Source: a virus
Length of the DNA stretch: 39,654 bases
Strand: one strand, 5' to 3'
Virus record (IMG/VR): IMGVR_UViG_3300046777_000353
Coordinates: 1-39,654 of that record
Shown piece by piece: positions 1 to 39,654 of the stretch. Each line of letters opens with the position of its first letter. Position 1 is the first letter of the stretch. The notes under the pieces were generated by a model. That model was not told the origin of the DNA, did no database searches, and was given only the letters and a program-made list of their open reading frames with translations. The translations under genes and the position numbers were made by a program.

Positions 1-22
1 CCTCCCCCTCCCTCTTAATAGT
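1..22. repeat. Terminal direct repeat, left copy
   Basis: The first 22 bases are identical to the last 22 bases of the window. A short perfect terminal overlap of this kind is the usual trace of a circular assembly graph opened at an arbitrary point, so the real molecule is probably circular or circularly permuted and about 39,632 bp long. The repeat is a pyrimidine-rich run ending in CTTAATAGT. A genuine packaged terminal repeat would normally be much longer. Confidence 0.85.
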
Positions 23-108
23 TGAAGTTTCAATTAAATTTAAAAGATTGTTTGGGGGTGGACAGTCTCCCCTCCCAATGTGCGCCCAACTTTCAGGGGG
101 TGCAAGCC

Positions 109-128
109 GTTATCAAATCGTTATCAAA
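109..128 (+). promoter_or_regulatory. Tandem 9-mer pair (site A) upstream of the first early promoter
   Basis: Two exact copies of GTTATCAAA lie at 109-117 and 120-128, an 11-bp step or about one helical turn. The pair ends 16 bp before a TTGACA box at 145. Pairs with the same step and nearly the same distance to TTGACA occur at 2040-2059 and 4656-4675, there on the opposite strand. The position, centred near -62 relative to a transcript start, is typical of class I activator sites. An A/T-rich UP element is the alternative. Confidence 0.5.
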
Positions 129-144
129 ATTTATTCAATTTGAC

Positions 145-173
145 TTGACACGGTTTAAACGGTGTGTTTTGAT
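145..173 (+). promoter_or_regulatory. Early promoter P1
   Basis: A consensus -35 box TTGACA (145-150) is followed after 17 bp by TTTGAT (168-173), a four-of-six match to TATAAT. It would start the first plus-strand transcript just upstream of the leader hairpin at 179-205. A GTTTAAAC palindrome (153-160) lies in the spacer and the tandem GTTATCAAA pair lies upstream, so the promoter appears to carry two kinds of control site. Confidence 0.55.
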
Positions 174-178
174 TGTCT

Positions 179-205
179 CATTGGTTAGTGAGGTGCTAAC
201 CAATG
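179..205 (+). promoter_or_regulatory. Leader hairpin with a ribosome-binding sequence in its loop
   Basis: CATTGGTTAG (179-188) pairs perfectly with CTAACCAATG (196-205), leaving the 7-base loop TGAGGTG. The loop is itself a Shine-Dalgarno sequence of the type used all over this genome, and the stem ends directly at the true ribosome-binding site GGAGGTGAAAG of the 217 gene. The hairpin would sit at the extreme 5' end of the first transcript. It may stabilise the mRNA or act as a standby or decoy ribosome site. The pairing is visible; the role is inferred. Confidence 0.5.
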
Positions 206-216
206 GAGGTGAAAGA

Positions 217-777
217 ATGAATCGTGAAGAATGGCTTTTGAAAGCCACTGAAATACTAGGCAAGAAGATTGAAGATAACGGGGGCAAGTTGCCAGAAGTT
301 AGGGTGTCGGTAGGTTTCCCTAAAGCGTCAGGACGCAACTCTAATTCTGTAATTGGGCAATGTTTTAACGGCGTTGCCACAGCAGACGGACGCCCTCAGA
401 TTTTCATTCACCCCGTTTTAGATGACTCTAAAAGGGTGTTAGATGTCCTATTGCACGAGTTGATTCACGCAAGTTTACCGCTAGGGGCAGGGCACGGGGT
501 AACGTTTAAACGCCTCGCCGTTGCTTGTGGACTTACTGGCAAGATGACCGCAACAACCGCCACGCCAGAACTTAACGCAGAACTTGCCCAACTTGTGGAA
601 GAACTAGGGGACTACCCTCACGCAAAACTAGACGCAAGCAATGCCAAAAAACAGGGCACGAGAATGTTAAAATGTGAATGCCCAGATTGTGGCTACATTG
701 CCTACACGTCTCGCAAGTGGCTTGATGAGATGGGTGCGCCAGTATGCCCAGAACACGGGCAAATGGCACAAGTTTAG
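217..777 (+). CDS. SprT-like zinc metallopeptidase
   Basis: The product is 186 aa. Residues 80-84 are HELIH, the HExxH zinc signature of SprT/Spartan-type metallopeptidases, with H93 as a possible third ligand. A C-terminal zinc ribbon follows (residues ~150-186) with C-x-C-x2-C and a later C-x2-H, as in many phage SprT proteins. Spartan relatives degrade DNA-crosslinked proteins; the role of phage versions is unknown. I chose the ATG at 217 because GGAGGTGAAAG sits just upstream. The same frame is open from a TTG at 22, but that extension runs through the promoter and leader hairpin. A GTTTAAAC palindrome lies inside the gene at 504. It is the first gene of the early arm. Confidence 0.75.
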   Translation: MNREEWLLKATEILGKKIEDNGGKLPEVRVSVGFPKASGRNSNSVIGQCFNGVATADGRPQIFIHPVLDDSKRVLDVLLHELIHASLPLGAGHGVTFKRLAVACGLTGKMTATTATPELNAELAQLVEELGDYPHAKLDASNAKKQGTRMLKCECPDCGYIAYTSRKWLDEMGAPVCPEHGQMAQV

Positions 778-785
778 GGGGTGCA

Positions 786-839
786 TCTCGCCCACCCCGA
801 AAGGGGTGGACGGGGTGGACTTGCTAAGATTTAGCGAGA
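786..839 (+). promoter_or_regulatory. Intercistronic three-stem RNA structure
   Basis: An outer stem TCTCG/CGAGA (786-790 with 835-839) encloses a perfect CACCCC-GAAA-GGGGTG hairpin with a GNRA loop (793-808) and a second hairpin GCTAA-GAT-TTAGC (823-835). The outer and second stems share one base at 835. The 9-base unit GGGGTGGAC is repeated in tandem at 803-811 and 812-820. No U-tract follows, so it is a weak terminator candidate. It may be an RNA-processing or stability element between the SprT-like gene and the next small gene. Confidence 0.4.
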
Positions 840-861
840 CCGTTTAAACGAGGTGATGAAA

Positions 862-1026
862 GTGAAAGAACCAATCGCAACAGACATCTACGAAAGACTA
901 GAGATGAACGAACAGGGCAAGGGTGGAAGCGTGGCAACAGACCTATACGCCTTACTAGATGAAGATTCTGACTATTCAGACTTTGAAGATTACTTTGGAG
1001 ACCTAGACCCGACAGAATTTTTATAG
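862..1026 (+). CDS. Small acidic protein, unknown function
   Basis: The product is 54 aa, beginning VKEPIATDIYERLEMNEQGK and ending in a strongly acidic stretch rich in Asp and Glu (DEDSDYSDFEDYFGDLD). I recognise no family. The GTG at 862 lies six bases after GAGGTG, the spacing used by neighbouring genes. An ATG at 856 in the same frame directly abuts that ribosome-binding site and would add two residues. A GTTTAAAC palindrome (842-849) lies immediately before the ribosome-binding site. The composition resembles DNA mimics or other charged early phage proteins, but that is only a resemblance. Confidence 0.6.
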   Translation: MKEPIATDIYERLEMNEQGKGGSVATDLYALLDEDSDYSDFEDYFGDLDPTEFL

Positions 1027-1032
1027 AGGTGC

Positions 1033-1066
1033 TTGACATCATCATTATCCCTAACTAAGGTTAGGG
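1033..1066 (+). promoter_or_regulatory. Early promoter P2 with inverted repeat over the -10 box
   Basis: TTGACA (1033-1038) is followed after 17 bp by TAAGGT (1056-1061). A perfect inverted repeat, CCCTAAC-TAAG-GTTAGGG (1049-1066), covers the -10 box and could be an operator or a hairpin at the start of the transcript. Unlike P1, P3 and P4, this promoter has no tandem GTTATNAAA pair upstream. Confidence 0.4.
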
Positions 1067-1120
1067 GTAGTGATGGTAGGCAAGAACTACCAGAACCAAC
1101 AACAAACAGAGGTGAAAAAA

Positions 1121-1621
1121 ATGAGTTGTTTCCAAGTTAATAAGGACACGCTAGACCTACTAGCAAGCGCAAGTTTTTGGACAGACCGCCAAATCTATTC
1201 ACGATTTGCGCCAGAGACAGAACGTTTAAACGACTTAGTGCAGATGTACGCAGACGGTGAAAATGTTCTAGGTATTCACAGCACACAGGAGCACGCAACG
1301 ATTCAAGCAATCGGCGAGGAACTTATGAGGGCTAACATTAAAAGCGTACTAGCCAGATACAATGACGGCGCAGAGATGATTGGTTACGATACCTACACCG
1401 CCGAACCTATCAAGGAATGGCAAGGAGTTGCGACCATTGAGGACGTACTAGGGGCAATCTTCTGCTATGAGTATCAGAGTTGCGAGTCTGAAGATTGGCG
1501 CAATAGTTGGGCGAGTGAATACTGCAACGCTCTACGCAAGAACATCTGTGCCAAGTTATCGGACGGGCGCTGGGAATACGAGCGACCAGAGGGAGCGCCT
1601 AAGTTGGTACGTATAGTCTAG
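1121..1621 (+). CDS. Conserved phage protein of unknown function
   Basis: The product is 166 aa, starting MSCFQVNKDTLDLLASASF. The ATG at 1121 has GAGGTGAAAAAA upstream; a GTG at 1070 in the same frame has no such site. A segment near residue 125 reads CYEYQSCESEDW, a pattern I associate with uncharacterised bacterial and phage proteins of similar length. No catalytic motif is evident. The gene is transcribed from the P2 promoter candidate and contains a GTTTAAAC palindrome at 1224 read in frame as Arg-Leu-Asn. Confidence 0.7.
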   Translation: MSCFQVNKDTLDLLASASFWTDRQIYSRFAPETERLNDLVQMYADGENVLGIHSTQEHATIQAIGEELMRANIKSVLARYNDGAEMIGYDTYTAEPIKEWQGVATIEDVLGAIFCYEYQSCESEDWRNSWASEYCNALRKNICAKLSDGRWEYERPEGAPKLVRIV

Positions 1622-1715
1622 TTAGCAAATCTCTACCCCGTGTTTAAACGGCACGGGTTAGGGGTTGGCTACCTAGCCAGAACGGAGAGACCGTTTAAAC
1701 AACACGAGGTGAAAG

Positions 1716-1892
1716 ATGAACATAACAATTACTAAAAACGAAAATGGTTTATACCTGACGACAGAATTTAGAGGGTGTAAATACGGGCAATTTTATAAAG
1801 ACATTAACGAAACCGAGGCAACTAATAGATTCCGTGATTATGTTAGACTATTAGATTGTGGTAGGTATTTAGAAGTAATGAGGGGCAACTAA
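1716..1892 (+). CDS. Small protein, unknown function
   Basis: The product is 58 aa, beginning MNITITKNENGLYLTTEF and ending YLEVMRGN. It has a good ribosome-binding site (GAGGTGAAAG) four bases before the ATG, preceded by a GTTTAAAC palindrome (1693-1700). The stop overlaps the start of the next gene as TAATG, so the two are probably translated together. The length and charge pattern are typical of phage early genes. No family is recognised. Confidence 0.6.
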   Translation: MNITITKNENGLYLTTEFRGCKYGQFYKDINETEATNRFRDYVRLLDCGRYLEVMRGN

Positions 1893-2029
1893 TGCCTAAG
1901 CATAGGAGAGTCTGGAATTGGACACCGAAGGCATACCGCTGGCGTGACAACTTAATCACGGGAGCGATAGCACTAGCGATACTAGGTTTATTCTGGTACA
2001 AAATCTGGTCAGGGTGGGGAAACGGATAA
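1892..2029 (+). CDS. Small membrane protein
   Basis: The product is 45 aa. A basic, Trp-rich N-terminus (MPKHRRVWNWTPKAYRWRDN) is followed by one hydrophobic helix (residues ~21-38, LITGAIALAILGLFWYKI), so it is probably a single-pass inner membrane peptide with its N-terminus in the cytoplasm. Its start overlaps the stop of the previous gene (TAATG). A GTTTAAAC palindrome begins two bases after its stop codon. No function can be assigned. Confidence 0.55.
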   Translation: MPKHRRVWNWTPKAYRWRDNLITGAIALAILGLFWYKIWSGWGNG

Positions 2030-2039
2030 CGTTTAAACA

Positions 2040-2059
2040 CTTTATAACAGTTTGATAAC
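2040..2059 (-). promoter_or_regulatory. Tandem 9-mer pair (site B) upstream of P3
   Basis: On the plus strand the two copies read CTTTATAAC (2040-2048) and TTTGATAAC (2051-2059), with their conserved ATAAC ends 11 bp apart. They are reverse complements of the GTTATNAAA form at site A. The pair ends 15 bp before TTGACA at 2075, the same geometry as site C. It is probably a binding site for a regulator of the early operons. Confidence 0.5.
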
Positions 2060-2074
2060 AGAATAGAAATGTGC

Positions 2075-2102
2075 TTGACACATAGGCACACACAAGTAAA
2101 CT
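2075..2102 (+). promoter_or_regulatory. Early promoter P3
   Basis: A consensus -35 box TTGACA (2075-2080) is followed after 16 bp by TAAACT (2097-2102). It lies 32 bp before the start codon of the 2134 gene and directly downstream of tandem site B. It would drive the run of small genes from 2134 to about 4548. Confidence 0.55.
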
Positions 2103-2133
2103 AGAAACAACTACTAATTCAGAGGTGAATTAA

Positions 2134-2316
2134 ATGATAACAGTAAGAAAGATACACCCATCAGGTGCGCTAGAGGTTAGCGCTATGGTGATGGGCTTAA
2201 CATCTCGCCAAGTCTGGCTTGAACGTAAGAACTATTACGGCTACAACAAGGACGAGGCACGCAGACTATTCAGAATCTACCTAGCCGAACACGGTTTCGG
2301 TCTAGTAAACGACTAA
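2134..2316 (+). CDS. Small protein, unknown function
   Basis: The product is 60 aa (MITVRKIHPSGALEVSAMVM to GFGLVND). The ATG is preceded by AGAGGTGAATTAA, a strong ribosome-binding site. The middle (SRQVWLERKNYYGYNKDEARRLF) looks like a small mixed alpha/beta fold in which a YxxxEA helix packs on a short sheet, a common layout in small phage proteins. No family is assigned. It is the first gene after P3. Confidence 0.6.
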   Translation: MITVRKIHPSGALEVSAMVMGLTSRQVWLERKNYYGYNKDEARRLFRIYLAEHGFGLVND

Positions 2317-2335
2317 GAGAGGACGTTTAAACACA

Positions 2336-2563
2336 ATGAAAAGAGATGAAGCAATAGCAAGATTGCAGGAGTGGCACAAGCCAGACGAAGAACTATTCAT
2401 AGTCTGGTGGGATAAAACATCAGGTGAGATGTACGCAGATGATGAGTTAACCGATAGCCATTGGGCTAAGGTGGTAAAGGAACTAGATAGTGATGAGTAC
2501 TTATTCCACGCAGTTAACGACACCATCACAGAGTTAGTAAACAAATCAGAAGAGGACGTTTAA
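2336..2563 (+). CDS. Small acidic protein, unknown function
   Basis: The product is 75 aa and rich in Asp, Glu and Trp (MKRDEAIARLQEWHKPDEEL, FIVWWDKTSGEMYADDEL). The gene sits between two GTTTAAAC palindromes. One (2325-2332) lies between a GAGAGGA ribosome-binding site and the ATG, giving an unusually long spacing of 13 bases. The other (2558-2565) contains the gene's own TAA stop codon. No family is recognised. Confidence 0.6.
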   Translation: MKRDEAIARLQEWHKPDEELFIVWWDKTSGEMYADDELTDSHWAKVVKELDSDEYLFHAVNDTITELVNKSEEDV

Positions 2564-2576
2564 ACGAGGTGGAACA

Positions 2577-2885
2577 ATGGTAATAAATAAAGTTAATGAC
2601 TGGACTATAATAAATGGTACAAGTCTTAAAGGTTATACAGGTAAGATAACAAGACGGAAACTTGAACAGGTTTTCGGACTACCAGAACAGTATGGTGAGG
2701 GTGACAAGGTAACAACCGAGTGGATTTTTACCATAGACAATGAGGTTGGAACTATCTACGATTGGAAACGCTACGAGCAGGGAGCACCAGACTTAGATGA
2801 ACCTTATGACTGGCACATTGGTGGACAGAACGACAAGATAGTTAAACTAATTCAACGAGCAATAACAAAATCAGAGGTGAAGTAA
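2577..2885 (+). CDS. Conserved small phage protein with WHIGG motif
   Basis: The product is 102 aa. A TIINGTSLKGYTGKITRRKL segment, a FGLPEQYGEGDKVTTEW segment, then IYDWKRYE and WHIGG resemble a small family seen in many phages in which a GTIYDWK stretch precedes WHIGG. Its function is unknown. The ATG follows GAGGTGGAACA. The last codons encode EVK-stop because the sequence GAGGTGAAGTAATG is also the ribosome-binding site and overlapping start of the next gene. Confidence 0.65.
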   Translation: MVINKVNDWTIINGTSLKGYTGKITRRKLEQVFGLPEQYGEGDKVTTEWIFTIDNEVGTIYDWKRYEQGAPDLDEPYDWHIGGQNDKIVKLIQRAITKSEVK

Positions 2886-3022
2886 TGACAACGTTTAAAC
2901 GCAAGACTAAGCAAGAGAAAACTATGGATAAATTAGATACACTAATGCTATCTATGGCAGATAAGAAAACATACAAACAGTACCTAAAGGCTAGGGCTGA
3001 CTATCTAAAAGAGGTGAAGTAA
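2885..3022 (+). CDS. Small basic helical protein
   Basis: The product is 45 aa, Lys-rich and probably helical (MTTFKRKTKQEKTMDKLDTL to YLKARADYLKEVK). The start overlaps the previous stop (TAATG). Its 3' end, GAGGTGAAGTAATG, again doubles as the ribosome-binding site of the next gene and encodes EVK-stop. A GTTTAAAC palindrome (2893-2900) is read here as ACG TTT AAA CGC. No family is recognised. Confidence 0.55.
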   Translation: MTTFKRKTKQEKTMDKLDTLMLSMADKKTYKQYLKARADYLKEVK

Positions 3023-3186
3023 TGAAGTACACAGTACACGTAAGTCTTACTGAGTATCGTAAGATTGAAGTAGAGGCTAACAACCAAGACGAGGCTATTG
3101 ATTTAGCCTTTGATGAGGACTTAGATAACTGGGAACTTGTCAAGAGTAAGACTAATAGCGTTGATGTAGATGAGGTGCAACTATGA
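3022..3186 (+). CDS. Small DpnD/PcfM-like protein
   Basis: The product is 54 aa: MKYTVHVSLTEYRKIEVEAN followed by QDEAIDLAFDEDL. The pattern of a short beta hairpin, a VEA-N-(x)-DEAI turn and a helix resembles the small DpnD/PcfM-like domain found in phage and plasmid proteins, whose function is unknown. It is translationally coupled at both ends: a TAATG overlap upstream and a 4-base ATGA overlap with the 3183 gene. Confidence 0.55.
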   Translation: MKYTVHVSLTEYRKIEVEANNQDEAIDLAFDEDLDNWELVKSKTNSVDVDEVQL

Positions 3187-3404
3187 GCGACACAATAGAG
3201 CAACGTATCCTAGATGTGACTGACAAGATGAAACTATTACAATGGCTATACCCTGATGTGTATGCCAAGTTAACAAGAGGTGAGGACAAGATGTATAAAT
3301 GTAATTGTGGTTTTACACAGGAGCAGGAGTGGTATCCGCCATACCCTGCACACGATGACACCTGCCCAATACAGATTGAACAGGTGAGTGACAATGACGA
3401 TTGA
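3183..3404 (+). CDS. Small Cys-containing protein, possible zinc binder
   Basis: The product is 73 aa. The first half is a predicted helix (MSDTIEQRILDVTDKMKLLQ); the second contains CNCGFTQEQEW and HDDTCPIQ, which together could form a Cys/His zinc site (C-x-C and H-x3-C). It overlaps the previous gene by four bases and the next by eleven. The function is unknown. Such small zinc-ribbon proteins are frequent in actinobacteriophage early regions. Confidence 0.6.
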   Translation: MSDTIEQRILDVTDKMKLLQWLYPDVYAKLTRGEDKMYKCNCGFTQEQEWYPPYPAHDDTCPIQIEQVSDNDD

Positions 3405-3636
3405 ATTTATCTGTGACTACTGCGACTGGCAGGGTGACCCTAAGGATTACACCGCACACATTAAGGATAATCCCAAGTGTGATGACCGCCTACCTTGTTG
3501 CAAGGTTGAGGAGATTGAGGACTATAACGAGTTTGAGATAGACGAAATCTGTGAGGACTGCACCAAGATTATCCACGATTACTATGAAGACCAATGGACT
3601 GACGCACTAATGGAGAGTTACTATGAAGGTAGGTAA
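3394..3636 (+). CDS. Small Cys-rich acidic protein, probable zinc finger
   Basis: The product is 80 aa. It starts MTIEFICDYCDWQG and has Cys pairs at C-x2-C near residues 7-10, a LPCC pair and a CEDC pair, which suggests one or two bound zinc ions. Much of the rest is Asp, Glu and Tyr. The ATG at 3394 is placed well after CAGGTGA; a GTG at 3388 would add two residues. The 3' end overlaps the whiB-like gene by 14 bases. Confidence 0.6.
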   Translation: MTIEFICDYCDWQGDPKDYTAHIKDNPKCDDRLPCCKVEEIEDYNEFEIDEICEDCTKIIHDYYEDQWTDALMESYYEGR

Positions 3637-3976
3637 AGTAACTATGCCCGTGTGGAACGGTTCAGAGGCGTGTTCAGGTATCGGAGTGGAATTATTCTAT
3701 GATGATAACCGCAAGACAGAATACCAAAACAGAATACACCACGAGAAACTAGTGGCTATCTGTAACTCTTGCCCCCGTTTAAACGACTGCTTTGAGTACG
3801 CCATACACCACGAACAGTATGGATTCTGGGCAGGTATGACTGAAGCACAACGCTATCAGTACCGCAAGACACACAAGATAAGACTGCTTAGACCTGAGAT
3901 GTATTCAGAGTGTATGCCAGAATTTAGCAGAGCAAAAAAGGAGGAGGACACAGATGATAATTTCTACAATGGATAA
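3623..3976 (+). CDS. WhiB-family iron-sulfur transcription regulator
   Basis: The product is 117 aa. Four cysteines are arranged as in WhiB/Wbl proteins: C17, then C47-N-S-C50 and C56, which bind a [4Fe-4S] cluster. They are followed by GFWAG (67-71), the counterpart of the GVWGG turn, and a basic YRKTHKIR tail. Wbl proteins bind the primary sigma factor and redirect host RNA polymerase; phage copies (for example in mycobacteriophage TM4) can repress host whiB genes and cause superinfection exclusion. The family is confined to Actinobacteria and their phages, which identifies the host group. GGAGAG precedes the ATG. A GTTTAAAC palindrome lies inside the Cys motif region (3777-3784). Confidence 0.9.
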   Translation: MKVGKVTMPVWNGSEACSGIGVELFYDDNRKTEYQNRIHHEKLVAICNSCPRLNDCFEYAIHHEQYGFWAGMTEAQRYQYRKTHKIRLLRPEMYSECMPEFSRAKKEEDTDDNFYNG

Positions 3977-4154
3977 AGAGCAACACATCTTTGAGAACAT
4001 ACACGTTTCAATAGAGGAAGATACAGCCAACATCTTTCTAGGTGAGACACACATAATGATGAAGTTGCCTACGTTTCAACGGCTTATGTTTACTATGAAC
4101 ACAGCCCTATTTGAACACGACCTAAAGCAACAACAAAAGAATAGCGAGTACTAA
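3954..4154 (+). CDS. Small protein, unknown function
   Basis: The product is 66 aa (MIISTMDKEQHIFENIHVSI to LKQQQKNSEY). The ribosome-binding site is AAGGAGGAGG, among the strongest in the window. A short beta-rich N-terminal half is followed by an amphipathic helix (PTFQRLMFTMNTALFEHDLK). It overlaps the end of the whiB-like gene by 23 bases and couples to the next gene by TAATG. No family is recognised. Confidence 0.6.
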   Translation: MIISTMDKEQHIFENIHVSIEEDTANIFLGETHIMMKLPTFQRLMFTMNTALFEHDLKQQQKNSEY

Positions 4155-4228
4155 TGCTGGGAGAAATCTTTTCTAACATAATGATACTTGTAACAGTTGT
4201 CTTGATTTACTTTATGGGTAAACCTTGA
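4154..4228 (+). CDS. Tiny membrane peptide
   Basis: The product is only 24 aa, MLGEIFSNIMILVTVVLIYF plus MGKP. Nearly all of it is a single hydrophobic helix. The start overlaps the previous stop (TAATG), and the end overlaps the TTG start of the next gene as TTGA. Overlap on both sides supports it being translated. It may be a small membrane-active early peptide; function unknown. Confidence 0.45.
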   Translation: MLGEIFSNIMILVTVVLIYFMGKP

Positions 4229-4548
4229 GGACTAGAAAGAAAGAATTAGACGCTATCGTTAGGCTATTAGAAAGCGAACACGAAGACGTTGAGGATTTAG
4301 CAGAAGCCATCTGGAAACTGGTAGACGACCAACGTAGAGACCGTGAGATGTGGGTAGTAGCGGTGCGTATGGACGGTATGAACTTTCTGTACGGCACATA
4401 CGATAGCGAAGCAACAGCAAGGAAAGATGTAGAGAACGGAAACATTAAAGGTGTTGGACTGGACAATAAGTTTATGCTAATGAAACTATTAAGTCCATCA
4501 GAAATCTTTAAGTCTTACGAACCTGCAACTCTCTTTGACTTTAGATAG
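4225..4548 (+). CDS. Protein of unknown function, last gene of first early operon
   Basis: The product is 107 aa from a TTG start at 4225 that overlaps the previous stop (TTGA). A charged helical N-terminus (KKELDAIVRLLESEHEDVED, then LAEAIWKLVDDQRRDRE) is followed by a beta-rich part (MWVVAVRMDGMNFLYGTYDS) in which the YDSEATARKD segment resembles a turn-helix of small phage proteins. A later internal start is possible, but the coupling favours 4225. It is followed directly by the two hairpins at 4553-4642. Confidence 0.55.
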   Translation: MRTRKKELDAIVRLLESEHEDVEDLAEAIWKLVDDQRRDREMWVVAVRMDGMNFLYGTYDSEATARKDVENGNIKGVGLDNKFMLMKLLSPSEIFKSYEPATLFDFR

Positions 4549-4552
4549 GTTT

Positions 4553-4587
4553 CAGTTTGCGCTAACTCTTGGCGTTAGTGTAAACTG
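4553..4587 (+). ncRNA. Hairpin 1 of the post-operon structured RNA
   Basis: CAGTTTGCGCTAAC (4553-4566) pairs along its whole length with GTTAGTGTAAACTG (4574-4587), using two G-U pairs and a 7-base loop. It starts five bases after the stop codon of the preceding gene. There is no U-tract directly behind it, so it is more likely part of a longer structured 3' end together with hairpin 2 than a complete terminator. Confidence 0.5.
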
Positions 4588-4592
4588 GATAC

Positions 4593-4649
4593 GAACAGGG
4601 GTTGAGCACCTGCGTTTCACCTCCGCCTTGCTCCCCCTGTTCACCTTTT
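4593..4649 (+). ncRNA. Hairpin 2 with exposed anti-Shine-Dalgarno loop
   Basis: GAACAGGGG (4593-4601) pairs with CCCCTGTTC (4634-4642); after a 2-base bulge, GAGCA (4604-4608) pairs with TGCTC (4629-4633). The 20-base loop contains TTTCACCTCC (4615-4624), the exact complement of GGAGGTGAAA, the ribosome-binding sequence used by the 217 gene and, in shorter form, by many early genes. It also matches the TCACCTCC of the 16S rRNA 3' end. TTTT (4646-4649) follows, so it could end the first operon. It may be a simple terminator or a small RNA that competes for ribosome-binding sites. The structure is seen; the role is inferred. Confidence 0.5.
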
Positions 4650-4655
4650 AAAATC

Positions 4656-4675
4656 AATTATAACAATTTCATAAC
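4656..4675 (-). promoter_or_regulatory. Tandem 9-mer pair (site C) upstream of P4
   Basis: On the plus strand the copies read AATTATAAC (4656-4664) and TTTCATAAC (4667-4675), with ends 11 bp apart. The pair ends 15 bp before TTGACA at 4691, exactly as site B does before P3. The common pattern TTTNATAAC, the helical spacing and the constant distance to the promoter point to a shared activator site. Confidence 0.5.
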
Positions 4676-4690
4676 AGACGGCGTGTCAAT

Positions 4691-4719
4691 TTGACACAAA
4701 AAATAAGTACGTGTATAAT
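4691..4719 (+). promoter_or_regulatory. Early promoter P4, full sigma-70 consensus
   Basis: TTGACA (4691-4696), a 17-bp spacer and TATAAT (4714-4719) form a perfect housekeeping-sigma promoter, the strongest in the window. It lies 98 bp upstream of the split nuclease operon. The leader carries a CACACC-GTAA-GGTGTG hairpin (4750-4765). The start codon at 4817 is preceded directly by GTTTAAAC (4808-4815), so initiation here may be under the same control as other early genes. Confidence 0.8.
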
Positions 4720-4749
4720 CTCTGGGTGTCGGGGGTTGTTAATTAATTA

Positions 4750-4765
4750 CACACCGTAAGGTGTG
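4750..4765 (+). promoter_or_regulatory. Leader hairpin downstream of P4
   Basis: CACACC (4750-4755) pairs with GGTGTG (4760-4765) around a GTAA tetraloop of the stable GNRA class. It lies in the 5' leader of the P4 transcript, about 50 bases before the start codon at 4817. No U-tract follows, so it is probably a stability or translation element and not a terminator. Confidence 0.4.
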
Positions 4766-4816
4766 ATAACATAAACTTTATAACTTAATAAAATAAAACA
4801 GTAAGGTGTTTAAACA

Positions 4817-5020
4817 ATGTTAAAAATAAATGGGTACGAAGTACCTGCTCACGTTAGTCATAGTCAGATAACTACGTGGTCATCTTGTGGTCACAAGTAT
4901 TTCTTAAACAAAATTGCTAACGTACCTGAAGGTGGTACTTGGTGGTTAGTTGGTGGCAGTAGCGTACACGAAGCAACTGAAGCCTATGACCGTGCACTAT
5001 GGGAACGTGAGGGTAGATAA
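4817..5020 (+). CDS. Cas4/RecB-like nuclease, N-terminal half (split gene)
   Basis: The product is 67 aa. It matches the beginning of the PD-(D/E)XK exonucleases of the Cas4/RecB type common in actinobacteriophages: HVSHSQITTWSSCGHKYFL (12-30), where C24 is the first cysteine of the iron-sulfur cluster, then VGGSSVHEATEAYDRA (45-60) with H51. In relatives this continues directly into the catalytic domain in one chain of roughly 280-300 aa. Here it stops after EREGR; the catalytic part resumes at 5234 after an unrelated 73 aa gene. The two halves must assemble if the enzyme is active. The ribosome-binding site is weak (GTAAGGTG), with GTTTAAAC right before the ATG. Confidence 0.7.
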   Translation: MLKINGYEVPAHVSHSQITTWSSCGHKYFLNKIANVPEGGTWWLVGGSSVHEATEAYDRALWEREGR

Positions 5021-5241
5021 TGATTGCAATAGGTGGACCATTTGATGGTAAAAATTATAGTGATGGTATTCCAAAAGAAACTCTAACTATCCTTGACCCA
5101 TACATTGTAGATGGTGAAGTACATTTAGCAAGATACCGTAGACTTGAAGACAGTTGGGTTTACATAGAGGTTGACCCTATGCCTGGAGACTTGTACGAAA
5201 TTGCTACTATTAAAGATGTAACAGAGGTAGATAATGGCTAA
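5020..5241 (+). CDS. Small GGPFDGK protein inserted between nuclease halves
   Basis: The product is 73 aa, beginning MIAIGGPFDGKNYSDGIPKE and including HLARYRRLEDSWVYIE. Small phage proteins starting with a GGPFDG motif and ending with a Y-rich strand are widespread but uncharacterised. The gene starts in a TAATG overlap with the N-terminal nuclease half and overlaps the C-terminal half by eight bases. Near-identical sequences GAGGGTAGATAATG (5009-5022) and GAGGTAGATAATG (5224-5236) mark its two ends, which suggests that the cassette arrived as an insertion. Confidence 0.65.
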   Translation: MIAIGGPFDGKNYSDGIPKETLTILDPYIVDGEVHLARYRRLEDSWVYIEVDPMPGDLYEIATIKDVTEVDNG

Positions 5242-5887
5242 AGTTAAAGCAAAACAATTAGAAGCAAATGATTATTGGTTAGAAGCGTGGGAACGTTTAA
5301 CTAACAGACAGATAGACGCAACAGGTCAGAAGCCTGACACTTGGCGAGCAGGTGGACGTGCAACTAAAGACTATCCAGACAGAGAGAACGGTGACTGGTG
5401 GGCTAAGCACGGCGTTGGTATGGTGCAGAACTGGATTGATTGGCGTGACCAAGACCATCACGGGCTATCACTATGGGTTACACCTGAAGGTGTACCTGCC
5501 ATTGAACTAGGTTTAAACATTGAACTTGGTGGTGTGCCAGTTAAGATGGCACTAGACCGTGTGATGGTTAACCCATTAGATGAACTCATTGTAGTTGACT
5601 TAAAGACTGGCAAGAGTACACCATCATCAGACTTTCAGTTGGGTATGTATGCCGTAGGTATGGAGATTACCTTTGGTGTACGTCCGCAGTATGGTACGTA
5701 TTGGTCTGCACGTGAGGGTTTAACTACTGAACTAATTAACCTAGACAAGTGGACTATTGAACGTGCAACTGAAGTAGTTGTAATGTTTGACAACGCACGC
5801 AAGGCTGGTATCTTTGTACCAAACTTTGACCACTGTAAGATGTGTAACTATACTAGTGTTTGTAAATATCAGGGAGGTGAAATGTAA
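5234..5887 (+). CDS. Cas4/RecB-like nuclease, catalytic half (split gene)
   Basis: The product is 217 aa. It carries the catalytic signature of PD-(D/E)XK exonucleases: D108 in MALDRV, D122-L-K124 in IVVDLKTGK and Q135-x3-Y139 in FQLGMY. The cluster cysteines C201, C204 and C210 follow (HCKMCNYTSVC). The fourth cysteine and the N-terminal helix are supplied by the separate 67 aa protein at 4817. Such nucleases process double-strand ends in recombination. The start ATG overlaps the inserted gene and follows GAGGTAGATA. A GTTTAAAC palindrome occurs at 5511 within the gene. Confidence 0.75.
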   Translation: MAKVKAKQLEANDYWLEAWERLTNRQIDATGQKPDTWRAGGRATKDYPDRENGDWWAKHGVGMVQNWIDWRDQDHHGLSLWVTPEGVPAIELGLNIELGGVPVKMALDRVMVNPLDELIVVDLKTGKSTPSSDFQLGMYAVGMEITFGVRPQYGTYWSAREGLTTELINLDKWTIERATEVVVMFDNARKAGIFVPNFDHCKMCNYTSVCKYQGGEM

Positions 5888-6063
5888 TGTTCGTTACTAA
5901 GAAAAGATACAACGACCTATACACAGAGTACAAGAGGATGTTAAATAATAACGTTGAACTTGTACAAATCATTTGTGATTCAGATGAATACATCAAAGAG
6001 TTAGAAGAAAAACTAACAAAGAAAAAAGTTGCGAAGAAAGCAACTAAGAAAGTGAGTAAGTAA
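5887..6063 (+). CDS. Small coiled-coil protein with Lys-rich tail
   Basis: The product is 58 aa. A helical heptad-like region (MFVTKKRYNDLYTEYKRML to EYIKELEEKL) is followed by a tail of lysine, alanine and valine (TKKKVAKKATKKVSK) reminiscent of nucleic-acid-binding tails. It is coupled by TAATG overlaps to the nuclease half before it and to the zinc-ribbon gene after it. It may assist DNA processing, but no family is recognised. Confidence 0.6.
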   Translation: MFVTKKRYNDLYTEYKRMLNNNVELVQIICDSDEYIKELEEKLTKKKVAKKATKKVSK

Positions 6064-6497
6064 TGAGTGAGAAAAACTATGTTGTCAATGTCAAGACAAC
6101 AGCAGGTACAATCATCACTGTACGTGGTGATAGTGCAGAAGAACTAGCCAGTAACATCAATGGGCTAGTATCAGGTGGAGTTAATGACCACGTAGGTGCA
6201 TTAGAAGAATTGTTCTTGGGAAAAGGTAATGCACCTATCGTTAACTCTGCAGTAGCAACAGTTACCGAAGCACTAGGTGCAACCGTAGTATCAGAAACTA
6301 AGTTCGCACCTAAGACACCACCATCAGCACCTGCTGTAGGCGGTAAGACCTGTGTACACGGGGCTATGGTCAAGCGCACTGGCAACGGTGCAAAAGGTGA
6401 GTGGCGTGGATTCTTCTGTCCTACTCCGAAGGGTACAGAAGGTCAGTGCTCACCAGTGTTCGCTCGTCAGGGTTCCGCTGACTGGCAAAGTTTCTAG
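6063..6497 (+). CDS. Zinc-ribbon protein of the recombination cluster
   Basis: The product is 144 aa. The N-terminal ~45 residues look like a small beta-alpha fold (YVVNVKTTAGTIITVRGDSA, EELASNI). A Pro/Ala-rich linker follows, and the C-terminus holds a probable zinc site: C-x-H-G (CVHGAMVKRTG), then FFCPTPKG and QCSPVF. A CPHG-then-CP-PKG-QC pattern occurs in actinobacteriophage proteins located beside Cas4-like exonucleases and primases. It may bind single-stranded DNA or regulate the nuclease. Known function: none. Confidence 0.65.
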   Translation: MSEKNYVVNVKTTAGTIITVRGDSAEELASNINGLVSGGVNDHVGALEELFLGKGNAPIVNSAVATVTEALGATVVSETKFAPKTPPSAPAVGGKTCVHGAMVKRTGNGAKGEWRGFFCPTPKGTEGQCSPVFARQGSADWQSF

Positions 6498-6651
6498 TAT
6501 CCTAACTGTTACTAGAAAAATATAACTGAATATAGGGGAAGTTATGTATCTGACTTGAGGGAAGCAGGAAGGATACAGGGGTGTAGGTAACCAAGCCTAC
6601 GTGTGGTGCAAGTCCACACATCCCACGTTTAAACAACACAAGTGAGGATGA
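6498..6651 (+). promoter_or_regulatory. Structured leader upstream of the ATPase gene
   Basis: This 154-base gap can form several stems: GTATCCT (about 6497-6503) with AGGATAC, ATAACT with AGTTAT, GTAGG with CCTAC, and GTGTGG with CCACAC around a TGCAAGT loop. The GGTGCAAGTCC string and an upstream GGGAA resemble pieces of cobalamin riboswitches, but the B12 box and the later core are missing or out of order. A GTTTAAAC palindrome (6627-6634) lies between the last stem and the ribosome-binding site. It is probably a structured mRNA leader of unknown type. Confidence 0.4.
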
Positions 6652-7434
6652 ATGAAGACATTAAGACGCTCTGTTGGTAAGGCTGACATCGGTGGTGAAC
6701 CAATGCCAACTGTGTTTAGAACATTTGAAAACAATCAGATAGTTCTTAGACGCAGTGAGGTATCTGTTATTGCAGGTACACCTGGTGCTGGTAAATCTAC
6801 TCTTGCCTTAGCCTTAGCATTGCGTATTCAAATGCCTACGTTGTATGTGTCTGCAGATACCAATGCTCACACTATGGCTATGCGTTTGTATTCAATGATT
6901 GAAGGTGTATCACAATCAGATGCAGAGAAGATTATCTCTGACGACCCTGATAAGGCTAGAGAAAAACTAGCAATGGCTAGTCACATCTACTGGTCATTTG
7001 AATCTGCCCCATCACTAGGTGATTTAGATGATGAGGTTACCGCACTAGAAGAAATACTTGGTGACTCACCTGCACTGATAGTCATTGATAACCTAATGGA
7101 TATCTCAATGGATGGCGGAGATGAGTTCGGTAATATGCGAGCCGCTATGAAAGAATTAAAGTTCTTAGCCCGTGATACTAACGCTGCAGTTCTAGTACTA
7201 CACCACACCAAAGAAAGTTATGCTGGTAATCCTTGCCAACCTAGCCAAGCCTTACAGGGTATGGTTAACCAGTTACCTGCACTAGTACTTACAGTTGGAC
7301 AACAGGATGGATTACTAGGGGTAGCACCAGTTAAGAATCGTTATGGTAGGGCTGACCGCAGTGGTAACACTTGCTATTGGCTACAGTTCTCGCCAGAATA
7401 TATGTTCATTGCAGACTTAGAGGAAGCACGATGA
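6652..7434 (+). CDS. RecA/DnaB-like replicative ATPase (helicase-type)
   Basis: The product is 260 aa. It has a Walker A motif GTPGAGKST (42-50), a Walker B strand LIVIDN (142-147) and a HHTKE segment (184-188) like the sensor histidine of DnaB/KaiC proteins. VKNRYGR (near 228) supplies the Lys/Arg that act in trans in hexamers. It corresponds to the C-terminal motor of DnaB-like helicases without the N-terminal primase-binding domain, so it is probably the phage replication helicase or loader. AGTGAGGATGA precedes the ATG. A structured leader separates it from the upstream genes. Confidence 0.75.
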   Translation: MKTLRRSVGKADIGGEPMPTVFRTFENNQIVLRRSEVSVIAGTPGAGKSTLALALALRIQMPTLYVSADTNAHTMAMRLYSMIEGVSQSDAEKIISDDPDKAREKLAMASHIYWSFESAPSLGDLDDEVTALEEILGDSPALIVIDNLMDISMDGGDEFGNMRAAMKELKFLARDTNAAVLVLHHTKESYAGNPCQPSQALQGMVNQLPALVLTVGQQDGLLGVAPVKNRYGRADRSGNTCYWLQFSPEYMFIADLEEAR

Positions 7435-7526
7435 TAGATGAACTATGTAGGCACAAAGCAATCGTTGATAAGCCAACTAACTACACAGTATGTAGACTTT
7501 GCGGAGAGATTTTAGTAGGTAAATAA
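7431..7526 (+). CDS. Tiny zinc-binding peptide
   Basis: The product is 31 aa, MIDELCRHKAIVDKPTNYTV then CRLCGEILVGK. C6, H8 and C21-x2-C24 could hold one zinc ion, as in many tiny actinobacteriophage zinc knuckles. It overlaps the ATPase gene by four bases (ATGA) and couples to the next gene by TAATG. Its position between replication genes suggests a role with them; nothing more can be said. Confidence 0.5.
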   Translation: MIDELCRHKAIVDKPTNYTVCRLCGEILVGK

Positions 7527-7699
7527 TGGAACATCTTATTGAGTACAAAGAAATGCGTGAAGCAATAGCACGAGTGCGTGAGTTGCATTATGTAGATAAG
7601 TATGCAAATACAGAAGTTTGTCATATTTGCAATACAAGTAATGGCATTGCAATTCCATATCCTTGTGACACTATTAAAGCCCTAGATGGTGAGCAGTAG
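7526..7699 (+). CDS. Small zinc-finger protein
   Basis: The product is 57 aa. A helical N-terminus (MEHLIEYKEMREAIARVREL) is followed by CHICNTSNG and PYPCDTIKAL. C-x2-C plus a later PC-DTIKAL turn is a frequent small-protein signature in actinobacteriophages, probably a zinc knuckle. TAATG overlap upstream and TAGTG overlap downstream show tight translational coupling. Confidence 0.6.
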   Translation: MEHLIEYKEMREAIARVRELHYVDKYANTEVCHICNTSNGIAIPYPCDTIKALDGEQ

Positions 7700-7860
7700 T
7701 GTACATATTCTGGACTGTATTAGTTGCTATCTTCACCTTCATTGCAGGGTTTACCTACGGTAGGATGGTAGGTATCAACGCTATGTTGCAGTTAGGCTCA
7801 GAGATTTATCCGAACTTTAAAGACAAGTTAGTTAATCATATTATTAAAGGAAAGAAATGA
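7699..7860 (+). CDS. Small membrane protein
   Basis: The product is 53 aa from a GTG start overlapping the previous stop (TAGTG). Residues ~2-22 (YIFWTVLVAIFTFIAGFTYG) form one membrane helix; the rest is a short soluble tail ending in KGKK. The end overlaps the next gene by four bases. It is one of several tiny membrane proteins interspersed among early genes. Function unknown. Confidence 0.5.
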   Translation: MYIFWTVLVAIFTFIAGFTYGRMVGINAMLQLGSEIYPNFKDKLVNHIIKGKK

Positions 7861-8381
7861 CCGTACTTGCTGGACTAGTACACGATGGTAAAGTTTACAT
7901 TGGTGCTGACCGTGGTATGTCTGACGACAACTTTATCTCATCATCATTGACACCTAAGATACGTAAGATTGGTTCAATGTTAATTGCATACTCTGCATCA
8001 CGTGGCACTGGACAGTTGATGCACTTTGCTAATTACCCTGAGCCACGCACTGATAACCTTGAAGCGTACCTTCGTATTGATTTCTGTGAAGCAATACAGA
8101 AAGCATCAGAGTTATTTAAGATTGACATTAACACCAAAGAGAATGGTGCTGACATTTTAGTTGGTATCAAGGGTAGATTGTTTGACATCACTACAGAAGA
8201 TTGGTCAGTGTCTGAGTATGAGTATACGGCTCAAGGTTCTGGTTACGCTTACGCTATCGGTAGTCTTCACGCTACTAATAAGTTAGATATACCACCACGC
8301 ACTAGAGTTAAGATGGCAATAGAAGCATCTATCAAACATTCACCTGAGTGTGAAGCACCGATAGATATATTAAGTGTTTGA
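7857..8381 (+). CDS. Ntn-hydrolase, HslV/proteasome-beta-like
   Basis: The product is 174 aa. After Met1 comes T2 (MTVLAGLVHDGKVYIGADRG), the position of the catalytic N-terminal threonine in proteasome beta and HslV subunits, with the following GADRG loop (D18) as in that fold. A glycine-rich AQGSGYAYAIGS segment is also typical. Ntn-hydrolases of this type appear in some phages, where their targets are unknown. No partner ATPase such as HslU is present in the window, so it would act alone or with host unfoldases. It is coupled by ATGA to the previous gene. Confidence 0.65.
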   Translation: MTVLAGLVHDGKVYIGADRGMSDDNFISSSLTPKIRKIGSMLIAYSASRGTGQLMHFANYPEPRTDNLEAYLRIDFCEAIQKASELFKIDINTKENGADILVGIKGRLFDITTEDWSVSEYEYTAQGSGYAYAIGSLHATNKLDIPPRTRVKMAIEASIKHSPECEAPIDILSV

Positions 8382-8871
8382 CTATAGAACCGCTATGACC
8401 GAAGGTCACAAGTACGGTAGGTACATAGCAGACAAGTTAGAACTGGAAGGTATATCCTGCACAGTTCCTGACTTGTATTTAGTTGAATCAATGGAAGAGA
8501 TACCGCATATGACACAGACTGAAAAGGATATCATCATAGATAGAACTGGTGATTGTCTTGAGGTTAAGTCACGCAACATTGAGTTCACATCAATAGATGA
8601 TTTCCCTTGGGGTAACATCATTGTTGATACGGTATCTGGTTACAAGGCTAAGATGCAAAAGCCTATGGCTTATGTTATGGTCTCACAACCTACAGGTTGT
8701 GCGTTTGCTGTGATGAGTGACACTGAACAGCACTGGACAACAAAGCGTTTAAACGACAAACAACGTGGACACAGTGATAACTTCTACGTTGTAACTAGAG
8801 AACACTTTGTGTCGTTTGATTATTTAGTTAACGCTATTAAGGAAGAGGAACTACGATGGGTTGGTTTGTAA
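8374..8871 (+). CDS. Putative PD-(D/E)XK nuclease-like protein
   Basis: The product is 165 aa from a GTG overlapping the preceding stop by eight bases. EKDIIIDRTGDCLEVKSR (50-67) has the spacing of a restriction-fold active site, with D60 and E63-V-K65. The N-terminal helix (HKYGRYIADKLELEG) and the strand pattern fit the same fold. I cannot name a specific family, so nuclease activity is a moderate inference. Candidate roles are host DNA degradation or recombination. A GTTTAAAC palindrome (8747-8754) is read in frame as Arg-Leu-Asn. Confidence 0.5.
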   Translation: MFDYRTAMTEGHKYGRYIADKLELEGISCTVPDLYLVESMEEIPHMTQTEKDIIIDRTGDCLEVKSRNIEFTSIDDFPWGNIIVDTVSGYKAKMQKPMAYVMVSQPTGCAFAVMSDTEQHWTTKRLNDKQRGHSDNFYVVTREHFVSFDYLVNAIKEEELRWVGL

Positions 8872-8933
8872 TAGGTGTACTTGTGGGAATACTTGGCATA
8901 CTAATTTACCTTGACAGAGACGATTATCAGTGA
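8856..8933 (+). CDS. Tiny membrane peptide
   Basis: The product is 25 aa, MGWFVIGVLVGILGILIYLD plus RDDYQ. One hydrophobic helix fills almost the whole peptide. GGAAGAGG lies before the ATG, and the gene overlaps both the preceding nuclease-like gene and the GTG start of the next gene (GTGA). It may be a small membrane effector; function unknown. Confidence 0.45.
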   Translation: MGWFVIGVLVGILGILIYLDRDDYQ

Positions 8934-9265
8934 GCAAACAAAAACAAAAAGGTACTTCTGCGGAAACTGCAGTTGTCAAATGGTTACAAAGTAAAGGGCG
9001 TAAGGACGTAGAACGCCGTGCCCTGCACGGAACCAATGACCGTGGTGATATTGCTGGAATCCCCTGTGTTGTAATTGAAGTTAAGAATCACAAACAGATT
9101 AAACTATCTGAATGGTTGAAAGAGTTAGAGGTGGAGATGAAGAACGACAAGGCTGACACTGGTGTTATCATACACAAGAAGACTGGCACGACTGATGTTG
9201 GTCAGTGGTATGCAACTATGCCAGTTGAAGTATGGTTTAAACTATTGGAGGAAGCAGGTTACTAG
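8930..9265 (+). CDS. Holliday-junction-resolvase-like PD-(D/E)XK nuclease
   Basis: The product is 111 aa from a GTG start. MSKQKQKGTSAETAVVKWL carries the conserved Glu (E12) of the family, followed by RGDIAGIP (D40) and VVIEVKNHK (E50, K52), the E-D-ExK active site of small resolvase-type nucleases found in many mycobacteriophages. These resolve branched DNA during replication and packaging. It sits between a small membrane peptide and the primase genes and overlaps both neighbours (GTGA, TAGTG). Confidence 0.7.
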   Translation: MSKQKQKGTSAETAVVKWLQSKGRKDVERRALHGTNDRGDIAGIPCVVIEVKNHKQIKLSEWLKELEVEMKNDKADTGVIIHKKTGTTDVGQWYATMPVEVWFKLLEEAGY

Positions 9266-9633
9266 TGAAGCACAGCATCCTAGAAGTTCTCCAATACTAT
9301 GGAGTAAAGAACTTAAGGGAGTGTCACGGCTGGCAGAAGATGAAGTGTCCTATCCACGATGATAGTCACGCATCTGCAGGGGTGAACATAGACGATAACA
9401 TCTTTACGTGCCACGGTTGTGGAGTTAAAGGTGACACATATAAACTTATAATGGTTAAGGAAGGAATAAAATATAATGAGGCTATCAACTACGCAGAAAC
9501 AATCACTGGCAAAAGCCGTACAGAAATACAAGGGTTCAATCCATCTAGCGGAAGACTACCTAGCCAGGAGAGGGCTAACGCTGGAAGACGCAAATACAGC
9601 CCACCTAGGAGTCGTAGAACATCCTCTACCTAG
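9265..9633 (+). CDS. DNA primase, zinc-binding half (split gene)
   Basis: The product is 122 aa from a GTG start in a TAGTG overlap. Residues 20-60 contain the CHC2-type zinc finger of DnaG primases: C28-x2-H31 (MKCPIHDDSHAS) and C49-x2-C52 (TCHGCGVKGDTYKL). After about residue 85 the sequence turns Arg/Ser/Pro-rich and non-native in look, because it runs through the frame that encodes the TOPRIM half. That half lies one base ahead in a different frame from 9476, giving a 158-base overlap. It is either two polypeptides or a frameshift product. Confidence 0.75.
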   Translation: MKHSILEVLQYYGVKNLRECHGWQKMKCPIHDDSHASAGVNIDDNIFTCHGCGVKGDTYKLIMVKEGIKYNEAINYAETITGKSRTEIQGFNPSSGRLPSQERANAGRRKYSPPRSRRTSST

Positions 9634-10093
9634 CCACGAACAATACCGTGGTCGCTTAGTTATTCCATACCTCACACCTACTGGTGTGGTAGACATTCGG
9701 TTCCGTGCTATGGGTCCTGAAGAACCTAAGTATATGGGTTTGCCTGGTACTCACACACGGTTATATAATGTTACTGCATTACAACAAGCAGGAGATTTCA
9801 TTGCGGTCTGTGAAGGCGAGATTGATGCGCTTACTTTACATTATAAGTGTGGGATTCCTGCTGTTGGTGTTCCAGGTGCAACTGCGTGGAAGAAACATTA
9901 CACACGCATCCTCCAAGACTTTGAGAAGGTATATGTTTTTGCGGACGGTGACCAACCAGGGTCAGACTTCGCAAAGAACATCGCCAAAGAACTCCAATCA
10001 GTAATCACATTACAGATGCCAGAAGGCGAAGATGTTAACAGCCAGTTCCTACAACACGGATACGAATACTTCAGGGAAAAGGTAGCAGTATGA
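9476..10093 (+). CDS. DNA primase, TOPRIM catalytic half (split gene)
   Basis: The product is 205 aa. It has the TOPRIM signature of DnaG primases: E113 in VCEGEIDALTL and D157/D159 in VFADGDQPGSDFA, with the preceding YLARRGLT and GRLVIPYLTPTG segments of the catalytic core. The ATG at 9476 is preceded at 9457-9465 by AAGGAAGGA, so it can be translated on its own. The frame is +1 relative to the zinc-finger half. Primases of other actinobacteriophages are also sometimes in two adjacent genes. A single-base assembly error is the main alternative. Confidence 0.75.
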   Translation: MRLSTTQKQSLAKAVQKYKGSIHLAEDYLARRGLTLEDANTAHLGVVEHPLPSHEQYRGRLVIPYLTPTGVVDIRFRAMGPEEPKYMGLPGTHTRLYNVTALQQAGDFIAVCEGEIDALTLHYKCGIPAVGVPGATAWKKHYTRILQDFEKVYVFADGDQPGSDFAKNIAKELQSVITLQMPEGEDVNSQFLQHGYEYFREKVAV

Positions 10094-10644
10094 GACGTAA
10101 ACCAATATATGATTTAGACCTAATCATTAATGACATTGAAGATATATTTGAATGGCTAGAAGAATTACACTATGAAGTATACCAACTTAAGCAAGGAGGA
10201 AGTGGAGTTTCTGGTAAGGACGATAAGCGACCTGGGGTTTATAGTTCTTTCATTGAAGAACTCTACGGACGAGACATTAACTTTGACGGTAGCGAGAGCG
10301 GAATTAAGATGACTCCGTGGGATATCACTATGGAAATTATGGAAGAGTCTGGTGTGTTTGACTGGCGTGATGACGCACAAGATGTCTATGATTCCCTGTT
10401 TGAAATCCTTGTCAAGAAACAGAATGACTACGGTCCTGACAATGTGCGTAAGGCACCTGGTGGTCCACTAAATGGTTTGTCTGTACGTTTACACGACAAG
10501 ATAGCAAGGTTATCTAATCTCCTAGCAACAGGTGCTACACCTGAGAATGAATCCTTACGTGATACCTTTGTTGATATTGCGAACTATGGGGTTATTGGTA
10601 TTATGATATTAGATGACACATTCCCCAAGAGCAAGGATGCCTAG
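10090..10644 (+). CDS. DUF1599/Nmad1-like protein
   Basis: The product is 184 aa. The C-terminal half (NDYGPDNVRKAPGGPLNGLS, then RLHDKIARLSNLL, then ESLRDTFVDIANYGVIGIMI) matches the all-helical DUF1599, also called nucleotide-modification-associated domain 1. It is found in phages and linked by genomic context to modified-nucleotide metabolism. The first ~100 residues are acidic and helical and not recognised. The start overlaps the primase stop (ATGA). No base-modifying enzyme is recognisable elsewhere in the window, so the modification link is only suggestive. Confidence 0.65.
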   Translation: MRRKPIYDLDLIINDIEDIFEWLEELHYEVYQLKQGGSGVSGKDDKRPGVYSSFIEELYGRDINFDGSESGIKMTPWDITMEIMEESGVFDWRDDAQDVYDSLFEILVKKQNDYGPDNVRKAPGGPLNGLSVRLHDKIARLSNLLATGATPENESLRDTFVDIANYGVIGIMILDDTFPKSKDA

Positions 10645-11387
10645 TGAAGTTAATCGTATGTGTGTCAGACCTACAGGTGCCGTATCACGATAAACGTGCG
10701 GTCAAGAATCTAGCCTCATTCATTAAGTCAGTCAAGCCTGATACAGTTGTATCTGTTGGTGACGAGATGGACTTTCAAACTATCTCTCGTTGGGCACACG
10801 GTACTCCATTAGAGTATGAACGTACCATTGGACGTGACCGTGATACTACAGTTGAAGTACTTGAACAACTAAGAGTCAAGCACGTCATCCGTAGTAACCA
10901 TACTGACCGTTTGTTTAACACAGTTATGCTACGTGCACCTGGTTTAATTTCATTACCTGAACTTGAACTACCTAACTTCTTACGTATGCCTGACTTGGGC
11001 ATTACATATCACAGTAACCCATATAAACTAGCACCAGGCTGGTTACTTATGCACGGTGATGAAGGTAATGTGTCACAAAATGGTGGCACTACTGCACTTA
11101 ACCTAGCCAAGCGTACTGGTATGTCAGTTGTTTGCGGACATACACACCGTATGGGATTAACACATCACAGTGAAAGTTTTATGGGTAGACAAACACGTAC
11201 CATCTGGGGTATGGAAGTTGGTAACCTAATGGATGCTAAGCAAGCATCATACCTAAAGGGTGGCATCAGCAACTGGCAACAGGGCTTTGGTGTGCTATGG
11301 GTAGATGGTAAGAAGGTTACCCCACAAATTGTTCCGATTGACAAGAACGGAACGTTTACTTTCTTAGGTAAAATATGGGGCAAGTAA
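10644..11387 (+). CDS. Calcineurin-like metallophosphoesterase
   Basis: The product is 247 aa. The five motifs of the calcineurin-like superfamily are visible: SDLQVPYHD (8-16), GDEMD (39-43), SNHTDR (84-89), MHGDE (136-140) and GHTHR (165-169), which coordinate two metal ions. Substrates in phages range from nucleic acids to phosphoproteins, and none can be chosen here. It lies at the end of the replication cluster, so a nuclease role in DNA metabolism is likely. It starts with GTG in a TAGTG overlap. Confidence 0.8.
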   Translation: MKLIVCVSDLQVPYHDKRAVKNLASFIKSVKPDTVVSVGDEMDFQTISRWAHGTPLEYERTIGRDRDTTVEVLEQLRVKHVIRSNHTDRLFNTVMLRAPGLISLPELELPNFLRMPDLGITYHSNPYKLAPGWLLMHGDEGNVSQNGGTTALNLAKRTGMSVVCGHTHRMGLTHHSESFMGRQTRTIWGMEVGNLMDAKQASYLKGGISNWQQGFGVLWVDGKKVTPQIVPIDKNGTFTFLGKIWGK

Positions 11388-12053
11388 TTGTGTAACAAGA
11401 CCGAAGACTACAAGAGAATCCACGAAAAGATGAATGATTACATAATTGAATATACCGATATGGTAAACCAAGTGACTAGCGAATACGCTAAGAAGTATCC
11501 AATGGTTGACCGTGATGATATCAGACAGCAGATATGGTTATGGTTTGTTGAACATCCACGTAACCTATCCACTTACCGTAATGAACACGAACAAAAAGAT
11601 GCAGACAGGTTGATTGCAAAGTCTTTGCGTAACGCTGCTTATGATTACTGCATCAAGGAGAAAGCCAACGCTGAAGGCTACAACCCTAACGATAACTTCT
11701 GGTATACAAAAGACTTTATTAAGATGATGATTCCTGGTGTATTAACAGACAACTGGGAGAAACTAGAAGTAGCCCTAACTAATATGGGTCGTAGCACTAA
11801 GGCTCCGTCTGAGTCTGGTGACTGGATGGCATATGGTGCTGACATACGTAAAGCATTTGACAAGTTAGATGAACGTGAACAGAACTTAGTGTTTTTATTC
11901 TACGCACAAGATATGGATTCAAAAGAACTACACGAGATTGCACAAGAGGATAGACCAACGCACAAGGCTACCGCTATGGCTGCTAACCGTGCTATCAACA
12001 AGATGGTTAACTACCTTGGTGGGTTCAACTCTTACAGTGACCCCGATGGCTGA
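11388..12053 (+). CDS. Sigma-factor-like DNA-binding protein
   Basis: The product is 221 aa from a TTG start directly after the previous stop. VDRDDIRQQIWLWFVEHP (40-57) resembles the end of sigma region 1.2/2 (D-Q-x-x-W-L). The C-terminal segment KLDEREQNLVFLFYAQDMDS (near 158-177) followed by KELHEIAQ resembles sigma region 4, which reads the -35 box. Proteins of this layout occur near the end of early clusters in actinobacteriophages. As nearly the last gene before the late arm it is a good candidate for the late-transcription switch. Which promoters it reads is unknown. Confidence 0.55.
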   Translation: MCNKTEDYKRIHEKMNDYIIEYTDMVNQVTSEYAKKYPMVDRDDIRQQIWLWFVEHPRNLSTYRNEHEQKDADRLIAKSLRNAAYDYCIKEKANAEGYNPNDNFWYTKDFIKMMIPGVLTDNWEKLEVALTNMGRSTKAPSESGDWMAYGADIRKAFDKLDEREQNLVFLFYAQDMDSKELHEIAQEDRPTHKATAMAANRAINKMVNYLGGFNSYSDPDG

Positions 12054-12237
12054 TTTAAAGTTTGATGAATGGGTAGAGTACGGTGCCAGCCGTGGCTGGG
12101 TATCTCTACCTATCTGTGAGACTCATACTGGGTTACCATTGATGCCAGAAGAAGAGATGGAACTTGATGATGGTTATGACCCCTGTATACTAGCAATGCG
12201 TGTATGGGTTGATAACATTATAGATGATTACGAATAA
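12046..12237 (+). CDS. Small conserved actinophage protein, last gene of early arm
   Basis: The product is 63 aa: MADLKFDEWVEYGASRGWVS, then CETHTGLPLMPEEE, then DPCILAMRVW. The C-x-THxGxPxxxEE and DPC pattern recurs in small actinobacteriophage proteins, probably zinc-binding. I chose the ATG at 12046; the same frame is open further upstream, but that stretch is a shadow of the sigma-like gene, which it overlaps by eight bases. The terminator follows within ten bases. Confidence 0.65.
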   Translation: MADLKFDEWVEYGASRGWVSLPICETHTGLPLMPEEEMELDDGYDPCILAMRVWVDNIIDDYE

Positions 12238-12245
12238 AAAAAAGA

Positions 12246-12280
12246 CCCCCCTATGGAGAAGAGGAGACTCCATAGAGGGG
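12246..12280. terminator. Bidirectional intrinsic terminator between convergent arms
   Basis: CCCCCCTATGGAG (12246-12258) pairs with CTCCATAGAGGGG (12268-12280) with one mismatch in 13. On the plus strand ATTCTTATTT follows. On the minus strand the hairpin is followed by eight consecutive T (complement of the A-run at 12236-12243). It can therefore stop early transcripts coming from the left and late transcripts coming from the right, preventing collision between the arms. Confidence 0.85.
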
Positions 12281-12296
12281 ATTCTTATTTAAGTGG

Positions 12297-12719
12297 CTAC
12301 TTCAAATTAATGAATGGCATAGGGTCTACATCCTTGCCAGCAGAGTAGCGTTCGTTATTGCGGACTTCATAATGTAAGTGTGGTCCAGATGAGTTACCTG
12401 TATTACCAGATAAACCAATCTTGTCACCCTTCTTTACTTCTTGTCCAGGTTGTACAAGTACTTTATCTAGATGTGCATAGATAGCCCATCCACCTGGGAT
12501 ACGGTTAGCACCAGTACCGATTGACTTTTGGTCTACGATTACGTGTGTACCAAAAGCGGCACCCCACTTGTTAGGAGTTACCTTGCCATCTTGCACTGCA
12601 TAAACCATAGTTCCAACTGGAACTGGATAGTCAACACCTTGGTGGTATCCTGATTTCCACATCTTTCCTAATTTTTTATAGGCTGTACCTATACGACCAT
12701 TGCGAATTGGCGATGCCAT
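12297..12719 (-). CDS. Endolysin, M23 (LytM) peptidase
   Basis: The product is 140 aa and consists of little more than one peptidase_M23 domain: GYHQGVDYP (24-32) with zinc ligands H26 and D30, YAHLDKV (H83) and GPHLHYEV (112-119) with H114 and H116. Such enzymes cut peptide crosslinks of peptidoglycan, releasing progeny at the end of infection. No signal peptide or separate cell-wall-binding domain is visible. It follows the holin candidate at one base overlap and is the last gene of the late transcript, as expected for lysis genes. Confidence 0.85.
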   Translation of the reverse strand: MASPIRNGRIGTAYKKLGKMWKSGYHQGVDYPVPVGTMVYAVQDGKVTPNKWGAAFGTHVIVDQKSIGTGANRIPGGWAIYAHLDKVLVQPGQEVKKGDKIGLSGNTGNSSGPHLHYEVRNNERYSAGKDVDPMPFINLK

Positions 12720-12967
12720 TACTTACCTTTCTTGGCGTTAGCCTTTTCAAATGATTCGTTGATTTCTTCTTGACTTAACTTTCCATCATCTAGGTATTTA
12801 CGTGCTAAGGATTCAGCAACTACTGCGATACCCATAAGAGCAGCAATACCTGCTGACTTCCAGGTCTCAACACCTAGAAGAGAACCGACACCGATAGTAC
12901 CTGTGATGCTTGCAATGATTACTGCAACCATACGACCAGATATATCTTTAGCCTTCTTCTTATCCAT
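12719..12967 (-). CDS. Holin candidate, two-helix membrane protein
   Basis: The product is 82 aa. Two hydrophobic stretches (residues ~12-31, MVAVIIASITGTIGVGSLLG, and ~38-55, AGIAALMGIAVVAESLA) sit between a basic start (MDKKKAKD) and a charged tail (DGKLSQEEINESFEKANAKK). Size, topology and position just before the endolysin fit a class II holin. Small actinophage membrane proteins ending in DGKLxxEEI are often annotated this way. It was assigned from context, not from a definite family. Confidence 0.6.
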   Translation of the reverse strand: MDKKKAKDISGRMVAVIIASITGTIGVGSLLGVETWKSAGIAALMGIAVVAESLARKYLDDGKLSQEEINESFEKANAKKGK

Positions 12968-14980
12968 CTATAGTTTCCTAACTGTTACTAGTAACAACCC
13001 ACCGAAACCAGAACTATTCTTATCGGGGGAAGATTCATTTGTGAAACGGACTTCTTCAATAATTCCCTGATACTCTTCACCAACACGGTAATCAGTTACA
13101 TTAACGAAACGTCCAGTTTCTTCCATTGCCTCTAAGCGTTGGACAAATTCAATAGAACGACCAGAGTAACCAAAGGCTACGCCCCACTTATCTTCTTCAA
13201 AGTCAAAGCAAGATAGTGGATATTGGTACAATCTCTGACGGCGTGTAGCAGGTACAGACTTAATCTGATATGCCTCTAATACTGGTAACTCTTGGTCATC
13301 TGTTACGTTATTAAGTGTGAACTTAAACGATACATACTCTTGCTTGTTACTTAATGTTGATAGCAAGATGTCTTGATTACTTAGACCTTCAGTAACTGTT
13401 GCGGCATTTGCAACGCTACCGTCTTTGGTTATGGTAGTAATCGTGATGTTGTCACCAGCACCAGTAGTACACTGTAAGTTAATGTAACGGAAGAACTTAG
13501 GTTCAACAGTTCCATAACGTATCTTGCCAGTTTGTAACCAGCCAGTGTTACGCTTGTTAGTGGTATGTTCTACCTGTAGTTCACCAGCAGGTGCATCTTC
13601 TTCAATGACCATAACTAAACGACCATCAAGTACATATACTTCTGTACATTCTGAATTGTCTTGGTCTAAAGATGAGCGATACTCTAAGTCATTTGCGTAG
13701 GCAAATGTACCATCATCAAACTGTTGAGATAAGTCAATGCGTAACAATGCACCATTGGTATATGAACCATCATCTAGTTTTGTGGCTGCATATAAGAACG
13801 TACCACGTTCAGTAAATGCCTTAACTGGGTATGATAGTTCTACTAATAGTGGTCCAAGAATTGGCAAACCATTAGATGATACTGGACAGATACGGATACC
13901 TGCACTAGTTGCTAATGCTAAGTATCCTAGGTAGTAATGCATTGCATTAATAGTCTCTCCCTCTGGAAGAGATAAGACCATAACTGCATCAGCCATAGCA
14001 AGATTAGTTGTGGCATCATCAAATTTAACTTGCCACACTTCAGCATTGTTACCACCATTACCAGATATTAAAATTGAATCTGGTAATCCAGTAGCATCAT
14101 TCCAAATCCAGTTAGGGTTCTGATGTAACTTAACACTTGCACCAGTTGGTAAAGAATCGGTACCACCTGAGTGGTTGTGAGTAGATGTAGTACGGCTACC
14201 ACCAGATGGAACTATTGACATATTGTAAATGCCATTAGCCAAACCAAATAGTACATAACCTTTGACGTACTTAATGAAAACATCTGTTCTATCTGTAGTA
14301 CTAAAGTTAAATGCAACTTCATCCGAAGATAGAGTTGCTATTGCTCCAGTGTGAATGGCACGTTTACAGGCAGCATAGTAATTAGAACCATCTGTAGTTA
14401 CAGACAAGAAAGAATAGTTAGTACCATTGTGACCTTCTGGGTACGTAGCGCCATTATAAAAGTCTGCTGCAGTTACAGCACTATCACCATTCAAGGTAAT
14501 GCGCTTTAGATAACCCTTTGAATCACCAGATACAAGTACATCATTAGCACCATTGCGACCAGTAGCGGCATTAATACCATTATCACCAGTGTATCCGTGG
14601 AATACTTCAGGTAATAATGTTGCTTGACCAATAGTCCAAACATCTACACCACGGCTATCGTAGAACCTATGGCTTACGTGTTGGTAGTCAGTACCTGGGT
14701 CATAGAATTCAATACCTGCACCATTATGGAATGATGTTTGAGAACGTAACCACCAACCAGTTAACGACTGTTCGCCTGGTTCTTGTGAGTTATCAAACTG
14801 GTCCTTGCGGTACTGAGCAGTCTCACGGCGATATGGGTTCTGATTGCTAACACTAGCAACAAATGCTAAGTCATCAATGGTTACATCATACGCAATATCA
14901 GTTAGCGTAAAGGTGTTATCGGTTCCTGTATAAGATAAATCAAACGGGATATCCTCAGATATATCGTGAGGTACAGTCAC
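12968..14980 (-). CDS. Tail nozzle or minor tail protein, beta-rich
   Basis: The product is 670 aa from a GTG start with GGAGTCTA upstream. It is rich in short strands and Gly/Thr/Asn with recurring TGxxxxGA-type turns, as in beta-propeller tail proteins. WWLRSQTSFHNGAGIEFYD (near residue 77) resembles a motif of actinobacteriophage minor tail proteins. In a podovirus this size and position, after the neck adaptor, fit the tail nozzle (T7 gp12-like). It could also help receptor contact. The fold assignment is inference. Confidence 0.6.
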   Translation of the reverse strand: MTVPHDISEDIPFDLSYTGTDNTFTLTDIAYDVTIDDLAFVASVSNQNPYRRETAQYRKDQFDNSQEPGEQSLTGWWLRSQTSFHNGAGIEFYDPGTDYQHVSHRFYDSRGVDVWTIGQATLLPEVFHGYTGDNGINAATGRNGANDVLVSGDSKGYLKRITLNGDSAVTAADFYNGATYPEGHNGTNYSFLSVTTDGSNYYAACKRAIHTGAIATLSSDEVAFNFSTTDRTDVFIKYVKGYVLFGLANGIYNMSIVPSGGSRTTSTHNHSGGTDSLPTGASVKLHQNPNWIWNDATGLPDSILISGNGGNNAEVWQVKFDDATTNLAMADAVMVLSLPEGETINAMHYYLGYLALATSAGIRICPVSSNGLPILGPLLVELSYPVKAFTERGTFLYAATKLDDGSYTNGALLRIDLSQQFDDGTFAYANDLEYRSSLDQDNSECTEVYVLDGRLVMVIEEDAPAGELQVEHTTNKRNTGWLQTGKIRYGTVEPKFFRYINLQCTTGAGDNITITTITKDGSVANAATVTEGLSNQDILLSTLSNKQEYVSFKFTLNNVTDDQELPVLEAYQIKSVPATRRQRLYQYPLSCFDFEEDKWGVAFGYSGRSIEFVQRLEAMEETGRFVNVTDYRVGEEYQGIIEEVRFTNESSPDKNSSGFGGLLLVTVRKL

Positions 14981-14988
14981 TTAGACTC

Positions 14989-15987
14989 CTAGTGCTTGAT
15001 GATGTAATTAAGTACGATGTATGGCTGTAAGTTATTATGTGCCTGAGTAACTCCACCAGAACCACCTGCACTACTAATACTTGTGTTAGCCTGTGGGTTA
15101 TTACCAGTAGGTGCATAGTTACTTGTACCACCAGAACCAGTACCAACAACCTGACCAGGAGTTAATGTGTGAGTGTGAACTGGCATCTGTGCCTCAGTAA
15201 GAGTTACAGCCTTTTCACCACCAGTTTCAGCGAGAGTATCAAACTCTGTTTGTGAACTGTCACGACCAACTGGAACTCTACCCTTTAGGTTAGGTAGGTT
15301 GAACGTTGTTGTAGTATCTCCAGCACCATATGTGGTACCAATCAAAGCAAACAATGCTGAGTATGTTGTACGGCTAACTGCAGTACCATCACATAATAAC
15401 CAACCAGTTGGTGCGGTATTGGTAGCAAATACGCTGATTGTACCAGTAGGAACAGTAACTAAATTATCAAACTGTGTCTGAATGTTTGATGTAACGCCAT
15501 CAAGATAGTTGATTTCTGCAGTACTAGCAGTTACACCATCAAGAATATTTATCTCAGTTGATGTTGCAGTTACTGCTACGTTCTCATTAATCTTTGGTGA
15601 AGTTAATGTCTTGTTAGTTAGTGTCTGTGTATTGGTTGTACCTACTACAGCACCAGTTGCACCGTGTGCAGCGGTTGCATCAGTGTGAGTGCTAACAGCC
15701 TGTAGGTCAGAACCAACAATCATATGACGTACTACTTGACCAGCAGTGTGGGTCTGTGCTGTGGTTCCATCCTGTGCACGGGTTACGATAAAGGTTGGAG
15801 AACTAACACCAGTCTGGTCAGCGTTAACTAATACAATTTCTTCAATGTTTGTATCAGGGTTAAGTACTAAGATAAATGGTGGGTTAGGTAGGTTAGTGGC
15901 GTTGTCCAGTGTAATCTGTGTAGCAACACTACTTACGTTAGATGCTAACTGCTTTTCAGTAGCAATAGATGAATAGTTACGTGCCAT
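14989..15987 (-). CDS. Tail fibre with collar domain
   Basis: The product is 332 aa. The N-terminal half holds repeats such as TNTQTLTNKTLTSPKI and two EINxLDGVT units, typical of phage fibre shafts. The C-terminal half is a phage tail collar domain: APTGWLLCDGTAVSRTTYSA, FNLPNLKGRVPVG, then QMPVHTHT, ending LQPYIVLNYIIK. Collar domains form the trimeric tip or knob of fibres. The gene lies between the neck adaptor and nozzle candidates. GAGGTAATCT precedes the ATG. Confidence 0.85.
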   Translation of the reverse strand: MARNYSSIATEKQLASNVSSVATQITLDNATNLPNPPFILVLNPDTNIEEIVLVNADQTGVSSPTFIVTRAQDGTTAQTHTAGQVVRHMIVGSDLQAVSTHTDATAAHGATGAVVGTTNTQTLTNKTLTSPKINENVAVTATSTEINILDGVTASTAEINYLDGVTSNIQTQFDNLVTVPTGTISVFATNTAPTGWLLCDGTAVSRTTYSALFALIGTTYGAGDTTTTFNLPNLKGRVPVGRDSSQTEFDTLAETGGEKAVTLTEAQMPVHTHTLTPGQVVGTGSGGTSNYAPTGNNPQANTSISSAGGSGGVTQAHNNLQPYIVLNYIIKH

Positions 15988-15990
15988 AGA

Positions 15991-16890
15991 TTACCTCGTG
16001 TAGTATGTACGGATTGGATAGAGTTTTTGCATACGTTCAATCTCTTCGTTTAAACGCTGTTGATATAGAGCAAGTAAGTACTTGGCTGCATTGGTACCTG
16101 CACCATATGCACGACCTGCAATCTGTGACTGTTGGTCTGCTTCAGCAGAACTGAATGTCATACGACCTGGGTCAATGAATGATGCTAGACGGTATGATGC
16201 ACCAAGAACGATAATGTCACGACAAGTTGTTGGTAAACCAGTTACAACTTCAAAGTCATCAGTATCATTTTCCATAGTACTTGGTTCTGTTGTGTAGAAT
16301 ACCTGTACAGTACGACCAGGTTCTACTGGTTGCAGTAAAGTGATAGTCTTTCTTGAGTTCCAAGTTGCTACGTTAGCCATCATATCTACACGGTAAGCAC
16401 GTATTGGTAGCCATTCTTTAGTTGGACCAGTAGTCTGATAACTAATGCTTAGTACTGAATCAACTTCATCTGGTAGTGCATAGGTAGAAACTGCAGGACT
16501 AAAGGTAAATGTGTGGGTACCAGTTACAAATATGTCTTTACCAACTGCAAGGATGGTGTCATTGATTGCTTGCTTAACATCTACGATTGGGAATGTTGGA
16601 GAGATTATAACACGAGCACCATTTTGATGGCTTGATACCTGAGTACCATTGTAACCACGACCATAAGGTGGCACAGTTAGTGTCTTGTTGGTTCTGTCAT
16701 ATCCACTTACATAGATAAGTTCACTGTCAATCTGGATGATACCAGTTGATACATTAACTGCTGTGTCAACGTTTATAGTTGTAGCAGTAGTACTTAGTGA
16801 TGCAGTAAGATGTGTCTGTCGGTCTTGACGTAACGTAAAACCTGCAAGTTTACGTGACACTTCCTCTGCCATTGTACTAAATGTTGCCAT
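15991..16890 (-). CDS. Neck/adaptor protein (tail tubular A-like candidate)
   Basis: The product is 299 aa from the ATG at 16890; an ATG at 16896 would add two residues. N-terminal and C-terminal helices (EEVSRKLAGFTLRQD; GAGTNAAKYLLALYQQRLNE) bracket a beta insertion (NVSTGIIQIDSELIYVSGYD) and a DVKQAINDTILAVGKDIF helix. This layout resembles podovirus gatekeeper or adaptor proteins that sit below the portal (T7 gp11, P22 gp4). It starts in a TAATG overlap with the preceding gene. A GTTTAAAC palindrome (16048-16055) encodes Arg-Leu-Asn in reverse. Confidence 0.55.
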   Translation of the reverse strand: MATFSTMAEEVSRKLAGFTLRQDRQTHLTASLSTTATTINVDTAVNVSTGIIQIDSELIYVSGYDRTNKTLTVPPYGRGYNGTQVSSHQNGARVIISPTFPIVDVKQAINDTILAVGKDIFVTGTHTFTFSPAVSTYALPDEVDSVLSISYQTTGPTKEWLPIRAYRVDMMANVATWNSRKTITLLQPVEPGRTVQVFYTTEPSTMENDTDDFEVVTGLPTTCRDIIVLGASYRLASFIDPGRMTFSSAEADQQSQIAGRAYGAGTNAAKYLLALYQQRLNEEIERMQKLYPIRTYYTR

Positions 16891-17156
16891 TACCATTTAA
16901 CCTTATCTGCCCAATATGCTGCGGACATTTTTCCTTTTGCAATATTCTTTGCGTGACGTGCCTTGAAGGACTTTTGCCGTGCGGTTGGTTGCCTATCTCC
17001 AGTTACACCCTGTTGCCCAAAGCGTATTGTTTTAACCTTGTCACCCTCTTTAGCCACAACAACGTGTGACTTGGTTGGGTGACTAGGTGTCCTCTTTGGT
17101 TTGTTGTAGCCAGAAACACCAGCACGTGATAACCGTGGGTCTTTCTTTGCTGGCAT
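16890..17156 (-). CDS. Conserved small basic phage protein (DUF6321-like)
   Basis: The product is 88 aa. MPAKKDPRLSRAGVSGYNKP, KRTPSHPTKSHVVVAKEGDK, IRFGQQGV and KMSAAYWADKVKW form the signature of a small basic protein found beside structural genes in cyanophages and other aquatic phages (I believe DUF6321). Its function is unknown; location and charge suggest a virion-associated DNA-binding role. It is coupled by TAATG overlaps to genes on both sides. Confidence 0.75.
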   Translation of the reverse strand: MPAKKDPRLSRAGVSGYNKPKRTPSHPTKSHVVVAKEGDKVKTIRFGQQGVTGDRQPTARQKSFKARHAKNIAKGKMSAAYWADKVKW

Positions 17157-17293
17157 TACTTTGCCTTTTTAGCCGTGCGTGGCATAGCAGGTACCTTTGG
17201 CACCTTTGGCATATTGTAATTTACTTTCTCAGTTTGGTAGAAAGTTCCACCTTGTTTAACCATTACTGGTTTTGCTGAATCAGGAGTTTTCAT
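17156..17293 (-). CDS. Small basic protein with PKVPK repeats
   Basis: The product is 45 aa, MKTPDSAKPVMVKQGGTFYQ, then NMPKVPKVPAMPRTAKKAK. The C-terminal PKVPKVPxMPRTAKKAK stretch is a Lys/Pro tail like those of virion-packaged basic peptides. It has TAATG overlaps at both ends. It belongs to a run of four small Lys-rich genes (16890-17651). No family is recognised. Confidence 0.6.
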   Translation of the reverse strand: MKTPDSAKPVMVKQGGTFYQTEKVNYNMPKVPKVPAMPRTAKKAK

Positions 17294-17460
17294 TACTTAC
17301 CTTTTTTCTTTGCAACTTTTTTAGCAACGGTCTTCTTAGCCATACGCATTTCCTGACGGACAATCTTGCGAATCATTTCTTCCTTCGCCTTCATTTCCAT
17401 CTTCTTTTCCATTGCTTCCATTTTCTTATAGCCTTTAGGCTTTGGACCTTCGTAATCCAT
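17293..17460 (-). CDS. Lys/Met-rich helical protein
   Basis: The product is 55 aa. MDYEGPKPKGYKKMEAMEKK begins a long highly charged helix (KMEMKAKEEMIRKIVRQEMR) that ends in a histone-like tail (KKTVAKKVAKKKGK). Such KxxAKK tails bind DNA in other proteins. The stop overlaps the next start as TAATG. It probably acts together with its basic neighbours, perhaps in the capsid with the DNA; this is inferred from composition only. Confidence 0.6.
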   Translation of the reverse strand: MDYEGPKPKGYKKMEAMEKKMEMKAKEEMIRKIVRQEMRMAKKTVAKKVAKKKGK

Positions 17461-17462
17461 AA

Positions 17463-17651
17463 TTACTTTTTCTTCCCCTTCTTTGGAGCCTTTTTCATTT
17501 TCATACCTGCTTCGCTCATTGCGATAGCAACGGCTTGCTTACGGTTCTTAACTACAGGACCACCCTTGCCTGAGTGCAAAGTACCTGCTTTGTATTCCTT
17601 CATAACCTTGGCAACTTTCTTTGCCTTGGCTTTTTTAGAGGGGGCTGCCAT
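17463..17651 (-). CDS. Small basic DUF6496-like protein
   Basis: The product is 62 aa from the ATG at 17651, with AGGA upstream. KVMKEYKAGTLHSGKGGPVV followed by KNRKQAVAIAMSEAG is the signature of a small family (I believe DUF6496) common in aquatic phages and some bacteria. Its tail is MKKAPKKGKKK. The function is unknown. A GTG at 17714 in the same frame is open but lies inside the preceding gene. Confidence 0.7.
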   Translation of the reverse strand: MAAPSKKAKAKKVAKVMKEYKAGTLHSGKGGPVVKNRKQAVAIAMSEAGMKMKKAPKKGKKK

Positions 17652-18015
17652 ATGCGTGTCCTGTCTTGTCGCTAACTTCCATAGCCTTTTCAATCTGGGC
17701 TCGTGAAGTACCATCTGGTTGGATACCTTCTGCCCGTGCTTTACGGTACATATCCAACTCAGAGTTCCATTTTTTATTTGTCCAACCGTTGCTAATCAAA
17801 CCACTGTTAGCATCACCAGTTGATAACTGCAAGGTCTTAGCCTTGCAACCAAAACAACCTTCAACATATTCGGTATGTTCGTGGCTAGATATATTGCCAC
17901 TACTCAATGGTTCTTCAGATGTAACATCACATTCTGTGCAACCATAAATCTTAGGAACGTAGTTTGTATTCTCGTCCAACTTCCAGTCAATAACTCTACT
18001 GGTGTGACTGTGCAT
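17635..18015 (-). CDS. Conserved Cys/His-rich phage protein
   Basis: The product is 126 aa. CTECDVTSEEPL, SSHEHTEYVEGCFGCKAKTL and a C-terminal ELDMYRKARAEGIQPDGTSR motif form a pattern seen in structural regions of several aquatic phages, with two probable zinc pairs (C-x2-C and C-x2-C with HEH). Its function is unknown. It overlaps both the glycosyltransferase gene before it (20 bases) and the DUF6496-like gene after it (17 bases). Confidence 0.65.
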   Translation of the reverse strand: MHSHTSRVIDWKLDENTNYVPKIYGCTECDVTSEEPLSSGNISSHEHTEYVEGCFGCKAKTLQLSTGDANSGLISNGWTNKKWNSELDMYRKARAEGIQPDGTSRAQIEKAMEVSDKTGHAYGSPL

Positions 18016-19072
18016 TTTTGTAATCCCTTACTGTTTGTCTAACTATGAAGTCATAGTTTCCTCTAAGACGCTCATCGTCTGGGTTTAACTCAACTGCCTT
18101 ACGTGCCCACTTCTTAGCAGAACCTTTTAATCCAAGATTCCAACAAGCAATGCTTAGCAAGTCATACATACGCCATTGCATTGAGTCATCTGCAATGTAG
18201 TGCTTGTATGATTCGTTAGGTAGTTCGTTAACTTTATCGGCTGCCTCAGCGCATTCTTTCCACATACCACGTTCGTAGTAGTAGAACGCCAATGGCATCC
18301 AAGCCTCTAAGTCTTTTGGTGCAGCCTCAACATTCTTGAGGTACCATTTAAGACCTTCTTGGTCATTGCCAAGTTTGCAATACGCTTCACCTATACCACG
18401 ATAGGTTTGAGCAAGTTCAACATTCCAGACATCTTTGATGTCATCAATACGTGGACCTAGTTCTGTTATCTCTTTCCACATACCCTTGAAGTAATACTCA
18501 CGTATTAAGTATACTAACATACGAGACTCATCAGGAGTCTCTTTGTATCCTAGTTCAAGTAAATCTAAATATTGTCCACGAGACTTATCATTATCTGGTA
18601 AGTGCCTGACACAAGATTCAATAACAATTAAGTTATCTTTACCTGCATCAGGAACTATAATCTCGTGACAAGGATACCTCCACCTATATCCGTGTCTAGC
18701 GTGTACACGATTGTTGTTAGCCCAGATGTTTCCAGTATCCCACATCACCCAGGCTCTGCCTGTGTCAGGTTGCCAGCCCTGTCGTATCTTATCAAATAGG
18801 TCTGGGTCTGGTACCTCGTCCAAGTCCAAGGAGACACAAACGTCAATCTCAGGCGATATTTTATCTAGGGCTATATTTCTTGCCACATCAAACCTAAACG
18901 GCTCTACGGTGGCTTTATGGGCTTCTACGGGGTATTCTAGCAGCATCTCATAGGTTCCGTCAGTGGAACCAGTGTCTACCACCACTATAGAATCGGCACC
19001 TTTACAGCCCTCAACCCAACGCTTGATATGTTTGGTCTCATTCTTGGCTATAGCGTAGACGGCTATCTTCAT
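17996..19072 (-). CDS. GT2-family glycosyltransferase with TPR region
   Basis: The product is 358 aa. The N-terminal GT-A domain starts MKIAVYAIAKNETKHIKRWV, with VVDTGSTDGT (31-40) for the nucleotide sugar and SLDLDEVPD (81-89) as the metal-binding DxD region. From about residue 195 the chain becomes helical repeats of TPR type (GIGEAYCKLGNDQEGLKWYL, PLAFYYYERGMWKECAEAAD). It may glycosylate virion proteins, fibres or host surface sugars. It is transcribed with the tail fibre genes and overlaps the second glycosyltransferase by four bases. Confidence 0.8.
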   Translation of the reverse strand: MKIAVYAIAKNETKHIKRWVEGCKGADSIVVVDTGSTDGTYEMLLEYPVEAHKATVEPFRFDVARNIALDKISPEIDVCVSLDLDEVPDPDLFDKIRQGWQPDTGRAWVMWDTGNIWANNNRVHARHGYRWRYPCHEIIVPDAGKDNLIVIESCVRHLPDNDKSRGQYLDLLELGYKETPDESRMLVYLIREYYFKGMWKEITELGPRIDDIKDVWNVELAQTYRGIGEAYCKLGNDQEGLKWYLKNVEAAPKDLEAWMPLAFYYYERGMWKECAEAADKVNELPNESYKHYIADDSMQWRMYDLLSIACWNLGLKGSAKKWARKAVELNPDDERLRGNYDFIVRQTVRDYKNAQSHQ

Positions 19073-19740
19073 ATACCTAGAGCCTTCTCTAACTTCTCTA
19101 GGTCTGGGTAGTACCCATCACGTAAGTACAAACCGTAAGCGTGTTTATCTTTTTGGGTTTGCTCTGCGGTGTTACTTTCGTAAGTTTCATCCATTGGTGC
19201 TTTACCATTTAACCAATGTAGGTGTTCCATATTAACATCTCTGAAATAATGTAGTGAGTTGATTGACTCACCTAGTAGTTTCCAGAAATCATCTGCGTAT
19301 GAATGGAACAATGATGGTGGACACCAGAATCCTAGTGCCTTAGTAATGTTAGTTGATATCATTACCTTGGTTGGAAGTAGTTGTCCTTGTATTCCATCGT
19401 TGCCATATGAGATACCATAACCAATACGCTTGATTGGTTCAGATAGAATCTCATCCCATCCATCTGTTTGTACTAAGCAGTCGTCATCAATGCCAGTAAT
19501 AGTTTCGTACTGGTCCAGATACTTGGGTACAATGGTGTTAAATTTGCCGTTGACACCGTGATGACTTGGTACAACTTCAGTTTTAACTCCATAGATTTTA
19601 GGGTATAGGTCAACTTGGTCTTCGTTAATAATCATAACGAAGTCAGATATCTTACTTGTTTTCTTTAGTGCTTCAAAAGCACGGATGGCATTGTGCGGTC
19701 TTGACCGTGTGCCAACTATTGTTAGGTTGGTGTTAGCCAC
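19069..19740 (-). CDS. Glycosyltransferase-like protein (GT-A fold)
   Basis: The product is 223 aa. TIVGTRSRPHNAIRAFEALK resembles the first strand-helix of GT-A enzymes, and GIDDDCLVQTDGW provides a DDD metal-binding motif. Later motifs GFWCPPSLFHSYADDFWKL and YFRDVNMEHLHWL resemble a group of phage-encoded glycosyltransferases with unknown acceptors. It lies next to the GT2/TPR enzyme, so the two probably act in one modification pathway, most likely on fibre proteins. Confidence 0.65.
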   Translation of the reverse strand: MANTNLTIVGTRSRPHNAIRAFEALKKTSKISDFVMIINEDQVDLYPKIYGVKTEVVPSHHGVNGKFNTIVPKYLDQYETITGIDDDCLVQTDGWDEILSEPIKRIGYGISYGNDGIQGQLLPTKVMISTNITKALGFWCPPSLFHSYADDFWKLLGESINSLHYFRDVNMEHLHWLNGKAPMDETYESNTAEQTQKDKHAYGLYLRDGYYPDLEKLEKALGI

Positions 19741-19771
19741 TACATATCCTCTTCTAGTAGTTAGCAGTTAT

Positions 19772-19984
19772 TTACAGTGCAGCGATTTCTTCTTCAGTTA
19801 GACCAAGTGCTGCTAGTTTTGCAAGTGCTGACTCACGTGCAGCGACCTTGGCTTCTTGTTCAGCCTGACGTGCTTGTGCTTCTAGTGCCATTGCTTCACG
19901 TTCTGCAATTTCTTCTGCTGTTAGTGGTCGTTCATAAGACTCACCTGTAGCAGCATCAACGATTAGTGCTTTTAGTTCTTCCAT
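19772..19984 (-). CDS. Small Ala/Glu-rich helical protein
   Basis: The product is 70 aa. After MEELKALIVDAATGESYERP and LTAEEIAERE comes a continuous Ala/Glu/Arg helix (AMALEAQARQAEQEAKVAAR) ending LAALGLTEEEIAAL. Similar small coiled-coil proteins accompany fibre genes in aquatic phages and could be fibre chaperones or connectors. GGAATAACA precedes the ATG. Confidence 0.6.
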   Translation of the reverse strand: MEELKALIVDAATGESYERPLTAEEIAEREAMALEAQARQAEQEAKVAARESALAKLAALGLTEEEIAAL

Positions 19985-19993
19985 TGTTATTCC

Positions 19994-20584
19994 TTACTTC
20001 TTGTATCCATAGACGTAAATTGTTCCACCTGTTAAAGTTCCTGATTGTGGGAAAATAGTAAAACTTGTCATAGAAGTTGTGCTTGCTAGATATCCTCTAG
20101 AAGTTCCACCAAAGTTTTCAGTTACAGTTTGACCAACTATAAATTTGTCTTTAGTTAAAAATGGATTTCTTATATCTATATCAGCATTAATTGTATTAGT
20201 GTTATACGCACCAACATAATAAACACCATCAGTGCTAGTAGAATTTAATCCATTATACGCTGTACCTGAAAAATTTTGATATCCAAAAGAATACTTATAG
20301 CCTGAAGTTACTGCGCCAAGTCTTATTTGTAATTGGTCACTTGTACTTCCAACTCCACCGCTAATAATTACTTTATAGTTATCATAAGTTGCACTAAAAA
20401 CATTATTTACCACAATACTACTTACAGTAGTGCCAATAGTTTGAGTTAATATTGGAACTAATCCAACGTTATTAGTAATAGCAGTATTCATCTGCGATGT
20501 TGTGGAGTAATTAGATAGGTCAGGTAGTTGTACGGCTACATCATCCCATTGAGTGCCAGTCCATACTCTTGCTCTTTTAGCCAT
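19994..20584 (-). CDS. Tail fibre / receptor-binding protein, paralogue 1
   Basis: The product is 196 aa. It starts MAKRARVWTGTQWDDVAVQL, like the first residues of the gene at 21100 (RPGYIWSGTEWVAIG). The C-terminal jelly-roll-type part contains NNVFSATYDNYKVIISGG and ends GGTIYVYGYKK, again matching the 21100 product. It is therefore a short-shaft paralogue in a receptor-binding cassette. AT-rich codon use compared with the head genes suggests recent exchange. Confidence 0.7.
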   Translation of the reverse strand: MAKRARVWTGTQWDDVAVQLPDLSNYSTTSQMNTAITNNVGLVPILTQTIGTTVSSIVVNNVFSATYDNYKVIISGGVGSTSDQLQIRLGAVTSGYKYSFGYQNFSGTAYNGLNSTSTDGVYYVGAYNTNTINADIDIRNPFLTKDKFIVGQTVTENFGGTSRGYLASTTSMTSFTIFPQSGTLTGGTIYVYGYKK

Positions 20585-20586
20585 AG

Positions 20587-21090
20587 TTAGACCCTTCTGC
20601 CTGTAAGAATATAGTAACCTGTAAATGTAGTACTATTTGGAAATATTGTTATACCATTAAATGCAGTCATACCAGTTCTAAATCCACCTGGTTGCACAAC
20701 TGCTAAATTAGACCTATCAACTCCACTTCCAGTAAAATATCCTTGAGTTGCATCTGGTCTAAATATTAATGCGCTTGCCACTGTCATTGTAGATGCGGCA
20801 GCAGTTAAAACTAAATTTGCTCTAGACGTAGATGGATAATATGCTGCTATTGAATTTGCATAATATGAAATAGCACCAGCAGTATTGTAACTTGTGGTTA
20901 CATCTGTTGTATTTTCTCTAAATCTTAAATTTACAGTCACATCTCCTGCTGTTGTTACATATAAATGTAATGTATAAAATTTATATGTATCACTTAAAGC
21001 ATTTGATATGCTTACTGAAGCAACGGAACTAAATGAACCCGATGCTAATACTGCTTCTGGTGTACCAGATACTTCTCTAGCCTTTGTCAA
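20587..21090 (-). CDS. Tail fibre / receptor-binding protein, paralogue 2
   Basis: The product is 167 aa from a TTG start. It lacks the WTGTQW anchor and begins MTKAREVSGTPEAVLASGSF, but its body has the same strand pattern (ISNALSDTYKFYTLHLYVTT, ITIFPNSTTFTGYYILTGRR) as the neighbouring fibre proteins. It appears to be a third, more divergent copy of the fibre-tip domain. No catalytic motif is visible. The adjoining genes overlap or abut, consistent with one transcript. Confidence 0.65.
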   Translation of the reverse strand: MTKAREVSGTPEAVLASGSFSSVASVSISNALSDTYKFYTLHLYVTTAGDVTVNLRFRENTTDVTTSYNTAGAISYYANSIAAYYPSTSRANLVLTAAASTMTVASALIFRPDATQGYFTGSGVDRSNLAVVQPGGFRTGMTAFNGITIFPNSTTFTGYYILTGRRV

Positions 21091-21099
21091 TTCAATCCC

Positions 21100-22050
21100 C
21101 TACTTATATCCGTAAACTTTGATAGTGCCAGTCATAGTTCCTGATGGTACTGAAATTTTGAAACCATCAAAAACTGTTGTTGCATTAAATAAACCAGAAG
21201 TGTCACCAGTAAAAAATTGAGTAGAATAAGTAAAACCATTTTTGGTACTTGAAAAAAATGTTTTATTAGAAAGTTGTGGTTTAAATACCCAATAACTACT
21301 ATAAATTCCAGCACCATCGCTTAATCCAAAACTTGTGGTCGCTGAATATTTATTTGTTCCAGTTGTTGCACCATCTATTTGCATAAAATAAGACGCAGAA
21401 TAATAGTTTGAAGTTGTATTATCTGTACCAGATGTTCTGAAAACAAAAGTCGGCGCTCCAGTGGTAACAGATTTATCAAATGTAACTACTAAATGATAGT
21501 TTTCATAACTTGATGTAAATACGTTATCTATAGAGAAACTTGTTACCGCAGTAAAAGTATTATTGGCAGTTAATGGATTTAACAATACCAACCCAGTAGT
21601 AGTGATTGGACTGTACTTACCATCAGCCTGTGCCTGTGTATAAACATCACCAACAGTGCGAGCAACTACACCAAATACTTCTACTACGTCATTAGCAGCC
21701 AGCGCTGTTAACCCTGTAATAGATGTACCGTTAGTAGCGGTGTAATCCTGTGAGCGTACTTGTAGTACACCGTTGATGTATAACTGTTCGTAGTTAGGTG
21801 TGTACTTAAGAGTTAAACCATTATCATCTGTGCCAGATAAAGATGTTTCTCCACCTGCCATAGTCTTACGCCAGCGTAGGAACTGTGATGTATCAATACC
21901 TGGAACGTCATCATCTGAGTCAATCCAGATGTCACCAGTTGCAGGTGTTGATGGTGCTGAGGTTTGGTAACTAACAGGAGCAACTACTGCTTCCTGTCCA
22001 ATGGCTACCCATTCAGTACCACTCCAGATATAACCTGGTCTAGTTGTCAT
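21100..22050 (-). CDS. Tail fibre / receptor-binding protein, paralogue 3
   Basis: The product is 316 aa. An N-terminal anchor (YIWSGTEWVAIG) is followed by a domain with SAPSTPATGDIWIDSDDD and YEQLYINGVLQVRSQDYT, common in phage fibre shafts, and a C-terminal tip (IDNVFTSSYENYHLVVTFDK, ending SGTMTGTIKVYGYK). The tip is paralogous to that at 19994. It overlaps the next gene upstream (22040-22342) by 11 bases. Confidence 0.75.
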   Translation of the reverse strand: MTTRPGYIWSGTEWVAIGQEAVVAPVSYQTSAPSTPATGDIWIDSDDDVPGIDTSQFLRWRKTMAGGETSLSGTDDNGLTLKYTPNYEQLYINGVLQVRSQDYTATNGTSITGLTALAANDVVEVFGVVARTVGDVYTQAQADGKYSPITTTGLVLLNPLTANNTFTAVTSFSIDNVFTSSYENYHLVVTFDKSVTTGAPTFVFRTSGTDNTTSNYYSASYFMQIDGATTGTNKYSATTSFGLSDGAGIYSSYWVFKPQLSNKTFFSSTKNGFTYSTQFFTGDTSGLFNATTVFDGFKISVPSGTMTGTIKVYGYK

Positions 22051-22342
22051 CTGCTACTTCTTCCCATAAACAAGTTTCTTCATTAAGTACAAAGTTGCCT
22101 TCTGGCTTTGGCGGTATAAACGCATCACGCTGTTCATCATAAGTGTAACCAAGTCCAGCGTAATTCTTACGAAATGGTGTACCACCAAGTAAGTGAACTC
22201 CACCAAGAGTGTTGTATGAAGTCTGTTTGTAAACATCACCAGTACGTTCTGATAATTCTTGCTCTTTACCATCATCTTCTTGGCGACCAACGGTCACAAA
22301 GATAACAACATTATTTTCATCAAGTTTTGCAAAATGAGCCAT
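22040..22342 (-). CDS. Conserved tail-region protein of aquatic phages
   Basis: The product is 100 aa. MAHFAKLDENNVVIFVTVGR, YKQTSYNTLGGVH, GGTPFRKNYAGLGYTYDEQR and IPPKPEGNFVLNEETCLWEE are near-invariant motifs of a small protein found next to fibre genes in many cyanophages and freshwater phages. Its role is unknown; fibre attachment or assembly is a common guess. It couples by one base to the glycine-rich adhesin gene. Confidence 0.75.
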   Translation of the reverse strand: MAHFAKLDENNVVIFVTVGRQEDDGKEQELSERTGDVYKQTSYNTLGGVHLLGGTPFRKNYAGLGYTYDEQRDAFIPPKPEGNFVLNEETCLWEEVADDN

Positions 22343-23220
22343 TAGGATAATGTCACCGTCTCACCTGTAGTTGATGTTGCTGTCACTGTGTAGGTTTTAA
22401 ATCCACCTGAAGTGGATACTGATGAAGTAACTCCACCAGAAAATGTTGCAGTTCTTGTATCTGGAATCTTAAATATAATAACGCCTGAACCACCGTTACC
22501 ACCGTAAGCGCCAAGGTTTCTAGCACCACCACCGCCTGAGCCTGTGTTTACGGTTCCACTGCCAGCAGTTCCACTTGCAGTACCATTACCTCCACCACCA
22601 GAACCACCAGTTCCTTGACTACTGCTAGATGAACCACCACCTCCACCTGCACGTGTTACAGCAGAACCAGTTATAGAACTTGATACACCAGAACCACCAT
22701 TACCACCAGCAGAGTCTGCAGAGCCATTGCTTCCAGCGCTTCCAGCGCCACCGCCACCGCCTGTAGCATAACCACTACCAGATGGATTAGTTCCGCCATT
22801 GTATCCTTGATTTGCGGTTCCTAAACCAACGGCACGATTCCTACCAGAACCACCGCCAGAACCACCATCTTTACCTTGACCATAATCGGCTTGTCCACCA
22901 CCACCGCCACCAGTACAGGTTATTGTGTGGAGTACTGAATTTGAACCATCGCCACCTCTTTGGTATCCAGCACCTCCACCGCCTGCTCCAACGGTAATTG
23001 CGTATGGTGTATTCAAAAGCATATTTAACTGGCTCTCAGCAGATGCTCCGCCACCAGAAGTTCCAGCAGATGTGCGATAACCACCAGCACCACCACCGCC
23101 ACCTTCATAGCCACCACCACCACCAGCGCCACCAGCGATAACAAGAAAATCAACTAATACAACTGGAAAAGAAATCTTTGTATTTTTAATTGAATTGCTT
23201 GAAAAAAACTTAACTGACAT
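22342..23220 (-). CDS. Glycine-rich tail adhesin
   Basis: The product is 292 aa. After about 25 residues (MSVKFFSSNSIKNTKISFPV) comes a long region of Gly runs separated by short variable loops (for example GGGGGAGGYRTSAG, GGGGGQADYGQGKDGG), ending in GVIIFKIPDTRTATFSGGVT. This resembles phage adhesins that fold as polyglycine-II helix bundles with variable loops binding receptors (phage S16 gp38 type). It is a strong candidate host-range determinant. Confidence 0.75.
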   Translation of the reverse strand: MSVKFFSSNSIKNTKISFPVVLVDFLVIAGGAGGGGGYEGGGGGAGGYRTSAGTSGGGASAESQLNMLLNTPYAITVGAGGGGAGYQRGGDGSNSVLHTITCTGGGGGGQADYGQGKDGGSGGGSGRNRAVGLGTANQGYNGGTNPSGSGYATGGGGGAGSAGSNGSADSAGGNGGSGVSSSITGSAVTRAGGGGGSSSSSQGTGGSGGGGNGTASGTAGSGTVNTGSGGGGARNLGAYGGNGGSGVIIFKIPDTRTATFSGGVTSSVSTSGGFKTYTVTATSTTGETVTLS

Positions 23221-23549
23221 TAAGAAATCTCCGAACCAAATACTCCAAAAGATAAATCAGCAGTTGAGGCATATACGGTAACTACATCAGTTGCCTGTAA
23301 AGTAATACCTAGTGTTAATGGTGTTGTATCATTTCCAGCAACTGTTACATCATAAGCAACGTAATGTTGGTTAGCGATAGTAGCACCAGCAGGTCTAATA
23401 GCAATACGGTAAGTTTTTGCCGATGCACTACGATTGCAAACTGTTATTGTTGAAACTATTGCTTGCTTACCACTACCGACTGTATATACATCAGTGTTAG
23501 TTGTAGCGCTTGGAGCGCTTTGTCCTAGAACACGATATGCATAAGCCAT
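23220..23549 (-). CDS. Small beta-sandwich tail protein
   Basis: The product is 109 aa. VYTVGSGKQAIVSTITVCNR, SASAKTYRIAIRPAGA and DVVTVYASTADLSFGVFGSE are typical of a small immunoglobulin-like phage tail protein found in many aquatic phages beside glycine-rich fibres. It is probably a structural or fibre-decorating component. It overlaps its neighbours by one base on each side. Confidence 0.7.
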   Translation of the reverse strand: MAYAYRVLGQSAPSATTNTDVYTVGSGKQAIVSTITVCNRSASAKTYRIAIRPAGATIANQHYVAYDVTVAGNDTTPLTLGITLQATDVVTVYASTADLSFGVFGSEIS

Positions 23550-24031
23550 TATTTACTCTTCTTTCCGAACACGTTATCTCTGCCTTTTTTAATCATATCT
23601 TGGCTATTCTCCAATGCTGTTCCAGCGAATAAGTGATTTGGGTTTACACAAGGTGGGTTGTCACACTTGTGGCAAGCGAATAGATTTCCATCTAAACTTC
23701 CGCCGTTAAGAATGATTGACATTCTGTGTGCATAAACTAATTTACCATCTGCAAAAAATAATCCATAGTTTGATGCCGTGCGAGAACCATTCCATTCCCA
23801 ACACTCATCTTCTTCTTTAACATCAACGTATGACCAGTAACGCTCAAGCATCCAGTGTTCTTTACACTTATCAGTTTGCTTCCAGTTACCAGTCATAACT
23901 TGAATTGGCTCACCACAGAAACATAGTGGAGTTGGAGTACCGTGGCGCTTCTGAACTCTCCAGTGAGTACTGCAAAGACCAATGGCACGATACTTATTAT
24001 CGCAACCACTTACGCTACAGCGTTTACTCAT
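23549..24031 (-). CDS. HNH homing-type endonuclease
   Basis: The product is 160 aa. An N-terminal zinc site ([20 protein letters not shown]) precedes an HNH_3 core: [12 protein letters not shown], then [20 protein letters not shown] (the His-Asn-His positions near 102, 130 and 133 and the zinc cysteines), then [11 protein letters not shown]. Free-standing enzymes of this kind move by cutting unoccupied sites and copying themselves. Its location between collagen-like and glycine-rich fibre genes suggests that it promotes exchange of that cassette. Confidence 0.85.
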
Positions 24032-24034
24032 TTA

Positions 24035-25425
<1,391 letters not shown>

Positions 25426-25653
25426 TTATTTTTCCTTCAAGTGGAAGTCAATGTGTTCGTTTAAACGGTCTTCTATTCTTGCTACAGATGCAGCGACATC
25501 TGGCAAACTACGTCCACCGTTAGCCATTGGCTGTATAGGATAAGTCTGTTCTTTTATAAAGTTTTTAAGTGGAATCACGAAGAAGATTCTGAGTAGTACG
25601 GTTAAGATACCAATACCTAGGGATATTGCTGTTAGCCATTCTATTAGAGTCAC
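25426..25653 (-). CDS. Small membrane protein with coiled tail
   Basis: The product is 75 aa from a GTG start overlapping the previous stop (GTGA). An N-terminal membrane helix (LTAISLGIGILTVLLRIFFV) is followed by IPLKNFIKEQTYPIQPMANG and a short coiled coil (VARIEDRLNEHIDFHL). Such proteins are common in actinobacteriophages; a holin-like or membrane-anchoring role is possible. The RLNE codons contain one of the GTTTAAAC palindromes (25459-25466). Confidence 0.6.
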   Translation of the reverse strand: MTLIEWLTAISLGIGILTVLLRIFFVIPLKNFIKEQTYPIQPMANGGRSLPDVAASVARIEDRLNEHIDFHLKEK

Positions 25654-25901
25654 GTTGTAATCACCGTATATCCTGCTGCTTGCAGACTTGCTGCTTCTGA
25701 TGCTGACACAGGGTACTCGTGACCACCTTGGTAAACTACTTCGGCTAATGCAAAGTCGTCTTGGCTAGGGAAACGCATCTCAACATATGAACCGTTTATC
25801 TTTAAAACGGATACGCCTTGTACACGTGTGTAACGTGCAAAGAGCCAGTTACCACCCATTGGTCCTTCATTGACTGTAGGTGGTGCGAATAGGTATCCCA
25901 T
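25650..25901 (-). CDS. Small structural-region protein
   Basis: The product is 83 aa, MGYLFAPPTVNEGPMGGNWL, FARYTRVQGVSVLKINGSYV, ending ASLQAAGYTVIT. A short protein of this type, beginning with YLFAPPT and ending in an AxSLxAAGY helix, follows the capsid gene in several actinobacteriophages. Its function is unknown; a head-completion role would fit. GAAAGGAAGTT precedes the ATG, and the hairpin at 25930-25947 lies just upstream. Confidence 0.6.
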   Translation of the reverse strand: MGYLFAPPTVNEGPMGGNWLFARYTRVQGVSVLKINGSYVEMRFPSQDDFALAEVVYQGGHEYPVSASEAASLQAAGYTVITT

Positions 25902-25929
25902 AACTTCCTTTCAGTACCCTAAGAATGTC

Positions 25930-25947
25930 CCCCACCCGAAAGTGGGG
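25930..25947 (-). terminator. Hairpin after the major capsid gene
   Basis: On the minus strand CCCCAC and GTGGGG (25942-25947 and 25930-25935) pair around a TTTCGG loop, 20 bases after the capsid stop. No long U-run follows. It may be a partial terminator that makes capsid mRNA more abundant than the downstream tail mRNA, or an mRNA-stability element. Confidence 0.5.
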
Positions 25948-25966
25948 AACAAACTTAGAGCACTAC

Positions 25967-26995
25967 TTAAGCGATGCTTGAAGCAGACTCAATACGGTAT
26001 AGTGCTTCGTTGCGGTATACACCGAAACCAAGTACGCCGTACCATCCGATTGGACGTGAACGCATCAAGCGGTCAACAACTGGACCAACAACTACGTGTG
26101 GTTCTTCTGCAACTGCTTCAGCAAGTGCTTGCTGTCCTGCGATGAATGTGCGGTATACACGAACAGAACCTGAGTCACCGTCTAGAGCGTTGTATAGACG
26201 TGGTGATTCAACGAAGTATGCACCTTCAAACTGACCAATTTCGCCAGCCCAGATTGCATCGTTGCTCTGGTATTCGTGTGGGTTACGCCAAGAGGCTGCA
26301 CCAGTCTCAGCACGAAGGTCGTGTGAAACTTCTGGGTGGATACCAACCCAGTATAGTGAACCCTTACGTCCGTTAGCCTTGTTGCTACGTAGTTTTGCAA
26401 CAGCCTTGCGGATGTCAGCAGCAGAGATTGTGTCATCTGCAGTGATACCTGAGGTTGTTGTTGCAGTTGTGGTTCCACCAGTTGCGTATAGAACGTTGGT
26501 GCCAGCACGAAGTGCAGTTTGTGCAACTTCGTCAATGCTGTCTGCCATATTGAACGCAATGATGTTAGCAACTGCTGGGTCTACATCAGCAAGTGATAAC
26601 AGTTGTAGTTTGCGAGTTACTAGGGTTGAGTTACCGTATTCATTTAGAGTAATGGTTACGATATCTGGAGTACCGATAGCAACTGCATCTGGGTCAACAA
26701 CTTCAGATAGAGCGGTTGTTGCCTTTGCTAGGTCGTTGTAGATTTGTAGGGCTACAGACGAACCTGGCATTGCTTGGCGTACTGGACGCTTGTCTGCTAC
26801 TGAACGTAGCAAAGGGGTGGCACGAAGTTCAAATTCAACAAGGCGGTCATATGCCTTCTGAACCAAACCAGCACCATTAGATGGGGTGAAAGCACCAACG
26901 TTATTGTTGGATGCGTAAGCACCGCCACCAAGACCGCCATTAGTAGCGGCATCTCCACCCGAAAGGGAGGTATATGCTTGACCTGAAAAAGCCAT
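25967..26995 (-). CDS. Major capsid protein (N4 gp56-like candidate)
   Basis: The product is 342 aa. After a Gly/Asn-rich start (~35 residues), the body reads PVRQAMPGSSVALQIYNDLA, LSEVVDPDAV, TLNEYGNSTLVTRKLQLLSL and later GIHPEVSHDLRAETGAASWR, AIWAGEIGQFEGAYFVESPR. This pattern matches major capsid proteins of the N4 gp56-like group with the HK97 fold. Position directly after the scaffold gene supports it. It should be the most abundant virion protein and carries the most regular, GC-richer codon use in the window. Confidence 0.85.
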   Translation of the reverse strand: MAFSGQAYTSLSGGDAATNGGLGGGAYASNNNVGAFTPSNGAGLVQKAYDRLVEFELRATPLLRSVADKRPVRQAMPGSSVALQIYNDLAKATTALSEVVDPDAVAIGTPDIVTITLNEYGNSTLVTRKLQLLSLADVDPAVANIIAFNMADSIDEVAQTALRAGTNVLYATGGTTTATTTSGITADDTISAADIRKAVAKLRSNKANGRKGSLYWVGIHPEVSHDLRAETGAASWRNPHEYQSNDAIWAGEIGQFEGAYFVESPRLYNALDGDSGSVRVYRTFIAGQQALAEAVAEEPHVVVGPVVDRLMRSRPIGWYGVLGFGVYRNEALYRIESASSIA

Positions 26996-27029
26996 TTTTC
27001 TTGGTTTCCTTTGTTAGAGTGATTTGCGA

Positions 27030-27530
27030 TTAATCAACACCCTGAGAGTAAAGGAACTCTAGGAGTTCTTCACGACTCTGAGCGTTGTTGATGATGCTAA
27101 ATGAATCATTAACATCATCTGGAGAAATGGCATTTGATGTCACTGCATCAATCTGCCGTAGCGCAGCAAGGTCCATCTCATTGACACGGGCTTGCTGTTG
27201 TGGTTGTTGAGCGACTCCAAAGACATCGCCATATTGTTCCAACCAAGAGTTCAACGCTTCTGGCGTTGGCTCTATATCTGATGGAATAAAGGCAGCAATC
27301 TTAGGATTAACGCCTTTCTCCGATAAGACTTTACTGACGGTTGCTTCTCGTTGGAACTTGCGCAAACTTTCCAACTCTGCTTGCAACTCTTTTAATTGCT
27401 TATCCTTTGCACGTTCGGCTCTGCGAACCTTTTTCAACACATCGTCTTTTGAACCTCGTGTTGTAGTTTCAACGCCTTCGTCTTCAAAGTCAAAGTCGTC
27501 ATCGTCATACCAGTCTTGATTGTTGCTCAT
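27030..27530 (-). CDS. Scaffolding protein
   Basis: The product is 166 aa. A very acidic N-terminus (DWYDDDDFDFEDEGVE) is followed by a long coiled coil (KKVRRAERAKDKQLKELQAE, LESLRKFQREATVSKVL) and a helical C-terminus (DVNDSFSIINNAQSREELLE). Acidic coiled-coil proteins located just before the capsid gene are the usual assembly scaffolds that leave the capsid on maturation. Confidence 0.8.
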   Translation of the reverse strand: MSNNQDWYDDDDFDFEDEGVETTTRGSKDDVLKKVRRAERAKDKQLKELQAELESLRKFQREATVSKVLSEKGVNPKIAAFIPSDIEPTPEALNSWLEQYGDVFGVAQQPQQQARVNEMDLAALRQIDAVTSNAISPDDVNDSFSIINNAQSREELLEFLYSQGVD

Positions 27531-27657
27531 CGCAACTCTCCCTTACCTTGTTGTTGTGTGTGTAGTCGTACACGTCTCACTCCAATACAGGGGTATATTG
27601 GTTGGTGTGTACTACCGCTCTTTTACTACGCTGGGGGCGGTCAGTCCAGCGAGAGTC
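27531..27657 (-). other. Intergenic leader between virion-protein and scaffold genes
   Basis: This 127-base gap is the longest inside the head module. It holds two inverted repeats: CGCTGG/CCAGCG (27629-27634 with 27646-27651), just after the stop of the 27658 gene, and CCAATA/TATTGG (27582-27587 with 27596-27601). The first could attenuate or stabilise the transcript; the second may be part of a promoter or leader for the scaffold and capsid genes. No clear -35/-10 pair is evident on the minus strand. Confidence 0.4.
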
Positions 27658-28506
27658 TTATACTTGCTTCTTGCGAGAAAGTGAACCAGTCACAATACCT
27701 GACTGTCCACCAAATTCAGCACGTGCTTGTGAGCGTAAACCTCTAGCGGTTTCAGATGGTGCAATACCAAATGCTTCACGTTCTAATTCTTGTTGTTGTA
27801 TATTCTGACGGAATGTACGTGATGCTTGTTGTATACCAGGTTGCTCTGCTGCTAACTGCTGGAATCCTTTACGAAGTTCTTGTTGACTTAATCCTTGAGA
27901 TGCAATCTCTTGTTCAGCCAAAGTAGGTGTTATATTTGCACGGCGTGCTTCAGTAGCAACACGTGCACCCTCAATCTTCTTTGCAATTTCATAAGTAGAT
28001 TCTCTACCTAGAAGTAATCCACGTGCTACATCTTGACGGGTTAATCCAGGGAATCTTTCTGCAAGAACGTTCTTAGTTAACTCATCAGCATTATCAATGG
28101 CTACAAAAGCCTTAGTGATGCGGTCAGACATTTCATCTGCAGATACTTCATTTGCGATGAAAGTTGAAATCTGTTCATTAGTTGCTAAGTCACTTAAACC
28201 AGTTGCAGTAAGAACATCTTTGTACTTACGTTCCATATTCAAGTACTCAGCAACTGTTGGTACGAATGATGCTTGCTTTGACTTTAGTTCAGTAATAGCC
28301 TTAAAGCGTTCTTTGTATGCAGGTGGAGCGTTCTCATCTGACAATACAATGTCAAATAGTAAAGCATCGTCTGCTGCAAATGTTCCAGAATCAATATATT
28401 CTTTAGCAACATTGTATACATCGTATACCCAGCGTTCTTTGTTTGGGTCTACACCAGTTAAACTTTGAAATACTTGAGCGTATACCTGTGATGCAGATAA
28501 AGCCAT
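27658..28506 (-). CDS. Helical virion protein candidate
   Basis: The product is 282 aa and mostly helical, with a Gln-rich C-terminal part (IQQASRTFRQNIQQQELERE, GIAPSETARGLRSQARAEFG). It begins MALSASQVYAQVFQSLTGVD. It lies between the giant 1762 aa protein and the scaffold, in the order typical of internal or ejection proteins of podoviruses. No enzymatic motif is visible. The start overlaps the previous stop (TAATG). Confidence 0.5.
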   Translation of the reverse strand: MALSASQVYAQVFQSLTGVDPNKERWVYDVYNVAKEYIDSGTFAADDALLFDIVLSDENAPPAYKERFKAITELKSKQASFVPTVAEYLNMERKYKDVLTATGLSDLATNEQISTFIANEVSADEMSDRITKAFVAIDNADELTKNVLAERFPGLTRQDVARGLLLGRESTYEIAKKIEGARVATEARRANITPTLAEQEIASQGLSQQELRKGFQQLAAEQPGIQQASRTFRQNIQQQELEREAFGIAPSETARGLRSQARAEFGGQSGIVTGSLSRKKQV

Positions 28507-29654
28507 TAAGCACCAGTCCTAAATACAGCGGCAAGGTTAGTAGCGAAAGACGCAGCATCGTTACGAGCCTGTCTTGTGTACTGATACCTAGGGTCTTTTT
28601 TCTGTAGAGCAATGAACTCAGACATATTCATTAGTTTGTCACCTGAAAACGCAACAGCAACATCTTGAATACCTAGAGTGTCAGGGTCAACTTCTAATAC
28701 ATTAGCCTTCTGTGCAATGTAGTCATTGGCTAAATCGTATACAGTAACATCCTCGTTGATTCTATCTGATAGTGCTTTGTACTTAGCCTTAGCACGTTCA
28801 GCAAGAGTCTTCTTTACATCATTAACTGTCATTGAACCTTCTAGTAAACCACGTGCGTAGTTACCAGTTTCTGAAGTTGTTAATGATGAATCATAGAAAC
28901 GGCTTAGTTGTTTAACGGTGCTAATCTGTTCACCAACAGCACCACCAATTTCATCTGAGCCAAAGTTAATCTTGTTAAATAGATACTGCTCAAAGAAATC
29001 GTTAGCATCCACACCATCAGATACCTGAACACTGTAGTATCTGCCGTTAATCTTTTGAGTTGTGTACTGAATTGGTGCAGCAGTTTGTGCTTGCACTAAC
29101 TTATTGTAGGCATCAGCAAAGTCTGCATCGCTTGCTTTTAATCCAGTGTACTTACGAGATAGAGCATCAAATGCGGTGCGAGCATTTACTGGACCAGTAA
29201 TCTGGATTGAACCAGATGGCTTAGAAGAACCACCTTTAGCACCAGTAGCACTTTCATTACCTAGTCCTAGACCAGCAGAGTTCATTGAGATACGGAAATT
29301 AGTTGCTGATTCCCAAGTCTCACCACGAGTATTAGCATCGTTCATAGCACGACTCATAGCGGCATAGTCACTTGGACTACGGCGACCATACATAACTACG
29401 TCATTTGAATCGTAGTATCCACCCTCATATAAACGCTGTTGAACTGATTGTAAACGTGGACCTTCTGGAAGATTAGCAATATAGTTTGCTGCTTCATTAG
29501 ATGGGTCTTTGTAAAGAATAGGTAATCTTTTTGTGGTTGGAACTATAGTTGTTCCACCTTTTTTAGTTTCCGAAGGAACTTTTAAAGTTTTCTTTACACC
29601 AGTAGAAACAGATATACTGCTAGGTGGCTTAACTTGTTCTTGACCTTTAGCCAT
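28506..29654 (-). CDS. Virion protein candidate following the giant protein
   Basis: The product is 382 aa. A Ser/Pro/Lys-rich N-terminus (QEQVKPPSSISVSTGVKKTL) is followed by helical segments such as RTAFDALSRKYTGLKASDAD and RYYSVQVSDGVDANDFFEQY. The family is not recognised. In this position, between two other structural-looking genes, it is likely an internal virion or ejection protein. It couples to both neighbours by one-base overlaps. Confidence 0.5.
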   Translation of the reverse strand: MAKGQEQVKPPSSISVSTGVKKTLKVPSETKKGGTTIVPTTKRLPILYKDPSNEAANYIANLPEGPRLQSVQQRLYEGGYYDSNDVVMYGRRSPSDYAAMSRAMNDANTRGETWESATNFRISMNSAGLGLGNESATGAKGGSSKPSGSIQITGPVNARTAFDALSRKYTGLKASDADFADAYNKLVQAQTAAPIQYTTQKINGRYYSVQVSDGVDANDFFEQYLFNKINFGSDEIGGAVGEQISTVKQLSRFYDSSLTTSETGNYARGLLEGSMTVNDVKKTLAERAKAKYKALSDRINEDVTVYDLANDYIAQKANVLEVDPDTLGIQDVAVAFSGDKLMNMSEFIALQKKDPRYQYTRQARNDAASFATNLAAVFRTGA

Positions 29655-32600
29655 TAGTCATTCCTTAATTCTGGTATATATACTCTTTGGAATAGATTTG
29701 CGAAATCTGGATTACCTTGTGACAACTGTTGTCCTAATAGTTCTAGTTCAAAACGTAGGTCTGCATTGTCAACACCACTTAATGATGGTGATTGACGGTC
29801 TGGATAACGTGCTGCTGCAATCTTTAGCGCATTAGCACGAGCCTGAGAGAACTGAATGGCTGCTTTACCTGCCATAGTTTGGGCAAATTCAGGACGCTTT
29901 AATGCGCTCTCAACCTTTAAGATTCTCTGTGCACGTTGGTTTACGTTAATAGTTACTTCTGGTTCGTACCCTTGTAGGGTAGTCATCTTGTAATCTTCCA
30001 TCTTTTCGTCAATCCAAGATGAACCATAACCATTACGTGCTGCTTCAATAGCCAACTGACCTTTTACTGCAGCCAATGTCATACGGTCTGCTTCAGCAAT
30101 TAACTCTTTTGGAGATAGTTTCTTACCAAAACCACGGCGTTCCATTGCACGCTTGTATTCAGTAGAGAAGTCACTACCTACGAAGAAGTAAGGTATTACA
30201 TCTCCGTATGCTTTGAAAGCATCTGGATTTGCAGAAGCAAACTGCCAAGCACGGTCATCAGCAAATATAACACCTTCAGATGCACTCTGTGCAGCCATAA
30301 TTGCTTGACGACCAAACATTGTTCCGTATTCAGCAATGGCTAATTCGTAGTTACCATCGTATACTTCAAACAGTTTGTTTAATGCTTGAGCCATCTGCCA
30401 TTGGAAGAATGTATCTCCGTTTTCGTTCTTGGCATAGTATTCATATACAGGTGTACCAGGAGATACGTTCTGTAATAAACCTTGCATAAGGTACTGGAAT
30501 CTAGATTGTTCCATAGCAGATGTTGCTAGTTCTGTTTGTAGTTCAGAACGTTCTTCAAGAGTTAAAGGTGTACCATCTAGCAATGGCTTGTACTTAGGAT
30601 TAGATGAAACTTCCCAAGCCATAATGCTTTTAGCAAACTTTAATCTTGCTTCTTCAGTACCCCAAACGCCACCAATAACCTTGCGAAGCCACGCTGGTGC
30701 AATACCTAATGGGTTACCTGATTGGTCACCATAAGGTGCAATCAAGTTAGCAACTACTGGAGGTACTGAGTTCTTTAAAGATTCAGGCAACAGGCTGTAA
30801 GCCAAGTTAATGTGTGTACCAAAACCTGGAGTAATACCAATTTCAGAACCAGGAATAGATGCACCTGCAGCAACAAGGTTTAAACTGTTTACTGGAATAG
30901 TTACATCTGCAGCACGTGGGTCACCAAATGCACCAAATGCGGTACGTAGATAACCAGTCAAAGGTATAGTGAATACTTTGTCACCATATGCGTTTTCGTG
31001 GATAAAGCCTTGTGCAGGGTCGTGCTTAGTTCCAGTTACATCGTAGATAACAGATGATTCTTCTGTTTGAAGAGTGTTAAACAAACGTGTAGCAGGAGTG
31101 ATGCGAGCACCTAATCTTGCTGGGCTTGAAGATAATTCACTCCACTTGTAGATGGTATTTGCCCAAGCATTAGCGAATGGAATAACCAACTGTAGCGCAT
31201 AAGAGATATTCTTCTTCTGAACTGCATCATAATATAAACCTGCTAAGTGTTTAGATGCTCTATCACGTGCATATTCATCAATCTCACGTGCAGAAAGGAA
31301 TCCATCACCCTTACTTGCAGCGGTTTTAATATCTTCAAAAGCAGGATTACGCTTAATCCAGTCCTCAAATACTACAGTTCCGTCTGCTTGTTCTATTGCA
31401 ACCTTAGTCTTTTTAATGTCAGTTGCACCGTCTAGAATCTTTTGTGCTGCACCTTTTGACATAAGTGGTGCTAATTCAGATACTGCGTTCCAGTATGCAA
31501 TACGGTATTCAGGACCATAAACTGTACGTGTTTCAACTTTAGCAGCATAACGGAAGAATATATCCATAAACTTCTTGTAGCCAGCAGTTAAGTCTCTACC
31601 AACTACAGCAGGTATAGATAGTTGTAGCGCATTAGCATACTCTACAGTTGAATCATCAACTAGATTATCTAAGATAATATTCTTTAGTTGATTAACATTC
31701 TTTCTAGCGTCTGGACCAAGTTCAAATAATACTTTATCTTCTGTAACCTCAACCATTTTGTTGGTTTCTGGGTCTAATACAGACTTCTTAGTTGGAATAG
31801 TTACTTTACCAGTAGCAACAAAGTTCTTCCACTCTACGTTTCCTAGAGTTTCACCAACTACTTCGTTTAAGTATGAATTTCCACCCTTAAAGAATAGAAC
31901 CCTCATACCTTCATCTGTACTTAGAAGTTTACGTAGTTCAGGAACTGACTTATTTAGAATATCTATCTGGTTTTTGAATGCACCATCACGAACTGCCTGG
32001 ATAAATGCGTCTTCAAATTCCATTTTGCCAGTAGCAACTAGTTTCTGGTACTTGCCAGGTAGTTTCTTACCAACTATTGCACGCTTCATAGGGTCAGCGT
32101 GGTGCATTAGTAAACGATATGCTAGTGCTTCTGCGTATTCTGGAGCGTTAGTTCCATTAAATGGCATTAAAGTAAAGTTTCCGCTACGCACTGCGTCACG
32201 AATTGAGCGACCATCGTTAGCAAAGCCACGTTCAGCCATAGTGTGTGCAAAGGAATTAAAGATATCCTGTGTAGCAAAGTCACTTACATCTTGGCTCATA
32301 AACGCTTTACCGTTTACGTCTACCTTGTAAGGGTCTATCTTTGCAGCAGCCTGAGAAACTTTACTAGCAATCTGCTTATTTGATAGAACCATACTGATGG
32401 TTGCAACTGGATTGGTAAATACATTCATACCACCAGCAAGAAATGAGCGAACCTGCATTTCAAGTACGTTACGTGCAATGTATGCACCACGGTATGCTAG
32501 CAATATCTGACGTAAGAAACCATCTGACAAGGCACGAGTATACTTAGATGCTGCAAATGCAGTCTTTTCTGCAACTGCTGCATCTTTGGCAATCTTGTTG

Positions 32601-34942
32601 TCAACCCAACGAGTTACTTTTGCAAGGTTGCCAGTTAGTTCACGTAGTTTGTAAACATCTGGTAATACAATCTCACTTGCAAGTTCTGCAATAGAGGTTG
32701 GTGTACCACTTAGGTCTACAGTCTTACCATTAACTACAAACTTTTTTCTATAAATGTCACCAGCAGATTCTGATGAGTATTGACGTAAACCACTTAACTC
32801 AGATGAGTAGGCTGTTAACGCTCTGTCTAATTCGTTTTTAACCTTGCTAGGTAAATTAAGTTCTGCTTTGTACTTATTTCCAGTAGCCTTTAGCATATTG
32901 ATAATAATTTGCTGGCGTACTTGGTAGTTACGCTCATCACTTAAGATGATTTCGTCAAGAACTTTATTAATATCGTCTGTGCTGTAGCGTGCTGCTACCA
33001 TCCAACGGCGTGTTTCTTCCGTTAATGCGATGGTATCTTGTAATTGTATTGCACGACCAGTAGGCATTTTGTCAAATAAGAACTTAGATACTTTTACAAT
33101 CTTTTCATTCTTAGTTACTGGTCTAGCAACACGCCTAACTGCAGTCTTAACTGGGTCTGCAATGTAACGTGCAGTAATTCCACGAGGGAAATCTGGCATA
33201 ACTTTAAGACCAATTTGGCTTAAAAGTATTTTCTCAACATCGTTGATATTATCTGCTTTAGCAAGTTGTCCTGCAAGGATTGCATCAAACTTGTTATTTG
33301 ATAACTTCATAATTGCAGATGGACTTACCTCATCAGCAATAGCCTGGAATAATTCATCTGCGTTGCCATCAGCAATATAGCGTTTAGCATCTTCAATGTT
33401 TGTACGAAAACCCTCAGTTGAAGTTAATAAACCAGCACGGCGTTCTTCAATAAGTTTTTGACGTGCTACTGGGTCTTTAATTTCTGCTAAAGTTCTTGTG
33501 TATTCATCTGACTTGGCAAGTAACTCATCACGTGTACGTGAAAGCATTTGATAAACACTTGAGTTATTTTGCACATAAATGCCAGATAAAGCGTTGTCAA
33601 TTTGCTGGTCAACTTTTTTAATCTGGTCGTTTACAAATTTGATAGATTCTTTTTCAGATAAAAGTTTATTAGTTCCAGCATCACGGATTAGTTCGCCAGG
33701 AATCTTTTGACCATCTACAGTCTTTGGCTTGATTGAATCTAACTGTAAAACTAAACGGTCACGTTGTTCATATAGTGAATCTACACCTGCACGCTTGCGT
33801 GCTAGTTCTACACGCTTGTCACCTACAGCAAGTTTGCCTTCAGCAATGCCTCTGTCGTATGTACGTATTTCTTCTACAATACGCTTCTGCTCTTCAATAA
33901 GTTCTTTTTCGTTTAACTTAAGGGCATCACGTGCTTCTTTCGCACGTACACGAGAAAGTTCTCTAATTTCTTTTCTTGCTTGTTCTTCAGCATCTTTAAA
34001 AGTTTGACGTACTTTACCAGCAAGAACAGTACCTTCTTGTACTTTTGCTTGACGAGCAGCAGCATCTTTTGCAATCTTTAAACGACCAGCAATAATTGCA
34101 GGGTCAAGACGTAGTGCAATAATTCCGTCAATAATTCCAGATACAACACCATAGCCACGTTCGCCTGGGTCAATACCAACCATACCTTCAATGGCACGAC
34201 CAGGTGTGTATGCTTTACCATTTACAGTTGCAATCTGTGCAGCGATACGTTCTGTTTCTGCTACAGCATCACCGCCAGGGAAGTATCCCTGACCTAACGA
34301 TTTACCTTCAACTAAATTTTGGTATAGATAAGTGTCTTTAACAATCTGGGTAAAGTCTAATGCTTTCTCGCCAGCCTGAACTGGACCCTTATCAACTTGA
34401 CCTTTGTCAGCCCAAACATTGTATGCAGCATCTAACTGACGTGCAGTGTTTGTGACTAATTGTAAACCAGAATATAAACCAGAAGTTAGGTAACGAGTTG
34501 CACCCTTAAGACCAGCAAACCACCAAGCATCTTGTTTGTCTGCTTCTGATGCAGTATCTTCATTCTTACCTAGTGCGTGTAAGTAATCGTAACCTGCACC
34601 ACCAGCGGTAACCATATTTGTACGTGGTTGATTAGCGATATTTACTGGTTGTGATTGTTGTAAAGTATCTAATCTAGCAACTGCTTGAACAACATCATCA
34701 TTGGCTCCAACTTGAGCCATACCAACCATAGCGCCAACAGACATACCAGGGAACTCTGATGAGATGCGAGCAAGGCGTTGTGGGAACTCTTCAGGTGAAG
34801 TAGTATCACGAATTAATTTAATACGCTCTTGTTGCGTTAATTCCTGTACGTATAACGGACTCTTACCAGCATAGGGAGACCACTCTTCGTAAGTGTAAAC
34901 TCTACCCTTTTTCTTGTAAGGAACATTGGGTTTGTCAGCCAC
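29654..34942 (-). CDS. Giant 1762 aa virion protein candidate
   Basis: This is by far the largest gene (13% of the genome). The N-terminal region has a hydrophobic amphipathic segment (GLKGATRYLTSGLYSGLQLV near residue 150). Roughly residues 290-560 are a charged coiled coil (AEEQARKEIRELSRVRAKEA-type). The middle contains RQILLAYRGAYIARNVLEMQ and other mixed segments; the C-terminal third is helical with AIMAAQSASEG-type stretches. It lies directly after the portal and small head gene, before the scaffold. That place and size fit an ejection/internal core protein like T7 gp16, but no lytic transglycosylase motif is seen. A tape-measure role is less likely because no tail-tube genes exist. 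Confidence 0.55.
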   Translation of the reverse strand: MADKPNVPYKKKGRVYTYEEWSPYAGKSPLYVQELTQQERIKLIRDTTSPEEFPQRLARISSEFPGMSVGAMVGMAQVGANDDVVQAVARLDTLQQSQPVNIANQPRTNMVTAGGAGYDYLHALGKNEDTASEADKQDAWWFAGLKGATRYLTSGLYSGLQLVTNTARQLDAAYNVWADKGQVDKGPVQAGEKALDFTQIVKDTYLYQNLVEGKSLGQGYFPGGDAVAETERIAAQIATVNGKAYTPGRAIEGMVGIDPGERGYGVVSGIIDGIIALRLDPAIIAGRLKIAKDAAARQAKVQEGTVLAGKVRQTFKDAEEQARKEIRELSRVRAKEARDALKLNEKELIEEQKRIVEEIRTYDRGIAEGKLAVGDKRVELARKRAGVDSLYEQRDRLVLQLDSIKPKTVDGQKIPGELIRDAGTNKLLSEKESIKFVNDQIKKVDQQIDNALSGIYVQNNSSVYQMLSRTRDELLAKSDEYTRTLAEIKDPVARQKLIEERRAGLLTSTEGFRTNIEDAKRYIADGNADELFQAIADEVSPSAIMKLSNNKFDAILAGQLAKADNINDVEKILLSQIGLKVMPDFPRGITARYIADPVKTAVRRVARPVTKNEKIVKVSKFLFDKMPTGRAIQLQDTIALTEETRRWMVAARYSTDDINKVLDEIILSDERNYQVRQQIIINMLKATGNKYKAELNLPSKVKNELDRALTAYSSELSGLRQYSSESAGDIYRKKFVVNGKTVDLSGTPTSIAELASEIVLPDVYKLRELTGNLAKVTRWVDNKIAKDAAVAEKTAFAASKYTRALSDGFLRQILLAYRGAYIARNVLEMQVRSFLAGGMNVFTNPVATISMVLSNKQIASKVSQAAAKIDPYKVDVNGKAFMSQDVSDFATQDIFNSFAHTMAERGFANDGRSIRDAVRSGNFTLMPFNGTNAPEYAEALAYRLLMHHADPMKRAIVGKKLPGKYQKLVATGKMEFEDAFIQAVRDGAFKNQIDILNKSVPELRKLLSTDEGMRVLFFKGGNSYLNEVVGETLGNVEWKNFVATGKVTIPTKKSVLDPETNKMVEVTEDKVLFELGPDARKNVNQLKNIILDNLVDDSTVEYANALQLSIPAVVGRDLTAGYKKFMDIFFRYAAKVETRTVYGPEYRIAYWNAVSELAPLMSKGAAQKILDGATDIKKTKVAIEQADGTVVFEDWIKRNPAFEDIKTAASKGDGFLSAREIDEYARDRASKHLAGLYYDAVQKKNISYALQLVIPFANAWANTIYKWSELSSSPARLGARITPATRLFNTLQTEESSVIYDVTGTKHDPAQGFIHENAYGDKVFTIPLTGYLRTAFGAFGDPRAADVTIPVNSLNLVAAGASIPGSEIGITPGFGTHINLAYSLLPESLKNSVPPVVANLIAPYGDQSGNPLGIAPAWLRKVIGGVWGTEEARLKFAKSIMAWEVSSNPKYKPLLDGTPLTLEERSELQTELATSAMEQSRFQYLMQGLLQNVSPGTPVYEYYAKNENGDTFFQWQMAQALNKLFEVYDGNYELAIAEYGTMFGRQAIMAAQSASEGVIFADDRAWQFASANPDAFKAYGDVIPYFFVGSDFSTEYKRAMERRGFGKKLSPKELIAEADRMTLAAVKGQLAIEAARNGYGSSWIDEKMEDYKMTTLQGYEPEVTINVNQRAQRILKVESALKRPEFAQTMAGKAAIQFSQARANALKIAAARYPDRQSPSLSGVDNADLRFELELLGQQLSQGNPDFANLFQRVYIPELRND

Positions 34943-35364
34943 TAGCGACCTTCTTCTTCCAATGCAAGTATTAAACGATATAGGTCTTCGTTTGGATATA
35001 AGGCATATGCAGCACGAACTTGTGCTGCTACTTCGTCAACACCTGCAACAACTGCTGGTGGTAAATTACTTCCAGGTCCAAAAGGCATACCAGATGTTAC
35101 TGGTTCTTCTGGACGTTGTGTTGGAGCGTTTAACGGAGTGATTGGCTCAAACTGTACGTTAGGTATTTGTGCACTAGGAATTGGATTTCCTTGCATAGGA
35201 GCACCAGTTTGTAATTCTTGTAAAGCCTTCGCCTCACCGTATTGTCCATTTGCTGGAATATATTTAGCACCTTGCACTGGACCGCCATCTGTACGGCGTG
35301 ATAGTGAACCAGGTCCTGATACGGGAGCAGGATTATTAGGCTTCCTGTATCCGCCTCTTGCCAT
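34942..35364 (-). CDS. Small conserved head-region protein
   Basis: The product is 140 aa and Pro/Gly/Gln-rich: MARGGYRKPNNPAPVSGPGS, LSRRTDGGP, QYGEAKALQELQTGAPM, ending AAYALYPNEDLYRLILALEE. A protein with this MARGGYRKPNNPAPVSGPG start occurs next to portal genes in several actinobacteriophages. The likely disordered N-terminus suggests a portal- or DNA-associated accessory protein. Function unknown. Confidence 0.65.
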   Translation of the reverse strand: MARGGYRKPNNPAPVSGPGSLSRRTDGGPVQGAKYIPANGQYGEAKALQELQTGAPMQGNPIPSAQIPNVQFEPITPLNAPTQRPEEPVTSGMPFGPGSNLPPAVVAGVDEVAAQVRAAYALYPNEDLYRLILALEEEGR

Positions 35365-37160
35365 TATTGACCACCAAGCCCTGCTAGAATCTGTTGTAAC
35401 ATTGCTGCATCACCAGGAGGTGGTGCTTGTGGAGGGGTTGCCCCAGGTGGCGCTGCAACAGGAGCACCTGCAGCCATCGCTGCCTCTTGTGGTATCGCTT
35501 CAACTGGAGCACCCATACCTGGAGCAAGCATTTGTTCATTTGGAAGCGCAGGAGCAGGAGCCATTGGCTCAGGTTCTGGCTTCTTGAAAACAGCAAGAAC
35601 TGCATTGGCTACGTCTTCACCATTACGGCGAGCGTCAATAACCTTAGCAATTTTTTCAATGATGTCTGATGGGTCTTGACCTTGTGTAGCCATTTGTGGA
35701 ATTGCAGTAGATGTAGCATTTAGCGCACCAATAAGTGCGTTTTCCATTTTCTCAATGTCAATGCGTTCCTTTTCCTTGATGACGTTAACCATCCAAGGAA
35801 GTTCTTGCATAACAAATTCTGTTGAAATCAGGTTAGCCTGTAGTGCTTGTAGAGAGAAAATAAGAGCACGTGATGGGTCTAAGCCTGACATTAAACCGTA
35901 GCGTACTTGTACGGTGTAGTCACCCTTAATGTCTTTAGCAGGGTTGTATTCAAATTCGTAAGGGGCACCTTGGTACATACCAGATACCATCTTCTTGCCT
36001 GAGAATAACATTTCGTCCATCTCAAGGGCTAGAGACATAACCTCTTGTAATACCTCAGCAAAGATTTGCTGACCTGCTTTAATCTGGGTATCAAATCCAC
36101 CTAGAAGTGCCTGAACACCCGAGCCAGTGATAACACTAGCATTGATGTTTCCTGAGCGACCTTCTGGGTAACGAGCACCCATACGCATTTCTTGTTCAAG
36201 AATTGCTTGTTCTTGGAACGCAACAGATGGGATTTCTAATCCAACACGGCGTACACCTTGTGGGTTGGCAGTACGCATAACTGCATCTGGACCAAAAGCG
36301 AACTCTTGTAAATCTTGTGGTACTACTAATGGTGCGTTAACTGACTTTTCAGCAGCATCCATTGCTAGTAGTGAAAAGCGAGCACGAGCAATCTGTGCCC
36401 AGATGACATCATCAAACTGACCACGTGGGTCGTTCTCATCAATTCCTGGTCGCTTAGCAATACGAACCATCAGTTTACCAACTGGGTTCTTAACTTTGCG
36501 TAGAACCATATTGCCACGTTGTGGCAGGAATAGAACCGTTTGGTCTTTATCGTCATACTTGATTAAGTCAAGTAGCGCATTAAGGTCTTGGTTCTGGCGA
36601 CCTAATGGTCCAAGAATTTGTGATTCAAATTCAGGGAACTCAACTGCGAGTTCACGAATAGACTTTAGGTAGCGCTTGGTATATGAAACACATCGTCCGT
36701 AGCGGTCAAATTCTGGGTAAGCCCCCAATGGGTTTTCTACTCTGATGCGTGGCATACGAGCCTCAAAATCGGGCTCAACTATAATAGGCAAAAAGGCATA
36801 AGTATTATACCAATCTGCACCAGTATACATCTGGGTCTGTAACCCAGAAGACTCAACGTAATGATTAACAATCATTGTACGTAACGAGGCACGTTTCTTC
36901 GCTAGTGATGAAGTAACGTCTGCAGTGTGGCAGTTAAAGGATGGTAGTGGTGCTAGAATCTCCGCTAAGTCACGTGCTGCAACGTCAACGAAGTTTGCAA
37001 TCATCGGGCGAGACATTCCCTCTGGGAACATATCTGGATATACGGAATCCATATCGCCACGGCGGACTGCTGTTACATCAGCCATACGCTTATCACGGTA
37101 AGCATAGCGTTCACGCAGTGCTTCAACCTTGTCAGCAATCTGCTGTTGGTTTAGTGCCAT
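35364..37160 (-). CDS. Portal protein
   Basis: The product is 598 aa. Helical start (MALNQQQIADKVEALRERYA), PMIANFVDVAARDLAEILAP, ADWYNTYAFLPIIVEPDFEA and a long C-terminal part (VGLEIPSVAFQEQAILEQEM, then ITGSGVQALLGGFDTQIKAG) match head-to-tail portal proteins of podovirus size. The last ~60 residues are a Pro/Ala/Met-rich tail, probably disordered. It lies directly after the large terminase with a short spacer and AAGGATATCA before the ATG. Twelve copies would form the DNA entry ring. Confidence 0.85.
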   Translation of the reverse strand: MALNQQQIADKVEALRERYAYRDKRMADVTAVRRGDMDSVYPDMFPEGMSRPMIANFVDVAARDLAEILAPLPSFNCHTADVTSSLAKKRASLRTMIVNHYVESSGLQTQMYTGADWYNTYAFLPIIVEPDFEARMPRIRVENPLGAYPEFDRYGRCVSYTKRYLKSIRELAVEFPEFESQILGPLGRQNQDLNALLDLIKYDDKDQTVLFLPQRGNMVLRKVKNPVGKLMVRIAKRPGIDENDPRGQFDDVIWAQIARARFSLLAMDAAEKSVNAPLVVPQDLQEFAFGPDAVMRTANPQGVRRVGLEIPSVAFQEQAILEQEMRMGARYPEGRSGNINASVITGSGVQALLGGFDTQIKAGQQIFAEVLQEVMSLALEMDEMLFSGKKMVSGMYQGAPYEFEYNPAKDIKGDYTVQVRYGLMSGLDPSRALIFSLQALQANLISTEFVMQELPWMVNVIKEKERIDIEKMENALIGALNATSTAIPQMATQGQDPSDIIEKIAKVIDARRNGEDVANAVLAVFKKPEPEPMAPAPALPNEQMLAPGMGAPVEAIPQEAAMAAGAPVAAPPGATPPQAPPPGDAAMLQQILAGLGGQ

Positions 37161-37168
37161 TGATATCC

Positions 37169-39049
37169 TTATAAAGTGATAATACTATTCTGGTAAGCCA
37201 GGTCATCTAAGTTGATGACAGTACGTTGTTCTGCCTGTCTGCGTGTTATGAATCTGTTATCTGCGTGGAATACTTTAATTCCAGACTGTGAAATCATTTC
37301 TTTTGCTTTAATCTCACAGAACCACAGTGCCATAACTACGTCAGTAGGGTTCTTCGTGTCAGGCTTCCAAGTAATCAACTGATTGATTAAAGCCTTGATG
37401 CCCTCGTGGTATTGAGGGTCTGGTAGTTCTATTAAGTTATCTTTATTAGGTTTGCCATCTCGCATTGAACCGAACAAGCCTTGCATACCAGCCACACCGA
37501 AGTTGGTATCCCATTTGTTCTTGCCAGTGAAATGCTCAGAGAATCTTACGCCACGGTTAGCAAGCCACTGCCTTAGTTCTTCATCTAGGGCAAATGCTTT
37601 CTGATAGGCGTTGATTTCAATACGTAACTCTATTGGCTTGTAGGTTTCTACCCAGCCTTCAATGAGTTCACGAATCTTACCTGGAGTTGGCTCATTCATA
37701 TTATGAGCATCTAAGACTAGACGCTTGCCAGATTGCCTATCAACTGCGTAAGCAACTGCAGCGGTCTTACCTGCCATAGCAGGGTCAATACCGATTAAGG
37801 TTACCCATTGTCCGTCTCGTGGATGTCCAGCCGCTCCCAGTTTAAGAGCACCAGGTTTACGCATCCGATTAACAGCGGCATTAACAAGCGTTGGGTTAAA
37901 TATCGCATCATCTTCTATATCCTGTTGTTGGTATACCAATGCCCAGGTAGAAGGCGTAACCTCACTTCGGCGCTGGAATAGCGCTGGTCCATCCCATTTA
38001 GGATAGTGACCGTTCTCATCTGGCACTGCATCATCATCGCCATCCCAAGGGCGGTCAGACTTAGCCCAGAGAGTCACCCAGTCTTCTGGTTTGTCGTGAA
38101 TCTCTAGTGCTGCTGGCATTGCCAAGTATGTGAACGGAGATTTGCCACCAGACCAGTGGTCTGGGTTTCTTAGTTCACGGTATAAATCTACTGATGAAAT
38201 ACGAGTGCCTACGATAAGAAGTTTACCATTCTTACCAAGACGGGTAATTACTTCTTTTTGTAGCCACTCTAATTGCTTTTCCCACTCGTGTGCGTTAGCA
38301 GTGGTGATAACGTCATCTAGGATGATGAGGTCAGCACGGGCACCGTAAATCTGACCACCAATACCTAGTGCTTGGAGCGTGGGGTCTTTTTCCGATGAAT
38401 CACGTGCTTCTTGACCAAGGTAAACCGTATCGGTTTTCCAAGTATCAGCATCCTGCTTATAGCCTCCTGCTGGTCCATAGACCTGCTGCAACTTAGACCA
38501 GCGTGGGTGGCTTAGTCTTTGCTTGATGGAGTATACGAACTCACGGGCTTTATTTAAAGTTTTGGATACGACAATAATACGAATGTTTGGGTCCATAGCA
38601 ATGCGGTAGGTTGAGTAGCCTACTGTGATGACTGTGGACTTAGCGTGTTCAGGTGGCACGTTGATGAGCAACCGATTAGGGTTGCCCTTCTCGTAAGTCA
38701 TAGCATCGTGGAGCCAAGAAGGTTCTCTACCCTCTAGGACATCAATCCAGTCCATATGGTGAGGGAATACTTCTGACTCTAAGAACTCTTTAGAGAAGGT
38801 GGCGAAGTCCACCTGCTTGCCGTTGCCTAGAGTCTTATTAAGTAACTCGCTACCTTTGGTGCGAGCCTCTTCTAAGTCTGCTGCGAACTGAGCATCCTTG
38901 AGCCAGGACTTTAGTACGTCACGTTTCTTGTTTATGATGCCAAGAGCGACATTGACATCTAAGCCATTGGCAACGTGCATAAGCACGGCTGCCTTGTCTT
39001 CTTTTAACTTCTTGACGAAGTGGTGCTCCGCCCCACCTTTTGCTGCCAT
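37169..39049 (-). CDS. Terminase large subunit
   Basis: The product is 626 aa. ATPase: VPPEHAKST (131-139) as Walker A and LIILDD (241-246) as Walker B. Nuclease: GIDPAMAG (420-427, D422), a later EINAYQKAF segment and DVVMALWF near the end supply the acidic RNase-H-like site. The first ~65 residues (VANGLDVNVALGIINKKRDV, LKSWLKDAQFAADLEEAR) look like the helix-turn-helix of small terminase subunits fused to the large one. No separate small subunit gene is found in the window. Confidence 0.9.
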   Translation of the reverse strand: MAAKGGAEHHFVKKLKEDKAAVLMHVANGLDVNVALGIINKKRDVLKSWLKDAQFAADLEEARTKGSELLNKTLGNGKQVDFATFSKEFLESEVFPHHMDWIDVLEGREPSWLHDAMTYEKGNPNRLLINVPPEHAKSTVITVGYSTYRIAMDPNIRIIVVSKTLNKAREFVYSIKQRLSHPRWSKLQQVYGPAGGYKQDADTWKTDTVYLGQEARDSSEKDPTLQALGIGGQIYGARADLIILDDVITTANAHEWEKQLEWLQKEVITRLGKNGKLLIVGTRISSVDLYRELRNPDHWSGGKSPFTYLAMPAALEIHDKPEDWVTLWAKSDRPWDGDDDAVPDENGHYPKWDGPALFQRRSEVTPSTWALVYQQQDIEDDAIFNPTLVNAAVNRMRKPGALKLGAAGHPRDGQWVTLIGIDPAMAGKTAAVAYAVDRQSGKRLVLDAHNMNEPTPGKIRELIEGWVETYKPIELRIEINAYQKAFALDEELRQWLANRGVRFSEHFTGKNKWDTNFGVAGMQGLFGSMRDGKPNKDNLIELPDPQYHEGIKALINQLITWKPDTKNPTDVVMALWFCEIKAKEMISQSGIKVFHADNRFITRRQAEQRTVINLDDLAYQNSIITL

Positions 39050-39068
39050 ATGAAGTTATCCTTTAAAC

Positions 39069-39158
39069 CTATTTCTTTTTGCTGCTCTTTTTTGGCATTG
39101 GCTTAGCCTTCTTAGGCATTGCCATCATATCCTTTTTCATTGGCTTCATTTTTTTCAT
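39069..39158 (-). CDS. Tiny Lys/Met/Pro-rich peptide
   Basis: The product is 29 aa, MKKMKPMKKDMMAMPKKAKP then MPKKSSKKK. AAGGA stands before the ATG. Eight of the 29 residues would be Met or Pro and more than a third Lys, like the basic tails of the 17156 and 17293 products. It is the first gene of the late arm, just before the terminase. It may be a DNA-condensing or packaged peptide; it could also be a leader peptide. The function is unknown. Confidence 0.5.
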   Translation of the reverse strand: MKKMKPMKKDMMAMPKKAKPMPKKSSKKK

Positions 39159-39269
39159 TTGCGTATCCTTAGTGTATATGTTTTCCTGGGTGCGACCAAA
39201 GTGAAATATTACTCCTACTTGGTGCGCCGAAATCCCCGTTAATTAAACCCCTATAATAAACCCCAAATA

Positions 39270-39291
39270 AACGCCGCCCATAAGCGGCGTT
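39270..39291. repeat. Hairpin AACGCCGC/GCGGCGTT
   Basis: AACGCCGC (39270-39277) pairs perfectly with GCGGCGTT (39284-39291) around the loop CCATAA. On the plus strand TTATTTACC follows; on the minus strand TTTATTTGG. It is the first of three consecutive GC-rich hairpins in the noncoding right end and could end transcripts or serve as an origin structure. Confidence 0.55.
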
Positions 39292-39308
39292 ATTTACCAG
39301 TTATCAGC
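39289..39308 (+). promoter_or_regulatory. Degenerate tandem 9-mer pair (site E)
   Basis: GTTATTTAC (39289-39297) and GTTATCAGC (39300-39308) repeat the GTTAT core with the same 11-bp step as sites A-D. The copies are more degenerate in their last bases. On the minus strand no TTGACA lies at the expected distance, so if a late promoter is here it must lack a good -35 box. Confidence 0.3.
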
Positions 39309-39322
39309 GCCCTTATAGGGCG
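39308..39322. repeat. Hairpin CGCCC/GGGCG
   Basis: CGCCC (39308-39312) pairs with GGGCG (39318-39322) around the loop TTATA. It is the middle of the three clustered hairpins and is very short and GC-rich compared with the surrounding sequence. Confidence 0.5.
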
Positions 39323-39329
39323 ATGTTGT

Positions 39330-39347
39330 GTGCGCCTTTAGGCGCAC
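39330..39347. repeat. Hairpin GTGCGCC/GGCGCAC
   Basis: GTGCGCC (39330-39336) pairs perfectly with GGCGCAC (39341-39347) around TTTA. It is followed by the interrupted palindrome that begins at 39349, so three hairpins and a cruciform stand within 130 bases. Confidence 0.55.
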
Positions 39348-39348
39348 T

Positions 39349-39399
39349 TATAACAGGGGTAAAATTATTTTATCCTACATATATACTAACCCCGTTATA
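39349..39399. repeat. Long interrupted palindrome with AT-rich centre
   Basis: TATAACAGGGGT (39349-39360) pairs with ACCCCGTTATA (39389-39399) with one bulged A. The 28 bases between contain a second small palindrome TAAAAT-T-ATTTTA and TA-repeat sequence (CATATATAC) that would melt easily. The arrangement resembles a DNA-unwinding element flanked by binding sites. Confidence 0.5.
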
Positions 39400-39417
39400 A
39401 AGACCCTGTAACGTTTT

Positions 39418-39437
39418 GTTACCAAATTGTTATAAAC
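39418..39437 (+). promoter_or_regulatory. Tandem 9-mer pair (site D)
   Basis: GTTACCAAA (39418-39426) and GTTATAAAC (39429-39437) repeat the consensus of site A with the same 11-bp step. A single further copy, GTTATAAAG, lies at 39394-39402. No promoter with TTGACA lies at the distance seen for sites A, B and C, so this pair may serve replication or a different promoter. Confidence 0.4.
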
Positions 39438-39632
39438 TTTTTTTACAGAATTAGAAAAGTCCTTTATTTATAAGGGTTTTGGAAATCTCAAAATACCGAG
39501 AAAAAATTTTAGGGTGAGTCATATAACATATCAACACAACGCATTAAACACCGTGGGGTCATACACATCTGTTGGCTGGTTGGTTAGTGTCATTAGTTAT
39601 GTCAACCTAACCCCGCCCCACTATGTGGAACC

Positions 39633-39654
39633 CCTCCCCCTCCCTCTTAATAGT
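39633..39654. repeat. Terminal direct repeat, right copy
   Basis: This is the exact 22-base copy of positions 1-22. Joining the two gives one continuous noncoding region between the leftward late genes and the rightward early genes, which supports a circular map. Confidence 0.85.

Follow-up and report, generated by a model that had tools for sequence, protein, structure and literature searches.

Paired 11-bp repeats upstream of early promoters in an actinophage are putative boxes for the host response regulator MtrA

Freshwater actinobacteria have abundant phages, most of which have yet to be cultured, and the response regulator MtrA is essential in M. tuberculosis. The C. glutamicum MtrA box reads (A/G)TAACAATttn(A/G)TAACAAT and is activating when it lies upstream of the -35 element, while repressing sites are found near -10 (PMC3353115). 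In M. tuberculosis the box consists of two heptamers, t/c-G/t-T/a-n-a-C/T-c, separated by a 4-bp spacer, and fas is a strong target that MtrA binds with a KD of 4.62E-08 M (PMC11215152). The ectABCD genes of S. venezuelae are activated by MtrA (PMC13189361), and repression of some genes by MtrA is described both in C. glutamicum (PMC3353115) and in Streptomyces (PMC13189361). Phages that read a host response regulator are of a known kind, as illustrated by CtrA (PMC9437464) and PhoB (PMC10976474). As far as the literature that we searched shows, the sites described below are new in their regulator, phylum, rigid helical geometry and spread, and a search for MtrA together with phage promoters returned no paper.

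The window, by which we mean the whole stretch of DNA that was analysed, is a virus record of 39,654 bases with a 22-bp terminal repeat at its ends. A predicted WhiB-like regulator marks its phage as an actinophage, and we infer an actinobacterial host, from the Planktophila order or close to it. Megablast of positions 1-20000 and an Rfam search gave no match, and INPHARED, searched for isolates with similar promoters, yielded chance matches only. Using the terminase as query, 509 relatives were matched in IMG/VR and 80 loci were retained; counts of WhiB signatures on fragment loci are too low for use. The pairs of sites and the TTGACA boxes at 145, 2075 and 4691 lie where an earlier note on this DNA had placed them, and the features of the window are the following:

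106..124, minus strand: putative Box A, MtrA-type direct repeat; the plus strand reads GTTATCAAATCGTTAT at 109-124, GTTAY orientation, 36 bp before TTGACA
145..150, plus strand: TTGACA as -35 box of early promoter A; its -10 is likely TTTGAT at 168-173, read by eye
217..777, plus strand: first gene downstream of promoter A; its product is SprT-like (Pfam E 1.4e-4, which misses the curated cut-off)
2044..2062, plus strand: putative Box B, ATAACAGTTTGATAACAGA, RTAAC orientation, 31 bp before TTGACA
2075..2102, plus strand: promoter B, TTGACA-16-TAAACT
3623..3976, plus strand: WhiB-like regulator (Pfam E 2.5e-11, PHROG E 2.7e-14)
4660..4678, plus strand: putative Box C, ATAACAATTTCATAACAGA, RTAAC orientation, 31 bp before TTGACA
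4679..4687, plus strand: CGGCGTGTC, the second element conserved at many phage promoters, lying between box C and promoter C with a gap of exactly 3 bp to TTGACA
4691..4719, plus strand: promoter C, a perfect TTGACA-17-TATAAT (12/12)
39289..39308, plus strand: pair D, unsupported as a box
39415..39433, minus strand: putative Box E, ATAACAATTTGGTAACAAA, 17/18 to the C. glutamicum MtrA consensus, pointing to the leftward structural operon

Two side observations concern the early region. A PD-(D/E)XK nuclease seems to be split at 4817-5887, with an N-terminal-looking piece at 4817-5020, the C-terminal part at 5234-5887 (Pfam profile from position 82) and a separate ORF at 5020-5241 between them. 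The palindrome GTTTAAAC occurs 19 times in the window, 16 times in the early quarter and often in intergenic DNA (153, 504, 842, 1224, 1642, 1693, 2031, 2325, 2558, 2893, 3777, 4808, 5511, 6627, 8747, 9235); its density is equal in L013 and L014, and stands at 2.3 per 10 kb in the clade versus 0.04 in more distant relatives.

The motif had been given as GTTATNAAA, which is roughly right, with both copies exact at site A only: mismatches in the first and second copies number 0 and 0 at A, 0 and 1 at B, 0 and 2 at C, 1 and 1 at E, and 2 and 2 at D. The true unit is (Y)GTTAY(C), recurring each 11 bp. Indeed, the spacing of GTTAY pairs in the window and its relatives peaks at exactly 11 bp (85 pairs), with fewer at all other spacings from 5 to 40. 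The window alone holds seven GTTAY-N6-GTTAY pairs versus 0.63 per dinucleotide shuffle, and three TTGACA boxes with a GTTAY pair 20-40 bp upstream versus a shuffle mean of 0.01. One could propose that the sites are simply an AT-rich UP element bound by the alpha subunit of RNA polymerase, or that they arose by chance, since they lie in AT-rich DNA immediately before the -35 box. We give this proposal next to no credence, because none of 300 shuffles reached either count, so that AT richness fails as an explanation; the earlier note had already doubted that it suffices and had itself named such a comparison as a refutation test. Moreover, the conserved G and C of the half-site, the exact 11-bp repeat and the existence of sites 42-53 bp from TTGACA are not features of an UP element.

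The two extra pairs reported in the divergent region fared differently. Box E is nearly invariant in every relative that covers this region, and no TTGAC was found near it. Pair D was dropped: it sits in hairpin-rich DNA, scores below 13/18 to the MtrA consensus, is unconserved in relatives and looks like chance. Several GC-rich hairpins follow one another at 39230-39370, in the DNA that separates box E from the terminase operon, and relatives have them as well. The divergent region of relatives (L010, L013, L015-L019, L021, L022, L028) also carries tandem DnaA-type boxes (GTTATCCACAGGTTATCCACAGG) upstream of terminase, likewise 11 bp apart and absent from that of the window, which may represent a replication origin.

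The distance to TTGACA, described previously as a fixed 15-16 bp, masks two registers; what holds is a fixed helical phase. At site A, GTTAY points towards the promoter and the 16-mer starts 36 bp before TTGACA, while sites B and C have the opposite orientation and start at 31 bp, and relatives have either these same offsets or ones that differ from them by whole 11-bp turns. In the close clade, the distance from the start of an RTAAC-oriented box to the TTGAC that follows is exactly 31 bp in 15 cases and 53 bp in 5, 53 being 31 plus two turns, and the promoters with a box at 53 bp also hold a weaker GTAAA pair at 31, giving four half-sites in 11-bp register. In the GTTAY orientation the offsets are 25, 26 or 36. 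More distant phages among the relatives have no such boxes at their promoters. We also scanned IMG/VR for a box at fixed spacing to TTGAC, with half-turn shifts as controls. The RTAAC orientation (R) gave 32 stretches at offset 31 and 70 at offset 42, with 7 at the half-turn offset 36; the GTTAY orientation (F) gave 57 at offset 25 and at least 119 at offset 36, with 18 at the half-turn offset 30. After removal of near-copies, distinct sites at R31, R36 and R42 number 23, 6 and 32, and those at F25, F30 and F36 number 27, 5 and 68 (F36 among the matches listed). A TANNNT -10 at the right distance accompanies 4, 0 and 4 of the former and 16, 0 and 39 of the latter, F36 again being counted among the matches listed. 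The boxes of the window fall at these same offsets, A at 36, and B and C at 31. Peaks in register with troughs at half-turns, as observed here, are predicted for an activator that binds a single helical face, and the fixed helical phase with the promoter that is looked for in an activator site was found. Judged from the -10 boxes, the centre of the box is some 56 to 65 bp upstream of the expected start (-56 to -65), close to the -62 of the earlier note, where activation would putatively be of class I.

Which protein reads the sites? We consider it probable that they are boxes for the host OmpR-family response regulator MtrA, through which phage early promoters would be activated; MtrA or a close OmpR-family relative is the best explanation for the reader. 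The sites comprise two direct repeats at an 11-bp period, their half-site follows the published consensus, and the pattern occurs at known targets. Site A reads CGTTATC-AAAT-CGTTATC and fits the M. tuberculosis heptamers. The match to the C. glutamicum consensus is 17/18 for E, 16/18 for C, 15/18 for B and 14/18 for A. Other identities were rejected on their letters. The DnaA box has the consensus TTATNCACA, and the sites read GTTATCAAA, GTTATAAAG and similar, which do not fit. A PHO box was our first idea, from the 11-bp period; the box of Streptomyces PhoP consists of GTTCACC repeats, and the core letters at the sites do not fit it.

Known targets emerged when the pattern RTAACRATTTNRTAACNR, taken from the phages, was run blind over 395 Actinomycetes genomes with the reversed pattern as control, giving 22 matches versus 1. 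Ten of the 22 fall in one common upstream region with conserved flanks, and in the three of these that were tested (L109, L110, L113) the downstream frame is FAS-I (Pfam FAS_AT_central). Two other matches precede ectA (TIGR02406, over the cut-off), and one precedes an otsA-like gene. Within the Planktophila order (121 genomes) there were 47 matches versus 9 for the control, mostly intergenic and before secreted proteins resembling transporter substrate-binding proteins (one tested by Pfam). Their offsets to -35-like boxes are 37 or 47 bp for F and 52 bp for R, with phases within one base of the phage ones. The earlier proposal of an activator-type site upstream of -35, in fixed relation to it and in both orientations, is therefore well supported by the phasing across IMG/VR together with the similar offsets at host promoters.

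MtrA scores over the NCBIfam cut-off in all six Planktophila genomes, a genus that may not contain the host of the window's phage, and its recognition-helix region is nearly identical to that of M. tuberculosis MtrA. Although MtrA is encoded, Planktophila genomes G001 and G003-G006 show no excess of boxes over the control, and the strict box thus appears unused by this genus. No box was found upstream of mtrA in Planktophila, where it had been sought as a test of autoregulation. The Planktophila phages E7 and F5 were isolated on one of the box-poor genomes (PMC10202952). They are the nearest isolated Planktophila phages (57% terminase identity) and were tried as positive cases, and no boxes were found in them. 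Box-free E7 and F5 together with box-poor Planktophila fit hosts elsewhere in the order and leave room for another regulator. Within the Planktophila order, box-rich genomes encode an OmpR-type regulator family (EAIGGS...DTHASRLR; L467-L470, L472, L473) that some box-poor ones lack, although there are exceptions.

It is conceivable, then, that another host regulator of the OmpR family, be it GlnR, one of AfsQ1 type or an unnamed one of the box-rich genomes, binds the boxes and activates likewise, which we judge rather unlikely. Sites of GlnR and AfsQ1 are similar 11-bp repeats (GTnAC-n6-GAAAC or GTnAC-n6-GTnAC), and a GlnR-like protein is encoded in Planktophila. However, a GlnR box needs G first (Gn2AC-n6-GnAAC), whereas A comes first in 81% of 36 distinct phage boxes, which also have a conserved ATT core; at the promoters of its ammonium transporters, Planktophila has another box, GTAAC-n6-GTAAC, in which G comes first and the ATTT core is lacking. 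GlnR was rejected on these grounds. The extra OmpR-type regulator occurs in five of the six box-rich genomes and is absent from G001, G002 and G005, yet it is missing from G473 and G002, both of which have boxes. Finally, fas and ectA are targets of MtrA (PMC11215152, PMC13189361), which again argues for MtrA as the reader.

Many phage promoters carry the second element besides. GTGTC-N3-TTGACA occurs 42 times in phage loci versus 0-8 times at other spacings, and CGGCGTGTCNNCTTGACA is found in at least 120 IMG/VR stretches. Since CGTGTCNNNTTGACA gave one match and one control match in 101 genomes of the host order, the spaced CGGCGTGTC element is no host promoter type, and CGGCGTGTC-N3-TTGACA is phage-specific. 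WhiA was tried as a candidate reader, GTGTC being the reverse complement of GACAC, but host genomes contain next to no copies of the spaced element. The element (4679-4696 in the window; L202, L208, L590-L617) is very common in virus contigs, often beside MtrA-type boxes, and in L202 and L208 the two alternate in tandem. In other phages (L212, L214, L216), arrays of TTTGGTAACAT-like 11-bp repeats adjoin repeated TTTGACC units. The abundance of CGGCGTGTC in phages and its near absence from hosts indicate that phage-specific factors probably act at some promoters. By extension, a DNA-binding protein of the phage itself, such as the product of a small early ORF or the WhiB-like protein, could recognise the pairs, and many early ORFs of the window are without a family match in Pfam and PHROG searches. 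We nevertheless regard this as improbable: bacterial genomes, too, are enriched in the boxes, which are also common to very different phages (GC 0.27-0.64). No OmpR-type DNA-binding domain is encoded in the window.

We infer that MtrA binds at the boxes and that it activates rather than represses. Two MtrA molecules would be arranged head to tail, each on one of two half-sites a helical turn from each other, immediately before the -35 box of three early phage promoters and on a fixed face of the helix, from where MtrA most likely recruits or stabilises host RNA polymerase carrying the housekeeping sigma factor. Early transcription would therefore depend on, or be boosted by, active MtrA. The opposite scenario, in which MtrA or a relative silences the early promoters until the host state changes, appears very unlikely. 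It draws on the repression of some C. glutamicum and Streptomyces genes by MtrA and on promoter C being already a perfect consensus promoter. However, C. glutamicum sites repress near -10 and activate upstream of -35 (PMC3353115), and all sites here are upstream of -35 with the helical phase kept.

With activation by MtrA, the state of the host cell would set the timing of infection. More tentatively, a large and as yet undescribed class of actinophage promoters, in unrelated phages, may be wired in helical register to host MtrA, such that early infection reads the envelope, osmotic or cell-cycle state, in many cases combined with the phage-only CGGCGTGTC-N3-TTGACA as a second switch. If so, the timing of infection in lakes would hinge on host physiology, as has been suggested for CtrA and the phages of alphaproteobacteria, the boxes would provide a sequence signature for locating actinophage promoters, and the reading of host state by phages could be tested simply in a laboratory strain that lacks mtrAB.

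The sites resemble the known MtrA boxes of C. glutamicum, M. tuberculosis and Streptomyces (PMC3353115, PMC11215152, PMC13189361) in their 11-bp direct repeat, in the half-site (Y)GTTAY(C) or RTAACAAT, in the ATTT core shared with C. glutamicum and in their position upstream of -35 at activated genes. Unlike these, they lie at phage early promoters, in strict register with TTGACA and in both orientations, and are predicted from sequence. Actinobacterial GlnR boxes (PMC3662644, PMC6988585) also have two 5-bp half-sites 11 bp apart, but with G first and an unconserved spacer, and in Planktophila they stand at ammonium transporters with another core. The CtrA sites of alphaproteobacterial phages (PMC9437464) are likewise sites for a host master cell-cycle response regulator in phage promoters of several independent lineages. 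There, the regulator and phylum are different, the phages are tied to the pilus or flagellum, and binding and regulation are experimental, whereas here the evidence comes from sequence. Cyanophage PhoB boxes (PMC10976474) also place a host regulator of the OmpR/PhoB family in the service of phage promoters; they serve a subset of genes under phosphate stress through a looser motif, whereas the boxes described here stand before early operons in a rigid geometry.
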